Origin: Anaerotignum faecicola
Lineage (GTDB): Bacteria; Bacillota; Clostridia; Lachnospirales; Anaerotignaceae
Direction: 5' to 3'
Assembly: GCF_003865035.1 (NCBI RefSeq)
Contig: NZ_BHVZ01000001.1
Span: 124,001-188,000, forward strand
Length of the DNA: 64,000 nucleotides
A program made the translations under genes and the position numbers. This document shows, piece after piece, positions 1 to 64,000 of this stretch (within the stretch, counting starts at the first letter, position 1; every line of letters begins with the position of its first letter). The notes under the pieces were generated by a model. The model was given only the letters and a program-made list of their open reading frames with translations, was not told the origin of the DNA and did not search any database.

Positions 1-1254
1 ACTTTCAGCCATCCTTCTTGCTACTCTACCTGTAGGTGCTGTCAAAAGGATTTCTTTCCCGGGCTGTAGCTTTTCATAGACAGCCAGAATCGTCTTTAAT
101 ACAGTGGTTTTCCCTGTACCCGGACCACCCGTAATCACAGAAAAGCTATTTTCCATACACATCCTGACTGCCTCAGCCTGTTTCTCAGACAGTAAAATAC
201 GACTGTCCCTCTGCGCCTCCTGCAAAAACTCATCCAACTGCGGATAGCTTTCCGGCTTCCGTATCAATAGCTTTGCAATACACTTTGCCGCTTGTTCTTC
301 ATAATGAAAAAGCTGCGGGAGATAAATACGCTCCTGATCGGCATATAGCTTTCCAAAGCTACACATCTCAGAAAGCGTTTTCTGTATCATTTTTTCAGTT
401 ACACTGCCTTGCGGTATACGCTCCGTCAATAGCTCTGTTGCTCTCTCAAGTAGCCCAGCCCTTTGCAAGAATAAATCTCCGCTGTCTTTCGCTTCTTCTA
501 ATACAAAGCTGATACCGCCCTCTAAGCGTAATGGATCCGACGGCTTAAAATTGATATTTCTGGCTATTTCGTCTACCGTCCTAAATCCAAAACCGGAAAT
601 CTCACAGAGCAGATATGGCGAGTTGCGAATCACATCAATAGATCTGCTACCGAAACGCTCCTGAATTTTCTTGGCTTTATTCGGTGTAACACCATAAGGT
701 GCTAAAAATGTCATTATTTCTTGTAATCCCTTGCTGCTTTCGTAGGAATCCATAATTTGCTTTAACTTTTTCTCTGAGATACGCTTAATCTCTAATAACC
801 GCTTTGGTTCCTTTTCAATAATATCCAACGTATCCATGCCGAATTTAGCTACAATCAAATCCGCTGTTGCCTTTCCTATCCCTTTGATTAAACCAGAGGA
901 GAGATACGCAGCAATCCCATTTTTCGTTTTTGGTATCACTTCCGAAAAGCTGTCTACCGAAAACTGTAGGCCGTATTTACTCTTCTCCCATGCACCTGCC
1001 AGTTCCAGCATTACATCATGAACTGTTGGTAAATAGTATCCTTTAACTGAAAAATGGATTTTGTTATCCTTGTAATAACCATTCCGTGCTTCTTCCGGTA
1101 TCTCTTCATCCTCACTGGTCATTCCTAAGATACAAAATCCATTCCCATCATTTCGATATATCGTTTTTTCGTATAAAGCGAGCAAAACATTCTTCGGCGA
1201 TGTGATACATGCCTCCTTATTTTGTCCGTTCCATACCATTACTTTATCATTCAC
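1..1254 (-). CDS. recD2: RecD2-like ATP-dependent DNA helicase (3' part cut by window edge)
   Basis: Reading the minus strand from a GTG at 1254 gives an open frame that runs off the left edge of the window. The translation has the RecD2 order: a beta-rich N-terminal part, helix-hairpin-helix repeats (IKGIGKATADLI, then ISGFGFRTVDEIA), then the helicase core with Walker A GGPGTGKTT at about residues 376-384. RecD2 is a 5'-3' helicase used in repair and recombination. An AGGAG lies about 12 nt before the GTG; an ATG five codons later is the alternative start. It follows the YqaJ gene by 15 bp, so the two are probably co-transcribed. The motor motifs beyond Walker A lie outside the window. Confidence 0.88.
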   Translation of the reverse strand, partial: MNDKVMVWNGQNKEACITSPKNVLLALYEKTIYRNDGNGFCILGMTSEDEEIPEEARNGYYKDNKIHFSVKGYYLPTVHDVMLELAGAWEKSKYGLQFSVDSFSEVIPKTKNGIAAYLSSGLIKGIGKATADLIVAKFGMDTLDIIEKEPKRLLEIKRISEKKLKQIMDSYESSKGLQEIMTFLAPYGVTPNKAKKIQERFGSRSIDVIRNSPYLLCEISGFGFRTVDEIARNINFKPSDPLRLEGGISFVLEEAKDSGDLFLQRAGLLERATELLTERIPQGSVTEKMIQKTLSEMCSFGKLYADQERIYLPQLFHYEEQAAKCIAKLLIRKPESYPQLDEFLQEAQRDSRILLSEKQAEAVRMCMENSFSVITGGPGTGKTTVLKTILAVYEKLQPGKEILLTAPTGRVARRMAES

Positions 1255-1269
1255 TGTTCTATCACACTC

Positions 1270-2304
1270 CTACTTTACAATCTTCTTTAACTGGAAGGTT
1301 CTGCTTTCTGTAGTCGTTGTATATTTTTCATAGACCTCCGGCTCATTCAGCTTCAAGCGCTGCAGGTTATCCTTATTCACACCGATACGCTGTATCGGCT
1401 TATAAGTGATATGATACTCACTGCCGTCTGCCGCAACACAAAGACCTTTTGTTGCATTACCAAGTAGCTCTGCAAACCTTGCATAAGCAGTCTTAATCCG
1501 TTGCTCCAACTTTCTGGAATCACTGTCCATCGTTGCTTTTTCGCTCTTCATACGATAGATTTCCTCCAATGCAGCACAATAGTCGCTTTCAATCAGCACC
1601 TCATCCAAATGATTCTTTTGTGCTTGATACCGTTTTAAGCTTGCCAATACTAAATCACCGTCACCATTTAATATCGGCTCAATACGACTTTCTACATTCT
1701 CTGTCCAAAAAGCCTCTTCTTGCAGGATTAAATCCTCCTCCATCTCTAAATCACGCTCAATCCGGCGATATACAAAATCATTCTCAGAATTACTGAATAA
1801 ACAAACACAATAAGCAATCGGCAGGTTCTTTACCGCCATGTAGTGCCTGCACTGGAGCTCGTAATGATACGGCACAGCGTCATTCTCCCATTTCTCTTTC
1901 GCATACGGATTTGCTGTTTTACACTCCAGTACGCCAACGGTTCCATCGGACATTTCAAAGAAATAATCCACATCCGCCAGCATAAAGGGGTATAAGGGAT
2001 GTCGATACATTACCTTTTCCTGCCAGATACGGAAACCTGTTTTCTTTGCAAAGATAGCCGCTACCAAATCCTCCAAGCGCTTGCCTACTTCCATCGCAAC
2101 CCAGCCATCTTCATTTTTATTATCCGGCTCTCTGCCTATTTTTTCAAAATAAACATCTCTTGCTGTTTTATACGGCGAAATACCGATAACAGCTGCTGCA
2201 TCACTGCCGCCAATGCCTTTTCTCCGATAGTCCAGCCAAGTTTGCTCATCCATGTCATCTGTCCGAACAAACACCTCTGCTTTATAATCCAGTTCTAATG
2301 CCAT
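1270..2304 (-). CDS. YqaJ-family (lambda exonuclease-like) recombinase nuclease
   Basis: The N-terminal half has the YqaJ signature WLDYRRKGIGGSDAAAVIG followed by PYKTARDVY, then a nuclease core with MEVGKRLEDLVA, MLADVDYF and a GVLECKTAN block containing the ExK catalytic pair. The family digests one strand of dsDNA to provide ssDNA for phage-type recombination. The C-terminal third is helical and charged. I chose the ATG at 2304 because AAAGGAGAGGGAAAAGGA lies directly before it. A longer frame to 2352 would overlap the upstream gene. It lies between an unknown gene and recD2 on the same strand, a typical recombination cassette of mobile elements. Confidence 0.85.
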   Translation of the reverse strand: MALELDYKAEVFVRTDDMDEQTWLDYRRKGIGGSDAAAVIGISPYKTARDVYFEKIGREPDNKNEDGWVAMEVGKRLEDLVAAIFAKKTGFRIWQEKVMYRHPLYPFMLADVDYFFEMSDGTVGVLECKTANPYAKEKWENDAVPYHYELQCRHYMAVKNLPIAYCVCLFSNSENDFVYRRIERDLEMEEDLILQEEAFWTENVESRIEPILNGDGDLVLASLKRYQAQKNHLDEVLIESDYCAALEEIYRMKSEKATMDSDSRKLEQRIKTAYARFAELLGNATKGLCVAADGSEYHITYKPIQRIGVNKDNLQRLKLNEPEVYEKYTTTTESRTFQLKKIVK

Positions 2305-2323
2305 TCCTTTTCCCTCTCCTTTC

Positions 2324-3469
2324 TTACCAATGATACTCTCCTGCGAAATCATAATCCTTCCAACGTAAATGCACAGCTCTTGCGATATTCTCCTCCATCA
2401 TTACAATTTTAGAGCCTTCTGCACCGTCACACTGCATCAGATAAATGACCTCTGAAATCTGCAAATACGCCTCATACGCACTGCACGCTGTATCCCCACG
2501 CTTTAATCTATAGTCCTCAGCAATAAGCGTTGCGTATTTCTTTGGTATCCCAATACGCTTCATTACACCTAACATTGCATTGATCGGGTGCAATACATAC
2601 ACATCCATCATGCTCTGCATATTGCCTAACGCCTTACTATACTGTGCGTATAAAAGATTCAGCTGCTCATCAAATCTTGCGAGATCCGCTTTATTCTTGT
2701 GATGTAATTTCAACGGACTGCCTAAAGGAATATTCCTTAGCTCAGAGCCAAAGAAAATCATCGGATATAAATTCGCACCGCTTTGCCCTGTATCAGATGT
2801 TGTCAGGCGAAGGCCTAACTGAATTTCATCACAAGGCAAGCCATGTGTTTGCAGGCTTTCCTTATACTCCTTTAATAAGGCCTCCTCGTTATCCAACGAC
2901 CATACCGCTGTTACAATGGAATGGTCATAGGACGCACCGGCAAAGGTATACCCCGAAAAGTTATCCTGTAGATATTCCACAGTTCGTCTAAAGAGCTCCG
3001 GTGTTTTCAGAACAGCATAGTCCGATGCATCACCGCCGTGCACCGCTGAAATCTTATCCTCGCAAAATCGCAAAAGTGCATCGCCGCCGGCAACCTTCAT
3101 ACAATAATTCAGGATTTGCGCCAATTCTGTTTTCTGAACCTTATTCAATGCATTTCCGGATACTCTCGCCCGCTCCAGAATAGTCTTAATCGCACAACTG
3201 CGTATCGGATACAGCTCATCCCTTACCTTTAAAATTAACCGTGTGTGTTCCATCGTGTCTTTAAATACACACTCCTTTCCTTTCTCCCGCAATTTTTCCT
3301 CCAGCATAGATGAAGCACGGTGTCCGTCTGCAATCGGATAAAACCGCAGCTCGCTGCTTTTAACCTTTTCCCAATCAGAGTTTTCCTCTCGTTCCTCGAT
3401 AAACGCAAGAAAATCCCCCTCTCGAAAAAAACCTTTGTAAAACTCATCTGCAAATACTCTTTCACTCAT
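2324..3469 (-). CDS. Conserved protein of unknown function in recombination cassette
   Basis: A 381-residue soluble protein with no signal peptide or membrane segment. I do not recognise a catalytic motif. It is the first gene of the left-hand minus-strand cassette, followed at 19 bp by the YqaJ exonuclease, and its start is 24 bp from the ICE left boundary. Genes at this position in such cassettes often encode ssDNA-binding or annealing partners, but nothing in the sequence proves that here. Confidence 0.75.
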   Translation of the reverse strand: MSERVFADEFYKGFFREGDFLAFIEEREENSDWEKVKSSELRFYPIADGHRASSMLEEKLREKGKECVFKDTMEHTRLILKVRDELYPIRSCAIKTILERARVSGNALNKVQKTELAQILNYCMKVAGGDALLRFCEDKISAVHGGDASDYAVLKTPELFRRTVEYLQDNFSGYTFAGASYDHSIVTAVWSLDNEEALLKEYKESLQTHGLPCDEIQLGLRLTTSDTGQSGANLYPMIFFGSELRNIPLGSPLKLHHKNKADLARFDEQLNLLYAQYSKALGNMQSMMDVYVLHPINAMLGVMKRIGIPKKYATLIAEDYRLKRGDTACSAYEAYLQISEVIYLMQCDGAEGSKIVMMEENIARAVHLRWKDYDFAGEYHW

Positions 3470-3518
3470 TGTTCTCGCTTCCTTTCTTAAACATTTTTTA
3501 TTGATTTGATAGACGCAA

Positions 3519-3566
3519 AACCTTTTATAAGTCCTCGCAAATGTTTATAAAACCTTGCGAAAATGG
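3519..3566. repeat. Left-end imperfect tandem repeats, possible integrase arm sites
   Basis: Two imperfect copies of TTTATAArtCCTyGCrAAATG lie in tandem just inside the left boundary, starting at about 3524 and 3544. The 11-mer AACCTTTTATA (3519-3529) is repeated exactly at 36426-36436 just past the integrase gene, in the same orientation. Short repeats near both ends fit Int arm-type or Xis binding sites, by analogy with the DR sites of Tn916. That role is inferred. Confidence 0.4.
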
Positions 3567-3687
3567 CTTAAAATCAAGGTTTTCCGCATATCGTCATTTA
3601 TCTTGCCGTATCTCCACATAATCTCGTTTTGTAAGCGCGGGCGGCAAAAAAGCGTCAAGCGCAGCACCGAAAATGAAGGAGGACGAC

Positions 3688-4047
3688 ATGAAAAACGTAC
3701 TTTTAGACAAGGGTATTATACTCCCGTCCGGCGAAATCAACAAGGATAAAATCAACCTTGTAGCCGGAGCAATCACGCAGCCGTTCGCGGAAATGGTATG
3801 GGTAACGACAGGCGGCGACATGGAAACCATTAACCGCTTGACGGACGTATTTGTAACCATGAACACCCCCGCAGACAGGGAAAAACTTTTTAAGGTTGTC
3901 AAGCTGCTGTACGGGCTTATGGGCTTGCCCTTTTCTGAGGAAGCCGAGCCTATGGGCGCAGACCCCGACGTATTGGAATACTTCCTGTTTTCCCTTACGG
4001 CTGACTTTGGCGAAGTCATGCAGGACATAATCGCCGACGACAATTAA
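3688..4047 (+). CDS. ICE left-end small conserved protein, unknown function
   Basis: A 119-residue acidic soluble protein (starts MKNVLLDKGIILPSGEINKD). AAGGAGG five bases before the ATG at 3688 fixes this start over the in-frame ATG at 3673. No catalytic motif was recognised. It is the first gene of the ICE and is closed off by a strong terminator, so it is transcribed separately from repA. Confidence 0.75.
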   Translation: MKNVLLDKGIILPSGEINKDKINLVAGAITQPFAEMVWVTTGGDMETINRLTDVFVTMNTPADREKLFKVVKLLYGLMGLPFSEEAEPMGADPDVLEYFLFSLTADFGEVMQDIIADDN

Positions 4048-4061
4048 ATACAGACCCGCAC

Positions 4062-4116
4062 AGGCGGCGTTTCTTACTCCCACACCGGGAGAACAGGAAC
4101 GCCGCTATTTTTATGC
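4062..4116 (+). terminator. Rho-independent terminator after first ICE gene
   Basis: Nested hairpin: outer arms GCGGCGTT and AACGCCGC, inner arms CTCCC and GGGAG, followed by TATTTTTATG. Confidence 0.75.
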
Positions 4117-4122
4117 CCTCAT

Positions 4123-4234
4123 GTTACGCAGTAGGAGCAGAAAAAGCCTTGATTTATGCGGTTTTGCGGGCGCGTTTTTCGTGCGGTAAGGGATTTATAC
4201 CTTTTCCCTCAAAATCGCCGTTCTACTGCGTAAC
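4123..4234 (+). repeat. 112 bp structured repeat, copy 1 (ahead of repA)
   Basis: Bounded by perfect 12 bp inverted repeats, GTTACGCAGTAG and CTACTGCGTAAC. An inner AAGGGATTTATACCTTTTCCCT block can form its own small stem. A second copy of identical length lies at 23650-23761 in the same orientation, with both edges and the inner block well conserved. It sits 28 bp before the repA start. Possible roles are an origin or single-strand initiation structure, a leader RNA, or a small non-autonomous repeat. The in-frame upstream extension of repA would have to translate through it, which I think does not happen. Confidence 0.65.
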
Positions 4235-4262
4235 AAATCCACAGCAAAGGAGTGATGAAGCT

Positions 4263-5264
4263 ATGGCAGTTTTCCGCGTGGAAAGGACAACGGGCTACAC
4301 CGTAATGAGCAACCACCACTTACGCAACAAGGAGCTTACCCTAAAGGCAAAGGGGCTGCTTTCTCAAATGCTGTCACTTCCCGAAAATTGGGACTATACC
4401 CTTGCGGGGCTGTCCTACATCAACCGGGAAAGTATCGACGCTATCCGTACCGCCATTTGGGAGCTTGAAAAAGCCGGATATATCACAAGGCGGCAGGGGC
4501 GCGACGAGAAAGGAAAAATGACCGCTATCGAGTACACCATTTACGAGCAGCCGCAGCCGCCGGGATTGGATTATCCGATATTGGAAAATCCAACAGCGGC
4601 TAACCCGATATTGGAAAATCCGACAACGGATAATCCGACGTCGGAAAATCCAACGCAAATAAATAAAGATATATCAAGAACTAACTTACCAAAAAAAGAA
4701 AAATCAAATACGGATTTATCAATTACCCATTCCATTCCTATCCATTCCGGGCGTTTGGAACAAACGCCTATCCCTCTGCCTTATGGCGAGGACGAAACGG
4801 CACAGCCGCAGGAAAGGAAAAGAACGGAAAGGAACGACGCTTATAGAGTGTATGAGGAAATCATCAAGGACAATATCGAGTATGACATTCTCTTGCAGGA
4901 TATGAAGTTTGACCATGACCGTCTGAATGAGATTGTTGACATTATCCTTGAAACACTCTGTACGTCAAGAAAGAAAATCCGTATTGCCGGGGACGATTAC
5001 CCCGCCGAACTTGTGAAGTCAAAGTTTATGAAGCTGAACAGCGAACATATCCGCTTTGTGCTTGACTGTATGCAGGAGAACACCACCAAAATCCGCAACA
5101 TCAAGCAGTACCTAAAGGCGGTGCTTTTCAATGCCCCGTCTACCATTGACAGCTACTATACTTCCCTTGTCGCTCACGATATGGCAAGCGGCGCACTTGC
5201 ACCGAGAAAGCCGAAGTACGGCGACCCGGACTATTACACCTACAATGAGGGCGAAAGCCTGTAA
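4263..5264 (+). CDS. RepA-like replication initiator / HTH protein of the ICE
   Basis: 333 residues beginning MAVFRVERTTGYTVMSNHHL. The N-terminal ~120 residues are a winged-helix region (LTLKAKGLLSQMLSLPENWDYTL, then an IWELEKAGYITRRQGRD wing) typical of the initiator-A N-terminal domain of Tn1549-type elements. Residues ~105-135 are a low-complexity linker of repeated NPxxENPT units. The C-terminal half is helical and may bind DNA or other replication proteins. An AAAGGAG ahead of the ATG at 4263 fixes the start. The intracellular ICE circle probably uses it for autonomous replication (inference). Confidence 0.8.
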   Translation: MAVFRVERTTGYTVMSNHHLRNKELTLKAKGLLSQMLSLPENWDYTLAGLSYINRESIDAIRTAIWELEKAGYITRRQGRDEKGKMTAIEYTIYEQPQPPGLDYPILENPTAANPILENPTTDNPTSENPTQINKDISRTNLPKKEKSNTDLSITHSIPIHSGRLEQTPIPLPYGEDETAQPQERKRTERNDAYRVYEEIIKDNIEYDILLQDMKFDHDRLNEIVDIILETLCTSRKKIRIAGDDYPAELVKSKFMKLNSEHIRFVLDCMQENTTKIRNIKQYLKAVLFNAPSTIDSYYTSLVAHDMASGALAPRKPKYGDPDYYTYNEGESL

Positions 5265-5287
5265 ACGAAAAAAGGAGGATTTACCAC

Positions 5288-5506
5288 ATGACACAGAAAA
5301 CAGGAGCTTTGATTTTTGATGAAACCGCTGACCGCTACGACATTCGCTTTGATATTGCCGACTATTACGGCGGCTTGCATTGCGGCGAGTGCATGGACGT
5401 ATTCACAGGCGGCAAATGGAAGCCTACCCGCATTGAGTACGGGGACAACTGGTATCTTGTAGGTATCCGCGCCGAGGATTTGAACGGGCTGCGGGTACGG
5501 ATTTAA
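5288..5506 (+). CDS. DUF5348 family small protein
   Basis: 72 residues; the pattern of paired GG, W and Y residues (YGGLHCGE, GKWKPTRIEY, GDNWYLVG) matches my memory of DUF5348, a small beta-rich family of unknown function found in Tn1549-like ICEs. An AAAGGAGG ribosome binding site lies ahead of the ATG. It lies 23 bp after repA and before a terminator-like hairpin. Confidence 0.7.
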   Translation: MTQKTGALIFDETADRYDIRFDIADYYGGLHCGECMDVFTGGKWKPTRIEYGDNWYLVGIRAEDLNGLRVRI

Positions 5507-5507
5507 C

Positions 5508-5548
5508 AGGGCGGCGTGAAGAACGGACGCCCTTTTTTCACGCCCAAA
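5508..5548 (+). terminator. Terminator with competing hairpin
   Basis: GGGCG pairs with CGCCC and is followed by TTTTTT, a terminator. The same stretch can instead pair GGCGTGAA with TTCACGCC, which would break the terminator stem. This may be a simple terminator or a small attenuator ahead of the transfer operon. Confidence 0.55.
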
Positions 5549-5587
5549 AGAACACTATCACTATCGGGAAAGGAGGAACGGTAAACA

Positions 5588-6064
5588 TTGCAAGATGAAA
5601 TCAACGAAAAAGTGGTTGCGCTCTCTGTCAAGGGAGCAAAGCTGACCGCTGAAATGCTGCAAAAGGCAATCAAAGCCATGCTTGCACAGGCAAAAAAGCA
5701 GCAGGAAAAACAGCCCCACGGGAAGCAGACCCTAAAGCAGCTTGCGAAGCAGAACGCGGGGCTTTCCAACATTGAGATAACCGAGGGCAATATCAAAGCC
5801 TTTGAGCAGACGGCAAAAAAATACGGTATCGACTTTGCCCTAAAGAAAGACAGCACCGAAACGCCGCCCCGTTATCTTGTATTTTTCAAGGGGCGGGACG
5901 CGGACGCTCTGACCGCAGCCTTTAAGGAGTTTTCCGCAAAGAAGCTGACACAGGAGCAAAAGCCCTCTATCCGAAAGGCACTTGCCACATTCCGGGACGC
6001 AGCAAAGCAGCTTAATGCGAACCGTCAAAAGACAAAACACAAGGACAGGGAGGTATCGCTATGA
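5588..6064 (+). CDS. pcfB: PcfB/DUF3801 family coupling-protein partner
   Basis: 158 residues. The N-terminus (EINEKVVALSVKGAKLTAEM) is typical of PcfB/DUF3801, a relaxosome accessory that docks DNA and relaxase on the coupling protein PcfC/TraG. The C-terminus is basic. It starts with TTG at 5588, about 10 nt after AAAGGAGG, and no ATG fits. The stop overlaps the ATG of traG by 4 bp (ATGA), so translation of the two is probably coupled. Confidence 0.8.
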   Translation: MQDEINEKVVALSVKGAKLTAEMLQKAIKAMLAQAKKQQEKQPHGKQTLKQLAKQNAGLSNIEITEGNIKAFEQTAKKYGIDFALKKDSTETPPRYLVFFKGRDADALTAAFKEFSAKKLTQEQKPSIRKALATFRDAAKQLNANRQKTKHKDREVSL

Positions 6065-7848
6065 AGCCGAATATCAAGAAGCTGCTTATCCTAAACGCCC
6101 CCTATCTGCTCTTTGTGTATCTCTTTGATAAAGTCGGACAGGCGGTGCGGCTCTCTCCGGGGGCTGACCTCTCCGGCAAGCTGCTTTCCATTGGCAGCGG
6201 CTTTTCTGCCGCCTTTTCAAATGCCCTGCCGAGTTTCGCCCCTATGGACTTGCTTATCGGCATTGTCGGGGCTGTCGTTATCCGGCTTGCGGTCTATGTG
6301 AAAGGCAAGAACGCAAAGAAATACCGTAAGGGCATGGAGTACGGCTCTGCACGTTGGGGCAATGCCGAGGATATAAAGCCGTATATCGACCCCATTTTTG
6401 AAAATAACGTGCTGCTGACGCAGACCGAACGGCTGATGATGTCAAGCCGCCCGAAGCACCCGAAATATGCACGAAACAAAAATGTACTTGTCATCGGCGG
6501 CTCCGGCAGCGGCAAAACGAGGTTTTTTGTAAAGCCCAACTTAATGCAAATGCACAGCAGCTATGTAGTCACTGACCCGAAAGGAACGGTTTTAATCGAG
6601 TGCGGGAAGCTCTTGCAGCGGGGCGGGTACAAAATCAAAGTGCTAAACACCATCAATTTCAAGAAATCCATGCGGTACAATCCCTTCGCCTATCTGCGCA
6701 GCGAAAAGGATATTTTGAAACTGGTAAATACCATTATCGCCAACACCAAAGGCGACGGGGAAAAATCCGGCGAGGATTTTTGGGTGAAATCGGAACGGCT
6801 TTTTTACTGCGCCCTTATCGGCTACATCTGGTACGAAGCCCCGGAGAATGAGAAAAACTTTACGACGCTGCTTGAAATGATAAATGCGTCGGAAGCCCGC
6901 GAGGACGACCCGGAATTTCAATCCCCCGTTGACCTCATGTTTGAACGCTTGGAGGAAAAAGACCCGGAACATTTTGCGGTGCGCCAGTACAAGAAGTTTT
7001 TGCTGTCTGCCGGAAAAACAAGAAGCTCTATCCTCATTTCCTGCGGTGCGCGTCTTGCCCCCTTTGACATTCGGGAACTGCGCGAGCTGATGGAAACCGA
7101 CGAAATGGAGCTTGACACCTTAGGCGACCGAAAGACCGCGCTTTTTGTTATTATCTCCGACACCGACGACACCTTTAACTTTGTTGTATCAATCCTTTAC
7201 ACACAGCTTTTCAATCTGCTTTGTGACAAGGCAGATGATGTGTACGGCGGGCGGCTACCTGTTCATGTGCGCTGTCTGCTTGACGAGTTTGCAAATATCG
7301 GGCAGATACCGAAGTTTGAAAAACTCATTGCCACGATAAGGAGCCGCGAAATCTCCGCGTCCATCATCTTGCAGAGCCAGTCGCAGCTAAAGGCTATCTA
7401 CAAGGACAACGCCGATACCATTGTCGGCAACTGCGATACGACCCTGTTCTTGGGCGGCAAGGAGAAAACGACCCTTAAAGAAATGTCGGAAATCTTGGGG
7501 AAAGAAACCATTGACAGCTTCAACACTTCCGAAACAAGAGGACGGGAGCTTTCCCACGGGCTGAACTATCAGAAGTTAGGCAAGCAGCTTATGAGCGAAG
7601 ATGAAATTGCGGTCATGGACGGCGGGAAATGTATCTTGCAACTACGCGGGGTGCGTCCGTTCTTCTCCGAAAAATACGATATTACCAAACACCCGAAGTA
7701 CAAGTACCTTTCCGACTTTGACAAGAAAAATGCCTTTGACATGGAAAAGCACTTGCGCCGCCGTCCTGCAATCGTAAAGCCGGACGAGGTATTTGACTAT
7801 TACGAAGTTGACGAAGCAGATTTGCAGGAGGACACAGAAAATGAATAA
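6061..7848 (+). CDS. VirD4/TraG-type conjugative coupling ATPase
   Basis: 595 residues. Two N-terminal membrane segments (residues ~8-22 and ~62-80) precede a cytoplasmic ATPase. Walker A is GGSGSGKT at about 146-153 and Walker B is in VRCLLDEFANIG at about 405. It recruits the relaxase-DNA complex to the type IV secretion channel at the membrane. The length is normal for Tn1549-type TraG. It is coupled by ATGA overlaps to pcfB upstream and the small gene downstream. Confidence 0.93.
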   Translation: MKPNIKKLLILNAPYLLFVYLFDKVGQAVRLSPGADLSGKLLSIGSGFSAAFSNALPSFAPMDLLIGIVGAVVIRLAVYVKGKNAKKYRKGMEYGSARWGNAEDIKPYIDPIFENNVLLTQTERLMMSSRPKHPKYARNKNVLVIGGSGSGKTRFFVKPNLMQMHSSYVVTDPKGTVLIECGKLLQRGGYKIKVLNTINFKKSMRYNPFAYLRSEKDILKLVNTIIANTKGDGEKSGEDFWVKSERLFYCALIGYIWYEAPENEKNFTTLLEMINASEAREDDPEFQSPVDLMFERLEEKDPEHFAVRQYKKFLLSAGKTRSSILISCGARLAPFDIRELRELMETDEMELDTLGDRKTALFVIISDTDDTFNFVVSILYTQLFNLLCDKADDVYGGRLPVHVRCLLDEFANIGQIPKFEKLIATIRSREISASIILQSQSQLKAIYKDNADTIVGNCDTTLFLGGKEKTTLKEMSEILGKETIDSFNTSETRGRELSHGLNYQKLGKQLMSEDEIAVMDGGKCILQLRGVRPFFSEKYDITKHPKYKYLSDFDKKNAFDMEKHLRRRPAIVKPDEVFDYYEVDEADLQEDTENE

Positions 7849-8053
7849 GCGTATCAGAAAGAAAAAGGCAAAACAGCAGCTAATCCGGGCTATCAGCGGG
7901 CTTGTGGAAGCTGCCGAGGAAATGCAGCGGGAACAGGAACGCAGGACAAGACAGGCAGGTATTTCCTATATCAAGTATATCGAAGCTGTCCGGGAACGGC
8001 AGTACGGCATTATGCCTGTCTACACACCACTTTTTGAAAAGGAGGGAGCTTAA
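7841..8053 (+). CDS. Small basic protein after traG, unknown function
   Basis: 70 residues starting MNKRIRKKKAKQQLIRAISG. The N-terminus is strongly basic, followed by one amphipathic helix. The ATG overlaps the traG stop and is preceded by CAGGAGG. A role in DNA transfer is suggested only by its place in the operon. Confidence 0.7.
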   Translation: MNKRIRKKKAKQQLIRAISGLVEAAEEMQREQERRTRQAGISYIKYIEAVRERQYGIMPVYTPLFEKEGA

Positions 8054-8263
8054 AGTAAAAATAATAAACACGGGCTACATGGTACGCGCCCCTACTCCTT
8101 GCGCGTATCGCGGCAGGAAGCCGCACCCTTACAACTGAATACCGCCGCGCCGCAGCAACAAACGCAGCGCGGGGACTTATGACCGCGGCAGTTATCGAAA
8201 ACTGACCGCCGTTTTTTATGCCCTTTTTCGGGCAGCCGCACAGCGGCAGAAAGGAGTTATATT
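8054..8263 (+). promoter_or_regulatory. Leader/attenuator region between traG operon and Maff2 pilin gene
   Basis: This 210 bp gap contains a stem with GCGGCAGTT and AACTGACCGC arms followed by CGTTTTTTATG (about 8177-8217), which looks like a terminator, and a small GCCC/GGGC stem before the AAAGGAG of the next gene. A 19-codon open frame (8080-8139, starting MVRAPTPCAYRGRKPHPYN) lies upstream of the hairpin without a clear ribosome binding site. The layout could attenuate transcription of the secretion genes. Confidence 0.4.
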
Positions 8264-8479
8264 ATGGCATTTTTCAACAGCGCAGTAGGCGTTTTACAGA
8301 CACTCGTTATCGCTCTCGGAGCAGGTCTTGGCATTTGGGGCGTTATCAACCTCTTGGAGGGCTACGGAAATGACAACCCAGGTGCAAAAAGCCAGGGCAT
8401 GAAGCAGCTCATGGCGGGCGGCGGCGTTGCCCTTATCGGTGGCACCCTTGTACCTCTGCTTTCCGGCCTGTTCGGTTAA
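8264..8479 (+). CDS. Maff2 family small membrane protein (VirB2/TrbC-like)
   Basis: 71 residues with two hydrophobic helices (GVLQTLVIALGAGLGIWGVI and GGGVALIGGTLVPLLSGLFG) separated by a polar loop. This is the Maff2 pattern found just before the VirB6-like gene in Tn1549-type ICEs and resembles VirB2/TrbC pilin subunits. AAAGGAG precedes the ATG. A role as channel or surface subunit is inferred. Confidence 0.8.
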   Translation: MAFFNSAVGVLQTLVIALGAGLGIWGVINLLEGYGNDNPGAKSQGMKQLMAGGGVALIGGTLVPLLSGLFG

Positions 8480-8495
8480 GCGGCGGGGTTAGCCT

Positions 8496-9365
8496 ATGCA
8501 GAGCATACTTGACGCGATTAACGAATGGATAAAGGAAATCCTCATTGGAGCCATTAACGGTAATCTGTCAACTATGTTCGGGGACGTAAACGAAAAAGTC
8601 GGAACTATCGCCGCAGAGGTAGGACAAACCCCGCAGGGGTGGAACGCAGGCATATTTTCCATGATACAGAGTTTGTCGGAAAATGTGATTGTACCCATTG
8701 CGGGGCTTGTCATTACCTACGTTCTATGCGTGGAGCTTATCAGCATGGTAACGGAAAAGAACAATATGCACGATATTGACACGTTCATGTTCTTTAAGTG
8801 GTTTTTCAAGGCGTGGGTAGCGGTGTATCTCGTTACCCACACCTTTACTATCACTATGGCGGTGTTCGATATGGCGCAGCACGTTGTTTCCGGCGCAGCG
8901 GGCGTGATCGGCGGCAATACGAATATCGACGTTGACGCCGCCCTCTCGTCCATGCAAGCCGGACTTGACGCTATGGAAATCCCCGAACTGCTTTTGCTCG
9001 TTATGGAAACAAGCCTTGTGAGCCTTTGCATGAAAATCATGTCGGTGCTTATCACGGTTATCCTGTACGGCAGAATGATAGAAATTTACCTTTACTGTTC
9101 GGTATCGCCTATCCCGTTTGCAACTATGACCAACAGAGAGTGGGGGCAGATAGGCAACAACTACTTAAAAGCCCTGTTCGCCCTCGGTTTTCAAGGCTTC
9201 CTCATAATGATATGCGTCGGCATTTATGCGGTTTTGGTTGGCAGCATGATTGTAGCGGACAACCTGCACAGCGCGATTTTCTCCCTTGCAGCCTACACCG
9301 TGATTTTGTGCTTCTCCCTATTCAAAACAGGCGCACTTGCGAAGTCAATATTTAACGCCCATTAA
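8496..9365 (+). CDS. VirB6/TrbL-like conjugation membrane protein
   Basis: 289 residues with about five or six membrane segments (for example IVPIAGLVITYVLCVELISM near 70 and ALFALGFQGFLIMICVGIYA near 225). Topology and operon position match the VirB6/TrbL-like inner-membrane scaffold of Tn1549-type secretion systems. It starts 16 bp after Maff2. Confidence 0.82.
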   Translation: MQSILDAINEWIKEILIGAINGNLSTMFGDVNEKVGTIAAEVGQTPQGWNAGIFSMIQSLSENVIVPIAGLVITYVLCVELISMVTEKNNMHDIDTFMFFKWFFKAWVAVYLVTHTFTITMAVFDMAQHVVSGAAGVIGGNTNIDVDAALSSMQAGLDAMEIPELLLLVMETSLVSLCMKIMSVLITVILYGRMIEIYLYCSVSPIPFATMTNREWGQIGNNYLKALFALGFQGFLIMICVGIYAVLVGSMIVADNLHSAIFSLAAYTVILCFSLFKTGALAKSIFNAH

Positions 9366-9389
9366 AGACCGAAAGGAGGAGGTTTTCAC

Positions 9390-9800
9390 TTGGCGTATGT
9401 ACCCGTACCCAAAGACTTATCAAAAATCAAAACGAAAGTCGCTTTTAATCTGACAAAGCGGCAGATTATATGTTTTGCGGCAGCCCTCGCTATGGGACTA
9501 CCGCTTTTCTTTTTGCTCAAAGACAGCGCGGGAACAAGCATGGCGGCATTTGCAATGATTGTCGTTATGCTTCCCTGCTTCCTCTTGGCAATGTATGAAA
9601 AACACGGGCAGCCCCTTGAAATCGTGATAAAGAACGTCATTCAGACAAAGTTTATCCGACCAAAGGAACGCCCCTATCAGACGGAAAATTTTTATGCCGT
9701 CATAGAAAAACAACGAAAACTGGAAAAGGAGGTATCGGCTATTGTCAATGGCAGAACGAAAAACCATGACCCGCGCGGTAAAAAATCCCGTGAAGCGTAA
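9390..9800 (+). CDS. prgI: PrgI family (VirB3-like) conjugation protein
   Basis: 136 residues. After a short cytoplasmic start (MAYVPVPKDLSKIKTKVAFN) there are two adjacent membrane helices (residues ~30-70), then a basic tail. This is the PrgI/VirB3 layout, the inner-membrane partner of the VirB4 ATPase. The start is TTG at 9390 after GAAAGGAGGAGG. The 3' end overlaps the virB4-like gene by 59 bp in another frame. Confidence 0.82.
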   Translation: MAYVPVPKDLSKIKTKVAFNLTKRQIICFAAALAMGLPLFFLLKDSAGTSMAAFAMIVVMLPCFLLAMYEKHGQPLEIVIKNVIQTKFIRPKERPYQTENFYAVIEKQRKLEKEVSAIVNGRTKNHDPRGKKSREA

Positions 9801-12177
9801 GCTGACCCGCGCAGAAAAGAAAGAAATCGCCGCCGTGATACAGGCGGCAAAGGGCGACGGGAAGCCCCACACCGCACAACAGACCATTCCCTACTTGCAG
9901 ATGTACCCGGACGGGATTTGCAGGGTAACGGAAAAGAAATACAGTAAAAGCCTTGTCTTTGAAGATATTAACTATCAGCTTGCACAGGCAGATGATAAGA
10001 CCGCCATTTTTGAAAACTGGTGCGATTTTCTCAACTACTTTGACGCTTCCGTTTTGGTGCAGCTCTCTTTCATCAATCAGGGCGCAAGAAAGGAAAAGGC
10101 ACAGGCGGCTATCGAAATTCCGGCGCAGGACGACGCTTTTAACTCTATCCGCAGGGAGTACGCGGATATGCTGAAAAACCAGCTTGAAAAAGGCAACAAC
10201 GGACTGGAAAAATGCAAGTACATTACCTTTTCCATTGAAGCGGACAATCTTGCGGCGGCAAAAGCACGTCTTTCCCGTATCGAAACCGACGTACTCAATA
10301 ATTTTAAGGTGCTTGGCGTAACAGCCCGCCCCATGAACGGACAGGAACGCTTGAACGTACTGCATGGGATTTTCCACCCGGAGGGCGAGCCGTTCCGCTT
10401 CTCTTGGGACTGGCTTGTACCGTCGGGGCTTACCACAAAGGACTTTATCGCCCCGTCCTCGTTCCGTTTTGGCGACGGGCGCACATTCCGCATGGGGCGT
10501 AAGCTCGGTGCGGTTAGTTTCCTTGAAATCCTCGCGCCGGAGCTGAATGACCGTATGCTTTCGGACATTCTCGACCTTGAAAACGGGATAATCGTCAATC
10601 TGCATATCCGCAGTATCGACCAGAGCGAAGCAATCAAGACTATCAAGCGCAAGATAACCGACCTCGACAAGATGAAGATTGAGGAACAGAAAAAAGCGGT
10701 ACGCAGCGGGTATGACATGGATATAATTCCGTCCGACCTTGCTACTTTCGGCAGCGAAGCAAAAAATCTGTTGCAGGATTTACAGAGCCGCAACGAGCGA
10801 ATGTTTCTGCTGACGTTCCTTGTGGTAAACATGGCAGACACAAAACGGAAACTGGATAATGACATCTTTGCTACGGCGGGCTTTGCACAGAAAAATAACT
10901 GCGCTCTGACCCGCCTTGACTATTTGCAGGAAGCGGGCTTTATGTCCTCTATCCCTCTTGGAGAGAACCTTATCCCCATTCAAAGAGGGCTTACCACATC
11001 AAGCACCGCTATTTTTATCCCGTTCATCACACAGGAGCTTTTTCAGCGGGGCGCAGCCCTTTACTACGGCTTAAATGCGCTGTCAAATAACATGATACTC
11101 TGCGACCGCAAGCAACTGAAAAATCCCAACGGGCTTATCCTCGGAACGCCGGGAAGCGGTAAATCCTTTGCGGCAAAGCGGGAAATGACAAACGCCTTTC
11201 TCATTACTGACGACGATATTATTATCTGCGACCCGGAAGCAGAATATTTTTCCCTTGTGCAGCGATTGGGCGGGCAAGTGATACGCCTGTCGCCTGCCGG
11301 AAAAGGCATGGACGGTAAGCCCCAGTATGTGAACCCTATGGATATTAACTTAAACTACTCCGAGGACGACAACCCGCTTGCCTTGAAATCCGACTTTATC
11401 CTTTCCCTCTGTGAGCTTGTTATCGGCGGCAAAGAGGGCTTGCAGCCCGTGGAAAAGACCGTCATTGACCGCGCCGTTAGGAATGTGTACCGACCTTTCC
11501 TTGCTGACCCCGACCCGGCAAAAATGCCTATCTTGGGCGACCTCTACAACGAACTGCTGAAACAGCCGGAGCCGGAAGCTGCCCGCATTGCGGCGGCATT
11601 GGAGCTTTATGTTTCGGGAAGTCTGAACGTCTTTAACCACAGAACGAATGTAGAGCTTTCTAACCGCCTTGTCTGCTTTGATATTAAGCAGCTTGGAAAG
11701 CAGCTCAAGAAATTAGGTATGCTCATTGTGCAAGACCAGGTGTGGAACCGCGTTACCGTAAACCGCGCCGAGAAAAAGGCAACCCGTTACTATATGGACG
11801 AATTTCATTTGCTTTTGAAAGAGGAACAGACCGCAGCCTATTCCGTGGAGATTTGGAAGCGTTTTCGTAAATGGGGCGGCATACCGACGGCAATCACACA
11901 GAACGTCAAAGACCTTTTAAGCAGCCGCGAAGTCGAGAATATCTTTGAAAACTCCGATTTTGTCCTCATGCTCAATCAAGCCGCAGGCGACCGGGCTATC
12001 CTTGCAAAGCAGCTTAACATCTCCCCGCAGCAGATGAAGTATGTAACCCACACCGAAGCAGGCGAGGGGCTTATCTTTTACGGGAATGTGGTGCTGCCGT
12101 TCATTGACCGCTTCCCAACCGACACCGAGCTTTACCGTCTGCTTACGACAAAGCCGGAGGAAGTGAGCAAGCCATGA
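9742..12177 (+). CDS. VirB4-like conjugative transfer ATPase
   Basis: 811 residues. The N-terminal VirB4/CagE domain is followed by the ATPase core: Walker A GTPGSGKSF at about 469-476, and a Walker B-like YYMDEFHLLL near 683. It powers pilus/channel assembly and DNA transfer at the membrane. The TTG at 9742 is 9 nt after GGAGG and fits better than the ATG at 9748. The long overlap with prgI suggests coupled translation. Confidence 0.92.
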   Translation: MSMAERKTMTRAVKNPVKRKLTRAEKKEIAAVIQAAKGDGKPHTAQQTIPYLQMYPDGICRVTEKKYSKSLVFEDINYQLAQADDKTAIFENWCDFLNYFDASVLVQLSFINQGARKEKAQAAIEIPAQDDAFNSIRREYADMLKNQLEKGNNGLEKCKYITFSIEADNLAAAKARLSRIETDVLNNFKVLGVTARPMNGQERLNVLHGIFHPEGEPFRFSWDWLVPSGLTTKDFIAPSSFRFGDGRTFRMGRKLGAVSFLEILAPELNDRMLSDILDLENGIIVNLHIRSIDQSEAIKTIKRKITDLDKMKIEEQKKAVRSGYDMDIIPSDLATFGSEAKNLLQDLQSRNERMFLLTFLVVNMADTKRKLDNDIFATAGFAQKNNCALTRLDYLQEAGFMSSIPLGENLIPIQRGLTTSSTAIFIPFITQELFQRGAALYYGLNALSNNMILCDRKQLKNPNGLILGTPGSGKSFAAKREMTNAFLITDDDIIICDPEAEYFSLVQRLGGQVIRLSPAGKGMDGKPQYVNPMDINLNYSEDDNPLALKSDFILSLCELVIGGKEGLQPVEKTVIDRAVRNVYRPFLADPDPAKMPILGDLYNELLKQPEPEAARIAAALELYVSGSLNVFNHRTNVELSNRLVCFDIKQLGKQLKKLGMLIVQDQVWNRVTVNRAEKKATRYYMDEFHLLLKEEQTAAYSVEIWKRFRKWGGIPTAITQNVKDLLSSREVENIFENSDFVLMLNQAAGDRAILAKQLNISPQQMKYVTHTEAGEGLIFYGNVVLPFIDRFPTDTELYRLLTTKPEEVSKP

Positions 12178-13055
12178 AAACGGACGTAATCATCAACCGC
12201 GACGCCCTCTATGCCCTGCGGGAGCTGCCGAGTGAAAGCGTGAACTGCTGCGTCACAAGCCCGCCCTACTATGGACTTAGGGACTACGGGCTTGACGCAC
12301 AGATTGGACGGGAGGACACGCCGGAGCAGTACATTGACAGGCTTGTAGAAGTATTCCGGGAGCTGCGCCGGGTACTCAAAGACGACGGGACGTTTTGGCT
12401 GAATATCGCAGACACTTACTGCGGCACAGGCATGAAAGCGGGCTGCAAGCAAAAGGATTTAATCGGTATTCCGTGGCAGCTTGCTTTTGCCCTGCGCTCT
12501 GACGGGTGGTATTTACGCAGCGATATTATCTGGCTGAAAGAAAATCCTATGCCGGAGAGCTGCCGCGACCGACCGAGCCGCTGCTATGAGCATATCTTTT
12601 TACTGACGAAATCAAAGAAATATTACTATGACGCTGCCGCCATTGCAGAGCCGATTGCGCCGGGAACGGCTGCGCGGTACCGGCAGGGGCGCGGCGCAGG
12701 ACACAAATATGCCGAGGAAATACCCGGACAGGGCAAGGTACAGGGTATCAATAAAACCCGCAGCGGCGGCTATTATGACGACGCTCTTATGCCGACCACA
12801 AGGAACAAGCGGGACGTTTGGCTTATCAATACCGTACCGTATAAGGGCGGGCATTTTGCCGCCTATCCCCCGAAGCTCGCGGAAACGTGCATACTGGCGG
12901 GCTGTCCGGCAGGCGGCGTTGTCCTTGACCCTTTCTTTGGAAGCGGCACCACCGGGCTTGCAGCGAAAAGCCTTGACCGCCGCTATATCGGCATTGAACT
13001 GAACGCCGAGTATTGCGCCCTTGCAGGGGCGCGGATTGGAGGTGCAGAACCATAA
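12174..13055 (+). CDS. Orphan DNA methyltransferase (N4/N6 class) in transfer operon
   Basis: 293 residues. Catalytic motif TSPPYYGLRDYG lies near residue 28 and the AdoMet motif DPFFGSGTTG near 248, i.e. the catalytic-first (beta-type) order of the N4/N6 methylase family. SPPY is commonest in N4-cytosine enzymes, but N6-adenine cannot be excluded. No restriction enzyme is nearby. It is ATGA-coupled to virB4, so it is made with the transfer apparatus and may pre-methylate ICE DNA against recipient restriction, in line with the ArdA/ArdC protein downstream. The stop TAA overlaps the presumed start of the next gene. Confidence 0.88.
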   Translation: MKTDVIINRDALYALRELPSESVNCCVTSPPYYGLRDYGLDAQIGREDTPEQYIDRLVEVFRELRRVLKDDGTFWLNIADTYCGTGMKAGCKQKDLIGIPWQLAFALRSDGWYLRSDIIWLKENPMPESCRDRPSRCYEHIFLLTKSKKYYYDAAAIAEPIAPGTAARYRQGRGAGHKYAEEIPGQGKVQGINKTRSGGYYDDALMPTTRNKRDVWLINTVPYKGGHFAAYPPKLAETCILAGCPAGGVVLDPFFGSGTTGLAAKSLDRRYIGIELNAEYCALAGARIGGAEP

Positions 13056-15145
13056 AGCAATACAAACCTCGTGATAAAATCACGCAGAAAATGACCCGCG
13101 ACGGGGCTATCGCAGAAAATCAGACCACGGGAGACACGGAACGTATCAGCAAGCGGACGCAGGACGCGGATTTTCAGAAATCCCCGGAGCAACAGGCAGC
13201 ACAGCTACAAGGTGCAGCTTCCCCGACTTCTCCCTTGCCCCATGTGCCGGGAGCTGCCCCCAAAGCGGACACAGGCAAAACGGAGCGCGTCATGGAGCAT
13301 ATCGAAGCCGCCCATACCCGCAAAGCGTCTAAAAAAGCGGTACGAAAGGCACAGGCGGAAGCTACCGCCGGGACGAAATCTTCCCGGCTGCAATTTACCG
13401 ACGAGGAACGCGCTGCCCCGGAGCTTGAAAAGTATATCAAGAAATCCGACAAAGCCGCCGACCGCTTGGATAAGGCAAAGGCAGCTATCCCCAAAGAAAA
13501 GAAACTGGTAAAAGAGCGCACCTTTGACGAAACCACCGGGAAAGGCAAGACCCGCCTGCACTTTGAGGAAAAGGACAAGCCGCCCGGATTTAAGGAGAAG
13601 CACAACCCGCTATCCCGCCCCACACAGGAAGCCGGGATTTTGGTACATAACAAAATCCATTCTGTCGAAAAGGATAATTCCGGCGTGGAGGGCGCACACA
13701 AGAGCGAGGAAGCCGCAGAACGGGGATTGAAGTACGGGGCGCGGAAAATCAAGCAGGGCTACCGCAACCATAAGCTGAAACCCTACCGGGAAGCGGCAAA
13801 GGCTGAAAAAGCTGCTTTCAAGGCAAACGTGGATTTTCAGTATCATAAGACCCTGCATGATAACCCACAGCTTACCTCTAACCCTATTTCCCGTTTTTGG
13901 CAGAAACAGCAGATTAAAAAGCAGTATGCAAAGGAAGCCCGCAATACTGCAAAGGGTATCAAGGGCGCAGCGGAACGCACCCGCAAAGCGGCAGCCAAAG
14001 CCGCCGAGAAAACGAAGCAGACAGCGGCGTTTGTGGCAAGACACCCGGCGGGCGTGGCAATCGCTGTCGGGGCGCTGCTACTTTTCATTATGCTTCTGTC
14101 CGGGCTGTCCTCTTGTGGTGCAATGTTTTCCGGCACGTTAAACGGCGTGCTTGGAACGTCTTATACCTCCGAGGACAGCGACCTTGTGGAAGTGGAAAAT
14201 GCCTATGCCGGACTGGAAAGCGGGCTGCAAAACGAGATTGACGCTATCGAAAGCACCCACCCCGGCTATGACGAGTACCGCTATGACCTTGCAAATATCG
14301 GGCATAACCCCCACGAATTAGCGTCCTATCTGACCGCAAAATACCAAAGCTACACCCGCGCCGAGGTACAGAGCGAATTACAACGGATTTTCAATCAGCA
14401 ATACAAGCTGACGCTGACCGAGGAAGTGGAAATACGCTACCGGGAGGAAGAACGCACCGACACATGGACAGACGAGGACGGCAACGAGCATACGGACACC
14501 TATACGGTACAAGTGCCTTATGAGTATTACATCTTAAACGTCAAGATGACGAACACCCCGCTATCCACCATTGCGGAAAATAATCTGCCCCCGGAACAAC
14601 TGGAAATGTACCGGGTGTACTTGCAGACAAGCGGGAACAAGCCCCTTATCTTTGGCGGCGGCTCTCCCGACACTTCCGCGTCCGAGGATTTAAGCGGCGT
14701 GGACTTTGTAAACGGAACGCGCCCCGGTAATACCGCTATCGTTGACCTTGCAAAGCAGCAAGTCGGAAATGTGGGCGGCTATCCGTATTGGAGCTGGTAC
14801 GGCTTCAACTCCCGCGTGGAATGGTGCGCCTGTTTCGTGTCCTGGTGCTACGGGCAAATGGGACTTTCCGAGCCGCGCTTTGCCGCCTGCCAGTCGCAGG
14901 GTATTCCGTGGTTTACCTCTCACGGGCAATGGGGCGCGCGGGGCTATGAGAACATTGCCCCCGGTGACGCTATCTTTTTTGACTGGGATTTAGACGGAAG
15001 CGCAGACCATGTAGGGCTTGTTATCGGCAGGGACGCAAACCGCGTTTATACCGTGGAGGGCAATTCCGGCGACGCCTGCAAGATTAAGAGCTATCCCCTT
15101 GACTATGCCTGTATCAAAGGGTACGGGCTGATGAACTGGAACTGA
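13052..15145 (+). CDS. CHAP-domain cell-wall hydrolase of conjugation system, with ATA start
   Basis: About 698 residues from 13052. The N-terminal ~330 residues are basic and helical (cytoplasmic). One membrane helix (VAIAVGALLLFIMLLSGLSS) follows at about 345, then an extracellular region ending in a CHAP domain (~560-698) with the catalytic Cys in EWCACFVSWC and the His in ADHVGLVIG. It probably opens peptidoglycan for the transfer channel (VirB1-like role). GGAGG is followed nine bases later by ATA AAG, where relatives have ATG. Here the coupled ATGA has become ATAA. Other starts would be TTG at 13013 or ATG at 13091, neither with a good ribosome binding site. Confidence 0.85.
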   Translation: MKQYKPRDKITQKMTRDGAIAENQTTGDTERISKRTQDADFQKSPEQQAAQLQGAASPTSPLPHVPGAAPKADTGKTERVMEHIEAAHTRKASKKAVRKAQAEATAGTKSSRLQFTDEERAAPELEKYIKKSDKAADRLDKAKAAIPKEKKLVKERTFDETTGKGKTRLHFEEKDKPPGFKEKHNPLSRPTQEAGILVHNKIHSVEKDNSGVEGAHKSEEAAERGLKYGARKIKQGYRNHKLKPYREAAKAEKAAFKANVDFQYHKTLHDNPQLTSNPISRFWQKQQIKKQYAKEARNTAKGIKGAAERTRKAAAKAAEKTKQTAAFVARHPAGVAIAVGALLLFIMLLSGLSSCGAMFSGTLNGVLGTSYTSEDSDLVEVENAYAGLESGLQNEIDAIESTHPGYDEYRYDLANIGHNPHELASYLTAKYQSYTRAEVQSELQRIFNQQYKLTLTEEVEIRYREEERTDTWTDEDGNEHTDTYTVQVPYEYYILNVKMTNTPLSTIAENNLPPEQLEMYRVYLQTSGNKPLIFGGGSPDTSASEDLSGVDFVNGTRPGNTAIVDLAKQQVGNVGGYPYWSWYGFNSRVEWCACFVSWCYGQMGLSEPRFAACQSQGIPWFTSHGQWGARGYENIAPGDAIFFDWDLDGSADHVGLVIGRDANRVYTVEGNSGDACKIKSYPLDYACIKGYGLMNWN

Positions 15146-15178
15146 CACATTTTTGAAAATCGAAAGGAGAAAAAATTT

Positions 15179-15436
15179 ATGGCAATGAGTAAAATCGAAA
15201 GAATTGAAAAGGAAATCCAAAAGACCCGTGAGAAAATCACGGAGTATCAGAACAAGCTGCGCGGACTGGAAGCACAGAAAACCGAAGCGGAAAACCTTGA
15301 AATCGTGCAGCTTGTACGCGCTATGCGTCTGACCCCGCAGGAGCTTACCGCTATGCTTTCCGGCAACGGTATTCCGGGCATTGCCCCTATGCCCACAGAC
15401 TATGACGAACAGGAGGACAATGCAGATGAAGAATAA
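15179..15436 (+). CDS. DUF4315 family coiled-coil protein
   Basis: 85 residues. An N-terminal coiled coil (KIERIEKEIQKTREKITEYQ) and an acidic tail match DUF4315, a small protein found between the CHAP hydrolase and the DUF4366 gene in Tn1549-type ICEs. GAAAGGAG precedes the ATG. The 3' end overlaps the next gene by 11 bp. Function unknown. Confidence 0.82.
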   Translation: MAMSKIERIEKEIQKTREKITEYQNKLRGLEAQKTEAENLEIVQLVRAMRLTPQELTAMLSGNGIPGIAPMPTDYDEQEDNADEE

Positions 15437-16127
15437 AATCCTTGCAAGCATTACCGCACTTTGCGCCGCCCTTGTCCTTGTGGGCGGCTTTTCCGTTACT
15501 GCCTACGCGCAGACCCCGACAGAGGAAACCGACGACAGCGGCGTAATCGTGGAAACCGAACCGCAGCCCCTTACCCCGGAGGGCAACATGACCCTTGTGG
15601 ACGACATCGACGGGGACGCTGCCGAGGATAAGCAGTTTATCGTCGTGAAAAGCAAAGGCGGCAACTATTTTTACATTATCGTTGACCGGGCAGCCGAGGG
15701 CGAAAATTCCGTCCACTTCCTAAATCAAGTAGACGAAAGCGACCTTATGGCGATTATCGGGGAGGAACAGACCGAGCAGCCCCCGGCTGTCTGCAACTGT
15801 ACCGAGAAATGCAAGGCGGGCGAAGTAAACACCGCCTGCCCCGTCTGCTCCGCAGCCATGAATAACTGCACAGGCAAGGAAGCCGAGCCGGAAGCACCCG
15901 CAGAGCCGGAGAAACCCAAAAACAGCATGGGCGGGCTTCTCATTTTCCTTGTTGTGGGACTTCTTGGCGGCGGCGCAGCCCTCTACTACGTTAAGTTTAT
16001 GAAACCGAAGCAGAGCGTAAAAGGCGGCACCGACCTTGACGAATTTGATTTTGACGAATACGACGAGGACGAGCCGGAGGAAGAAGCTGACAGCGCAGAT
16101 ACCGAACAGGAGGACGAGGAAGCATGA
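15426..16127 (+). CDS. DUF4366 family secreted, membrane-anchored protein
   Basis: 233 residues. A Sec signal peptide (ILASITALCAALVLVGGFSV, cleavage after AYA) is followed by a beta-rich domain, a Cys-rich stretch (CNCTEKCKAGEVNTACPVC) near 120, a C-terminal membrane helix (GLLIFLVVGLLGGGAALYYV) and a very acidic cytoplasmic tail. It starts at the ATG at 15426 because this gives the signal peptide. It overlaps topB by ATGA. Possibly a surface part of the transfer machine. Confidence 0.8.
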   Translation: MKNKILASITALCAALVLVGGFSVTAYAQTPTEETDDSGVIVETEPQPLTPEGNMTLVDDIDGDAAEDKQFIVVKSKGGNYFYIIVDRAAEGENSVHFLNQVDESDLMAIIGEEQTEQPPAVCNCTEKCKAGEVNTACPVCSAAMNNCTGKEAEPEAPAEPEKPKNSMGGLLIFLVVGLLGGGAALYYVKFMKPKQSVKGGTDLDEFDFDEYDEDEPEEEADSADTEQEDEEA

Positions 16128-18220
16128 AACTTGTGATTTGTGAGAAGCCCAGCGTCGGGGCGGCGGTTGCCGCCGCCCTTGGCGTTACGGGCAGAAAAGA
16201 CGGATATATCGAGGGAAACGGCTACCTCATTTCTTGGTGTATCGGGCATTTGGTACAGCTTTCCGAAGCTGCCGCCTATGGGGAACAGTACAAGAAATGG
16301 AGCTATGACAGCTTACCCATTCTGCCGCAGGAATGGCAGTACACCGTAGCTGCCGACAAGGGAAAACAATTCAAAATCTTAAAAGACCTCATGCACCGCG
16401 CCGACGTTTCGGAAGTCGTGAACGCCTGCGACGCAGGACGCGAGGGCGAGTTGATTTTCCGATTTGTCTATCATCAAGCGGGCTGCAAGAAGCCCTTTAC
16501 CCGTCTTTGGATTTCCTCAATGGAAAACGAAGCAATCCGAAGTGGCTTTGACAATCTGAAGGACGGGCGGGAATACGACGCCCTCTACCATTCCGCACTA
16601 TGCAGGGCAAAGGCTGACTGGCTTATCGGCATTAACGCGACCCGCCTTTTCTCCTGCCTGTATGGAAAGACCTTGAACGTGGGGCGTGTGCAGACCCCGA
16701 CCCTCAAAATGCTTGTAGACCGGGACGCTGCGATTACAGGCTTTCAGAAAGAAACCTACTACCATGTGCGCCTTACTCTCCCCGGCGCAGAAGCGGCAAG
16801 CGCGAAGATCTGCGCCGCTGATGAAGCGGGCAAACTGAAAGCAGCCTGCGAAGCGTCGGCGGCTGTCTGTACTTCCCTTGTGAAAGAAAAGAAAACCATT
16901 GCCCCGCCGAAGCTCTTTGACCTTACCAGTTTACAGCGGGAAGCAAACCGTATTTACGGGTACACCGCGAAGCAGACCCTTGACCTGGCGCAAGCCCTCT
17001 ATGAAAAGAAGCTCTTGACCTATCCGAGAACGGACAGCGCATTTCTGACCGACGACATGGGAGAAACAGCGACGGGCATTATCAAGGTGCTTTGTGAGAA
17101 ACTTTCCTTTATGGAGGGCGCGGATTTTTCGCCGGAGATTGCAAAGGTGCTGAACAGTAAAAAGGTATCAGACCACCACGCAATCATTCCCACTATGGAG
17201 CTTGCAAAGGCTGACCTTACCGCGCTGCCGGAAAGCGAGCGCAATATCCTGACCCTTGCCGGGGCGCGTCTGCTTATGGCAACCGCAGAGCCGCACGTTT
17301 ACGAAGCGGTAACGGCGGTTTTCTCCTGCGCCGACCATGAATTTACGGCAAAGGGAAAGGCGGTAATCGCTGCCGGGTGGAAAGAGATTGAACGGCTTTA
17401 CCGGGCGACCCTCAAAAAGAAGCCGGACAGCGACGACGAAAACGAGCTTGTGTTAGATGTGCCGGACTTTTCCGAGGGGCAGACCTTTGAAAATCCGGCG
17501 GCAAAAGTGACAGAGCATGCCACCACGCCCCCGAAGCCCCACAATGAAGCAAGTCTTTTGTCGGCTATGGAACGCGCCGGGAATGAGGACACCGACCCGG
17601 ACGCAGAACGCCGGGGGCTTGGTACGCCTGCCACCCGCGCCGCCGTCATTGAAAAGTTAGTCAAAGGCGGCTTTGTGGAGCGCAAGGGCAAGCAGCTATT
17701 TCCCACCAAAGACGGCACAAACCTTGTCTGCGTCCTGCCGGATAGTCTGACCTCTCCGCAGCTTACGGCTGCATGGGAAAACAATCTGACGCAGATTGCA
17801 AAGGGCAACGCCGACCCTGCCGCTTTCATGCAGGGAATTGAAGCAATGGCACAGGGGCTTGTAAAAACCTACGCTTCCGTGTTGGGTGAGAAACAAGAGC
17901 TTTTCAAGACAGAAAAAACAGAGATTGGGAAGTGTCCCCGCTGCAAGTCCCCGGTCTATGAGGGAAAGAAAAACTACTACTGTTCCAACAAAGAGTGCGG
18001 CTTTACCATGTGGAAAAATGACCGCTTCTTTGAGGAACGTAAAACCGTCTTTACCCGGTCGATTGCCGCAGCACTCTTAAAATCCGGCAAGGTAAAAGTC
18101 AAAAAGCTGTACTCTCCGAAAACAGGCAAAACCTATGACGGAACGGTACTTTTAGCTGATACGGGCGGCAAGTATGTGAATTACAAAGTAACCATTTCAA
18201 AGGACAAAGAACTGGAATAG
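16124..18220 (+). CDS. topB: DNA topoisomerase III (type IA)
   Basis: 698 residues. The N-terminal TOPRIM domain has the start motif KLVICEKPSVGAAVAAALG and the metal-binding DAGREGELIF. The active-site tyrosine is in LTYPRTDS (about Tyr300). The C-terminal zinc-ribbon-like part has CPRCKSPVYEGKK then CSNKECGF. It relaxes or decatenates DNA, and ICE-borne copies are thought to help process the transferred strand. It ends just before candidate oriT copy 1. Confidence 0.93.
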   Translation: MKLVICEKPSVGAAVAAALGVTGRKDGYIEGNGYLISWCIGHLVQLSEAAAYGEQYKKWSYDSLPILPQEWQYTVAADKGKQFKILKDLMHRADVSEVVNACDAGREGELIFRFVYHQAGCKKPFTRLWISSMENEAIRSGFDNLKDGREYDALYHSALCRAKADWLIGINATRLFSCLYGKTLNVGRVQTPTLKMLVDRDAAITGFQKETYYHVRLTLPGAEAASAKICAADEAGKLKAACEASAAVCTSLVKEKKTIAPPKLFDLTSLQREANRIYGYTAKQTLDLAQALYEKKLLTYPRTDSAFLTDDMGETATGIIKVLCEKLSFMEGADFSPEIAKVLNSKKVSDHHAIIPTMELAKADLTALPESERNILTLAGARLLMATAEPHVYEAVTAVFSCADHEFTAKGKAVIAAGWKEIERLYRATLKKKPDSDDENELVLDVPDFSEGQTFENPAAKVTEHATTPPKPHNEASLLSAMERAGNEDTDPDAERRGLGTPATRAAVIEKLVKGGFVERKGKQLFPTKDGTNLVCVLPDSLTSPQLTAAWENNLTQIAKGNADPAAFMQGIEAMAQGLVKTYASVLGEKQELFKTEKTEIGKCPRCKSPVYEGKKNYYCSNKECGFTMWKNDRFFEERKTVFTRSIAAALLKSGKVKVKKLYSPKTGKTYDGTVLLADTGGKYVNYKVTISKDKELE

Positions 18221-18316
18221 CAAGCATAGGAAGCGGGTACCCACTTCCGTAAAATCCCTGCCACTCTAACCGAGCTTGGCGGGGATTTTGCTTGTTGGGA
18301 AGTTTCCCAACCCCTC
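18218..18316 (+). other. oriT-like repeat, copy 1
   Basis: 99 bp region sharing two blocks with the region upstream of mobC (26189-26287, opposite orientation, exactly the same length): TAGCAAGCATAGGAA with GGGTACCC nearby, and TTGCTTGTTGGGAAGT followed by TCCCAA and CCCTC. The spacer differs between the copies but here forms a strong stem (AAAATCCCTGCCA with TGGCGGGGATTTT). TTGGGAA-GT-TTCCCAA is a palindrome. Because the other copy lies next to relaxase/MobC, this may be a second transfer origin or a MobC-binding site. Confidence 0.45.
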
Positions 18317-18422
18317 TAAAAATCCTCAAAAATCTTTGGCAGAAATGCGGGCGCACCGTAGTAGGACTATGTAACCACAAACGCAGCGTCCGCGCTGCCA
18401 TACGCGAAAGGAGGTTTTACAC

Positions 18423-21400
18423 ATGGCAAGTTTGCGCGACAGCGTAAAGGACTATCAAGAGGAACTTAGGGACGGTATTGCATGGGTAGCATTTTGGAAA
18501 GAGGGACGTTCATGGAACGCCGAGCTGTTTCATCTTGAAGTGGACGGTACTTTAGAACCGTTTGACAGGAGCCGGTTAGAGGAAATCAAGGCGGCTGACC
18601 CCGCCGCCGTTATTCTAAACGGCTACTACTGCGGGCATTTAGGCGAGAATATGAGCCTTGACGAGCTGACCGCCGGAGTGCGCCACCACTACAAAAACGG
18701 CACAAATGACGTTGCCGGATTTATCGAAGCCCACGACGACAGACTTCCCCCGGAGCTTATCGAGGAAGCAAGAGCCGCCGCCCATGCAGCGGGGCTTCCC
18801 TTTTCCGAAAAGCCATACCGGGACGGGGAAGATTTTGACCCTTATATATTTGACGGAAGCATGAGCATTGAGGACTACGAGCTTATGCACCGCATGATTG
18901 AAAAAGAAAGGAGCGAGCAAATGGACGAATGGAAAACAGGTTATTCCTCATACGACCGCGACAGACTGGAAGCCGCCGACAAGATGAAGATTGAGCGCGG
19001 TATCTATTTTGACACGAAAAACGCGGACATTTCCCCGCTGACCGCCTTACCTCTTGCCGAGCTTGTGAAGCTGCGGGAGGAAAGCGCGGTTGCGGAACAG
19101 ACTGTTTTTGAAAATCTGAAAGTACAGGCTTCCGCATGGGAGGAACAGGCAGGAAAGACCCTGCTATTTGACAAAGCGATTGAGTATGCGAGAATACCCG
19201 AAGTGAAGCATACGGCGAACAAGTGGCAGGACGAGGACAACGACCGCCACACCATCAGCAACCGGGTATATAAAATGAGCTACCATGTGTATGAAAATAC
19301 CCGCTACGACAGAAAAGCAGAGAAATCTATCCCGTACTCCTATACGTTATCTTGGAACATCTACACCAACAGCCCCCACGGGTACGGACAGGCAAAAATT
19401 GCCGGACAGGACAGAAAGGTATTTGCTGACCGGGCAGCTATGGAAAAATATCTGAACGGGCGTATCAAGGCGTATGAAAAACTTTTTACGGAAATCTCCC
19501 CGGCTATCCCGCCGGAATACGCGGAACAGTTTAGGGTAAACGGACAGCTCTTACCAGGCTACACCGTAGAGGGCGAGGAAATCAAGCAGCCCGCCGCCGA
19601 CATTTCCGCCGCTGCACCGAGAACCGAACCGGGACAGGAAACGGAACAGTTTGCAATCCTGATTGACAGCCGCACCCGCTTTGAAACGGGAGAACCGGGT
19701 GGCTACTGGCTTTCCATGCCCGCCACAAAGGAAGAACTTCACAAAGCTATGCGAAGCGTCGGCATTACCGCTGACAATCCGCAGGATTTTTTCATTCATG
19801 GGTATTCTGACCGGGAGGACAGACACATTGCCCTGCCGTATGACATGGTATGCGCGGCACAGGTGGACGAGCTGAACTTCCTTGCGGCAAGACTGGAAAC
19901 CCTTGACGCTTCCGGGATTGCCGCGCTGAACGCAGCCACGCAGCGCAGGAATGGTTTTGAGAATATCGGGCAGCTCATTGACTTTACCTATAACGAGGAC
20001 TTTTTCGTGCATATCCCCGAAGTCCACACGCCCCGCGAATTGGGCGATTATTACCTTAACAAATCCGGCATGGTGCAAATGCCCGCTGAATGGAAAAACA
20101 GCATTGACCCTATCGCCTTTGGACGAAACGCCGCCGCGCAGGAAAAAGGCAGCTTTACGGAATACGGCTACCTTGTGGAAAGCGGCGACGAATGGGAGAA
20201 ACACTTTGAGGGACGGGACGTGCCGGAGGAATACCGCATTATGAGCTACCCGCAGCCGACCATCGAACTGGACGCAGCCCCGGCAGTACAGGCGACTGTT
20301 CCCGAAGCAACGCCGCAGGAGCCGCGCCCGGTTATCCCCATTGTCTTAACTTCCGAGAAGCCCGCCGAAAAGCTCAAAGAGATAACCGACCGCTTGGAGC
20401 AAGGCATTACGGAACTGTTCGACAGCGAGCGTTACAAGGAATATCTGCGCGTCATGTCAAAGTTTCATAATTACAGCTTTAACAATACGCTGCTGATCGC
20501 CATGCAAAAGCCCGACGCTTCCCTTATCGCCGGATTTTCCGCATGGAAAAATAACTTTGGACGAAACGTGATGAAAGGACAAAAGGGTATCAAAATCCTT
20601 GCCCCGTCGCCGTTCAAGATTAAAAAAGAAATGGAGAAAATCGACCCGCAGACACAGAAAGCCATTATCGGCAAAGACGGAAAGCCCGTAACCGAGGAAA
20701 AGGAAATCACAATCCCCGCCTTTAAGGTGGTATCGGTCTTTGACGTATCGCAGACCGAGGGCAGGGAAATCCCCGATATTGCCGTAAATATGCTGACCGG
20801 GGACGTGGAGCATTACAAGGAGGTTTTCGCTGCCCTTGAAAAGACTTCTCCTGTTCCTGTCGGCTTTGAAAAAATCGAGGGCGGCGCACATGGTTACTAC
20901 CACTTGGAGGACAAGCGTATTGCCCTTGATGAGGGCATGAGCGAGCTGCAAACCTTAAAGACCCTTATCCATGAAATCGCCCATGCGAAGCTGCACGACA
21001 TTGACCTAAACGCCCCTTTGGAGGACTTGGAGAACAGACCCGACCGCCGCACCCGTGAGGTGCAGGCAGAAAGTATTGCCTATACCGTGTGCCAGCATTA
21101 CGGGCTTGATACTTCCGATTATTCCTTTGGGTATGTTGCCGGGTGGAGTGCCGGACGGGACCTTGCCGAACTGAAAAGCTCCCTTGAAACAATCCGCAGC
21201 ACCGCAGCGGAAATCATCAACAGCATTGATGAACATATCGCAGAGCTGCAAAAGGAACAGGCGCAGGACGCTCCGAGGGAGAAAGCCGCCATGCAGGAGT
21301 ACATTTACAAGATTGAAGCCAACCCCCGCACAACGGGCGACAACGACCGCTTTTTCCTGCAAGCCTATCTCCCGCAGGAAAACGGCAGGGCAAAAATCGG

Positions 21401-22133
21401 GGACGTGCTGTATATCGGCAGCCTTGCAAAATGCCGGGAACTCATGGGCGGGCTGAACGCCGGAGAGCTGACGCAGGGAGAAGTAAAGGAGCTATATGCA
21501 AAGGCGCAGGAAGCCGAAGCCGACAAAGACACCTTTTCCATTTATCAGCTAAAGCAAGGGGACGAAACGCGGGACTTCCGCTTTGAGCCTTACGACCGCC
21601 TGCAGGCGGCGGGAAATGTGGTTGATAAGACAAACTATGAGCTTGTCTATTCCGCAGAGCTTACGCCGGGTACTTCCCTTGAAGATATTTACACCCGTTT
21701 CAATATCGACCACCCGAAAGATTTTAAGGGACACAGCCTTTCCGTTTCCGACGTGGTAGTGCTTCATCAGAACGGACAGGACGCGGCGCATTATGTAGAT
21801 AGTTTCGGCTACAAGGAAGTGCCGGAGTTTTTGCAGGAGCAGACACAACAGCCGGAAAAGATAAACCCGCTAAAGCACGTCGAGGACACAATCGAGCAGA
21901 ACGACAACAACTTTGACGGTATCATCAACAACACCCCTACGGTTGACGAACTGGAAGCAAAGGTAAAAGCCGGGGAACAGATTTCCCTTGTTGACCTTGC
22001 AGAAGCGATTAAGGCAGACAAAGAACGCGGCAAAGAAAAGCCCTCTATCCGGGCGCAGCTTAAAGCTGACAAAGAACGGACGGGGAAAAAGAAGAACGCA
22101 AAGCAGAAGTCGCAGGACTTGGAAAGGAGCTGA
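18423..22133 (+). CDS. Polyvalent anti-defence protein: ArdA-like + ArdC-like metallopeptidase + YodL + DUF4316
   Basis: 1236 residues. The first ~400 are an unassigned region. ArdA-like antirestriction domain at about 409-600 (GGYWLSMPATKEEL, EYGYLVESGDEWEKHF). ArdC-like N-terminal ssDNA-binding domain at about 650-770 (YKEYLRVMSKFHNYSFNNT, GQKGIKIL). Zinc metallopeptidase motif HEIAHAKLHD near 849. YodL-like domain at about 959-1140. DUF4316-like tail after ~1148. ArdA proteins mimic DNA and block type I restriction; ArdC protects incoming ssDNA. The protein is much longer than either alone, so it looks like a multi-tool carried ahead of the ICE in transfer. The ATG at 18423 follows AAAGGAGG. 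Confidence 0.85.
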   Translation: MASLRDSVKDYQEELRDGIAWVAFWKEGRSWNAELFHLEVDGTLEPFDRSRLEEIKAADPAAVILNGYYCGHLGENMSLDELTAGVRHHYKNGTNDVAGFIEAHDDRLPPELIEEARAAAHAAGLPFSEKPYRDGEDFDPYIFDGSMSIEDYELMHRMIEKERSEQMDEWKTGYSSYDRDRLEAADKMKIERGIYFDTKNADISPLTALPLAELVKLREESAVAEQTVFENLKVQASAWEEQAGKTLLFDKAIEYARIPEVKHTANKWQDEDNDRHTISNRVYKMSYHVYENTRYDRKAEKSIPYSYTLSWNIYTNSPHGYGQAKIAGQDRKVFADRAAMEKYLNGRIKAYEKLFTEISPAIPPEYAEQFRVNGQLLPGYTVEGEEIKQPAADISAAAPRTEPGQETEQFAILIDSRTRFETGEPGGYWLSMPATKEELHKAMRSVGITADNPQDFFIHGYSDREDRHIALPYDMVCAAQVDELNFLAARLETLDASGIAALNAATQRRNGFENIGQLIDFTYNEDFFVHIPEVHTPRELGDYYLNKSGMVQMPAEWKNSIDPIAFGRNAAAQEKGSFTEYGYLVESGDEWEKHFEGRDVPEEYRIMSYPQPTIELDAAPAVQATVPEATPQEPRPVIPIVLTSEKPAEKLKEITDRLEQGITELFDSERYKEYLRVMSKFHNYSFNNTLLIAMQKPDASLIAGFSAWKNNFGRNVMKGQKGIKILAPSPFKIKKEMEKIDPQTQKAIIGKDGKPVTEEKEITIPAFKVVSVFDVSQTEGREIPDIAVNMLTGDVEHYKEVFAALEKTSPVPVGFEKIEGGAHGYYHLEDKRIALDEGMSELQTLKTLIHEIAHAKLHDIDLNAPLEDLENRPDRRTREVQAESIAYTVCQHYGLDTSDYSFGYVAGWSAGRDLAELKSSLETIRSTAAEIINSIDEHIAELQKEQAQDAPREKAAMQEYIYKIEANPRTTGDNDRFFLQAYLPQENGRAKIGDVLYIGSLAKCRELMGGLNAGELTQGEVKELYAKAQEAEADKDTFSIYQLKQGDETRDFRFEPYDRLQAAGNVVDKTNYELVYSAELTPGTSLEDIYTRFNIDHPKDFKGHSLSVSDVVVLHQNGQDAAHYVDSFGYKEVPEFLQEQTQQPEKINPLKHVEDTIEQNDNNFDGIINNTPTVDELEAKVKAGEQISLVDLAEAIKADKERGKEKPSIRAQLKADKERTGKKKNAKQKSQDLERS

Positions 22134-22136
22134 CAC

Positions 22137-23090
22137 ATGAGCAAATTAAATAAATTTGAAGATGTAGACGTGTTCGCTTCCCTCGATGCGATTATGAAGC
22201 AGAATACAGGCTTTTACCAAAGCGATTTTGATATTGACAGGGAGATTATCGCAAAAACGGCGGCAAGCGCAAGTAAAGAGGATAAGACCCTCTTATGGTT
22301 TTGCCGCCCGTCCGGGACGCATTGCTTCCGGGAGCGTGACGTTTTCCTAAAGGACACCGCGCCCCATAATACCTGGCGTTTTTACATGGAGCAGACAAGC
22401 GACCGTATTCTTGCCTATGCAATCGAGCTGACAGGCAAGGAGCATGGAAAAATCAAGGGCAATCTGTATGAACTTGACTATTCCCGCCATTATGAGCGCG
22501 TCAAAGAAAAAGGGCTGCCCGCCGATACGGTAAAGCTGATTTATGAGCGCGGGGAGCAGATGATACCCGCCGGACAGTATTTCAACGGAAGCCCAGACCC
22601 GCAGTTTGGGAAGTTTGAACGCTTTGAAGCCATACCCAACGACCCGGACGCTCTTAAATGGCTCTTACGGGAGGAACACCGCAACAGGGAGCAGCTTCCA
22701 CCGGGAGATTTTAAGGCCCATATCGCCGCATTGCATGACGGACTGATTGAAACGGAAGCACGGCGCATTGTGCGGGAAATGAAGCGGCATGACACGCCGA
22801 ACAGCCCGAACAAGACCCATTTCATGGTGGAGCTTTCCCCAGCGTTCATGCAGCTTGCGAACACAAAGGACATTGACCGCCTTTTCTCCATGCTGCCTTA
22901 CAAGACCCTTTCCTTTTCCAAAATCGAGGGCAGACATGGAACGTATGCGCTGATTGACAAGGGAGAGAACCGGGACAAAGAGATTAAAAAGCCCCGCCCC
23001 TCTGTCCGGGCGCAGCTTGCCGCAGACAAGAAAACAGCCGCCCCGAAAAAGTCAGCGGCAAAAAGAAAAAATCACGATTTGGAGGTATGA
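22137..23090 (+). CDS. ICE accessory protein with DUF4316-like tail
   Basis: 317 residues starting MSKLNKFEDVDVFASLDAIM. The body is of unknown fold. The last ~45 residues (PSVRAQLAADKK, then KKSAAKRKNHDLEV) copy the end of the upstream polyvalent protein (PSIRAQLKADKE ... QDLERS), so both may carry the same docking or targeting tail. It starts 3 bp after the upstream stop and overlaps the next gene region. Function unknown; the context suggests a role early after transfer. Confidence 0.7.
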   Translation: MSKLNKFEDVDVFASLDAIMKQNTGFYQSDFDIDREIIAKTAASASKEDKTLLWFCRPSGTHCFRERDVFLKDTAPHNTWRFYMEQTSDRILAYAIELTGKEHGKIKGNLYELDYSRHYERVKEKGLPADTVKLIYERGEQMIPAGQYFNGSPDPQFGKFERFEAIPNDPDALKWLLREEHRNREQLPPGDFKAHIAALHDGLIETEARRIVREMKRHDTPNSPNKTHFMVELSPAFMQLANTKDIDRLFSMLPYKTLSFSKIEGRHGTYALIDKGENRDKEIKKPRPSVRAQLAADKKTAAPKKSAAKRKNHDLEV

Positions 23091-23092
23091 GC

Positions 23093-23299
23093 ATGAATAG
23101 ATTTACTGTTGAGGAAACAAACCTTTTGAGCATTTACCATGAGGGAAGCAAGGCGCAGCTTATTGAGAACATGACCGCTGCGCTGCCTTACATGGACGCG
23201 GGATTACGGGAGCTTGCAGAGCGCACCATTTCCAAAGTGAACGCGCTGACCGACGCCGAGTACAAAGAGCTTTCCGTTTATCCTGCTGATGAAGTATGA
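23093..23299 (+). CDS. TnpW-like small ICE protein
   Basis: 68 residues (MNRFTVEETNLLSIYHEGSK start) resembling the small proteins named transposon-encoded TnpW in Tn1549-type ICEs. All-helical, acidic. GGAGG seven bases before the ATG at 23093 fixes the start. The stop overlaps the next gene by ATGA. Function unknown. Confidence 0.7.
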   Translation: MNRFTVEETNLLSIYHEGSKAQLIENMTAALPYMDAGLRELAERTISKVNALTDAEYKELSVYPADEV

Positions 23300-23661
23300 C
23301 CGGGATTAAGCGGCTGACGCCGCGACAAAGCCGCAAGGTAAACACCCTTGTGAAAAAGGAGTGCTGCAACTGCGAGAATGGCAACTGTATTTTACTGGAC
23401 GACGGGGACACTTGCGTATGCCCGCAGCTCATTTCCTATTCCCTGCTCTGTAAGTGGTTTCGGATTGCCGTACTTCCTCTTGATAAGCTGCTCTATGCGG
23501 AACTCTATCAGACCGAGGACAGAAAGAAATGTACCGTGTGCGGCGCGTTCTTTGCGTCCACCTCTAACAGCGTCAAATACTGCCCGGACTGTCGGAAGCG
23601 GATTACCCGCAGACAGGCAGCCGAGCGCATGAGAAAACGGCGCGCTCTTGTTACGCGGTAA
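23296..23661 (+). CDS. Cysteine-rich VLP domain protein
   Basis: 121 residues with two Cys clusters: CCNCENGNCILLDDGDTCVC near 25-43 and CTVCGAFF ... YCPDCRKR near 80-100, the latter zinc-ribbon-like. This matches the Cys_rich_VLP family common in Tn1549-type elements. The C-terminus is basic, so nucleic-acid binding is likely but unproven. Its stop codon lies inside repeat copy 2. Confidence 0.78.
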   Translation: MTGIKRLTPRQSRKVNTLVKKECCNCENGNCILLDDGDTCVCPQLISYSLLCKWFRIAVLPLDKLLYAELYQTEDRKKCTVCGAFFASTSNSVKYCPDCRKRITRRQAAERMRKRRALVTR

Positions 23662-23761
23662 GGGCGAAAAAAGCCTTGTTTTACAGGCTTCTGACAACCG
23701 TTTCCTCATAGGGCAAGGGCTTTATACCTTTTCCCTTAAAAACGGCGTTCTACTGCGTAAC
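23650..23761 (+). repeat. 112 bp structured repeat, copy 2
   Basis: Same length and orientation as 4123-4234, with conserved edges (GTTACGCGGTA and CTACTGCGTAAC, one mismatch in the stem) and the same inner TTTATACCTTTTCCCT block. It begins inside the last codons of the Cys-rich VLP gene and ends 15 bp before a terminator, so any RNA form would be in the 3' end of the long transfer transcript. Confidence 0.65.
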
Positions 23762-23777
23762 ATTTCAGAACTGCACC

Positions 23778-23834
23778 CATAAGAAAACCGGGGCGCGGAT
23801 AGTCTTTACTGACTGTCTGCGTCCCGGTTTTTCC
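23778..23834 (+). terminator. Strong terminator ending the long transfer operon
   Basis: Hairpin arms AAACCGGGGCGCGGATAGTC and GACTGTCTGCGTCCCGGTTT around a 6 nt loop, followed by TTCC. The A-rich 5' side means it may also stop transcripts from the right. Confidence 0.8.
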
Positions 23835-23838
23835 TTTG

Positions 23839-24207
23839 CTATTTTTCCATGTTGATTTGAGGGGTTGCGCCCTTATCTGTGGTAAGTAAACGGTATATCG
23901 TAAGGGGGATATACCATGCAGCCACGACGAGCCGCCATATCAAAATGACCCCACCGATAATGCCGCCCAAAATGAAGTTGAGGGCAATGATACCCACCGT
24001 TCCGGCTATGTCATACCCATGCGGTACAAGCCATACGAACATACGGCGAATACCAAAGGGAATACCGCAGCACAGCCACACATAAAAGTAATTGGTCTGC
24101 CCGTCCTCTGTAAAGACGTTCTTAAACATGAAGAATAAAAACAATGCGATAACGGCGGGCAAAACGGTTCTCTTAAAAAAGTCTTTCCAAATTTCCCCGC
24201 GTGTCAT
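23839..24207 (-). CDS. Small multi-pass membrane protein (DUF6050-like)
   Basis: 122 residues with three or four hydrophobic helices (VLPAVIALFLFFMF, YVWLCCGIPFGI, GIIALNFILGGIIGGVILIW). I associate it tentatively with DUF6050, seen at this spot in related ICEs. It is the last gene of the minus-strand mobilisation cluster and starts 4 bp after the HTH_16 gene's stop. Possible entry-exclusion or membrane accessory; not shown. Confidence 0.65.
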   Translation of the reverse strand: MTRGEIWKDFFKRTVLPAVIALFLFFMFKNVFTEDGQTNYFYVWLCCGIPFGIRRMFVWLVPHGYDIAGTVGIIALNFILGGIIGGVILIWRLVVAAWYIPLTIYRLLTTDKGATPQINMEK

Positions 24208-24211
24208 GGTA

Positions 24212-24442
24212 TCACTCCTTTTCTATTGGGAATTGTGGGATAGCTTCTAACAGTTTCAGTATGAGCGTTTGCCGTAAATCGTCGTCGATTTCCTCTTTTA
24301 CGCTTCCGTCCGGCTGACGCTTTTTTACCATTGCAAGGCGGTTGATTTCGTCACCGTAACAAGCAAGCACTTTTTCCAACGCCCATTTTTCGCCCGCAAC
24401 GGCGGCGCGTATCGTTTCATAGTCCGGCATTTCCTGTTCCAT
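24212..24442 (-). CDS. HTH_16 family regulator (Tn916 Orf8-like)
   Basis: 76 residues. The pattern VAGEKWALEKVLACYGDEIN followed by EIDDDLRQTLILKLLEAIPQF matches the helix-turn-helix_16 family of Tn916 Orf8. A second, better-conserved member lies at 34171-34431. The ATG at 24442 with AAAGGAAG is preferred over a longer frame to 24475. It lies between relaxase and the membrane protein, probably in one operon. Confidence 0.7.
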   Translation of the reverse strand: MEQEMPDYETIRAAVAGEKWALEKVLACYGDEINRLAMVKKRQPDGSVKEEIDDDLRQTLILKLLEAIPQFPIEKE

Positions 24443-24534
24443 TCTCTGACACTTCCTTTGCTGAAAATGTATCACTTTGGTATGTAACTACTGTTTTTGA
24501 TAGGAACTATTATATCATACAAGTATGAACAAAG

Positions 24535-25875
24535 CTACTCCCCGCGTTCTTTTCCTTTTTCCCGTTCCGGTTCTCTTGGCTGCCGTAAAATGCTGTCTAT
24601 GTTCTGTTTGATAACGTCGTACTCTTTGACCTGTTTTTTCAGTCTGCCATAGTCGGCGTAAAGGGCTTCTTTCTGTTCCTGGAGCTTTTCATATTCCGAT
24701 TGCAGCGCGGTGAGGTTCGGGAGCTTGGAAACGCCCGCCGCCTTTAATGCCTTTGCCGCTGCTTCATGCAAGATGATTTCGCGCTCATGGGCTGCCCGGT
24801 AACTGTCCTTATTTCTTGCTTTGCGGTATGCGTCATAGGCGGGTTTTGTCTTTTGGAACGTGGAAACATTCTTGATAAGCACCGCCATATCTACAAGCCG
24901 TTTTTCCGCGCTCTTTAATGCGTCTGCCGCCTGTTCGCTCTCTGTCTGTATCTCTGCGATTTTTGCGGTCAAGTCGGTGTATTGTTCAATCTTGTGTTCC
25001 GTAATAAAATTCATGGTCTTAGCTGCCTGTTTCAGATTGTGGATTTTCGCCCATTGTTCATAACCCCGGCTCTGCGCCGCCTTGATACTGTTTTCAATAT
25101 CAATGAGCAGGGACACGCCGCGTTCTGTCTTGGGAGCTTTGGCGGTGCGGGTACGCTTGCCCTCTATCCGTTCCCGGATTGCTTCCTCTGTATAATCTGC
25201 GCCGAGGGTTTTCAAACGGGTAAACCGTTCCTGTCCCGGAACCAAACAGGACACATATTTTCCCCGTTTGATTGTGAAGCCTTCTGCCTGTAACCGCGCG
25301 AGCAATTCTTCAAAGTCGGACACTTGGGGGATAAGGGTATCGACGGCAAGTTTCAATTTTGCTTTGGCGGTTTTCTCTTTCTTATACACCGCATAATTCT
25401 TTCCCTTGCCGCCTTTCTCCGGCACAAGGACGGACAAGCCGTTTTCCCGGCACAGCCTGTCGCTGATGTTGCGTATTCCGTAATAGGTGCGCTTGTTGGA
25501 AACATACTTGTGGTAGTCTACAAAGTTTACCGCACAAAAAATGATGTGGTTATGGATATGCCCTTTATCTATGTGAGTGGTAAGGACGTATTCATATTGC
25601 CCCTTTGTTACCGCGTCGGCAAGCTGTTTTCCGATTTCATGGGCTTTCTCATAATCGACTTCCCCCGGCTCAAAAGATTGTATCAAATGGTGTGCGAGGT
25701 TGTTTCCTCTGTCAAGAGCTTGCGACAATGTAAATCCGAACTCAATATCTGCCGTTTCATAGCTGCACCCGAACGAGGACACCAGCATTTTCCCGTCCGT
25801 CTTGTTCGGGTTTTGGATATAGTCAAGGGCTTTTTTTAACGTGCTTTTAATAGGCTTAATCTTTGTAACCGCCAT
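24535..25875 (-). CDS. MobA/VirD2-type relaxase (MOBP)
   Basis: 446 residues. The N-terminus MAVTKIKPIKSTLKKALDYI carries the family pattern leading to motif I, and HIDKGHIHNHIIF near 100 is the metal-binding three-His motif III. The C-terminal half is coiled-coil rich. It nicks oriT and stays bound to the transferred strand. It overlaps mobC by 40 bp. The candidate oriT lies directly upstream of mobC. Confidence 0.92.
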   Translation of the reverse strand: MAVTKIKPIKSTLKKALDYIQNPNKTDGKMLVSSFGCSYETADIEFGFTLSQALDRGNNLAHHLIQSFEPGEVDYEKAHEIGKQLADAVTKGQYEYVLTTHIDKGHIHNHIIFCAVNFVDYHKYVSNKRTYYGIRNISDRLCRENGLSVLVPEKGGKGKNYAVYKKEKTAKAKLKLAVDTLIPQVSDFEELLARLQAEGFTIKRGKYVSCLVPGQERFTRLKTLGADYTEEAIRERIEGKRTRTAKAPKTERGVSLLIDIENSIKAAQSRGYEQWAKIHNLKQAAKTMNFITEHKIEQYTDLTAKIAEIQTESEQAADALKSAEKRLVDMAVLIKNVSTFQKTKPAYDAYRKARNKDSYRAAHEREIILHEAAAKALKAAGVSKLPNLTALQSEYEKLQEQKEALYADYGRLKKQVKEYDVIKQNIDSILRQPREPEREKGKERGE

Positions 25876-26165
25876 ATCTCCGCAAGCACCTCCTTGATTT
25901 CTTCTATATCCTCTTGGTAGACGCTGCCCGTCGCATTGACGCGCTTTGCAATCTGATTGACATTGACCCCGATTTTCTGTATCTCCGCTGTCATAGCTTT
26001 TATGTCGGCATGGTCTATCTGAATGATATACCCGTCGATTGCCATTTTCCGCAAGTAGGCTTCCATGTTCCGGGTAGGGACGAGCTGCATTTTCTGTTCA
26101 ATGAACGCCCGTTCTTCCTCTGTTACTCTGAATTTAATTTGTACTGTCCGTTTCCTGCCGTTCAT
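25836..26165 (-). CDS. mobC: MobC-like relaxosome accessory protein
   Basis: 109 residues: a ribbon-helix-helix start (MNGRKRTVQIKFRVTEEERA) followed by the MobC motif IQKIGVNVNQIAKRVN. It binds oriT DNA and helps the relaxase open the nick region. GGAAAGGAG precedes the ATG at 26165. The longer open frame upstream runs through the oriT-like repeat and is not a credible start. Confidence 0.88.
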   Translation of the reverse strand: MNGRKRTVQIKFRVTEEERAFIEQKMQLVPTRNMEAYLRKMAIDGYIIQIDHADIKAMTAEIQKIGVNVNQIAKRVNATGSVYQEDIEEIKEVLAEIWRLQRLSLLKAR

Positions 26166-26188
26166 CGGCTCACACTCCTTTCCATTCC

Positions 26189-26287
26189 GAGGGTTTGGGA
26201 CACTTCCCAACAAGCAATTTTCAACCGACGCGCCGCAGCGCAGGAGGGCGAAAATACGGAAAGGGTACCCCTTTCCTATGCTTGCTA
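26189..26287 (-). other. Candidate oriT upstream of mobC (oriT-like repeat, copy 2)
   Basis: Read on the minus strand it begins TAGCAAGCATAGGAA, has GGGTACCC, and ends TTGCTTGTTGGGAAGT then GTCCCAAACCCTC. It lies 24 bp before mobC and upstream of the relaxase, where MOBP oriTs usually are. A partial stem can form (ATTTTC with GAAAAT). A 99 bp inverted partner is at 18218-18316. The nic site is not identified. Confidence 0.55.
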
Positions 26288-26348
26288 AGAAACTTTCTCC
26301 CTTTATCCCTACTACATGGAAAATCTGATTTTGCCAAAGCAGGACAAA

Positions 26349-26378
26349 AGAAAAACGCCGCAAACTGCGACGTTTCAA
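26349..26378 (-). terminator. Terminator after Xre regulator
   Basis: On the minus strand, AACGTCGCA-GTT-TGCGGCGTT hairpin followed by TTTCTTTT. Confidence 0.7.
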
Positions 26379-26409
26379 ACTGCTTTTTCTATGAAGAAAC
26401 GAGGGAACT

Positions 26410-26769
26410 TTATTCCCCCGTTGTTTCGTTGTTGGCTTCCTCAATCCCTTTTGCGGTAGCTGACAGGATTTTCAAATCCTTTTCACTCATGCCGTCGAGC
26501 ATGGTATCAAGCTGACGGCGGCGTGTGGACTTTTCCTGTTCCCGTTCCGGGAAAAAGAACTGGTCTACCGATACGTCAAGCAGGGTTACAAGCTCATACA
26601 AAATCTGCAAACTTGGGTGCTGCCCGCTGTTTTCAATGGACGCGATATATCGCGGCGCAATGTTCAGCTTATCCGCTAACTGGTTGCGGGAAATTCCCTT
26701 TGCTTTTCTTGCCGCTTTGATAGCCTGTCCGAAAGCCTTAAAATCAAACTTTTCTTTGCTCTGCTTCAT
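26410..26769 (-). CDS. Xre-family HTH transcriptional regulator
   Basis: 119 residues. HTH_3 domain at about 12-66 (AIKAARKAKGISRNQLADKL, APRYIASIENSGQHPSLQIL). The helical C-terminus may dimerise. The start at 26769 follows GGGTGAA; upstream in-frame starts are weaker. It diverges from the cargo HTH/vanR-like genes across a region with a strong rightward promoter, so it may repress either the relaxase operon or the cargo. Confidence 0.83.
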   Translation of the reverse strand: MKQSKEKFDFKAFGQAIKAARKAKGISRNQLADKLNIAPRYIASIENSGQHPSLQILYELVTLLDVSVDQFFFPEREQEKSTRRRQLDTMLDGMSEKDLKILSATAKGIEEANNETTGE

Positions 26770-26864
26770 AATCATTTCACCCAACTACATTGTATATTTC
26801 ATCTCTCTTTCAAGATATGATTACACGCATCATAGTATGGATAGAAATAGAGCATATCATGTAC

Positions 26865-26893
26865 TTGCTATTATTCGGTTATCCGAGTATAAT
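26865..26893 (+). promoter_or_regulatory. Promoter of cargo regulatory operon
   Basis: TTGCTA, 17 bp, TATAAT, 36 bp ahead of the small HTH gene. The spacer has a CGGTTATCCG dyad that could be an operator. Confidence 0.65.
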
Positions 26894-26929
26894 TATATTG
26901 ATAATGTTTGAAGAAAGGACGGTTACGAT

Positions 26930-27112
26930 ATGGAATATATGTCTTGTCCCGAAGCAGCGGAAAAATGGGGTATTTCTGAACGGCGTGTGCAGATACTTTG
27001 TAAAGAAAATCGAATACCTGGTGTTTCAAAAATCGGTTATATGTGGTTGATACCCAAGAGCGCAGTAAAACCATTTGATAAAAGGATAAAAAGGAGTGTA
27101 GACAATGAATGA
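26930..27112 (+). CDS. Small MerR/excisionase-like HTH protein
   Basis: 60 residues. MSCPEAAEKWGISERRVQIL then GVSKIGYMWLIPKSAVKP is the HTH_17 fold used by excisionases and small regulators. It overlaps the response-regulator gene by 8 bp and is the first gene of the AT-rich cargo, so it may be a third layer of control there. The first Met at 26930 or the one at 26939 could be used. Confidence 0.75.
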   Translation: MEYMSCPEAAEKWGISERRVQILCKENRIPGVSKIGYMWLIPKSAVKPFDKRIKRSVDNE

Positions 27113-27803
27113 AAAAATTTTAGTTGTAGATGATGAAAAAGAGATAGCAGATTTACTTGAAGTTTATCTTAAAAACGATAATTATATAGTACACAAATAT
27201 TACAATGGAATTGAAGCATTGGAATGTATTCAGAAAACGGAAATTGATTTGGCGATATTGGACGTTATGCTTCCTGATATAGACGGATTCCGTATTTGCC
27301 AAAAAATTAGAGAAAATTTTTATTTCCCTGTTATTATGCTTACAGCTAAAATTGATGATGGCGATAAAATAATGGGGCTAACAATAGGTGCCGATGATTA
27401 TATAACAAAACCTTTTAATCCCCTTGAAGTCATTGCAAGAGTGAAAACACAGTTAAGACGCTATCAGAAGTACAACAATCCAACAAAAAAGCAGTTTTTT
27501 CCAAAAAGTGAATATGACATTAGAGGATTGATTATCAATAAGGACACGCATAAATGCTTTTTGTTCGGAAAAGAAATATCTTTAACTCCTATCGAGTTTT
27601 CAATCCTTTGGTATTTATGTGAACATCAAGGCAAAGTTGTTTCAACTGAGGAACTATTTGAAAATATCTGGAAAGAAAAATATTTAGATAATAACAACAC
27701 CGTAATGGCACATATAGGGCGGCTTAGAGAAAAATTAAATGAACCCGCCAAAAATCCAAAATTTATCAAAACAGTTTGGGGGGTAGGTTATGAAATTGAA
27801 TAA
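27105..27803 (+). CDS. VanR-like OmpR-family response regulator
   Basis: 232 residues. Receiver domain at 1-120 with acidic pocket VVDDEKE, phospho-Asp in LAILDVMLPD and Lys in ITKPFNP. Winged-helix DNA-binding domain at about 135-230 ending TVWGVGYEIE. Sequence character is close to VanR of glycopeptide-resistance clusters, but no vanHAX genes are present. Its stop overlaps the kinase start by 14 bp. Confidence 0.9.
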   Translation: MNEKILVVDDEKEIADLLEVYLKNDNYIVHKYYNGIEALECIQKTEIDLAILDVMLPDIDGFRICQKIRENFYFPVIMLTAKIDDGDKIMGLTIGADDYITKPFNPLEVIARVKTQLRRYQKYNNPTKKQFFPKSEYDIRGLIINKDTHKCFLFGKEISLTPIEFSILWYLCEHQGKVVSTEELFENIWKEKYLDNNNTVMAHIGRLREKLNEPAKNPKFIKTVWGVGYEIE

Positions 27804-28878
27804 AAATGAACAAAATTATCTGCTTACAATCCTGTTTAAAAGTTATATCTTACAGAGTGTAATTTGTTCGGGAATTATCTTAGTGTGTACGGTTTCGTTA
27901 GATATGGGACTTACTTGGGTACTGGATAGATATGTGGAACATTACTACCTGATATATAGGGGACTTTATGTTTATATGGTAGGGCTTATATTATGGGTAG
28001 TTTGCATTATGTATTTGACTTATAAACTTTTGAAAAAGGTTGTTAATTATGTCTACGAGTTACAAGCTGCAACAGGAAAACTATTTGATAAATCAGTAGA
28101 TTATATTGAACTCTCACCGGAACTAAGCGAAATTGCTATCAACATAAATCGCTTAAAGCAAGAAGCAGAAAACAATGCGCGACTTGCACAGGAAAATGAA
28201 CAGCGCAAGAATGATTTGATTATGTACCTTGCACATGATTTGAAAACGCCGCTTTCTTCCGTCATTGGCTATCTAACACTACTGCATGATGATGAACAAC
28301 AAATATCACAGGAGTTAAGAGAAAAGTATCTTTCTATTTCTCTTGATAAAGCAGAACGTCTTGAAGATTTGATAAACGAGTTTTTTGAAATCACACGATT
28401 TAACTTATCTAACATAACATTACAATACAGCAACATAAATTTGACCCGTTTATTAGAACAACTTATCTATGAATTTAAGCCCATATTAAAGGAAAAAAAT
28501 TTGAAATGTACTCTCAATAGTACAAGCGACATTATGCTACATTGCGACGCAAACAAAATACAACGTGTGTTCGATAATCTCTTGCGTAATGCGGTAATTT
28601 ACAGTTATACAGATACAGAAGTTGCAATAACCACAGAACTTCAAGAGAACACTATTGTAATTACTTTTGAAAATTTTGGGAATCCTATCGCAGAAGAAAA
28701 ACTAAAACTAATATTTGAGCAGTTTTACCGAGTTGACACATCAAGAAATACTACAAGTGGTGGTGCCGGATTGGGACTTGCGATTGCGAAACATATTGTA
28801 GAACTACATAAGGGGACTATTGTTGCTCATAGTAAAGACGAGTGTATAAAATTTATAGTTACACTTCCACTTTCGTAG
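27790..28878 (+). CDS. VanS-like sensor histidine kinase
   Basis: 362 residues. Two membrane helices at about 15-40 and 55-80 bound a very short external loop. HAMP-like linker, then HisKA with MYLAHDLKTPLSSVIGYL (phospho-His near 150), then HATPase with DNLLRNAV, FEQFYRVD and GGAGLGLAIAKHIV. The short sensor loop suggests detection within the membrane or through a partner such as the exporter. Paired with the VanR-like regulator. Confidence 0.9.
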   Translation: MKLNKNEQNYLLTILFKSYILQSVICSGIILVCTVSLDMGLTWVLDRYVEHYYLIYRGLYVYMVGLILWVVCIMYLTYKLLKKVVNYVYELQAATGKLFDKSVDYIELSPELSEIAININRLKQEAENNARLAQENEQRKNDLIMYLAHDLKTPLSSVIGYLTLLHDDEQQISQELREKYLSISLDKAERLEDLINEFFEITRFNLSNITLQYSNINLTRLLEQLIYEFKPILKEKNLKCTLNSTSDIMLHCDANKIQRVFDNLLRNAVIYSYTDTEVAITTELQENTIVITFENFGNPIAEEKLKLIFEQFYRVDTSRNTTSGGAGLGLAIAKHIVELHKGTIVAHSKDECIKFIVTLPLS

Positions 28879-28939
28879 GAAAATCGTAAGAAATTCCGTA
28901 GCAAAAAAGAGGATTTTCTTGCGAACAATCATCAAAATT

Positions 28940-28987
28940 AAGGCTTTTATTTTGATACAATTATTGTATCAAGGTGAAAGCCTTTTA
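28940..28987 (+). terminator. Terminator containing a 21 bp perfect palindrome
   Basis: Outer arms AAGGCTTT and AAAGCCTTTT. Inside is a perfect palindrome at 28952-28972 with halves TTGATACAA and TTGTATCAA three bases apart. It separates the kinase gene from the exporter genes; the palindrome could also serve as an operator for the VanR-like regulator. Confidence 0.6.
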
Positions 28988-29030
28988 TCTTTAAACGAAA
29001 TATAATATACAATAACAAGGAGGTATGTTG

Positions 29031-29861
29031 GTGAAATACCAAAATCGAATTATGGCGTTACCTATGCTATGTATGATAATAATTGTGTTATCTGCCTGTT
29101 GTTTTGACGAGCAGAAAAATGAAACCAGTAACGTAAATCCAAAAGTACAATCCGTTGAAACGGTATCCGTTACTCGCGGTAATCTTACTCCAACGGTATC
29201 TGCTCACACAACTATTATTCCGGCTTTGGATTTTGTTTTATGTTCTTCTGTTGAGGGTACTTTTGAAGCCTGTTCCTCAGCCGGCAACAAAATTACTGAG
29301 GGTGGTGTGATTGGGAAAGTATCTGAAGAAGAAATAAAATCCCCAGTTGACGCAACGATTCTTTCTATTATCTCATCTAATGAGAGTGTTCCCAAAAATT
29401 ATCCCTTAGCAACAGCTAAGTACACAGGTTTTGCTCTCAATATTGAAGCTGAAAATTTTTTGAAAATATTGCCGGAAAATGCAGCATTAAAAGCAAAGTT
29501 TCAAGTAGTTGATGGTGTGGGACCTATGGAAGCGATTGCAGTTGTAGTACCAGTATCAGAAAATGCAGAAAGCACATTGCAATGTTTAATTGGAAAAGAT
29601 ATTGATGTAAAACCCGGACAAAGTGCTACCGTTGTCATAACAGCCGAAACTAGAAAAGATGTGCTTTTGTTACCACTTTCAGTCATTGCGGGCAGACAAG
29701 GTAAGGGAATGGTAACCGTAATAAATGACGGAAAACAAATTCAAACAGAAGTTATGCTGGGTGCAACTGATGGTGCATATATAGAAATATTGTCGGGTGT
29801 AAATGAGGGCGATACAATTTCTTCTATTCCCCCAAACCTTGACCCAAGGAGTAAGGAGTAA
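29031..29861 (+). CDS. HlyD/MacA-like lipoprotein adaptor
   Basis: 276 residues. Lipoprotein signal with lipobox LSAC near residue 23, then a lipoyl/barrel-sandwich-like domain ([20 protein letters not shown]) and beta-barrel part ending [20 protein letters not shown], as in periplasmic adaptor proteins. In a Gram-positive it would be tethered outside the membrane and work with the ABC transporter next to it. The GTG at 29031 is 7 nt after AAGGAGG and is preferred over the ATG at 29025, which is too close. Confidence 0.8.
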
Positions 29862-29869
29862 TTTGTAAC

Positions 29870-30583
29870 ATGGAAAAAACGAATGGAGGAAATTTAATTC
29901 AAATAAAAAACTTGGTAGCGACTGTTAATTTGAATAATGGTGATACCTTAGTAACTGTAAACAAAGCAAATATGGAACTAAAGCGAGGAAACAGCTATGC
30001 TATTGTAGGCAAATCGGGTTCAGGAAAAACAAGCCTTATATCAATTATAGGTTTACTCAACCACTCATATCAAGGCGAATTTCTTTATAATGGTATGTCT
30101 GTTTCCACTTTAACAGATAGCCAGCTATCTATGCTTCGAGCAAGTAATATCGGTTTTGTTTTTCAAAACTATTCTTTAATTAAACATTTAAGAGTTTGGG
30201 AAAATATTGAGCTTCCTTTACTTTATTCCAAAAAGAAAATGAATACAAGACAGCGGAAAGAAGCAATACGAAATCTTTTGCAAAGTGTTGGATTAGAAGG
30301 AAAAGAAAATGATTATCCATCTAATTTATCAGGAGGCGAACAACAAAGAGTGGCGATTGCCCGCGCACTTGCAGTATCGCCGGAAGCCATTTTATGTGAT
30401 GAACCTACTGGTGCTTTAGATAAAAAAACCGGAAAACAAATTATGGACCTTTTACATCAAGTTGTGCTTAAAAATGGCATTATGCTTTTAATAGTAACTC
30501 ATGACCTCGATATTGCAAAGACTTGTAATACAATTTTTGAAATGGACGGAGGGAGGCTTCAATGTGTTAAATATGATTCTTAA
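29870..30583 (+). CDS. MacB/LolD-type ABC transporter ATPase
   Basis: 237 residues. Walker [11 protein letters not shown] near 44, signature [15 protein letters not shown] near 150, Walker [12 protein letters not shown] near 172, H-loop VTHDLD. Belongs to the group that drives MacB/FtsX-like permeases for export or envelope lipids and peptides. It overlaps the permease start by 20 bp. Confidence 0.92.
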
Positions 30584-31760
30584 AGACCTTCGTATTTCTC
30601 CTCTAAGAAATATCTTAACAGGTATATCGATGTTTGTAGGAATTATTGCAATGATTAGTTCTGTCTTGGTGGGAACGCTTGGTAAAGAATATTTGATTTC
30701 TGTCAATGCACAGATGTATGGATGGAGTCCTACATATTCTTTTTCAATTACAGGATCAGATTTTCAAGATACCATTAAAATGGAGAATTTTTTTCGAGAA
30801 ATTTACAATACTGATCATTTTGTGGCTGTTACCTTTTCCATGCTGGAAGAGATAACAGTTGCTCCAGTAGCGTCTGTCTCTTCTCTACAAGACATAAGTG
30901 ACACTGTTTACAAAAAGACTGTACCCGTAGATGTTGTTTTTACTACAAGCACATATAACAAAATCTATAATTTGCCTATGTCATCAGGGGATTGGTTTGA
31001 TTCTTCGGAAATAAATAAAACTCTGTGCATGGTAGTAAATAAAGCAGCACAGAATTATTTTGATACTTCATATGCTGTTGGAAATGTAGAAAGTAGTCTT
31101 TCATTAACACCATTTAATGTGGTAGGTACTGTGAATGACGGGACAGATATACCAACTGTATATCTTGACGCCCATTCAATAGAACTACTTGTTCCGAATA
31201 TGTGGAAAGTAAAAAATGCAACTGTTCATTGGCATTCAGAAGCGGGAATTACCATGAGACAGATGTATTCGTCATTACATGACATTTTAGAAGATACAAT
31301 AGGAGGAAATTTGGATATCATAGGGAAAAGTGATATTGGAGATACTTATAATTCCGTACTTTCTGTACTTCAATTAGGACTTTTGGTAACATCATTTTTA
31401 TTGTTATTTGTTTCTGTATTAGGACAAATTAACATAGGGTTATCATCCTTGGAACAACGTACTCACGAATTACTAATTAGACGGGCGATTGGCGCTTCTC
31501 GTGCGAATATTGTTACTTTAGTGTTAGGCGCACAATTAACTATATCAGTGTTTGTTTGTATTGTTTCAATCCTGATATCCTTTTTCTTGGTTCAAGGCAT
31601 GGGGTTATTTCTGCCTGTGGATTCTCCCGTAGCGGCACTGGAATATCCTATTCTTTCGGCAGTGGTAGCTGTTATAACATCCGTTGTTGTAGCGTTGCTT
31701 GGAGGACTATTGCCAGCGTTAAAAGCTGCAAAGCTTGAACCTGCATTGGCGCTTAGATAA
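30564..31760 (+). CDS. MacB/FtsX-type ABC transporter permease
   Basis: 398 residues. One N-terminal membrane helix, a large extracellular domain (~45-265), and three C-terminal helices in an FtsX domain with the family motif [18 protein letters not shown]. The GTG at 30564 is 7-8 nt after GGGAGG and gives the usual short N-terminus; ATG at 30572 is out of the best spacing. Probably exports an envelope-active compound or transmits its presence to the kinase. Confidence 0.88.
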
Positions 31761-31789
31761 AATAAATTTTATAAAATTGGAGGAAAAAC

Positions 31790-32281
31790 ATGAAAATATT
31801 ATCTATGAAAACAACGATTTTTTTAGGAGCAATGCTTTCTTTATTGGTATGTCTGATGTTTACAGGTTGTTCAAATTCTGAAACAAATTCTACTTCAAGA
31901 GGACTCACGGATTTTGCACACATTGAAGAAGAATATCTTGCAACCATTGACAGTTTGAATTGGCCTGATGGCATTGCACTTCCTGATAAACTGGAAGATG
32001 AAGATACAGGAGCTTCCTTTCAGGTTGGTTATGGAGAAACGAGAGCTTCTTATTTGTGGGAATATTCATGGATGAAAGAATGGCTTGATACTTATAATAC
32101 AGATCCAGAGCGAGCCGAAAAAGCATTAGAAGAATTGGAAAAAGCCTTCGACATGCCATATATGGGAATAGACCGGTGTGATGACGCAACTCGTAATTAT
32201 TTGCGCGAAAATATAGATAAAGCAAAATTAGGTGACCCCTCTGGATTTACAGAAAGTATAAGAGCAAATTATGCCAATTAG
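31790..32281 (+). CDS. Small cargo lipoprotein
   Basis: 163 residues. Signal peptide with lipobox FTGC near 27 (IFLGAMLSLLVCLMFTGCSN), then an acidic helical domain rich in Trp and Tyr (WEYSWMKEWLDTYN). No family recognised. Placed between the permease and a DD-peptidase, it could bind the exported compound or protect a surface target. Confidence 0.75.
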   Translation: MKILSMKTTIFLGAMLSLLVCLMFTGCSNSETNSTSRGLTDFAHIEEEYLATIDSLNWPDGIALPDKLEDEDTGASFQVGYGETRASYLWEYSWMKEWLDTYNTDPERAEKALEELEKAFDMPYMGIDRCDDATRNYLRENIDKAKLGDPSGFTESIRANYAN

Positions 32282-32325
32282 ATTTACCTATTAAATCTGA
32301 CTGATTACTGTCGGAGGTGCAATTT

Positions 32326-33285
32326 ATGAAAAGAAAATACAAGAGAAGGACGTCTCGTTTCGGAATATTTTTTGTTTTCCTTACTGCTGTAACGATAGCA
32401 GGTGTATTTTTCATACCGTGGGCAATGAAACCTGACAATTTTCGCAATGAGAAGAATAAAATCAACTCTTGGCTGAATGGAATTTTCTTTCAAGATTTTT
32501 ATAATGCAAAATCCCTCATATTAGTTGACCTTTCTAATGACAATATATTTATTTCAAAGCGAGAAAACGAGCAACAGCTTCCTGCCAGCTTAGCCAAATT
32601 ATTTGTCATTGAATACGCAGCAACACTTGCGGATTTAGATAGTATTGTTCCTGCAAATTATGAAGCAATCCAATTAACTAAACCTGGTTCATCTGTTGCG
32701 AATATAGACGCGAAAAAATATTTTCTCCACAATTTGTTTGCTGCCATGTTGGTTCCATCTGGAAATGACGCTGCTTATGTAGTCGCGGATTATTGTGGTT
32801 CTATTCTTTCACCACAAGCTAAGAATAGTCAAGAACGTATTAATGTTTTTATGGAACATCTAAATAATTACTTACAAAATCAAGGGTATGAAAACACAAT
32901 TTTATATGACCCAAGCGGATATGATGTCAATGCTCTCACTACCGTTTCAGACCTAAAATCAGTATCTACTCACCTTTTAGAGAAGCAATGGTTTAGAGAT
33001 ATTGTTTCAAAGAGTAATTATACAGCTACTTTACCTGACGGAAGTACGCAGACATGGAGGAATACTAATACTTTTCTTGACCAAACATCAGAATATTACA
33101 ATGAAAATGTTAAAGGTATCAAGACAGGTTCCTTATCTAATGACTATAATTTAGTTGTTCTTTATCAACAACATGGAAAGGAATTTTTAATATGTAGTTT
33201 AGGCTCTCAATCGGATTCTTCAAGATATGATGATGTGAATTATATTCTTAAAACAATAGATGAATCTGACTATTTAACTAAATGA
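32326..33285 (+). CDS. Membrane-anchored DD-carboxypeptidase-like serine enzyme (S11-type)
   Basis: 319 residues. N-terminal membrane anchor at about 12-33, then a penicillin-binding-protein fold with all three motifs: SxxK in LPASLAKLF, SxN in VPSGNDAAY and KTG in GIKTGSLS. Such enzymes cut the terminal D-Ala from peptidoglycan stem peptides. Removal of D-Ala-D-Ala could lower binding of a compound that targets it. The ATG at 32326 is 8 nt after GGAGG. Last gene of the cargo. Confidence 0.87.
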   Translation: MKRKYKRRTSRFGIFFVFLTAVTIAGVFFIPWAMKPDNFRNEKNKINSWLNGIFFQDFYNAKSLILVDLSNDNIFISKRENEQQLPASLAKLFVIEYAATLADLDSIVPANYEAIQLTKPGSSVANIDAKKYFLHNLFAAMLVPSGNDAAYVVADYCGSILSPQAKNSQERINVFMEHLNNYLQNQGYENTILYDPSGYDVNALTTVSDLKSVSTHLLEKQWFRDIVSKSNYTATLPDGSTQTWRNTNTFLDQTSEYYNENVKGIKTGSLSNDYNLVVLYQQHGKEFLICSLGSQSDSSRYDDVNYILKTIDESDYLTK

Positions 33286-33297
33286 TTTCATCTGCCG

Positions 33298-33397
33298 GAC
33301 GACGGCAAAAGAAAAAAAGCCGTCGCAGAGCAGACACATTTTCACGCGCCTACTCTATTTCGGCGGCTTTGATTATCAGAGCCGCCGTTTCTTTTTA
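33298..33397 (+). terminator. Two hairpins ending the cargo operon
   Basis: First CGACGGC with GCCGTCG; then GGCGGCT-TTGATTATCAG-AGCCGCC followed by GTTTCTTTTT at about 33361-33397, a good rho-independent terminator. The stretch to 33436 shows nothing else. Confidence 0.75.
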
Positions 33398-33436
33398 TCC
33401 ATCTAAATTCCAACGACGACCCTCTACCATGTAAAG

Positions 33437-33467
33437 GCATGGCGGCTTTAGGAGGTAGCCGCCATGC
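33437..33467 (+). promoter_or_regulatory. Hairpin enclosing a ribosome binding site
   Basis: Perfect 11 bp arms GCATGGCGGCT and AGCCGCCATGC around TTAGGAGGT. The loop holds an AGGAGG and the 3' arm holds the ATG at 33464, so folding would hide both. Confidence 0.6.
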
Positions 33468-33574
33468 ACTTATCAACTTATCGACACAAATCGACATTCC
33501 CCCAATTATCAAAAAAAGTCTATCCCCTGCAACGGGGTATTTCGGGCATAAAGATGAACAATCACATCATCTAA
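33464..33574 (+). CDS. Possible 36-residue leader peptide
   Basis: Starts with the ATG in the hairpin's 3' arm, 8 nt after GGAGGT; 36 codons (MHLSTYRHKSTFPQLSKKVY start), basic, ending just before an AT-rich stretch that leads to the sigma factor gene. CCCCTGCAACGGGG inside it can form another small stem. It could be a translated leader controlling the downstream sigma/HTH genes. A longer overlapping frame (33439-33981) has no ribosome binding site. Confidence 0.4.
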   Translation: MHLSTYRHKSTFPQLSKKVYPLQRGISGIKMNNHII

Positions 33575-33749
33575 ATACTTTTTATGTTTCCTTTGCGTCT
33601 GTCTGCGCCTTGCAGATGGGCGCATTTTGCATTTTACAGAACTTTTTTCAAAGAAATTTTTGCTTTCGTCCGGCGTTTGAAAAAGTCGTCTGTATTATCA
33701 CGCGAAAAGGGGAGGTACTACCACCTTTCGACAGAAAGGAGGTGAGAAC

Positions 33750-34190
33750 ATGGAACCTAATCGCAGAGAATTTCAAAAGCAATGTGCCTTTCAAAGTTTC
33801 TGTAAACGGGTGCTGCACAACGAAGCGTGCAACGCCCACGACGAAATCCGGCGACGCAGGAAACGGGAAGTATCGTTTTGCGACCTTGCCTTGCATGAGG
33901 AACGGCAGCTTTACACCGTTGACAAGTATTTTCAAGACGAAGAAGCTGAACCGCGTTATCAAATGGCAGGAAAAGAGATAACCCCGAAACTGCTGCTTGA
34001 AGCAATCCGCACTTTGCCGGAGGAAAAAAGGACTGCTATCCTGCTGTACTATTTCGAGGGCATGACCGACGTGGAAATCGGAAAGATGTTCAATACGTCG
34101 CGCAGCACGATACAGTACAGACGGACAAGCTCTTTTGAACTGTTAAAGAAATATTTGGAGGGACACGCTGATGAATGGGAAGAATGGTAA
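33750..34190 (+). CDS. Sigma-70-like factor (Tn916 Orf7-like)
   Basis: 146 residues. The C-terminal region 4 (LLEAIRTLPEEKRTAILLYY, then TDVEIGKMFNTSRSTIQYRR) is a clear sigma4 HTH; the N-terminus is a poor region 2. Tn916 Orf7 and Orf8 act together to switch on xis and int. AAAGGAGGTGAGAAC precedes the ATG. It overlaps the HTH_16 gene by 20 bp. Confidence 0.85.
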   Translation: MEPNRREFQKQCAFQSFCKRVLHNEACNAHDEIRRRRKREVSFCDLALHEERQLYTVDKYFQDEEAEPRYQMAGKEITPKLLLEAIRTLPEEKRTAILLYYFEGMTDVEIGKMFNTSRSTIQYRRTSSFELLKKYLEGHADEWEEW

Positions 34191-34431
34191 ACAATCCGAC
34201 TACCCGGAAATCGCCCTTGTTCCCTATCCCGTCATTGTGGCGGCGAGCAAAGGCGACCCGGACGCTATGAAAATAGTCTTGCAGCATTTCAGCGGCTACA
34301 TAGCGAGCCTGTCCATGCGGAAGCTCTACGACGAGCGCGGCAACGTCTACTATGGCGTTGACGAGGACATACGGGAACGGCTGCAAGCAAGACTGATGAG
34401 GGCTATCCTCACATTTCGGGCTGATGAATAG
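34171..34431 (+). CDS. HTH_16 regulator (Tn916 Orf8-like)
   Basis: 86 residues with the family core PVIVAASKGDPDAMKIVLQH and GVDEDIRERLQARLMRAILT. It likely works with the sigma-like protein encoded just upstream to control excision genes, as Orf7/Orf8 of Tn916. Confidence 0.82.
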   Translation: MNGKNGKQSDYPEIALVPYPVIVAASKGDPDAMKIVLQHFSGYIASLSMRKLYDERGNVYYGVDEDIRERLQARLMRAILTFRADE

Positions 34432-34853
34432 TTGAGCATGACCGTAAAACGTCTTGTAACCCCTTTTCCGTTTTACGGCAAGCAGAACAGTCATCTTGTT
34501 CTTTGAAAAAGAAAGCGGCGCAAGAGAACGGCGACGCAGTATAGGGCAAATCGGATACGTTCCTTTTGTGCCGAGCCATACAGCGGGTGCGCCATGACTT
34601 CCCTTTCGGGAACGAGCGAACAACACTACACCGCAAAGCAAGTCAGCAGCTTGCGGGCGACGACACACAAGAGGGATAATGATACTCCCTTACAGCCACA
34701 GTCCGAGCGTTAGAAGCGTCGCAGGCAATGGGTAGGGCTGCGTGAGAACCACGCAGGAGTGAAATTCTCGTGGAGCTATGCTAATAGCCGTTCGATTAAA
34801 GCCCCTTTTATTCAAAAACATACCTTTGAGCCATTTTGAAAGGGGGTATTCCT
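34432..34853 (+). promoter_or_regulatory. Long structured leader ahead of xis
   Basis: 422 bp without a credible gene. Several stems are visible: CCGTAAAAC with GTTTTACGG around 34441-34483, CTGCGTG-AGAAC-CACGCAG at about 34739-34757, and GCTAT-GCTA-ATAGC near 34776-34789. The xis AAGGGGG follows. Likely an RNA leader or protein-binding control region for xis-int. Confidence 0.45.
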
Positions 34854-35090
34854 ATGGCTAAAAAGGAAACTACAAACCATGCCGCCCCTGTTTTGCCTAT
34901 GCTGAAAACAGTAGAGCAAATGAGCAAGGTTAGCGGTATTGGAGAAAATAAATTACGCGAGCTTATGGATAACGGCGAACTGGAATACGTTCAAAACGGA
35001 AACCGCCGCTTGATTGCCGATACCGCTATATGGGATTGGTACGAGCGAGCGAAAACCGCCGTAAAGCCCCCGGCAGAGCAAGGGGGTTAA
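34854..35090 (+). CDS. xis: Excisionase-like HTH protein (Xis)
   Basis: 78 residues. HTH core MSKVSGIGENKLRELMDNGE then VQNGNRRLIADTAIWDWY, as in Tn916-type Xis. GAAAGGGGG precedes the ATG at 34854. It ends 3 bp before int, the standard arrangement; Xis steers the integrase to excision. Confidence 0.85.
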   Translation: MAKKETTNHAAPVLPMLKTVEQMSKVSGIGENKLRELMDNGELEYVQNGNRRLIADTAIWDWYERAKTAVKPPAEQGG

Positions 35091-35093
35091 GTT

Positions 35094-36398
35094 ATGGCAA
35101 TCTCAACAAGACAGGTAAAAAACAAACGCGACAGCAACGGCGTACTGACCGGACGACCAGGCACAGTCTACGACGTAAACATAAAGTACACCGCCCCGGA
35201 CGGAAAAAAGAAGTCGTATGCAAAAAAGGGCTTTGCCACCAAAAAGGAAGCAGCACAGCATGAAGCGGAAATGAAAACGAAGCTCCAAAATCCGGGGCAA
35301 GTTGCTTCTATTACTTCACAGAGGAAACAGACTGTCGCTGCCTATCTCAATGACTGGGTGGAAAGCTATGCAAGAGTGAACTTGCGCCCCTCTACTTATG
35401 ACGGGTATAAAAAGACGATTGCAAACTATATCAATCCGTATATCGGCGGCGTTACCCTCAATCAGCTTACCCCTGCTATGGTAGACAAGATGTTTCAGCA
35501 GATTATAGACAAAGGCTTGAAGCCGTCCACCGCAGCCGGGGCAAAACGTGTTTTGAGTGTGGCGTTGAGCCATGCCCGCAAATACCGCTATATCGAAACC
35601 AACGCGGCAAAAGATACCCTTACGAAGTTTGGGAAAGGCGACAAGACCCCTGACCCTTACACGCCGGAACAGGTGAAAGCCTTAATGCAGCGCGTCGAGG
35701 GTACTGTTTGGGAAATGCCTGTTATCTTGGGCGGGCTTTACGGTATGCGCCGTTCTGAAATCTTAGGCTTGCGTTGGCGCAATGTGGATTTGGAGAACAA
35801 CACCTTTGATGTTACCGAGCAGCTACCTTTCAAGGTACCGCCAAAAACAAAAGTCATTGAAGAAATGGCACCGCCGAAATCCAACGGCAGAAAGCTACCC
35901 ATTACGGAGCTTGCCCGCCCGTTCTTCCTCAAACAGCTTGCCATGCAGGAAGTACAGAAAGAACAGGCAGCAAAAGACGGAAAGCCTTACTATGACAATG
36001 ACCTTGTTGTAGCAAAGCCGGACGGCGCACCTATCGCCGCGTCGTGGGTGTCCTCTCAATTTGGAAAGCTGCTTGAAGATTTGGATATGCCGCACATTCG
36101 TTTTCACGATTTACGACATACGGCAGCGACCAATATGCACCAACTGACAGGCGACTTCTATACGGTTGGCGAAGTCTTGGGACATACGCTTGCGGGTATC
36201 GGCGCGTCGCTTGGGCTTTCCATGAACTTTGAAGCTGTTACCGCCCGTTATGTGGACGTGCGGCTTGAACGAAAAAAAGAAGTTTTGGACGCTTACCATA
36301 GCGCGGTGGAAAAAGCAGCCCCGGAGAAACCAAAGGAAGCCGAGCCGAAAAAAGGAAAACGGGCAGCAAAGAAAAAACACAGCGAAATAGACCTTTAA
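35094..36398 (+). CDS. int: Tyrosine integrase of the ICE
   Basis: 434 residues. An AP2-like arm-binding domain comes first (KYTAPDGKKKSYAKKGFATK), then the core-binding domain (~75-165, YLNDWVESYARVNLRPSTYD). The catalytic domain has Arg in GLYGMRRSEILGLRW, HDLRHTAATNM, GHT, and the nucleophile Tyr in TARYVDV. It joins the ICE ends into AT-rich sites. The C-terminus is a Lys/Glu-rich tail. Confidence 0.93.
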   Translation: MAISTRQVKNKRDSNGVLTGRPGTVYDVNIKYTAPDGKKKSYAKKGFATKKEAAQHEAEMKTKLQNPGQVASITSQRKQTVAAYLNDWVESYARVNLRPSTYDGYKKTIANYINPYIGGVTLNQLTPAMVDKMFQQIIDKGLKPSTAAGAKRVLSVALSHARKYRYIETNAAKDTLTKFGKGDKTPDPYTPEQVKALMQRVEGTVWEMPVILGGLYGMRRSEILGLRWRNVDLENNTFDVTEQLPFKVPPKTKVIEEMAPPKSNGRKLPITELARPFFLKQLAMQEVQKEQAAKDGKPYYDNDLVVAKPDGAPIAASWVSSQFGKLLEDLDMPHIRFHDLRHTAATNMHQLTGDFYTVGEVLGHTLAGIGASLGLSMNFEAVTARYVDVRLERKKEVLDAYHSAVEKAAPEKPKEAEPKKGKRAAKKKHSEIDL

Positions 36399-36425
36399 CC
36401 GCTGTATCTCTTTACTGCTCTTTAC

Positions 36426-36470
36426 AACCTTTTATATGCCCGCGTGGAATTTGGGCACCATTTGGGCACC
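36426..36470 (+). repeat. Right-end repeats, possible integrase arm sites
   Basis: AACCTTTTATA at 36426-36436 equals the left-end 11-mer. ATTTGGGCACC occurs twice in tandem at 36449-36470. They lie 28-72 bp after int and probably bind Int or Xis. Confidence 0.45.
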
Positions 36471-36508
36471 ATTTACGGAAAAAGCACCATGAAAACAGAG
36501 GGTAAAAG

Positions 36509-36562
36509 AAACGCCGACAACTCACAAAAACGTAGTGTTCATGCGGGTTTTCGGCGTTTTCC
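36509..36562 (+). terminator. Terminator after int
   Basis: AAACGCCGA pairs with TCGGCGTTT across a 33 nt loop, followed by TCC; good stem, long loop. The rest of the gap to 36649 contains the presumed right boundary (36614-36622). Confidence 0.55.
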
Positions 36563-36649
36563 TATCCCTTAACGGGCTTCTATTCATCTTGTGCGAGAGA
36601 GAAAAATTCTACTATTTTTTATATCAAAGGTTATCCCGCCCTTTGACCA

Positions 36650-36704
36650 AAAATAAAAAAAGCAGGAAGACACAGCTCTTGAAATATCTGAAGTCCATCC
36701 TGCT
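36650..36704 (-). terminator. Terminator after yolD (first of two in transcription order is 36720-36772)
   Basis: On the minus strand AGCAGGA and TCCTGCT arms are followed by TTTTTTTATTTTTGG. Confidence 0.65.
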
Positions 36705-36719
36705 ATTAAAAAATACAAT

Positions 36720-36772
36720 AAAAAAAGCGCTATTACATTTATGCCTTTTAGACACAAAAATAATAACGCTTT
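36720..36772 (-). terminator. Terminator after yolD
   Basis: On the minus strand AAAGCGTTATTA and TAATAGCGCTTT arms are followed by TTTTATTG. Confidence 0.65.
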
Positions 36773-36943
36773 CCTATCCTTAAACCATTTATCTCGGTCA
36801 AACGCCTTGATACCTAATCATCTTTCTCCTTTAGAGTATCACAGGAAATTTACTATGTCAACGCTTATTCATTCTTACCCAATCCATTATAAATGACACC
36901 CTATTTGATATCTCTACACATCATAAAACACTGCGTATCCCAG

Positions 36944-37372
36944 TCAAAGCTCATATCGCTCAAAAATCTCACTCTCCATACAAGCAATATCCCCTACCCA
37001 TATCCTCTTGCCGTCCATGAATACAATGGCTGCGGGAACATCCTCAATCCTCCTTACCCTACCGGCATAGATCGCATAAGCACCGCCCTTTTCATTTTCA
37101 GTGAAATAGGTTACTTCTATTTCCGGATGAACACTCATCTGTTTCTGCAGTATCTGCATTTTTCGGTCTAAACCTCTCTTCTCATCCTCCGACAGCATTC
37201 TCCGTCTATCCGCCAAGAGAACACCCTCTGTTTCCTGCACCATCTGCTCATAGCCGACCAATGCCGCAAAGGGTGCAAACTGCGCCGCTCTATCTCGCAC
37301 TGACATTTTCGGCCTGCACTCCGATTGATGATGCGGCAGATGGATAATATCCTCATACCTATTGTCATTCAT
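36944..37372 (-). CDS. YolD-like protein
   Basis: 142 residues. MSVRDRAAQFAPFAALVGYE is the YolD-like signature (an HxxRAxxFxPFxAL-type start), and the C-terminal half is beta-rich. YolD proteins are usually co-encoded with Y-family polymerase subunits and may act as UmuD-like partners. GGGAGGGGG precedes the ATG. It follows polY by 16 bp. Confidence 0.85.
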   Translation of the reverse strand: MNDNRYEDIIHLPHHQSECRPKMSVRDRAAQFAPFAALVGYEQMVQETEGVLLADRRRMLSEDEKRGLDRKMQILQKQMSVHPEIEVTYFTENEKGGAYAIYAGRVRRIEDVPAAIVFMDGKRIWVGDIACMESEIFERYEL

Positions 37373-37388
37373 TGTTTTCCCCCTCCCA

Positions 37389-38882
37389 TTATGCTCGATG
37401 GCCGCCCACTTGGTTATTCCGTTCCTTCATGGTTGCACCTTCCAAGAAATTTGTTCCTTTTAATACTGCGTTTTTTCCGTATTTCTTTTGAATCTGCAAA
37501 ATGGCTTTTTGCAGCTGCTTTTCTTTTTGGCGTGCATCTTCCTTTTTTCTCTGCTTTTCCGATTCTTCGGTATCCGCAAATAAATCCAACTGCTTCGGCT
37601 CCTTCTTCACTGCCTCCTGAGAAATCACATGACACGCCGCAATCGTTACCCTTCGCACAAGAAGCTCTTGATTCACAATGCAGTCATACAGCTGCAGCAC
37701 CGCCTCTGCTATTTCCTCGGAAGAACTGCTATGTCCCTCCAGATTCGCTGTGCCATGTGCGTGCTTCGGTATTTCCCTGCCGTAAGCATCCCGCACCACC
37801 TCTCCCGTATATCTTATCTCCGGGTTCTCCAGACTTTCCTTATCATATCCAATCGTCAGCACAAGCTGATTTGTGACAACCCCCTTATTTACCAAATCAA
37901 GCACAAGCCGATCCACCATTTCCCTCACAATGATTTTCGCTTTTTCTGCCGTATAGGGAGATTGCAGCACTTGTCCGGAGCTTATGCTGTTGCTCATCGG
38001 CTGATAGGACTTTACATCCGCGATCGCACACGGCTCCCAGCCCCACGCATGATCAATCAACAGCTCTGCATTGATGCCAAAAAGCTGATATAGCTTATCC
38101 TCTCCTCTTTTGCTGAGGGAATATCTTGCGATATCCCCCATGGTGTATAAGCCTGCGGCATGAAGCTTTTTCGTGTAGCCTCTGCCCACACGCCAAAAGT
38201 CCTGAATCGGCTCATGCGCCCACATTTCATAGCGGTATGACATTTCATCCAGCTCCGCAATCCGCATCCCCTTCTCATCTGCGGGCATTTTTTTTGCCAA
38301 AATATCCATAGCAATCTTCGCCAGATACAGATTTGTGCCAATGCCGACTGTGGCTGTGATTCCCGTTGTTTGAAACACCGCATTTACCACCCTTTCCGCC
38401 AGTGCGTGCGCCGAAAGCCGATAAAACGGAAGATATGCCGTTAAATCGACAAAGACCTCATCAATGCTATAAACATGAATATCCTCTGCCGAAAAATACT
38501 TTAGAAAAATACCGTGTATCTTCGCACTCACTTCCATGTACCGTCTCATTCTGGGCGGAGCAATGATATAATCCAGCTCCAAGGTTGGATCGTTCTGCAG
38601 CTCCCGCAAATCACAGGACTTATCCCAAAACGCCTTTGACGGAAGCCTCATCCGCCTTTCGTAGTTAATGTCACGCACTCTCTGCTTGACCTTAAACAGC
38701 CTCGGTCTGCCGGATATGCCAAAGGACTTTAAGGCAGGCGATACCGCAAGGCAAATCGTTTTATCCGTGCGTGCCGCATCAGCCACCACAAGATTGATTG
38801 CCATCGGATCAAACCCCCGGTCAATGCACTCGACAGAAGCATAGTAGCTTTTTAAATCACAGCATAAATACGTTCTTTCCAT
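37389..38882 (-). CDS. Y-family translesion DNA polymerase (UmuC/ImpB type)
   Basis: 497 residues. CDLKSYYASVEC holds the first catalytic Asp, and VYSIDEVFVDL the catalytic DE pair. Helix-hairpin-helix and little-finger regions follow. KQLDLFAD near 430 is a canonical beta-clamp binding motif. Length and the YolD partner place it in the UmuC-like plasmid/ICE group used for SOS mutagenesis. The ATG at 38882 is 7 nt after GGAGG. Confidence 0.92.
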   Translation of the reverse strand: MERTYLCCDLKSYYASVECIDRGFDPMAINLVVADAARTDKTICLAVSPALKSFGISGRPRLFKVKQRVRDINYERRMRLPSKAFWDKSCDLRELQNDPTLELDYIIAPPRMRRYMEVSAKIHGIFLKYFSAEDIHVYSIDEVFVDLTAYLPFYRLSAHALAERVVNAVFQTTGITATVGIGTNLYLAKIAMDILAKKMPADEKGMRIAELDEMSYRYEMWAHEPIQDFWRVGRGYTKKLHAAGLYTMGDIARYSLSKRGEDKLYQLFGINAELLIDHAWGWEPCAIADVKSYQPMSNSISSGQVLQSPYTAEKAKIIVREMVDRLVLDLVNKGVVTNQLVLTIGYDKESLENPEIRYTGEVVRDAYGREIPKHAHGTANLEGHSSSSEEIAEAVLQLYDCIVNQELLVRRVTIAACHVISQEAVKKEPKQLDLFADTEESEKQRKKEDARQKEKQLQKAILQIQKKYGKNAVLKGTNFLEGATMKERNNQVGGHRA

Positions 38883-38923
38883 ACACCCACCTCCAAGAGC
38901 AAACATATATTCTTTACAATAAC

Positions 38924-38935
38924 GAATATTTGTTC
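38924..38935 (-). promoter_or_regulatory. Possible LexA (SOS) operator of polY-yolD
   Basis: GAATATTTGTTC, i.e. GAAC-AAAT-ATTC on the minus strand, one mismatch from the Firmicute GAAC-N4-GTTC box, 42 bp upstream of the polY start. SOS control fits a translesion polymerase, but one imperfect box is weak evidence. Confidence 0.35.
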
Positions 38936-39005
38936 TCTTTTTTTGTTATAGCACATCATGCTGCTATTGACAAGGCGAACACTGAAAAATCTTTTCGGAA
39001 ATATC

Positions 39006-39052
39006 CGGAAATAAAAAAATCCCGATACCATTTCTCAATAACACCGGAATTT
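39006..39052. terminator. Probable bidirectional terminator
   Basis: AAATCCCG and CCGGAATTT arms flanked by A- and T-runs, 17 bp past the end of the CorC remnant. Confidence 0.5.
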
Positions 39053-39069
39053 TTTTGACACGCAATGCT

Positions 39070-39386
39070 TTATTTTAGAATCTCCAACACAGCATGCTCC
39101 ACTCTATGTTCTTTTATTTTGTCGATGGTTGTACGAAGGTTATCTACTTCCAGCTCTATATTCACATCCCCATCCTTTGGCACTATGCCCAATTTTTGAA
39201 ATACAAAACCGATAAATGTTTCGCAATCCTCTGCGGTTATCGCCACTCCGGTCGCATCCTCAATGTCACTTAATCGCAAATTGCCTTTGATCTCCCACTT
39301 GCCGTCATGGTCGCTTCTATTGTCTCTCCCTCAAGCGATGTTGATTCAACATCATTGAGATTTCCGACAAGCTCTTCCAAAAGGTC
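39070..39386 (-). pseudogene. C-terminal remnant of a CorC/HlyC-type (CNNM) transporter-associated domain protein
   Basis: From 39279 to the stop the frame GDVNIELEVDNLRTTIDKIK ... HAVLEIL matches the CorC_HlyC domain. Upstream in that frame, GKWEIKGNLRLSDIEDATGV continues it. Further up, in the frame of the preceding remnant, DLLEELVGNLNDV looks like the end of its CBS region. So only the last ~100 residues remain, with a frameshift, fused to an old yellow enzyme fragment. No transport domain is left; not functional. Confidence 0.65.
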
Positions 39387-39995
39387 AAAATAACATTCTT
39401 TTAAAAATCTGATGTGATTCTCCAATCTCCCACCATATTCGTCTGTCCTATGATTATAATAAGGAGACAAAAACTGGTTCAATAAGTAAAAATGTGCTGC
39501 ATGTAATTCTATTGCATCAAAACCAGATTCCTTAACACGTTTAGCCGCCTGTCCATGAGCTTTCACCACAGAATAAATATCCTCCTGTGTCATAGATATA
39601 CCTTGTGTACCAGTAGTTTTTCCTGGAATATCAGAAGGAGCAAATATTCTTCAATTTTCTGTTTTATAAGTTGTTTTTTGTACCACCATATGCAATCTGC
39701 ATCATGATTTTGCGCCATAGCCATGCACCATCTGTGTCAAATGCTTGTACTCTTCTATAAAACTATCAGCATAGATTCCCAGCATTTTTTCATTTGCACA
39801 TTCTTCCTCTGTAGTTCTGGTCATTCCCGTACAAATGAATCTAACCTCATTTTTTGCCAAATTTTCATAGACTTCATATAAAGCGGAAGTCATATTTCCA
39901 TCTTCAGTCGCCTTTGCTTCCCATGTTGCACTTCTCATAAAACGATTTTTACAGTATAAAAATTTGATTTTACACGATGTAAAAGCAAGATCCAT
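39387..39995 (-). pseudogene. Broken old yellow enzyme (NADH:flavin oxidoreductase)
   Basis: N-terminal part (CKNRFMRSATWEAKATEDGN) and middle part (FDAIELHAAHFYLLNQFLSP, YNHRTDEYGG) are typical of the OYE/2,4-dienoyl-CoA reductase family. They are in different frames: single-base losses near 39705 and changes between 39600 and 39700 interrupt an otherwise readable MQIAYGGTK ... PSDIPGKTT stretch. The C-terminal half is missing and replaced by CorC sequence at about 39386. Confidence 0.75.
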
Positions 39996-40195
39996 ATTAG
40001 CCCCCCTGATTTTCATTCATTTATTCCCTTAAGGTCAATCCAAATTCTTGTTGTATCCTACCCTAACAATGGTGCCCCTTTTCTGATTTCTGCAGGTGTT
40101 TTACTTAATTTCATACTAAAGTCAATCTAATTTTCCTCTTTTTATTACACATCCACTTGTTCGTGAGGAGAAAGTACCTATATTTAGCCATAAAA

Positions 40196-40250
40196 ATACC
40201 AACCCCCAATCATTAGACTTTTAGGTCTATCTTTTGGGGGTCGGTACAAA
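40196..40250 (-). terminator. Terminator between opine-dehydrogenase-like gene 1 and OYE remnant
   Basis: Minus strand: TACCGACCCCCAA and TTGGGGGTTGGTA arms, then TTTTTATGG. The rest of the 40017-40425 gap shows no gene. Confidence 0.7.
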
Positions 40251-40425
40251 GCCTGAGAGTTTTTTCAGAGCAGTTTCTCACTGCACTTATGCATTATTTT
40301 AGGGAAATACACAATTCCATAGGATTTGCGATTCAATAAGAGTTTCTGAGTGATTATTTTATATCGGTTTATTTTGAGTATTTTCGCTTTTATGGGTCCT
40401 CGTTTATATTCTCTTTGTTTTATCC

Positions 40426-41505
40426 TTAGCCTTCTCTGCACATTGCTTCAAATGCTTCTTTGTCAACACCTTCCAAGCCAAGGTTCTTTCTTGTTCTGCC
40501 TTCATCCATTTCAGGAATAATTGCACGAGCAACTGTGATCACAGCGCTGATGCAAGGAGTAGGTACACCTGCTACCTGACCCATTGTCTGCAGTGCAACT
40601 AGAGAATAGGGAATATCTTCCATTAGATAACGTGTACGCATTGTTTTCTGACCTTTGATACCTGTATAAGCAGAAATTGCATTTGTGATAACTTCATACA
40701 TATTGTTACCAGAGGTTTCATATGTATTTTTATACTCATCTACCAGTGTTCTCAGTTCCAAACCATACGCTTTGCCCAAAGCCATTCTTTCTGCATCCAG
40801 TGCTTCAACCAATGCACCCTGGCTAGGTGTAAAGTCCAGATAATACTGAAAATCTTCTTCATGCTCAATTTTTGCTGTGTACAGCAGTGTAGGTGCGGGA
40901 TGCATCATTGCATTCAGGTTATCTAGGCTAACACGCAGAATATCATCTCTGAAGTTAAACTGAGGCAGAATATCCGCAAATTTTTCAGCTACCAGATCGT
41001 TATATTTGGAAGGGTATGCTGCTGCAGAAAGGCTTGCCTTCTGACCGGAAACCTCAACTCTACCTACTTCTATTGCACGGCAAGCGAACAGCAGTGTGGA
41101 TGTGCCAGCAATGATAATATCTGCTGTGCAACCACATTCTTTCAGTGTATTCTTAAATTCAACAGGACCCAAAGAAGCATTAGGGTTCAGTACAACAATC
41201 TGACCATCCTTCAGATGAGGTGCCATTTTCTTTGCCATATCTTTATGGTAGATAGAGGGCAGTACAACCAGAATAATTTCGCACCCCTCCATAACCTTTC
41301 CAATATCTGTACTTGCTAATTCAATTTTACCAAAGCCTGTTACATCAGAATGACCTTCCAATACAACACCACCCAGCTTTGTTAATTTATCTACTGTATT
41401 CTGAACTACATCAAAGATTTTTACTGTTCTGCCATGCAGAGAAAGATACCCAGCAAAGGCCTGTCCGCCATTACCGGCACCAATAATTGCCATCGGTTTT
41501 CCCAT
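40426..41505 (-). CDS. Octopine/opine dehydrogenase-family oxidoreductase, copy 1
   Basis: 359 residues. NAD(P)-binding start MAIIGAGNGGQAFAGYLSLH (GxGxxG), second domain from ~185 with the conserved NAMMHPAPTLLYT, where the family's catalytic His lies. These enzymes join or split an amino acid and a 2-oxo acid through an N-linked (opine) bond with NAD(P)H. AAAGGAG seven bases before the ATG at 41505 fixes the start. Expression is from a promoter overlapped by the TTGTAGTACAA operator. Paralogues at 47040-48116 and the broken 44811-45879. The true substrate is unknown. Confidence 0.8.
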   Translation of the reverse strand: MGKPMAIIGAGNGGQAFAGYLSLHGRTVKIFDVVQNTVDKLTKLGGVVLEGHSDVTGFGKIELASTDIGKVMEGCEIILVVLPSIYHKDMAKKMAPHLKDGQIVVLNPNASLGPVEFKNTLKECGCTADIIIAGTSTLLFACRAIEVGRVEVSGQKASLSAAAYPSKYNDLVAEKFADILPQFNFRDDILRVSLDNLNAMMHPAPTLLYTAKIEHEEDFQYYLDFTPSQGALVEALDAERMALGKAYGLELRTLVDEYKNTYETSGNNMYEVITNAISAYTGIKGQKTMRTRYLMEDIPYSLVALQTMGQVAGVPTPCISAVITVARAIIPEMDEGRTRKNLGLEGVDKEAFEAMCREG

Positions 41506-41574
41506 GATGATACTCCTTTCCATTGTGTACCATTTTATTTTTTAAGTTGTAATTTTCAATGACGTCACTTGATG

Positions 41575-41608
41575 GTTTAATTGTACTACAACTAAACAGG
41601 TATTGCAA
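41575..41608 (-). promoter_or_regulatory. Promoter and GntR-type operator of dehydrogenase copy 1
   Basis: Minus strand -35 TTGCAA (41603-41608), 17 bp, -10 TACAAT (41580-41585). A near-perfect palindrome at 41575-41597 covers the spacer and -10: halves GTTTAATTGT and ACAACTAAAC separated by ACT. The TNGT-N3-ACNA core fits FadR-type GntR sites. Confidence 0.7.
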
Positions 41609-41827
41609 TAGGTTTTTTTGTTTTTTATTCCTTTTATTCAATTCGTTTATTTTTCATACTCAAATTTATGAAAAACAACCAAATTCTTCTCCTGTCTTTT
41701 ATCTGCCCTTTCCGTCAAAGCTCCTCAAATTTTTCAAAGCCCATTCATATCATGATTTCTCTTAGATTATTATATATCCCCCTCATTACCCCACAGCTTC
41801 CTCCTATATCCATGTACTTCACAAACA

Positions 41828-41877
41828 TTAAAAAGTGTACAAGCCCTGAAAAAATTCAGGGCTCGCACACTTTTTAA
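41828..41877. terminator. Bidirectional terminator after symporter 1
   Basis: AAAAAGTGT and AGCCCTGAA pair with TTCAGGGCT and ACACTTTTT. The remaining part of the gap (41609-41827) is AT-rich without a gene. Confidence 0.8.
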
Positions 41878-41948
41878 TGTTAGAAAATGAGGCACAAATT
41901 ATGGTACGTCACAAAAGTATTCATTTTATATAAAATCTCTTCTACCAA

Positions 41949-43352
41949 TTATTCTTCATTTTTTGTCGCTTTCCCTTTTGTCAGCGCACTCACTACCATC
42001 AATGCAACGAAAGATGCTGCAATACCCATAACTGCATAGTTAATTGTTGTTTTCAGAACCATTGCTACTGCACAACCAACGCAACCTGCAATCATACTTG
42101 CAATAAGACCCTGTGTAGTGATAAACTTTTTATTTCTATAAATATATCCCACATAAATCGGGCAAAGAAGTGTTGCTGCAGAGAACGCATAAGTTGCAAC
42201 CAACCATGTCAGTGTATCTGTGAATACCAAGCACATCAGAACTGCAACAACCATAGTTACCAGAGAGAGCGTTCTGGAAAGCTTCAGCATTTTATCAGAA
42301 GAAATATCAGGCTTAATAACAGCCAGAATATCTCTTGTGATATTTACTACTACAGACTGCGCACCACTGGAAACTGTAGACATCATAACTGCAAAAACCA
42401 ATGCTGCAAAAGCTGCCAGCAAAGGCAGAGGCAACTGAGACATGAACCAACCTGTTGCTGTATTCTGCGCCAGTTCTGTATTCATTGTACTGATGCTCAT
42501 GCCCATATATACTGCCCATACAAAGCTCAGGAATGCCAAAAATGCGGAAATCGCCAAAGAAGCAGGAATTTCTTTTTCTTCTTTAATCGCACAAACACGC
42601 TGGAAATACAGCTGGTTTGTTACGCCGCCGGGCATTACGGAGAATACCCAGAGCAGCACTGTGCCTGCACCTAATTTCTTGATGGAGCCGCTCATAGAAA
42701 TCATATCAGGATCAATATTATTCAGAATATTCTGCAGGCCGCCACCCATATTTGTTACATAAATAACAGAAACAATGCACATCAGAATCATGAAGCAAGC
42801 GAAAATAAAGTCTGTCCATGCTACTGTTTTCAGACCGGCAGGCATTACAAACAGCAAGCTTACAAATGTAAACACGATGCAAAGCAGATTGTAATTGACA
42901 CCGGTAATTGTGGAATAAATGCTCCCGAATGCTGTAATCTGAGAAGTAATCCAACCAAAGGGTACGAAAATTGTCATAATTGCAGCCAGAATACCTACAA
43001 ATTTACTATTATTGGAAAAATGTCTTAAAATTTCGGGTACTGTTGTAAAATTATTCTGACGCAACCATTTTGCCGGAATCATAACAAAGAAAAACGGTAA
43101 TGCCGTCAAGAAACCATAAATTAAGATTGCCACACCATTCAAATAAGCATTCCCCAGATGACCTACCAAAATACCGCCGCCCATAGCACTGGCAAACTGT
43201 GTACCAATAACAACATAAATGGGAAGGCTTCTATCCGCTACTGCCCAGTCATCCTCGGATACCGCAGAGCGTTTGCTGATAATATAGGTTGGAATAAGCG
43301 TTGCTAAGACAACTAATGTCGTTGCGAAAAAAATTGCCATTGTTTGAGTCAT
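41949..43352 (-). CDS. Sodium:solute symporter (SSS) family transporter, copy 1
   Basis: 467 residues with about 13 hydrophobic segments. Family patterns include IGTQFASAMGGGILVGHLGN, GWITSQITAFGSIY and the Na+-site region MMSTVSSGAQSV near 345. It imports organic solutes (acids, amino acids or vitamins in this family) with Na+. Strongly similar along its length to copy 2. AAGGAGGAGAAGGAT precedes the ATG. It carries its own promoter and operator and lies upstream of dehydrogenase copy 1, separated by a terminator. Confidence 0.88.
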   Translation of the reverse strand: MTQTMAIFFATTLVVLATLIPTYIISKRSAVSEDDWAVADRSLPIYVVIGTQFASAMGGGILVGHLGNAYLNGVAILIYGFLTALPFFFVMIPAKWLRQNNFTTVPEILRHFSNNSKFVGILAAIMTIFVPFGWITSQITAFGSIYSTITGVNYNLLCIVFTFVSLLFVMPAGLKTVAWTDFIFACFMILMCIVSVIYVTNMGGGLQNILNNIDPDMISMSGSIKKLGAGTVLLWVFSVMPGGVTNQLYFQRVCAIKEEKEIPASLAISAFLAFLSFVWAVYMGMSISTMNTELAQNTATGWFMSQLPLPLLAAFAALVFAVMMSTVSSGAQSVVVNITRDILAVIKPDISSDKMLKLSRTLSLVTMVVAVLMCLVFTDTLTWLVATYAFSAATLLCPIYVGYIYRNKKFITTQGLIASMIAGCVGCAVAMVLKTTINYAVMGIAASFVALMVVSALTKGKATKNEE

Positions 43353-43364
43353 ATCCTTCTCCTC

Positions 43365-43400
43365 CTTAATGATAATTGCTTTCTTAATGATAATTGCTTT
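43365..43400 (-). repeat. 18 bp tandem duplication in symporter 1 leader
   Basis: CTTAATGATAATTGCTTT occurs twice back to back just upstream of the AGGAGG of symporter 1. A recent slippage duplication; it lengthens the 5' leader. Confidence 0.8.
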
Positions 43401-43532
43401 GCAGACAACTTATATTAAAAGATAAACAACTTTTTTCATATGCTCTTAATTATAAATTGTCTTTTTCTGAAATGAAATAAAAACTTTGGTCTCTATTTCC
43501 CCCTTCTCTTAATTAGAACTTTTATAAAACTT

Positions 43533-43590
43533 GTTTAATTGTAGTACTACTGGACAATTAGATTATACTTGAGTAGTTTCTAAAATGCAA
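43533..43590 (-). promoter_or_regulatory. Promoter and operator of symporter 1
   Basis: Minus strand -35 TTGCAT (43585-43590), 17 bp, -10 TATAAT (43562-43567). At the start point lies the operator-like GTTTAATTGTAGTACTAC (43533-43550 on the plus strand), sharing the left half of the dehydrogenase 1 palindrome. Confidence 0.65.
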
Positions 43591-43728
43591 CTCCATTTTT
43601 GCAATATTCCTATAAAATCCAGATTTTCATGGAATTACTACAAAAACTTTTTTGAAAAACCTCGTTTTTTGTCCTTAGATTTATGAAAAATTCATCAAAA
43701 AATAAAGAAAGGCATTACCCTTTTTTCA

Positions 43729-43773
43729 TTGCATTTCTATAACTTTTATTGTATGATTGTAGTGCTGCTGGAT
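43729..43773 (+). promoter_or_regulatory. Promoter and operator of EamA gene
   Basis: -35 TTGCAT (43729-43734), 17 bp, -10 TATGAT (43752-43757). ATTGTAGTGCTGCTGGA overlaps the -10 and start point and resembles the symporter 1 operator (ATTGTAGTACTACTGGA). Confidence 0.65.
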
Positions 43774-43842
43774 TTCATATTTAAAAATATGCTTTATAAG
43801 AGAAATACTTATAAACAAAACCTGACAAAGGAGGTTATTTTT

Positions 43843-44703
43843 ATGGATAAAAAAAAGGGGGTTCTCTGTATCATTGCTTCTGTGCTGCTATTTGCATTTA
43901 TGCAGCTTTTCATCAGCATGACCAGCCCTGCATCCAGTGTATTTTCTCAAATTTTCTTCAGAAACCTGCTTGGAATGATTTTATGCGCTTATTTTATTCG
44001 AAGAGACCATTTACCCTATTTCGGTGATTTGAAATCGCAACCTTATCTTCTTGGGCGTTCCTTTTTTGGGTTTCTGGGATTGCTTTGCTTGTTCTACGCT
44101 ACACGCCATGCTTCTCTTGCGGATGTAACAATCATAACCCATACAGCCCCTTTTTTCACAACCTTGGTGGCTGTCTTATTTCTGCATGAAAAGCTGTCTC
44201 CCGTCCAAATCCCGGCATTATTGATTATCTTCCTTGGTGGATGTTTAGTAACAAATCCACGGTTTGATTCATCCCTTATTCCCTTGGGCATAGCTTTCCT
44301 CGCTGCGATTTCCAATGGTATTTGCTATCCCCTCCTGCGGTATTCCAGGGAACGAGAACACGCCATGACAGTAATTATGCATTTCTCCACTTTTTGTGTT
44401 GTTGCGTGCATCCCCTTCCTTGCTAGAAATTTTTCTATCCCGCATGGCATGGATATTGTCTACCTGGCATTGATTGCACTGACCGGCGCACTTGGTCAAA
44501 TCTTTTTGACCTACGCCTACCGTCTATGCCCCGCCTCCGAAATTTCTCTTTATGAGCAATTTTCTATTGTAGCTTCCATTATATTAGGGTATTTCTTCCT
44601 GAATCAAATCCCTTCTATACGCGCTATTGCAGGCGGCACTCTCATCTTAGGTACTTCTATATTCGTTTATTTTTATAACCTCAAAAGAACAGCACAATCT
44701 TGA
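43843..44703 (+). CDS. EamA/DMT-family transporter
   Basis: 286 residues with ten hydrophobic helices in two EamA halves (VLCIIASVLLFAFMQLF start; DVTIITHTAPFFTTLVAVLF end of half one). DMT members often export amino acids or metabolites. AAAGGAGG precedes the ATG at 43843; the longer frame from 43729 covers the promoter. Its operator places it in the same regulon as the symporters and dehydrogenases, so it may export a product or excess substrate. Confidence 0.85.
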   Translation: MDKKKGVLCIIASVLLFAFMQLFISMTSPASSVFSQIFFRNLLGMILCAYFIRRDHLPYFGDLKSQPYLLGRSFFGFLGLLCLFYATRHASLADVTIITHTAPFFTTLVAVLFLHEKLSPVQIPALLIIFLGGCLVTNPRFDSSLIPLGIAFLAAISNGICYPLLRYSREREHAMTVIMHFSTFCVVACIPFLARNFSIPHGMDIVYLALIALTGALGQIFLTYAYRLCPASEISLYEQFSIVASIILGYFFLNQIPSIRAIAGGTLILGTSIFVYFYNLKRTAQS

Positions 44704-44704
44704 T

Positions 44705-44741
44705 AACAAAAAAATCTCCTATAAAAGGAGATTTTTTTGTA
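44705..44741. terminator. Bidirectional terminator
   Basis: AAAAAAATCTCCT-ATAA-AAGGAGATTTTTTT between the convergent EamA gene and dehydrogenase copy 2. Confidence 0.85.
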
Positions 44742-44810
44742 TTATCAAGATATAGGATTACCAAATACAGTTCGTGGGGAGGGGGATGTATTGGCTCCTT
44801 TCTGTATTTC

Positions 44811-45879
44811 TTAACCCAAGCAGAGCTTTAAGAATTCCTGTTTGCTCATACCGGCAATTCCAAGATTTTTTGCATTTCTGCCTTCTGCAATATCATCCAC
44901 AACTGCTCTTGCAAGGCATACAACGGAATCAATAATAGGTGTCTTTATACCTGCCACCTGTGCCATTGCACGGAATGCTTCCAATGCGTACGGAATATCC
45001 TCCTGAAAATATCTTGTATTCATAGACTTTTGTCCTCCAATATCTCCATAAGCATCGCAGTTTGTAATAACCTCATAAGCTGTCTTGCCTTCTGTTGGAT
45101 ACATTCCTTTGAATTCATCTACGAAGCTTCTAACTTCGATACCAAACGCATTGGCAATCGCAACTCTTTCCTCATCCATTTTATCCATCAATCTGCCCTG
45201 TGTAGGTGTCAAATCAAGATAGTATCTGAAATCAAGCCCTCTTTCAATTACATTTGTATAAAGCAGTGTAGGGCCAGCGGATGTGCAATCGCATTTAAGT
45301 TATCCAATGTAACACGAATAACATCAAGGAGAAGTCAATCTCTGGTATAATATCCGCAAACAGCTCTGCAAACTCTTTATTAGCACTGGCAGGCAATGCT
45401 GCTGCAGAGAAATTTTGTCTTCTGTCCGGAAACCTTCACTTTGCCCACCTCAACCATTCTGCAGCAAACAACAATGTTGAAGTGCAGGCCAGCTTTACAT
45501 TTGCTTTACAACCGTTTCATCAAATGCCTTCTTTGTTTCCAAAATGCCCAAACCAGCTGCCGGGTTCAGTACAACATACTGACCATCCTGCAAATGAGGT
45601 GCTATTTTTTCTGCTGTACTCTTGTGATAAATAGAAGGCAATGTTACCAAAACAATTTCTGCATCCTGCAATGCAACCTTCATATCTGTTGTTGCCAAAG
45701 CAATTTTGCCAAAGCCAGTTACATCAGAATGACCTTCCAATATAATACCACCCAAATATTTAGCTTATTTACGGTATCTTCTGCCACATCAAAATTTTTA
45801 CTGTGTGCCCTTTTAAGGATAAATATGCCGCAAAAGCTTGTCCACCGTTACCAGCACCGATAATTGTAATTTTTTTCAT
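44811..45879 (-). pseudogene. Opine dehydrogenase-family copy 2, frameshifted
   Basis: Reads MKKITIIGAGNGGQAFAAYL from the ATG at 45879, then loses frame. Pieces GGIILEGHSDVTGFGKIALA (45495-45755) and the C-terminal domain (44811-45212, ending GMSKQEFLKLCLG) are in other frames. Losses of single bases in T- and A-runs near 45810 and 45760 and more between 45215 and 45495 account for it. Otherwise collinear with copies 1 and 3. It still has a good promoter and operator upstream, so decay looks recent, or the breaks are read errors. Confidence 0.8.
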
Positions 45880-45927
45880 AAAAATCAGAACCTTTCTGTA
45901 TTCTTCATTTCAAGCTCAGTTGTGATT

Positions 45928-45986
45928 GTCTATTTGTACTACAATTAAACTTATTTATATTATATATATGTACGGTAATAAGTCAA
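45928..45986 (-). promoter_or_regulatory. Promoter and operator of dehydrogenase copy 2
   Basis: Minus strand -35 TTGACT (45981-45986), 16 bp, -10 TATAAT (45959-45964). Operator-like palindrome at 45928-45950, halves GTCTATTTGT and ACAATTAAAC around ACT. Confidence 0.65.
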
Positions 45987-46033
45987 GAACATTTTTAATC
46001 AACTTATTTTTCTGTCAATCTTTTCACATTCGC

Positions 46034-46061
46034 TTGCCTTTCCCCCTCAAACCTGTATAAT
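46034..46061 (+). promoter_or_regulatory. Promoter of broken GntR gene
   Basis: TTGCCT, 16 bp, TATAAT; 44 bp ahead of the ATG at 46105, divergent from dehydrogenase copy 2. Confidence 0.55.
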
Positions 46062-46104
46062 AAAAGAGACTTGACATAAAAACTAGAACGAAAAGGACGA
46101 AAAT

Positions 46105-46873
46105 ATGATACCAAAAATCAAAAAAGTAAACCTAAGCACACAACTTGTCGATACCATGACCACTCTCATTGAAGATGGTAGTTGGAAACTGGGGGATAAC
46201 TTCCCAATGAAGTTGAATTAGCAGCCTCTTTTGAAGTAAGCAGAAATGTTATGAGAGAGTCCATGAAAATTTTGGAAAATTTGGCATTTTAGAATCTAAA
46301 ACAGGTATTGGCACGTTTATTTCTCAGACAGCTCTGAGTGCAATCCATAATATGCGTTTTTTCGATGAACTAAAAAATAATACAACTGTAGAAATGATTA
46401 TGGAAACACGTATTATTATCGAGCCTGAACTGGCATACTATGCAACATTGCGTGCAACAGAAGATGACATTTCTTTCTTAAAAGATATTTTTATGGAAAA
46501 TACTTCCGGAAATCGTGAAAAATTCTTCAAAGAGCGTCATGATTTTAATTTTCATCTCTTCCTTGCAAAATGCAGCAAAAATACAATTTTAGAAAATTTG
46601 CTTTTTTCCATGCTGGATCAATTAAAAGGAAGCGATTATTTAAAATTTAACCAACACGTTGAATTAGAGGCTTCTACCAATTCCTATGAAAATCACAAAG
46701 AAATTGCAAATGCAATCTTTCATAAGGATGCCCTTCTGGCAAAAGAGTTGATGTCTCAGCATTTAGCTGTTAGAATGGATACAATTAATTTTCCTACAAC
46801 AAAGATCTTGCAACATCTAAAAAAATTAGAAAAACACGTGAAAAAAAATAAATCTATTTTTTTCATGGCATAA
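46105..46873 (+). pseudogene. FadR-type GntR regulator, two frameshifts
   Basis: The start MIPKIKKVNLSTQLVDTMTT leads into the wHTH; single-base losses near 46205 (in TTCCCAATG) and near 46280 (GGAAAATTTGG) break the frame. Restored, it reads EVELAASFEVSRNVMRESMK, then GILESKTGIGTF and an intact FCD ligand-binding domain (46352-46873). Clear paralogue of the intact regulator at 49818-50528. Placed divergent to the broken dehydrogenase, as the intact pair is. Confidence 0.82.
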
Positions 46874-46972
46874 AATTTAAAATCTATCTGAATTTGTTGA
46901 TAGATTATTAGATATTGGTTAATATCCTAATCATCTATCAATATATTTTGATTTATCTTTAGCTTTTACTTA

Positions 46973-47018
46973 AAAACTCCTTCCGAATCATAATCCATTC
47001 AGAAGGAGTTTTCTTAAT
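46973..47018. terminator. Bidirectional terminator
   Basis: AAAACTCCTTC and GAAGGAGTTTT arms with an inner GAAT/ATTC, between the GntR remnant and dehydrogenase copy 3. Confidence 0.8.
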
Positions 47019-47039
47019 TACAGTATAAATTTATGTATC

Positions 47040-48116
47040 TTATGCTCGGCACATCTTAATAAATTCTTCCTTAGATACGCCTTCCAGACCAAGATTCTTA
47101 ACAGTACGCCCCTCAATCATCTGTGGAACAAGCGTTCTGCCAACCGTAATCATCGCATCAATACAAGGCGTCGGAACACCTGCAATTTTCCCCAAGGATT
47201 GCAATGCAACCAGAGAGCATGGAACATCTTCCATCAAATATCTTGTTTCCAGAGATGTCTGCCCTTTGATACCACGCAAATCTTCGTTCTGAGAAAGGAT
47301 TTCATACATATTGCTTCCATGTGTGCGATACATAACCTTGTATTCTTCTACCAGAGGCTTTATCTTATCCAGACCATACGCTTTTGCCAGAGCCATACGT
47401 TCTTTATCTAGCGCATCTACATATCTGCCCTGAGCAGGTGTAATATCCAGATAATATTCAAAAGGTGTCTTAGATTCAATACGACCTGTGTTCAAAATTG
47501 TAGGTGCAGGATGCACAAAAGCGTTAATGTTATCCAGACTTGCACGAATAACATCATCTACAACTTCAAATTCAGGGATCAAATCTTTAAACATTTCTTC
47601 CAAAACATTGTTTCTGCTAGAAGGGTATGCAGACATAATCAAGTGCTTCTTCTGACCTGCAACTACTACATGACCAATTTCTACTGCACGGCATGCAAAC
47701 AGCAATGTAGAAGAACAACCGATTGTAACATCTGCTGTTACATTACAATCATCCAAAACTTTCCGGAATTCTACGGGCCCCATCGAAGCATGAGGGTTCA
47801 AGATAATCACCTGACCATCCTTCAGATAGGGTGCCATCTGGCGTGCCATATCTGCATGATACAAAGAAGGCAATACAATTAAAATTAACTTTGCTCCTTC
47901 AATTACTTCCTGCATACTTGTTGTTGCTTTTTCAATTTTACCAAAGCCAGTCAGTTTGCTGTTGCCTTCCATCAAAACACCGCCAACTTCATTCAGTTTC
48001 TCTACTGTTGCAGGAATCACATCAAAAATTTTGATTCTCTCTCCCATCAAAGAAAGGTATCCTGCAAATGCTTGTCCACCATTTCCCGCACCAACGATTG
48101 CAATATGATTTTTCAT
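47040..48116 (-). CDS. Octopine/opine dehydrogenase-family oxidoreductase, copy 3
   Basis: 358 residues, collinear with copy 1: AIVGAGNGGQAFAGYLSLMG dinucleotide-binding start, NAFVHPAPTILNTGRIES around the presumed catalytic His, and the same C-terminal helix ending EEFIKMCRA. AAGGAGG lies before the ATG. It starts 81 bp after the symporter 2 stop on the same strand with no terminator between, so the two are likely one operon: uptake plus oxidation. Confidence 0.8.
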   Translation of the reverse strand: MKNHIAIVGAGNGGQAFAGYLSLMGERIKIFDVIPATVEKLNEVGGVLMEGNSKLTGFGKIEKATTSMQEVIEGAKLILIVLPSLYHADMARQMAPYLKDGQVIILNPHASMGPVEFRKVLDDCNVTADVTIGCSSTLLFACRAVEIGHVVVAGQKKHLIMSAYPSSRNNVLEEMFKDLIPEFEVVDDVIRASLDNINAFVHPAPTILNTGRIESKTPFEYYLDITPAQGRYVDALDKERMALAKAYGLDKIKPLVEEYKVMYRTHGSNMYEILSQNEDLRGIKGQTSLETRYLMEDVPCSLVALQSLGKIAGVPTPCIDAMITVGRTLVPQMIEGRTVKNLGLEGVSKEEFIKMCRA

Positions 48117-48197
48117 GATAAAAGCCTCCTTATTTATATTTATATATTTACTACATTTACTTCAAAAAATTTAAACCAACTTTTCTTTTTCCCTTTT

Positions 48198-49595
48198 TTA
48201 AATTACATCCTTCTTCTTTGTTGTAACTGCACAAGCAATCATCATACCCACAAAGGAGAACAGAATGCCAACTGCTGCATAGTTAATTGCAGTGTTCATC
48301 ACCATGCCAATAACCGTACCAACCGCACCACACAGCATCGCTGCAATAATGCCGCTATTTGTGAGCTTATTCTTCTTATACAGTGCATACCCCACAAAAA
48401 TTGGACAGAACAGTGTCGCTGCAGAAAAAGCATTCATTGCTACAAGCCATGCTAATGTATCTGTGAATACCAAGCACATAACAACGGAAAATACCATGAT
48501 TGCAAGGCATGTTATTCTGGAAAATCTCAGAGATTGCTTATCAGACATATTAGGTTTCAAAACGGGCATAATATCATATGTAACATTTACTGCCATAGAC
48601 TGTACAGCAGAGCTTACTGTAGACATCATTGCCGCAAATAAAACCGCCGCGAAGCAAGCCAACAGAGGAATCGGGAGTTGATTCATAAACCAGCCAGTTA
48701 CCGAATCCTTTTCCAAAGTAGGGTTAATAGAATTGAGTGTAATCCCCATATAAATCGCCCAACAGAAGCCAAGCAAAGATACTACTGCAGAAATGATTAA
48801 ACTTCTTGTTACTTTCTTTTCTTCTTTAATTGCACAAATTCTCTGATAGTACAACTGGTTTGTCATGCCCCCTGGCAAAACAGAGAAGAACCAAAGAAAG
48901 ACTGTACTCAATCCTAATTTTTTCAACGAACCGGTGATTGTAAGCATATCCGGATCCACGGTTGCTTTCACAGTATTCACACCGCCAGCCATGTTTGTTC
49001 CATATCCCAAGGAAATAATCAGGATAATTCCCATGAAACAAGCAAAGAAGAAGTCTGTCCATGCCACTGTTTTCAACCCGGCAGGCATAATAAAGAACAA
49101 GCTAATCAAAGAGAAAATAATACACAATGCCGTGTAATCCAGTCCTGTCAAAGCAGAATAGATGCTACCGAATGCTGTAATCTGGGAAGTAATCCATCCC
49201 AAAGGAAACAACATCGTCATAGCAGATGATAATACCGTGATTGTCTTATTTCGATTAGAATATTTTTTTAAAATATCCGGAATTGTTGCAAATTCATTCT
49301 TTCGCAGCCATTTTGCAATTAAAGCTAAAAATACGAAGGGCAACACCATGAAAATTCCATAAAAAATAACACTAATACCATTCTGATAAGTATTCCCAAG
49401 ATGCCCTACCATAATTCCGCCACCAAATACACTGGCAAACTGCGTACCAACAACAACAAAAAGAGGAAGTTCTCTGTTTGCAATCGCCCAATCTTCTCCG
49501 GACGTTTGCTTTCTGCGGTTCAAAACAAATGTTGGTATTAGCGTTGCCAAAATTAGCACTGCTGTCGCTAAAATAATTGATAACGTTTTATACAT
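48198..49595 (-). CDS. Sodium:solute symporter (SSS) family transporter, copy 2
   Basis: 465 residues, about 13 membrane segments, close paralogue of copy 1 (VGTQFASVFGGGIMVGHLGN, GWITSQITAFGSIYSALTGL, MMSTVSSAVQSMAVN). It heads an operon with dehydrogenase copy 3 and diverges from the intact GntR gene, with an operator in the promoter. Confidence 0.88.
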   Translation of the reverse strand: MYKTLSIILATAVLILATLIPTFVLNRRKQTSGEDWAIANRELPLFVVVGTQFASVFGGGIMVGHLGNTYQNGISVIFYGIFMVLPFVFLALIAKWLRKNEFATIPDILKKYSNRNKTITVLSSAMTMLFPLGWITSQITAFGSIYSALTGLDYTALCIIFSLISLFFIMPAGLKTVAWTDFFFACFMGIILIISLGYGTNMAGGVNTVKATVDPDMLTITGSLKKLGLSTVFLWFFSVLPGGMTNQLYYQRICAIKEEKKVTRSLIISAVVSLLGFCWAIYMGITLNSINPTLEKDSVTGWFMNQLPIPLLACFAAVLFAAMMSTVSSAVQSMAVNVTYDIMPVLKPNMSDKQSLRFSRITCLAIMVFSVVMCLVFTDTLAWLVAMNAFSAATLFCPIFVGYALYKKNKLTNSGIIAAMLCGAVGTVIGMVMNTAINYAAVGILFSFVGMMIACAVTTKKKDVI

Positions 49596-49660
49596 TCTCT
49601 ACGCCTCCTTTTAATTATTATTTAGGTTTAGAATCTACAGTACTGTTCATCATCCCTGCA

Positions 49661-49694
49661 AGCTAACTGTACTACAGCTGTGTTGTAGTGTCAA
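49661..49694 (-). promoter_or_regulatory. Promoter and operator of symporter 2 operon
   Basis: Minus strand -35 TTGACA (49689-49694), 17 bp, -10 TACAGT (49666-49671). CTGTACTACAG and a following TGTTGTAG lie within it. It is 124 bp or more from the divergent gntR start. Confidence 0.7.
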
Positions 49695-49817
49695 TATTAC
49701 TTTCATCTTTTCACAATAATTTGTAGAAATATCCGAATCTTTGGTGTATAATTTAGTTAAATCTCTGTTTTCTTCCTATAATTCTTATTCATTATATCTA
49801 AATAAAGGAGTGTACAA

Positions 49818-50528
49818 ATGTCTATAAAAGTACAAAAGCAAAATCTATGCGAACAGCTTACCTCTGCAATCATCCACTATATTCAAGAAGGAACATGGCT
49901 TTTAGGACAAAAATTACCCGGTGAAATAGAGCTGGCAAATTCTTTTGAAGTCAGCCGTAATATTATGCGTGAAGCCATTAAAATTCTTGAAAACTTCGGA
50001 ATCCTAGACGCTAAAAATGGCATTGGTACCTTTGTTTCTCCTAATGCTCTAGAAAACATTCAAAATATGAACTTCTTTTATAGTCTAAAAGATAATACTT
50101 CTGTAGAAATGATTCTTGAAATGCGTCTTATGGTTGAGCCGGATGCTGCTTATTTCGCTGCTTTACGCATCCAAGAAGACGGCATTGCTGCCCTAAAAAA
50201 GCTTTCCGAAAATCAGCTTGATAAATATGAAGCCTTTCCGGATTATCAAGATGATTTCGATTTGCACCTAGCTATCGCTCATTACAGCGGTAATGTGCTT
50301 TGCGAAAACTTCTGTCATTCTCTTTTAAAGCAATTGCAAAATAGTCTCTACTCTGAGTTTAATAAATATTCTTCCGAAAAAACCAGAGTAGATAATATTT
50401 CTACGCATACAGCTATTGTAAACGCTATTATTGAGCATAAGGCTGAACTTGCCCAGCATTTAATGAAAGACCACTTGATTAACCGACTAAAGCTAATTAA
50501 TCCCGATTTTGAAAATTCAGATTTTTAG
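49818..50528 (+). CDS. FadR-type GntR transcriptional regulator
   Basis: 236 residues. N-terminal wHTH (LPGEIELANSFEVSRNIMRE, GILDAKNGIGTFVSP) and C-terminal all-helical FCD domain with likely metal/ligand residues (DDFDLHLAIAHYSGN, then STHTAIVNAI). It probably binds the TNGT-N3-ACNA palindromes of the five local promoters and is released by the substrate or product. AAAGGAG precedes the ATG. Confidence 0.88.
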   Translation: MSIKVQKQNLCEQLTSAIIHYIQEGTWLLGQKLPGEIELANSFEVSRNIMREAIKILENFGILDAKNGIGTFVSPNALENIQNMNFFYSLKDNTSVEMILEMRLMVEPDAAYFAALRIQEDGIAALKKLSENQLDKYEAFPDYQDDFDLHLAIAHYSGNVLCENFCHSLLKQLQNSLYSEFNKYSSEKTRVDNISTHTAIVNAIIEHKAELAQHLMKDHLINRLKLINPDFENSDF

Positions 50529-50702
50529 AAAAACGAACCGCCTTCTTAACAATAAATATAAAAGGTGAATCGTTAAAAAGATTTAATATCCAAGTGATAT
50601 AGCTGCAAAACTGTAGCTGCATAGAGTATTCCCCACGAAGCGCGAACTGCACCCCATTTGTTAGACAGTATGATATACTATTTAGCAAGTGGGGTGATTT
50701 TT

Positions 50703-51053
50703 ATGCCAAAAGGAGTACCAAACAAACGATATACTCCAGAATTTAAGAAACTGGTGGTAGAAACAATGCTGGAGGAAAAACTGAGCTACAGTGAAGCGGC
50801 AAGACAATTTGAAATAAATGATTACGGAATCATTCAACGCTGGGAGCGAATTTATCTCGAAGAAGGTTCAGAGGGGCTGGCTATCGAGCGTCGTGGACGC
50901 AAAAGCACCGGACGGCCAATGAAACTACAAAAAGAGGTAGAGGAGGATTTGATTGCAGAGGTGCAACGATTGCGTGCAGAAAACGCATACCTAAAAAACT
51001 TGCAAGCCTTGGTTTTGGAAAACGAGCGACAGCATCACAGAAAACACAGGTGA
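50703..51053 (+). CDS. IS3-family transposase OrfA
   Basis: 116 residues. HTH (YTPEFKKLVVETMLEEKLSY) and a leucine-zipper-like helix at the end. An in-frame A-AAA-AAC slippery heptamer at 50993-50999 lies before the stop, and OrfB is open in the -1 frame from there, so a fused OrfAB transposase can be made by -1 frameshifting, as in other IS150-group elements. Confidence 0.88.
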   Translation: MPKGVPNKRYTPEFKKLVVETMLEEKLSYSEAARQFEINDYGIIQRWERIYLEEGSEGLAIERRGRKSTGRPMKLQKEVEEDLIAEVQRLRAENAYLKNLQALVLENERQHHRKHR

Positions 51054-51892
51054 TTCAGAAACTAAGGCAAGAATTTTCACTGGCAATCCTGCTGGATGTC
51101 GCTCAACTGCCTCGTGCAACCTTTTACTATCACCTAAAACAACTGAAGAAAGCAGATAAATATCATTCTGTGAAAGAAGAAATCACTGCTATTTTCCATG
51201 AGAATAAAGGAAGATACGGTTATCGACGTATTACTGCAGAACTTCGAAATAGGAATATTTATTTAGATCATAAAACTGTTCAGCGTCTTATGCAGAAGTT
51301 GGGCTTGGTTTGTCGTGTCAGGATGAAGAAGTATCGCTCTTATAAAGGAGAAGTGGGCAAAATCGCACCAAATCTGTTAAATCGGAACTTCCATGCCGAA
51401 AAACCGAATCAGAAATGGGTCACGGATGTGACAGAGTTCAGCCTGTTTGGTGAGAAACTGTATCTGTCCCCAATTCTCGATTTGCACAGCAGTGACCTTG
51501 TCAGCTATACCATATCGGATCGTCCTGTGCTGCGCATGGTGACAACTATGCTGAACGAGGCATTTGCAAAAATTCCGGACGGAACAAACCTCATTCTCCA
51601 TTCTGATCAGGGATGGCAGTATCAGCACAGGCAGTATCAACGGATGCTCCGGGAGAAAGGCATCCGGCAGAGCATGAGCCGAAAAGGGAATTGTCTGGAC
51701 AATGCTGTGATAGAAAATTTCTTTGGGCTGCTCAAGAGCGAACTGCTGTATTTGCAAGAATTTCAGTCCCTGGAGCACTTCAAGCAGGAACTCGTTGCAT
51801 ATCTGGATTACTACAACAACCGCAGGATCAAGGCAAAACTCAAGGGCTTGCCGACTGCAATACACAGACAACAAGCCCTTTCGGCTGCTTGA
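51050..51892 (+). CDS. IS3-family transposase OrfB (DDE)
   Basis: 280 residues. An N-terminal HTH_21-type region (KGRYGYRRITAELRNR) is followed by the rve integrase core with D in WVTDVTEFSLFG, D in LHSDQGWQY and E in AVIENFFGLLKSE. A GTG at 51050 overlaps the OrfA stop; the main product is probably the frameshift fusion. Confidence 0.9.
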   Translation: MIQKLRQEFSLAILLDVAQLPRATFYYHLKQLKKADKYHSVKEEITAIFHENKGRYGYRRITAELRNRNIYLDHKTVQRLMQKLGLVCRVRMKKYRSYKGEVGKIAPNLLNRNFHAEKPNQKWVTDVTEFSLFGEKLYLSPILDLHSSDLVSYTISDRPVLRMVTTMLNEAFAKIPDGTNLILHSDQGWQYQHRQYQRMLREKGIRQSMSRKGNCLDNAVIENFFGLLKSELLYLQEFQSLEHFKQELVAYLDYYNNRRIKAKLKGLPTAIHRQQALSAA

Positions 51893-52035
51893 GTTGTTTT
51901 ACTTAAAATATTCGTCTAACCTTTTAGGGTCAATTCATAGAGGCTTTCAGCTTGCATTTTATTTACTTTTATAGTTCTCTACGCAACCTATCTGTTACCA
52001 ACAAACTCAGTTGAGTTACATATATTCATGACACT

Positions 52036-52122
52036 GGGAAAAATCCGAATATATTGAATTTTACTCCTAATGCAGTATATATCATATTTCTGCTAATCAC
52101 AATACCCTGTTTCACGCCTTAT
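52036..52122 (+). repeat. 87 bp repeat, copy 1 (upstream of DUF4143 ATPase A)
   Basis: Nearly identical to 53554-53640 over 87 bp (a few mismatches, mostly at the 3' end, both ending CCTTAT). Copy 2 is the 3' flank of the minus-strand ATPase, so copy 1 may mark where the tail of another such gene used to be. Confidence 0.85.
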
Positions 52123-52246
52123 CAACTCTCCCTCACCGAAAGTCAAGACGCTTATAATACGTATATCCTCTTGATGAAACGGATATATTATGATAAAATG
52201 CGATTAACCATAGATTTTCATAAAAATCGAAAGTTGGAGGTGCGTT

Positions 52247-53470
52247 ATGACATATATTACACGAGAGCTGGAGCGTAAGTTCCTAAAGCTCAATGATTTT
52301 TTCAAGGTTATTCTTGTGACCGGTGCAAGACAGGTCGGCAAAACTACGATGCTCAAGCATTTGGCAACCGATGACAGAACCTATGTCACGATGGATAACG
52401 CTATGGCAAGAGAACTTGCCCAGACCGACCCCGTATTATTTTTCCAAACCTATAAGCCGCCTATCCTCATTGACGAAGTACAGAAAGCTCCGGAGCTGTT
52501 TGAGCAAATCAAGATAATTTGTGATGAGAGCGACGAAAAGGGCCTTATCTGGCTGACGGGTTCACAGCAGTATAAGATGATGGAGCGAGTGCGTGAAACA
52601 CTTGCAGGAAGAATCGGAATACTGGAACTGTACAGCTTATCCGCAAGAGAAAAAGCAGGAATAGTGTTTGACACCGATTTGGACTTCTCTCTCGCAACCT
52701 TGCAGGCACGACAAAGAAAACTCCCGAAAAACGATGTGATACACGTCTTTAACCACATTTGGGAGGGTGGTATGCCCCAGGTGCAGGGCGTTGACGATGA
52801 GCTTCGTCAAGAGTATTTCAATTCCTACATCGACACCTATCTGATGCGAGATGTGGCAGAAGCTGGCGGCATTACCGATACGGTTCGCTTCCGCAAGTTC
52901 CTTGTAGGCTGTGCAGCACTTGTTTCAGAGCAGGTCAACTATTCGACACTTGCAGAGTCCGCCGATATTGCTCCAAGTACCGCAAAGGAATGGCTGAAAG
53001 TTCTTGTCGGACTTCACATTGTCTATCTCCTTGCTCCGTATTCCAACAATGAACTGAAACGGCTTAGTAAGACCCCAAAGCTATATTTCTGCGACACCGG
53101 ACTTTGTGCTTATCTTTCGATGTGGCTGACAGCGGACACCCTCCGCAACGGCGCTGCAAGCGGTCATTACTATGAGAATTATGTGGTAATGGAGCTTGTG
53201 AAAAACTACGCTTATGCAAAGTCAAAGGTTAATATCACTTACTTCCGTGATTCCAACGCAAAAGAGATTGATGTGTTCGTTGAGGAAAACAATGTGATTC
53301 ATCCGTTGGAAATCAAAAAGAGTGCCGCACCCGACCGCCGTGATGTCAAGAAATACAGCATAATTGATAAGGCTTCCCTAAACCGTGGATACGGCGGCAT
53401 TATCTGTATGTGTGAGGAACCGATGCCAATTGATGCGGATAATTGTTTTATTCCCAGCAATCTAATCTAA
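52247..53470 (+). CDS. AAA ATPase with DUF4143 domain (A)
   Basis: 407 residues. Walker A GARQVGKTT near 27, Walker B ILIDEVQKAP near 75, sensor region WLTGSQQYKMM; a DUF4143 C-terminal domain begins about 200 and ends with a PD-(D/E)xK-like pattern (KEIDVFVEE ... LEIKKS). This family (archaeal ATPase-like) is abundant in gut bacteria with no firm function. TTGGAGGTGCGTT precedes the ATG. Different subgroup from the one at 53645. Confidence 0.85.
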   Translation: MTYITRELERKFLKLNDFFKVILVTGARQVGKTTMLKHLATDDRTYVTMDNAMARELAQTDPVLFFQTYKPPILIDEVQKAPELFEQIKIICDESDEKGLIWLTGSQQYKMMERVRETLAGRIGILELYSLSAREKAGIVFDTDLDFSLATLQARQRKLPKNDVIHVFNHIWEGGMPQVQGVDDELRQEYFNSYIDTYLMRDVAEAGGITDTVRFRKFLVGCAALVSEQVNYSTLAESADIAPSTAKEWLKVLVGLHIVYLLAPYSNNELKRLSKTPKLYFCDTGLCAYLSMWLTADTLRNGAASGHYYENYVVMELVKNYAYAKSKVNITYFRDSNAKEIDVFVEENNVIHPLEIKKSAAPDRRDVKKYSIIDKASLNRGYGGIICMCEEPMPIDADNCFIPSNLI

Positions 53471-53528
53471 ACAATTTCAAACAGTTTGTTAATCATTAGA
53501 AATGTGCACCGCAAGGCACACTTAAAAA

Positions 53529-53557
53529 TCCCGATGCCATTGTCAATGACATCGGGA
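53529..53557 (-). terminator. Terminator after DUF4143 ATPase B
   Basis: Minus strand: CCCGATGTCATT-GAC-AATGGCATCGGG followed by ATTTTTAAG. Confidence 0.75.
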
Positions 53558-53640
53558 AAAATCTGAATATATTAAATTTTACTCCTAATGCAGTATATAT
53601 CATATTTCTGCTAATCACAATACCCTATTACGCACCTTAT
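53554..53640 (+). repeat. 87 bp repeat, copy 2 (3' flank of DUF4143 ATPase B)
   Basis: See 52036-52122; same orientation. Its left end overlaps the terminator of ATPase B and its right end is 4 bp from that gene's stop. Confidence 0.85.
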
Positions 53641-53644
53641 AGAG

Positions 53645-54943
53645 TTAGAATCGCACAATTTGATCTATCGCATATAGCGGCAAATTCAGAAGCCATCCTT
53701 CTTTTTTATAGTCCGCCATGGATGTACGCACAGAAACCTCCGGCGAAAACTTTTCATAATACGTTTTCAGGCTCTTGGCTCTAAGATTTACCTCTGCCTT
53801 TACTTCAACAGGAACAATCCGCTCGCCTGTATCAACAACAAAGTCAACCTCACAAGAGCCCCTATCATTCGTGTAGTAACAAATCTTCAAATCCTCCATA
53901 TTTTTAAGCTGCTGACAAACATATTGCTCTGTAAGAGCTCCCTTGAACTCTACAAAAAGGTCATTCCCATCCAGTAATGTTCTCTGCCGAAGCCCAACCA
54001 TACAGCTAAGAAGCCCTACATCTACGATAAAGAGTTTAAATGCCTTCAAATCCTCATACGCACGCAAAGGAATGCCTACTGCATTGACACGGCTAACCTT
54101 ATGGATCAGACCACAATCGCTAAGCCACAGCATTGCTGTTTCATATTCCTTTGCGCGAGCCCCTTCTCGTATCAGCCCATAAATAAATTTTTTGTTTTCT
54201 TTCGCCAGCTGAGACGGAATGCTGTTCCATAACATACGCAATCTCGGAACAATTTCGTTGGGAGCATGCTTTGAGAAATCCTGTTCATAAGCCTCCAGAA
54301 TTCTCTTTTGAATATATCGAACCTCATTAAAGTCCTTATTTTCTACAAAGCTTTGTACCGCCTCCGGCATACCACCGATAAAATAATACTGCTTCAATGC
54401 ATCAATATAAGTTTGCTTAAAGCTTGTAATCATTTCAAAGTCCAGATTCTCAAGCAATTCAGCAAATTGCTCTTTATCGGTTGCCATTAAAAACTCCTTG
54501 AAGGAAAGCGGATAAAGCTTTAAAAAATCAACCTTGCCAACAGGGAACGATGTGCCTTGATGTAGGGCAATGCCGAGCAATGAGCCTGCACATATAATAT
54601 GATACTGTGGTGCATTTTCATAAAAATACTTAAGAGATGATAACGCTCTTGGCACCTCATGCACTTCATCAAAAATCAGTAAACAGTTTTCGGAGTTGAT
54701 TTTTCGTCCGACATACAACTCTATCCCCATAATTAAGCGTTTCGTATCCAAATCGGAGGCAAATAACTCTGCCATTCTTGAATTAGAGTCAAAGTTGATA
54801 TATACAGTATCCGCATAAGCCTGCTTACCAAACTCTTTCATTAGCCATGTCTTGCCAACCTGACGAGCCCCTTCAATAATCAAAGGCTTACGACGTTTAC
54901 TTTGTTTCCATTTTAATAGCTTTTCCATAGCAATTCGGTACAT
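53645..54943 (-). CDS. AAA ATPase with DUF4143 domain (B)
   Basis: 432 residues. Walker A EGARQVGKTWL near 26, Walker B LLIFDEVHEVP, sensor ICAGSLLGIAL; DUF4143 from ~210 with the nuclease-like CEVDFVVD ... VPVEVKAE motif at the end. The ATG at 54943 follows GGAGG; the frame runs on to 55060 without a better start. Function unknown. Confidence 0.87.
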   Translation of the reverse strand: MYRIAMEKLLKWKQSKRRKPLIIEGARQVGKTWLMKEFGKQAYADTVYINFDSNSRMAELFASDLDTKRLIMGIELYVGRKINSENCLLIFDEVHEVPRALSSLKYFYENAPQYHIICAGSLLGIALHQGTSFPVGKVDFLKLYPLSFKEFLMATDKEQFAELLENLDFEMITSFKQTYIDALKQYYFIGGMPEAVQSFVENKDFNEVRYIQKRILEAYEQDFSKHAPNEIVPRLRMLWNSIPSQLAKENKKFIYGLIREGARAKEYETAMLWLSDCGLIHKVSRVNAVGIPLRAYEDLKAFKLFIVDVGLLSCMVGLRQRTLLDGNDLFVEFKGALTEQYVCQQLKNMEDLKICYYTNDRGSCEVDFVVDTGERIVPVEVKAEVNLRAKSLKTYYEKFSPEVSVRTSMADYKKEGWLLNLPLYAIDQIVRF

Positions 54944-55130
54944 CACACACACCTCCGTTATCCTAATTTTAACATAGTATACCACCATATCACAAAAATT
55001 ACAACGAACATTGTATTTATGCATACATTTTTTACACCGAATTATTGCAGCATCCGTCATAATATTTATCGATTGCGTGAATAAGACGTCCGCTTCTTCT
55101 TACCCGGAAAACCAAGTTTTTTTGTACAAT

Positions 55131-55183
55131 AAAATACCGACTTCCCAATCTTTCTTTTAAGCCTAACGATCGGGAATCGGTAC
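55131..55183 (-). terminator. Terminator after small broken gene
   Basis: Minus strand: TACCGATTCCCGATC and GATTGGGAAGTCGGTA arms, then TTTTATTG. Same style as 40196-40250. Confidence 0.65.
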
Positions 55184-55190
55184 ATGGTTT

Positions 55191-55446
55191 TCAATCAGTC
55201 TCTACATCATATTTCAAAAATTCAAGAATTTCTTCTTTGGCAGTGAATGAGGAATACCGTGCTTCACGATTACTCATATACATCAAAGCCTCATTCCAAT
55301 CATCCATAGAATAGGTTTCTTCCGGTATCTGCTCTACTACATCAATCAAATCAAATTTTGTTGTTCTTTTTCAATTTTCGTAAATCCCTAATATAAGTGC
55401 AACGGGCTTTCTGCGCTAAGTAGTCAATGAGCGGTAGCTTTTCCAT
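55191..55446 (-). pseudogene. Small frameshifted protein gene (~85 residues)
   Basis: GAGGAGG precedes an ATG at 55446: MEKLPLIDYLAQKARCTYIR then a stop after LKKNNKI. One base away in an A-rich run the reading continues as TKFDLIDVVEQIPEETYSMD ... AKEEILEFLKYDVETD to a stop at 55191. One frameshift in AAAAAGAACAACAAAA accounts for it. No family recognised. Confidence 0.6.
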
Positions 55447-55596
55447 TTATTATTCCTCCTCGACATTTTGCATTATAACAATGCTCCCTTCCAAGTATCC
55501 AGTGATTTTATCATTTCACTTCTCAACCCGAAAGGGAGCTCATTTTCACTGAACGTCCTTGTTTGCTGATTGGCTATTTGCTATTATATCGAAATA

Positions 55597-58587
55597 TTAT
55601 TTATATCTATCCCAATTCGGATTCTCTGTCAGCTTTGTCCAATACTCATTGATTTCGCCTTTCTGCTTAAAATCATGGCTATTTGTTGCCTCCTGCATAT
55701 TGATGTAATACCAATCGTTCGGCTGATTATCCGGCCATTGAATCATGCCATCCAGCAAATCATCCACCGTTTCAGGCAGTCTATGCAGCATACGGTTAAT
55801 CATGGATGCCGCCTCGGCTCTTGTGATGTTTTGGTCTGGCTTAAAGGAGCCGTCTGTATAGCCCTGTATCCAGCCCAGAGAGGCCGCACGTCTGATTTCA
55901 TTTTCCGCCCAATGTCCGGAGATATCGTTAAAATCACTCTTTATCTCGACATTGCTTCGGTCGAAACGAGAACAAATTGCCGCAAATTCCGCTCTTGTGA
56001 TAGGTGCATTCGGCGCAAAGGCATTTGCTGTACGTCCCTTTACAATGCCGATTTTCGCCATCGTGGAAATAGATTTGTTATACCATTTTCCAAACGCAAC
56101 ATCTGTAAAAACGCTATTTGCTGTGAGGTTATCATCCCGCACATCGTCCTTCAGCAAACGGAAGAAGATAGCCGCAACCTCGGCTCTTGTGATGTCAGCA
56201 TTTGGTCTTACCAATCCATCCTCATAGCCAACGATATATGCAAAGTGATTATCACTATTCAAGGTTTCGGGAACATCCGTTGCCTTCCAGCCCGCATAAA
56301 CAGTTTTATCACTCGTCATTTTTACGCTTGTGATTTTATCCGTTAGCTCTTTGTCTGCATACCAACCCGTAAAGGTATATCCAACTCTTTTTGGAATTTT
56401 ATCGAGTATGACAACTGTATTTTTTTTATATTTTTCATCCTCGTATTTTGTGCCGCCATTAGATTCATAATGCAAAATATAATATTTTGTCACATGAGAG
56501 CCGCCGCCACCGGAAGAAGGCGGTGTTGCGATTTTTTCCCACTTGCCGTAAAGAATCGTATCTGTACTCAACACAGTACCATCTGTATAGCTAAGTGTGC
56601 ATGCATCATCCGTAAACCAGCCTTTGAAGCTATATCCCTGATGGGTTGCCTCCTGTGCCTTTGCTGTATAGGCTGTACCGGTACGGATATAATCATCCGC
56701 AGGTGGTGTCACATCAGAGGGGTTATCTGTGCTAACCCACTGATACTGAATCCTGATAGATGGCACATAGGTCATCCAGTCCGTCTTTCCTGCCGCTTTG
56801 CTCTGCCCAATAACCAAGCCCTTCTGCATTTTCCAGCTTGGTACGAAAATATCGTTTGCATCCGCCTGTGCCGCCGCAGCTTCGCCGCCCGCACCGGTTG
56901 TATACCGAACAAGCTGTGTACCGATTTCCGCTCCTTCCACCGTTACATCTTCACTGTGGATTTGAATTGGTTTCGCAGTGCTTGCACCTGTATAAGAAGA
57001 AATCACATTGATATAGCGCCCTTCTTTTGCTTCCCTTGCGCCTTTTTCTAAATAAACATCGTTATTCGTGCTGATTTCTGCAGCACCCCCCAGATTGAAG
57101 GCAGTTCCTACATAAACACCGTCACCTCTGGTCGAACGCCGTGCTTCCTCGGTCAGAGAATTGTTATTATCCTTGATGACACCGCCTGTCATGGTATAGG
57201 TGCCGCCACAAACACCGCCGCCTGCATTTGCAACATTGTTTTCAATGGAACCGCCGGTTTGATTAGCAGCGGATGTTGGCCATAAGTATACGCCACCGCC
57301 CTGCGAGGCTTTGTTTTCGGAAATTGTACCGCCGGAAATCGTTACATTCGTTGCGTCATACAGAAAAACACCGCCGCCGTAATTCTTAGCACTGTTTTTT
57401 GTCAGTGTGCCACCGTTAATATTCAGTTCGGTTACGCCGAAGAATGCTGCGATTGCACCGCCGCTTCCTTCCGTCACCTGATTTTCGGAAATTTCGCCGT
57501 TTTTAATATTGATTGTAATTTTTTTGCTTTGCTGTGGAAAGGTAAGAATACCGCCACCGTAGTCAAGTGCCTTATTCCCGGTAATTTTGCCGCCGTTCAT
57601 TTCAAAGGAAGCAGGTTTAGGCTTAAACAATATATCGCCGCCACTTGCATTGGCATAGTCGGCAACATAAACCCCTGCACCATAGCTGCCTTGTCCGGTT
57701 GTTTTATAGGTACTGTTGTTTGAAATTTTGCCACCATTCATGACCATCGTTGAGCCGATGATCGCGACACCGCCGCCACCATTTGCCGTATTGCCGCTAA
57801 TTTCGCCGCCGTTCATGGTAAAGGTACTGCCATTGCCAAGCAAAATACCGCCGCCCAATTCATAGTTACTATTTGTGTTGTTACGAATGACTGCTCCGTT
57901 CTCCATTGTTATCTTGACACCATTGTTCGCCAAAATGCCGGAACCAAACTGAGCCGCTTTATTGTTTTCCAAGATGGCTCCGCTTTTCAGCTCAATGGTA
58001 CCACCACTCGCAGCTTTAATAATAGAATCTGTTTCCGCAGCATGTGTCGCCGCCACAGAATACTCCGCACCATCAATCACAACATTCTTGAGTGTCAAAG
58101 ATGCAGAAGCATCCTTCAATTCAATCATATAGCCGCCAAGGGAATGCCGATGGATTGTCTTTCCGTCAAGATCCCAGCTCTCTGTTCCTGTAACCTGATA
58201 TACACTTTTAAGGAAAATATCGCTGGTACCATTTGCATTCGCAAGCTCATTTGCCTTCTCAATCGTCTTTACCGCCGTAGACTCTGTCAGCCCATCCTTT
58301 GTATCATCACCATGCATCTGGTCAAGGTAAATCCCTGTAATAGCAGAAACCGCAAATGCCGCACTTTCTTCATCCGCCTCCAGTGTGCCAATCAGAGAAT
58401 CCGCATCCTCGGCGAAAAACGCCTCATCCAATCCGTCCTCTCCAAATGCGTCATCCTCCGCAGGCCTTTCTGCCTCAAGGCTTTCCACCTGTCCTTCCGC
58501 AGAAGTCTCCTCCGCAAAGGCAGCGCATGGCATAAGCGTAAAGGCCATCAGAAATGCCATTGCACATGACAATAGTTTTTTGCTCAC
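55597..58587 (-). CDS. SLH-anchored surface protein with beta-helix and InlB-type repeats
   Basis: 996 residues. Sec signal peptide (LLSCAMAFLMAFTLMPCAAF, cleavage after AFA). Residues ~105-560 form short beta-helix turns (NGGEISGNTANGGGGVAIIG type, repeated with GG and N ladders). Then InlB-like WK/GWY repeats (~620-760: KGWFTDDACTLSYTDGT and TGWYADKELTDKITSV). Three SLH domains follow at ~770-950 (ITRAEVAAIFFRL, ITRAEFAAICSR, ITRAEAASMINR). It is exported and binds the cell wall polysaccharide; an adhesin or glycan-binding role is likely. Start is GTG at 58587 after AGAGAGG. Confidence 0.88.
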   Translation of the reverse strand: MSKKLLSCAMAFLMAFTLMPCAAFAEETSAEGQVESLEAERPAEDDAFGEDGLDEAFFAEDADSLIGTLEADEESAAFAVSAITGIYLDQMHGDDTKDGLTESTAVKTIEKANELANANGTSDIFLKSVYQVTGTESWDLDGKTIHRHSLGGYMIELKDASASLTLKNVVIDGAEYSVAATHAAETDSIIKAASGGTIELKSGAILENNKAAQFGSGILANNGVKITMENGAVIRNNTNSNYELGGGILLGNGSTFTMNGGEISGNTANGGGGVAIIGSTMVMNGGKISNNSTYKTTGQGSYGAGVYVADYANASGGDILFKPKPASFEMNGGKITGNKALDYGGGILTFPQQSKKITINIKNGEISENQVTEGSGGAIAAFFGVTELNINGGTLTKNSAKNYGGGVFLYDATNVTISGGTISENKASQGGGVYLWPTSAANQTGGSIENNVANAGGGVCGGTYTMTGGVIKDNNNSLTEEARRSTRGDGVYVGTAFNLGGAAEISTNNDVYLEKGAREAKEGRYINVISSYTGASTAKPIQIHSEDVTVEGAEIGTQLVRYTTGAGGEAAAAQADANDIFVPSWKMQKGLVIGQSKAAGKTDWMTYVPSIRIQYQWVSTDNPSDVTPPADDYIRTGTAYTAKAQEATHQGYSFKGWFTDDACTLSYTDGTVLSTDTILYGKWEKIATPPSSGGGGSHVTKYYILHYESNGGTKYEDEKYKKNTVVILDKIPKRVGYTFTGWYADKELTDKITSVKMTSDKTVYAGWKATDVPETLNSDNHFAYIVGYEDGLVRPNADITRAEVAAIFFRLLKDDVRDDNLTANSVFTDVAFGKWYNKSISTMAKIGIVKGRTANAFAPNAPITRAEFAAICSRFDRSNVEIKSDFNDISGHWAENEIRRAASLGWIQGYTDGSFKPDQNITRAEAASMINRMLHRLPETVDDLLDGMIQWPDNQPNDWYYINMQEATNSHDFKQKGEINEYWTKLTENPNWDRYK

Positions 58588-59010
58588 TTTCTATAACCTC
58601 TCTTTCAAATAAAAATGCTCTGCAATAAAAATTTACAAGAAAACGCTTATTCATAGATTGCATTTCTTCTGTATGTCCCCAAAATATACCAACTAAAAAT
58701 TATATCAATATTTTTTCTCAATACAATCACTAAAAATTTTTTCATTAACAATGTATATCAAAATTTAAAACAACCCTGAGAAGTACCTAAATTCATATAC
58801 AAACTTTTTACAGAAATTATCCATTTTTGACGAATTTCGCCACCTTTCGACAAATTTTTTCATTATTCCACCGTGTCGTTTTCATTCATCCATCTGTTGA
58901 CGTGTTCATTAAATCTATGTTATGGTATATTTTGGTAAATGAGTTTCTATCATAGAACAAATATGATTATTTATCTCGTAAAAATAATATTCTAAAAGGA
59001 GTAACCTGAA
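58588..59010. other. Divergent AT-rich intergenic region
   Basis: 423 bp between the surface protein and the kinase. A possible kinase promoter lies near 58898 (TTGACG with TTATGG 17 bp on). No gene, repeat or terminator is clear. Confidence 0.4.
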
Positions 59011-61062
59011 ATGGATAAATGCAGCGCCGCCGTAAAAAGAGCCAAAATATACTGCTTGTTTGTCGGAATCTTCGCTTTCCTGCTTGCGCTCCTTCTCAGC
59101 CAAGCTTTTTTTAATTATACGGAAAAAGAAATGAAAATGAGTGCAACCTATACGGCACAAAGCACAGTGAAACGCATCAACGCACACCTTGTGCAATATG
59201 TAGCCCTTTCCGATTTCTTGGAAAACATGATTAACTCAGGCTATGAGCTGAACGAAAGTACCTTTTCCAAGCTGGCGCAGCTGATTCCGAATCATAACAA
59301 CATTATAAAAGCATACGAGCTGGCACCGCAGGGAATCATAACGGAGATTTATCCCAAGCAGGAAAATGAAACGGTTTTTGGTATGAATATTTTGACGGAG
59401 CATGAACGAAAATGCGACGCACAGCGGGCAAAACAAACCAAGGGGTATACCATCGGCGGCCCTTATACATTAAAGCAGGGCGGTCTCGGTGCATTGCTTT
59501 TCGATCCGGTCTATCAAACCGACGCTTCAGGCAACCGCAGCTTCTGGGGCTTCGTTATCATGGTAATCGACTGGGATGAGTTTATTGATAAAATCGGCTT
59601 GGAGCGCTTAAGCGATGCCTCCTATTGCTATGAAATATGGGCAAAAAACAGCCAAACAGGCGAAAAAATCACTTTGGCACAGAGCCAAAAAGATATGCCC
59701 CAAAATTGCCTTACCGTTGAATGTGGGATTCCGAACGATACTTGGTATGTGGATATTGCCCCAACTGCCGGATGGATTCCGACTGCCTGGTGGATAATTG
59801 CAGGCATTTTTTCATTGATTCTCTCCATAATGACGGCTACCATTTTTTATCAGCTTTACAGCAAAAAATATCGGGAAAAGCAATATATCGATGAGCTGCA
59901 AAAGGCAACCGCGCAGGCAAGGCTTGCGAATGAGGCAAAAACGAAGTTCCTTTTTCGCATGAGCCACGATATCCGCACGCCAATGAACGCAATCATCGGG
60001 TATTCCGACCTTTTGGAAAAGCATTTACAGGATGAAAAAAAGGCCTCTGCGTATTTGAAAAAGCTGCAATCCTCCGGCAACCTCCTAATGACAATCCTCA
60101 ATCAGGTTTTGGAGATTGCCCGCATCGAAAGCGGAACAGCCACCCTGCGATTAGAGGCCGAGGATATGGAGGCACTGTTCCACTCTTTGTATACTGTTTT
60201 TGAATCGGATATTCAAAAGAAGGAGCTTCATTATTCCGAAGAAATTCATATCCGGCATAAATATGCCGTTTGCGATAAAACAAGATTGCAGGAAATCCAA
60301 CTGAACATCGTGAGCAATGCAATCAAATATACGCCGCGCGGACATACCATCCATATATCGCTCAATGAGGTGGCATCCGATGATAAACAGGCGCAGTATG
60401 TTTTCACCTGCACGGATACAGGCATTGGCATGAGTGAGGAGTACCTCTCCCATATCTTCGAGGAATTCTCCAGAGAGGAAACCTCTGTAAAAAATGAGGT
60501 TCCGGGTACAGGGCTTGGGCTGCCTATCGTAAAATCCATTATTGAGCTGATGGAAGGAACCATTCAAGTAGAAAGCAAGCAAAACATCGGCACAAAGATT
60601 ACAGTAACCCTTCCGTTTGATATTGCAGAAAAAAAGGATGTCTCCGGAAAACAGGAACCCAAGCAGCCCTCTCGTGCAGAAGAAAAGCCCTATCGCATTT
60701 TGCTCGCCGAGGATAATGCACTGAACGCGGAAATTGCATTAGAGCTTTTAAAAGGGGCAGGTTTTCTTGTGGAACACGCCGCAGATGGTCAAGCGTGTGT
60801 GGATATGCTCAGTCGCGCAGAGGAAGGCTATTATGACTTAATTCTGATGGATGTGCAAATGCCGATTCTAAACGGCTATGAGGCAACGAAAAAAATCAGA
60901 CAGATGGAAGATCGGAAAAAAGCGGAAATTCCCATTCTTGCAATGACGGCGAATGCTTTTTCTGAGGATCGGCAGGCCGCACTGGAGGCAGGCATGAATG
61001 ACCATGTTGCTAAGCCTATCGATATGAATGTTTTGCTTCGGGTTATGATGAAATATCTGTAA
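59011..61062 (+). CDS. CHASE-domain hybrid histidine kinase with receiver
   Basis: 683 residues. TM1 at ~12-35; extracellular CHASE domain at ~40-245 ([29 protein letters not shown]); TM2 at ~255-280; HisKA with [18 protein letters not shown] (His near 316); HATPase with [13 protein letters not shown] and [13 protein letters not shown]-terminal receiver at ~560-680 with [14 protein letters not shown] and AKPID. Such kinases sense small extracellular molecules and pass phosphate on or act through their own receiver. No separate output protein is next to it. AAAGGAG precedes the ATG. Confidence 0.92.
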
Positions 61063-61110
61063 CACGCAAAAAAAATATAAACTCAACTGAAAAACGGCAA
61101 ACAAAAATAC

Positions 61111-61152
61111 AAGGACGCTCTTTCTTTTTGATGAACGTCCTTGTTTTCTTGT
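61111..61152 (+). terminator. Terminator after hybrid kinase
   Basis: CAAGGACG and CGTCCTTG arms around a 22 nt loop, then TTTTCTTG. Confidence 0.75.
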
Positions 61153-61204
61153 TAGTCGAATCAGTACAAAAACGCACAAACGGTAGCCGGTATATATTTT
61201 GTTA

Positions 61205-61330
61205 CAAGCTTTGACACTCCACACAGCTAAAGCAGGAGGATTCTTGGTGGCTGCCAAAGATATCGGCTGACCGGTTCATTTCTGATAGGTCTCACCCCAA
61301 GTTATGGCTATTTCAAACTTGTATGGCAAA
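61205..61330 (+). mobile_element. Probable right-end remnant of an IS605/TnpB-type element
   Basis: TTTGACACTCC, a GCTAAAGC core and GGAGGATTCTTGG (61211-61247) match the form of sequences that end IS200/IS605-family TnpB units (right end / omegaRNA 3' part), where a stem like CTCC...GGAG precedes GATTCTTGG. No tnpA or tnpB frame lies nearby, so it is a solo end. Confidence 0.4.
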
Positions 61331-61389
61331 AGCAACCAATAACCCACGGGAGCATAACGAAAAAAACGGACATTTCTGTCCGCCTAAGT

Positions 61390-61607
61390 TCAATTCCTAT
61401 TTCTTCCCACGGGATAAACCGTGTCTCTTGCTATTAACATCCAATTCACAATATCAAAAAAACATCCCAGCACGCTTTCACAAATATCCCTTCTTTCCGC
61501 AGACATATCATCCCATTTCTGCAATTGCATAATCGCCGCTTTCGCTTTCGTATACGCCTCCACTGCATCTTGGTTCTTGTATGATATTATTAGATTGTTT
61601 TCATAGA
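61390..61607 (-). pseudogene. C-terminal gene fragment, unknown family
   Basis: Minus-strand open frame without a start: DIYENNLIISYKNQDAVEAY, then WDDMSAERRDICESVLGCFF to a stop at 61390. Amino-acid composition and codon use look real and helical, but a TAG just upstream and the missing ATG mark it as a remnant. The surrounding 61060-61670 gap holds nothing else but the IS605-like end. Confidence 0.45.
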
Positions 61608-61669
61608 TATCCTAATCACCATTCCGCAATTCGAAAAATCCTCCTCCTACAACAAGCTTTTGTTTTATT

Positions 61670-62362
61670 CTATTTTTTTCTAAAAACTCCATCCCCATAA
61701 CCATATCCATCTAAAGTGTGCTCCATACTCATGCTTTTTGCTAATGCATCTGCACTAATATAAAGCTGATTATCTATACACAAAAAGGCTGGAAATACCT
61801 CATCCTCAATCAATTTCCCATCTTGTGTATAAAGCTGTAAATCCGTTTTATTTGCAAAAACAGGTACAAAATTACGCACCGTATTTGCATTTTTCAACTC
61901 GATACTGACTTTTTAAAATAGAGCACCCCGATAAATCGAATCTACCTGTCTTTTGGTATGAAACACCCAATTCCTCTACATATATCTTTTCTGTCGAAAT
62001 GACATCCTCTTCACCTCCATCCCAAATGGAAGCAACTCTCTGTTCATCATTATATTCTACTTTTCCAAAATGTTTTCCCAGTGCAGAAAATAAAACTAAC
62101 GTCCGCCCATTTACATTAATTGCCGTCGGCAAGTCCTTGCTTTTTGTTTGAATCGTATCATCGAACATCGTTTTAATATCCGTTTTATATACATCAAACT
62201 CCTTTTTCCCCACAACTCGTCTCTGCGTCAACTTTTCTATTTCCTTTTTATCGAAAGATTTCATAGATTTTTCTTCTGGCTTTGTAATCTTTACTGTACG
62301 TGCATCTGAGTACTTGACAATGTAAATATAGCCAATAATAATGTGCAAAACATTTTTTTCAT
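61670..62362 (-). pseudogene. Secreted copper-amine-oxidase-N-like protein, two frameshifts
   Basis: From the ATG at 62362 (GAGGTGTTT before it) the frame starts a signal peptide, MKKMFCTLLLAIFTLSSTQM, then stops at a frameshift. The next frame (to 61872) has the domain pattern INVNGRTLVLFSALGKHFGK. A second shift near 61885, in GAAAAATGC, moves to the frame ending DGYGYGDGVFRKK at 61670, whose DNQLYISADALAKSM also fits the domain. Apparently non-functional. Confidence 0.65.
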
Positions 62363-62477
62363 AAACACCTCTCTATTCACTTTTCATTTAGACATAAAAC
62401 TAAATTTATTTATATGTTCTACTTCAGTTTATTTTAACCTAAGGTAAGAGCAGCCTTTCCACCAACAGAAGTAAATC

Positions 62478-63284
62478 TTAGCCACAAAGCAACATATTTT
62501 CAAACAAATCCTCATATGTTTCCTCTAATTTTCCAATTGTTTCAATATAAGAGCCGCTTCCCGTGTCGCTTTCTCCCAGCTTATAATAAATCTCGCCCGT
62601 TGCTTTATCCACAAGGAACAGACGCACACCTTTGATAACCCAGAAGCTTGCGGTTTCATCCACGCATTGCAGCTTCTGAAATTCTGTCTGCATTTCGCCC
62701 ACATACGGTGTTAGCTTCTGATAGCTCTCGCTTTTCCGGAACATCGGATCATAAAGCTGCAATTTTTCCTTTACATTCTGCACTGCTGTTTCCTTTGTGA
62801 TTTTCTGCGCGCGGTTATCCAGATTGATGCAGGGATTCCCCATCGGCATCACTTCCTGCATACCATAGGTTACAGTCGCACCAAGCCGTGTCGCAAAAGC
62901 GCGCACCGGAACATAAATCTCGTTTTCCACGCAGATTGTCTTGCCGGAAAGTGCCGTATCCTTCACTTCTTCCCTTTGCAGTCCCAGTGCATCGCACAAC
63001 GCCCCAAGCTCCATGAAGGCACGCCCGTTTTCAATGATGATATGCTCTGCAGACAGACCGCCATTGATGATGAGAAATGTATGCTTTTCTCCCTCCGTCA
63101 GCACAGTCTCCTGCCCGGAATCCGCCGTAAATCTATATTTCCATTCTCCCTTGTCAAAATCACTGTTTTCCGTATCCACGCTGTTCCGATAGCAGGGTGT
63201 ATGCACTTCCGCCGCCCATGCCTGCCCACAGAAAAGCTGTGAAAGCAGAAGTCCGCAAGCCAACATCCTTCTTAAATTCTTCAT
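62478..63284 (-). CDS. Secreted protein with copper amine oxidase N-like (stalk) domain
   Basis: 268 residues. Signal peptide (MLACGLLLSQLFCGQAWAAE, cleavage after AWA). Two stalk-like units: HIIIENGRAFMELGALCDAL and NEIYVPVRAFATRLGATVTY. The C-terminal region is of unknown function (VIKGVRLFLVDKATGEIYYK). Such domains hold surface proteins and are not catalytic. GGAAAGGGG precedes the ATG. The neighbouring broken gene at 61670-62362 is of the same type. Confidence 0.8.
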   Translation of the reverse strand: MKNLRRMLACGLLLSQLFCGQAWAAEVHTPCYRNSVDTENSDFDKGEWKYRFTADSGQETVLTEGEKHTFLIINGGLSAEHIIIENGRAFMELGALCDALGLQREEVKDTALSGKTICVENEIYVPVRAFATRLGATVTYGMQEVMPMGNPCINLDNRAQKITKETAVQNVKEKLQLYDPMFRKSESYQKLTPYVGEMQTEFQKLQCVDETASFWVIKGVRLFLVDKATGEIYYKLGESDTGSGSYIETIGKLEETYEDLFENMLLCG

Positions 63285-63420
63285 CGAAAAAACCCCTTTC
63301 CTTCAATTAGACACAAATCCGTTTTTTCTTTAATTATAAAGCAGAAAGCACAAAAAGGGAATATGTAAATAAAAATTGAAAAATACGCACGACATTCCTG
63401 CCATGCGTATCTCTCAGAAT

Positions 63421-64000
63421 TTATGCTGCCATATTTTCCATGAAAATGCCGTAGCCCTTCGTCGGGTCTGCCAAAGTCACATGCGTCACTGCTCCCACAA
63501 GCTTTCCATCCTGCAAAATCGGCGAACCGCTCATGCCCTGTACAATGCCGCCTGTCAGCGCAAGCAGCCGTTCATCCATAATGCGGATATTCATATCCTT
63601 ATGCTGTCTTCCGCCGTTCTTCTCCAGACTTTCGATTTCCATGGCATACGCCTGCACGCCCTTACCCTCCAAATCGGAAAGCAGCACAGCCGCGCCCTTT
63701 TTTACCTCTGCCTTTGTGGCAACAGGATAGCTTTCACCTGCAAAAACGCCTGCCGCCGCCTTGCCATAAATGCCCGTTTCCGTATTTTTCTCGATTGCTG
63801 CAAGCTTCTCTTGCATCTCTACCTGCCCAATCAATTCACCGGCAGCACCCTTTTCCCCTTTCACAATTTCCGTCAGGGTGGTATCTACCACAGAGCCGCC
63901 ATGAATCACCATCAGTTCATCCGTATCCACATCATACACACCATGTCCCAATGCGCCGAAGGTACCGTTTTCCGCGTCATAATACGTCACTGTGCCGATG
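63421..64000 (-). CDS. spoIVB: SpoIVB-type serine peptidase (S55), 5' part outside window
   Basis: The C-terminal 193 residues are present. The catalytic His is in ALGHGVYD and the catalytic Ser in GIVQGMSGSPILQDGKLVGA; THVTLADPTKGYGIFMENM is the usual end. SpoIVB is secreted by the forespore and cuts SpoIVFA to trigger sigma-K processing, so the host can probably form spores. The PDZ region and start lie past the right edge. Confidence 0.9.
   Translation of the reverse strand, partial: IGTVTYYDAENGTFGALGHGVYDVDTDELMVIHGGSVVDTTLTEIVKGEKGAAGELIGQVEMQEKLAAIEKNTETGIYGKAAAGVFAGESYPVATKAEVKKGAAVLLSDLEGKGVQAYAMEIESLEKNGGRQHKDMNIRIMDERLLALTGGIVQGMSGSPILQDGKLVGAVTHVTLADPTKGYGIFMENMAA

Follow-up and report, generated by a model that had tools for sequence, protein, structure and literature searches.

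What do opine-dehydrogenase-like enzymes, sodium/solute symporters and GntR regulators do together in a Clostridia-type genome, and does one operator govern them? Here, we analyze the gene set at positions 40426..50528 of the window, by which we mean the whole 64 kb stretch of DNA examined. The set is a genuine locus in which Pfam identifies two intact enzymes of the Octopine_DH family, two symporters of the SSF family, one EamA protein and one intact GntR+FCD regulator. On the minus strand lie DH1 (40426..41505), a CENDH-type opine dehydrogenase of 359 aa, the sodium/solute symporter family protein SSS1 (41949..43352), the broken opine dehydrogenase DH2 (44811..45879), the CENDH-type opine dehydrogenase DH3 (47040..48116, 358 aa) and a second protein of the symporter family, SSS2 (48198..49595), which is 81 bases upstream of DH3 and runs in the same direction. 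An EamA-family transporter (43843..44703; PF00892, E 1.1e-29), the broken FadR-type regulator GntR1 (46105..46873) and the intact FadR-type regulator GntR2 (49818..50528) occupy the plus strand. SSS1 and SSS2 pass PF00474 with 85.7 and 98.0 bits, respectively, against a cut-off of 22.8. Elsewhere in the window, integrative-conjugative-element genes are found within the first 36 kb. Relatives match DH2 (44811-45879) in at least three reading frames, bearing out a preliminary description of this DNA in which the gene was called broken. That description also counted two FadR-type genes; GntR2 has the N-terminal GntR (PF00392) and C-terminal FCD (PF07729) domains of the FadR subfamily, and GntR1 consists only of broken pieces spread over at least three frames (FCD piece at 46352-46873), a disruption missed there. 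So compact a set probably serves import and NAD-linked splitting of an opine-like modified amino acid, in a host that would be anaerobic and probably intestinal.

Sequence and fold both place the dehydrogenases in the opine dehydrogenase family, as first proposed. The best structural-database sequence match of DH3 (PF02317, E 1.6e-41; PF01210, E 1e-08) is the Arthrobacter CENDH, 1bg6 (E 6.5e-75), with octopine dehydrogenase at 1.2e-11, and its predicted model also ranks 1bg6 first (TM 0.93/0.95, rmsd 1.6), the next match being 3iqd (0.82). DH1 has the same two domains (PF02317, E 1.6e-40; PF01210, E 7e-08). Across a dehydrogenase alignment of 34 rows, K156, H202, R292 and D297 are invariant and N198 nearly so; we take H202 and D297 to be the catalytic His and Asp of CENDH-type dehydrogenases, and the roles of the active-site residues are likewise our assumption.

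The preliminary description proposed one FadR-type operator shared across the locus, at five equivalent sites. A matrix built from eight sites in four relatives, with the window sites left out, gives its top three ranks in the 64 kb to 41581 (33.8 bits), 45934 (30.3 bits) and 43539 (28.6 bits), where the maximum across 40 simulated windows is 19.9 bits. These are the operators of DH1 (41575..41597), which covers the -10 box, of broken DH2 (45928..45950), between that gene and broken GntR1, and of SSS1 (43533..43555), just behind the -10 box. FadR-subfamily operators have the form TNGTNNNACNA, which fits these three sites and neither of the other two. The operator-like site of SSS2 (49661..49683, core CTGTACTACAG) covers the -10 box and has a perfect 11-base core palindrome, yet lacks the conserved flanks and scores only 1.5 bits (49667); the weak operator-like site of EamA (43751..43773) reaches 9.1 bits (43757), the fifth-best score in the window, against an expectation of 1.3 sites with at least 8 bits in every 64 kb. 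A shared operator is thus supported at three strong sites rather than five, SSS2 being retained by core and geometry and EamA being weak. The 9-mer TGTASTACA occurs three times in the window (41582, 45935 and 49668), always in locus promoters, compared with a mean of 0.12 and a maximum of 1 in 200 simulated windows, and a loose 11-mer search allowing two mismatches shows modest enrichment (30 vs 15.9 expected; 2 of 100 shuffles reach 30). The palindrome is predicted to be a conserved operator.

Conservation was assessed in dehydrogenase relatives from an alignment scan of genome contigs (222 confirmed, 80 kept, yielding 79 loci); a single-sequence scan of genome contigs gave no relative among 32 stretches, and viral contigs gave none among 87 candidates. 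When the reverse matrix, made from the window sites, was applied to the 80 dehydrogenase loci, the top four scored 29.4-33.6 bits and the next 16.9, with a maximum of 19.8 bits in 400 shuffled loci. Regulators of those four loci score 177-199 bits against GntR1 of the window, and those of the remaining loci 110 at most. Conservation of the palindrome in orthologous loci, suggested earlier as a check, therefore extends to four distant genomes and is absent where there is no close GntR1 relative: strong operators are present in only 4/80 loci, and the others have LysR, another GntR or no recognized regulator. Allowing up to three mismatches, the 19-base operator is found once each in genomes G800, G802 and G803, always in the dehydrogenase cluster (control 0), and in G804 it is no commoner than in the control (7 vs 6); the bare exact core has no genome-wide enrichment (1-4 per genome vs 0-5 in controls). 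As judged from these comparisons, the operator is accompanied by regulators of the GntR1 type, and GntR1 is frameshifted in this genome. GntR2 had earlier seemed the obvious regulator of all five sites, a role that is not supported. Cross-control by GntR2 is possible, because its DNA-binding domain resembles that of the regulator of relative locus L144 (37/51 identical residues), though the sensor domain is divergent (54/147).

Promoter-like sequences, all on the minus strand, accompany four of the sites: TTGCAA-17-TACAAT for DH1 (41580..41608; from the consensus scan, in which a second pair, closer to the gene, has a marginally better score, 9.5 vs 9.0), TTGCAT-17-TATAAT for SSS1 (43562..43590; by its geometry to the operator), TTGACT-16-TATAAT for DH2 (45959..45986; 11/12 matches) and TTGACA-17-TACAGT for SSS2 (49666..49694; 10/12 matches). 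The consensus scan found 46 promoters vs 36.2 +/- 6.0 in shuffles, not clearly beyond chance, and significance of the boxes by themselves was rejected. The locus promoters are supported because the spacing from box to operator recurs in relatives, so that the recognizable -35/-10 boxes described earlier hold up by geometry and not by the scan alone. In one geometry the -35 box is at -17 and the -10 box at +6 from the core start (DH1, SSS2, DHb of L144, the alanine dehydrogenase of L141, and 15499 of L140 on the minus strand), and in the other the -10 box immediately precedes the core (SSS1, DH2, and the symporters of L144, L141 and L142); at 14435 of L140 no promoter pair matches either geometry. 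Operators on or after the -10 box are arranged as they would be for a repressor.

Neighboring genes in relatives extend this picture. An SSF-family symporter is present in 9/80 relative dehydrogenase loci, EamA in 3/80 (L032, L033 and L037) and OCD-family genes in three, and an operator precedes an alanine dehydrogenase gene in L141, which may link pyruvate to the regulon. Ten relative loci have an enolase-superfamily gene (racemase/epimerase-like) beside the dehydrogenase or one gene away, matching 2p88 with E 6.5e-65 in L033 and 4e-61 in L045. Numbered by alignment to 2p88, D194, E220, D245 and K269 are present in 10/10 of these neighbors and K165 in 9/10 (M in L045); we assume that these are the three metal ligands and the two lysines flanking the active site in two-lysine racemases, a group in which these residues place the neighbors in relatives; the window has no such gene. 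We did not count the enolase gene among the components of the window's system, as G800 and G143 have no relative of it; the two in G804 (36% and 26%) lie elsewhere in its genome, and G802 and G803 yield nothing beyond weak pieces. Genome G001 is without the dehydrogenase, one of 60 genomes has a distant match only (E 3.8e-5), the locus DNA is absent from G001 and the other records tried (0/4), and no SSS2 relative at E 1e-60 was found in the order of G001 (0/394), which is probably not the order of the host. Kinship through G001 was rejected on this evidence and on the integrative-conjugative-element genes of the first 36 kb. Of 58 genomes in the family of the L033 genome, 46 match window positions 52000-64000 at E 0.001 or better, the best with 82% over 1.35 kb in an ATPase gene, and with 71-74% in SpoIVB, so that the host is likely Anaerotignaceae-like.

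We consider it fairly probable that these genes make up a regulon for the catabolism of N-(1-carboxyalkyl) amino acids, either opines or chemically similar compounds. The sequence itself shows the enzyme family, the gene set, the broken genes, the operator with its conservation and its co-occurrence with GntR1 relatives; the substrate, direction, transport, effector and repression are what we infer. The best reading, held with the same modest confidence and likewise inferred as to substrate, direction and binding, is uptake followed by NAD-dependent cleavage, and it favors the first suggestion, in which an opine-like compound is taken up and oxidized. The compound would be imported by a sodium/solute symporter, and its secondary amine would be oxidized with NAD+ by the CENDH-type dehydrogenase to an imine, which with water would yield a 2-oxo acid (probably pyruvate) along with an amino acid. 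Export is a common function of EamA proteins, and this one may export a product. FadR-type dimers on TTGTASTACAA with TTTAA/TTAAA flanks, at or just behind the -10 box, would repress transcription and be released when the FCD domain binds a carboxylate, which may be the opine itself. The genes may form two diverged modules, one of DH1, SSS1, EamA, broken DH2 and broken GntR1, and one of SSS2-DH3 with GntR2; because GntR1 is broken here, the former may be derepressed or taken over by GntR2. The catabolic direction has precedent, since Arthrobacter 1C, in a passage of PMC4575208, used N-(carboxyethyl)-phenylalanine for growth and possessed an NAD+ enzyme.

Other explanations differ in how much of this they would change. 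That the palindromes reflect chance or common ancestry of neighboring DNA is very improbable: the EamA site alone could be chance, and the bare core is genome-wide no commoner than in controls, but the reciprocal matrices, the fixed promoter geometry and the co-occurrence with GntR1 relatives argue for operators. Even more remote, and already disfavored, is opine-type metallophore biosynthesis of the staphylopine kind; staphylopine, yersinopine and pseudopaline dehydrogenases have the same fold (TM 0.65-0.74), but the match to CENDH is much better (TM 0.93), the locus Pfam matches include no such family and no metallophore-like neighbor was noticed in the locus.

The regulon could also be right and the chemistry wrong, with the dehydrogenases acting on other N-substituted or imino compounds. 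Identity to CENDH is only about 36%, the locus paralogs differ by 40%, and in a distant clade pairing with a B12-binding protein is strict, so that the family has more than one role; the CENDH active-site residues and fold are nevertheless kept, and we regard this reading as unlikely. Slightly less likely still is fermentative synthesis, in which the dehydrogenases would run in reverse on pyruvate and an imported amino acid, re-oxidizing NADH, with the opine exported by EamA, as in oxygen-starved invertebrates. The hosts are anaerobes, EamA lies inside the cluster in the window, L032, L033 and L037, the family is reversible and includes octopine dehydrogenase, and the CENDH reaction itself is called reversible in a passage of PMC4575208. 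A symporter and a dedicated repressor, however, are typical of catabolism, the enolase-type neighbors have no obvious use in synthesis, and the closest characterized enzyme comes from an opine-degrading isolate.

More tentatively, the locus and its relatives may represent an undescribed opine-scavenging pathway of intestinal and rumen anaerobes with two regulatory flavors. One would be FadR-type, combining the operator with a symporter, EamA and as many as three dehydrogenases that differ in specificity; in the other, which in some loci includes LysR, an 'opine epimerase' of the enolase superfamily next to the dehydrogenase would make stereoisomers converge on the NAD enzyme. DH1 would bridge the two, because its relative in L033, an Anaerotignum MAG, is 84% identical and sits in a cluster of the enolase type. 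Where alanine dehydrogenase shares the regulon, the overall conversion could be redox-neutral, opine and ammonium giving two amino acids.

No account of such a locus was found in the open-access literature, consistent with the earlier claim that it is undescribed, and in PMC4575208 a single soil isolate is the basis for NAD-linked breakdown of opines outside Agrobacterium. The locus and its relatives suggest that dedicated, regulated opine systems exist in some Clostridia from animal guts and further anoxic habitats, where food, the host or other microbes may regularly supply an N-carboxyalkyl amino acid as a substrate. The operator offers a handle for tracing the regulon and identifying its inducer, and the partner from the enolase family points to a new enzyme activity. 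Octopine and nopaline catabolism in Agrobacterium (occ, nox/oox genes) similarly joins opine import to oxidation, but with ABC permeases and flavin-type oxidases/dehydrogenases in place of symporters and NAD enzymes. An Agrobacterium opine operon, as given in part of PMC4575208, includes an ornithine cyclodeaminase gene, comparable to the OCD-family genes in three relative loci here. Enolase-superfamily N-acylamino acid racemases and dipeptide epimerases (2p88, 3jva) are matched by the neighbors in ten relative loci, whose genetic partner is instead an opine dehydrogenase, and the window has no such gene. DgoR, the GntR/FadR repressor of the E. coli dgo operon, has an IR1 operator core, TTGTAGTACAA, that overlaps its promoter, but the flanks and genes are different and its effector is D-galactonate (from a section of PMC12288454); what it shares with the locus is the operator core and the regulator family. 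The closest counterpart is CENDH of Arthrobacter sp. 1C (N-(1-D-carboxylethyl)-L-norvaline dehydrogenase, 1bg6), alike in full-length homology (E 6.5e-75), fold (TM 0.93) and active-site residues, and known, from the passage on Arthrobacter in PMC4575208, in an isolate that grew on an opine and had an NAD+ enzyme; in contrast, the present locus, in a Clostridia-type genome, has two intact paralogs and one broken paralog beside symporters and FadR-type regulators.

Pfam agrees with the gene families named in the preliminary description of the locus (40426-50528). On the minus strand it carries opine-dehydrogenase-like genes (DH1, a broken DH2 and DH3) and sodium/solute-symporter-family genes (SSS1 and SSS2), and on the plus strand an EamA-family transporter and two FadR-type regulators, a broken GntR1 (46105-46873) and an intact GntR2 (49818-50528). 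Paired genes share 60% (DH1 and DH3), 56% (SSS1 and SSS2) and 42% identity (C-terminal pieces of GntR1 and GntR2), so that the locus comprises two diverged modules rather than a recent duplication. DH2 had rightly been called broken, its matches to relatives being spread over three frames, but the same damage in GntR1, with matches in three frames and a fourth short one at the gene end, had been missed; the intact GntR1 relative P0121 (249 aa; 16 proteins found) has 90% identity across 93% of the query piece. A broken NADH:flavin oxidoreductase gene (PF00724, two pieces, 39270-40016) adjoins DH1, and a transposase pair (HTH_Tnp_1 and rve domains, IS3-like; 50658-51892) lies directly 3' of GntR2.

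Sites of the form TNGTNNNACNA were collected from the window and 18 relative loci. Eight, picked by position before cluster genes and by flanks, come from the relatives L144 (= L032, isolate UC5.1-1D10; 8106, 11838 and 12833), L140 (= L037; 14435 and 15499), L141 (= L035; 9905 and 13809) and L142 (= L038; 7827). A palindromic matrix built from these eight sites only ranks the window sites at DH1 (41581, 33.8 bits), DH2 (45934, 30.3 bits) and SSS1 (43539, 28.6 bits) highest, followed by scores of 9.2 and 9.1 (EamA site, 43757), with 1.5 bits for the SSS2 site (49667; 49661-49683), against a top score of 19.9 in 40 simulated windows. The reverse matrix, made from the three strong window sites and run over 80 loci (79 from the alignment scan plus L145), recovers L037 (33.6 bits), L038 (31.2), L032 (30.5) and L035 (29.4), with L051 fifth at 16.9 bits; maxima in 400 shuffled loci averaged 5.3, the largest being 19.8. 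The palindrome is thus conserved in these four relatives, whose regulators match those of the window at 177-199 bits, other GntR matches reaching at most 110 bits (L145 left out). The core 9-mer TGTASTACA has three copies in the 64 kb, at DH1, DH2 and SSS2 (mean 0.12, maximum 1 in 200 simulations), so the SSS2 site is unlikely to be due to chance, though its flanks differ. Five operators had been proposed: three are strong, SSS2 shares only the core and the promoter geometry, and EamA is borderline.

Two operator-promoter geometries, both compatible with a repressor, recur in relatives, although the promoter scan taken alone does not rise clearly above chance. In the first, at DH1 and SSS2 (11 bases from the -35 box in each), L144 DHb, the L141 alanine dehydrogenase, L140 15499 (minus strand) and L144 EamA, whose promoter spacer is 16 bases, the operator covers the -10 box; in the second, at SSS1, DH2 and the symporters of L144, L141 and L142, it lies just behind that box. 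L140 14435 fits neither geometry, and DH1 has a second promoter pair scoring slightly higher than the operator-linked one. In L140, the perfect operator palindrome at 15493-15515 is found 3' of EamA, where the flanking genes converge, and the minus strand there carries a promoter-like pair.

The exact core TTGTASTACAA has 3, 1, 2 and 4 copies in the genomes G800, G802, G803 and G804 (2, 1, 1 and 1 within the dehydrogenase cluster), and none of the four exact cores in G143, G801 and G192, whose clusters are without a close GntR1, lies in the dehydrogenase cluster. A reversed control pattern gives 0-5 copies per genome, which leaves no genome-wide enrichment of the bare core. Nine core sites fall outside clusters, seven inside mechanical open frames and none with TTTAA/TTAAA flanks on both sides. 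The 19-base operator (up to 3 mismatches), a pattern that overlooks some known cluster sites, has a single copy in each of G800, G802 and G803, all three in the dehydrogenase cluster (control 0), and 7 copies in G804 (control 6). As originally proposed, the regulon therefore looks self-contained in the first three genomes, the count in G804 being close to its control.

The operator-adjoining regulators of L144, L140, L141 and L142 are nearer GntR1 than GntR2; in the FCD domain, 84 of 150 positions of the GntR1 piece are identical to the L144 regulator, versus 54 of 147 for GntR2. The GntR2 winged helix (37/51) is about as close to that of L144 as are those of the L140 (35) and L142 (38) regulators, which suggests that GntR2 probably binds a similar core and responds to another effector. 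FCD residues H152, H199 and H221 are kept in all seven rows and D148 in six (G in L145), a pattern we take to be that of metal-binding, carboxylate-sensing FCD domains.

Among solved structures, CENDH of Arthrobacter 1C (1bg6, E 6.5e-75) comes nearest to DH3, followed by octopine dehydrogenase (E 1.2e-11). The AlphaFold model of DH3 (pLDDT 94.1) gives a predicted fold with TM 0.93 to 1bg6 and 0.77-0.82 to octopine dehydrogenase, metallophore-type opine dehydrogenases fitting the model less well (0.65-0.74). K156, H202, R292 and D297 are invariant across 34 aligned rows (DH3, DH1 and 32 from the best 120 of 695 homologs); H202 and D297 are the presumed catalytic His and Asp.

Across the 80 relative loci and the window, 81 in all, an SSS-type symporter occurs in 10, EamA in four, and a GntR gene of the same cluster, at varying distance, in nine; an antisense ORF masks that of the dehydrogenase in L035 and L047. 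Ten loci have an enolase-superfamily gene, all from a single sequence cluster; in eight it is co-oriented with the dehydrogenase and directly adjoins it, and in L033 and, by eye, L047 it is one gene off. These neighbours match N-acylamino acid racemase and dipeptide epimerase structures, with metal ligands and K269 kept in 10/10 and K165 in 9/10. A maximum-likelihood tree separates a 12-row clade (support 100/99; eight enolase-linked) from a 25-row clade (100/99) holding the window enzymes and the enolase-linked L033 enzyme, 84% identical to DH1; L145 falls outside both. One L141 enzyme clusters with L140_DHa and the other with L140_DHb and L142; these dehydrogenase types thus predate the genomes. 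In L141 an operator precedes the gene of an alanine dehydrogenase (515 bits to TIGR00518, above cut-off), and in L143 an OCD-family protein (best NCBIfam match archaeal alanine dehydrogenase, below cut-off) lies between symporter and dehydrogenase. The L051 cluster (5967-11071) has the design of the window with a different transporter: in a row, a GntR gene, a weaker operator-like site (16.9 bits, less than the best shuffled locus), a TRAP transporter (DctQ, DctM, DctP) and the opine dehydrogenase.

In a far dehydrogenase clade (50/81 loci, all between L050 and L110), a protein of ~550 aa directly adjoins the enzyme, 5' or 3', at 0-168 bases on the same strand. Its N-terminus is B12-binding, and Pfam recognises nothing else in it; of 7999 proteins scored, at least 6740 are homologs, and one of the 120 matches listed carries Met_asp_mut_E. 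The opine-dehydrogenase-like enzyme may thus have a mutase-like partner in this protein. A D-Ala-D-Ala-ligase-like protein occurs in 17 loci (e.g. L050, L053-L055, L057, L060-L063), and in 13 of them its gene is immediately next to that of the dehydrogenase and co-oriented with it, in most cases alongside the B12 protein pair.

With DH1 as query (E 1e-20), a dehydrogenase was found in 49/391 genomes of a class sample; a close one occurs in 5/6 genomes of the G143 family (E 1e-60) and 2/58 of the L033 family. A DinB-like gene is a neighbour of the locus here (37389-38906) and also of the L033 cluster, though on the other side. Conjugative-element genes (coupling protein, TraG-like ATPase, topoisomerase, ArdA/ArdC-domain protein) lie beside the locus at 1-36400, with a phage-type integrase at 35094-36398. 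A SpoIVB peptidase gene (63421-63990) makes a spore-forming host probable. Record titles of several relatives name rumen or gut, others neither; the window DNA itself probably comes from a gut.

We infer that the symporter would import the substrate, that the dehydrogenase would cleave it in an NAD+-dependent reaction that yields an amino acid together with a 2-oxo acid, and that a carboxylate would release the repressor from the operator. That the dehydrogenases run reductively, in a fermentative role, seems unlikely to us. For the oxidative reading, the precedent in non-tumour bacteria is, according to PMC4575208, a single molecular-level study of opine catabolism, on Arthrobacter 1C and its NAD+ enzyme. 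No description of the gene combination, its conservation or the enolase partner was found in the open-access literature searched, and as far as that literature shows these three are new here. The component families are already known, and so is the operator type: in E. coli, the repeats of the FadR-type repressor DgoR, among them IR1 with core TTGTAGTACAA, overlap the promoter of dgo (PMC12288454). Use of this DgoR-like operator type in an opine-dehydrogenase locus is new to us.
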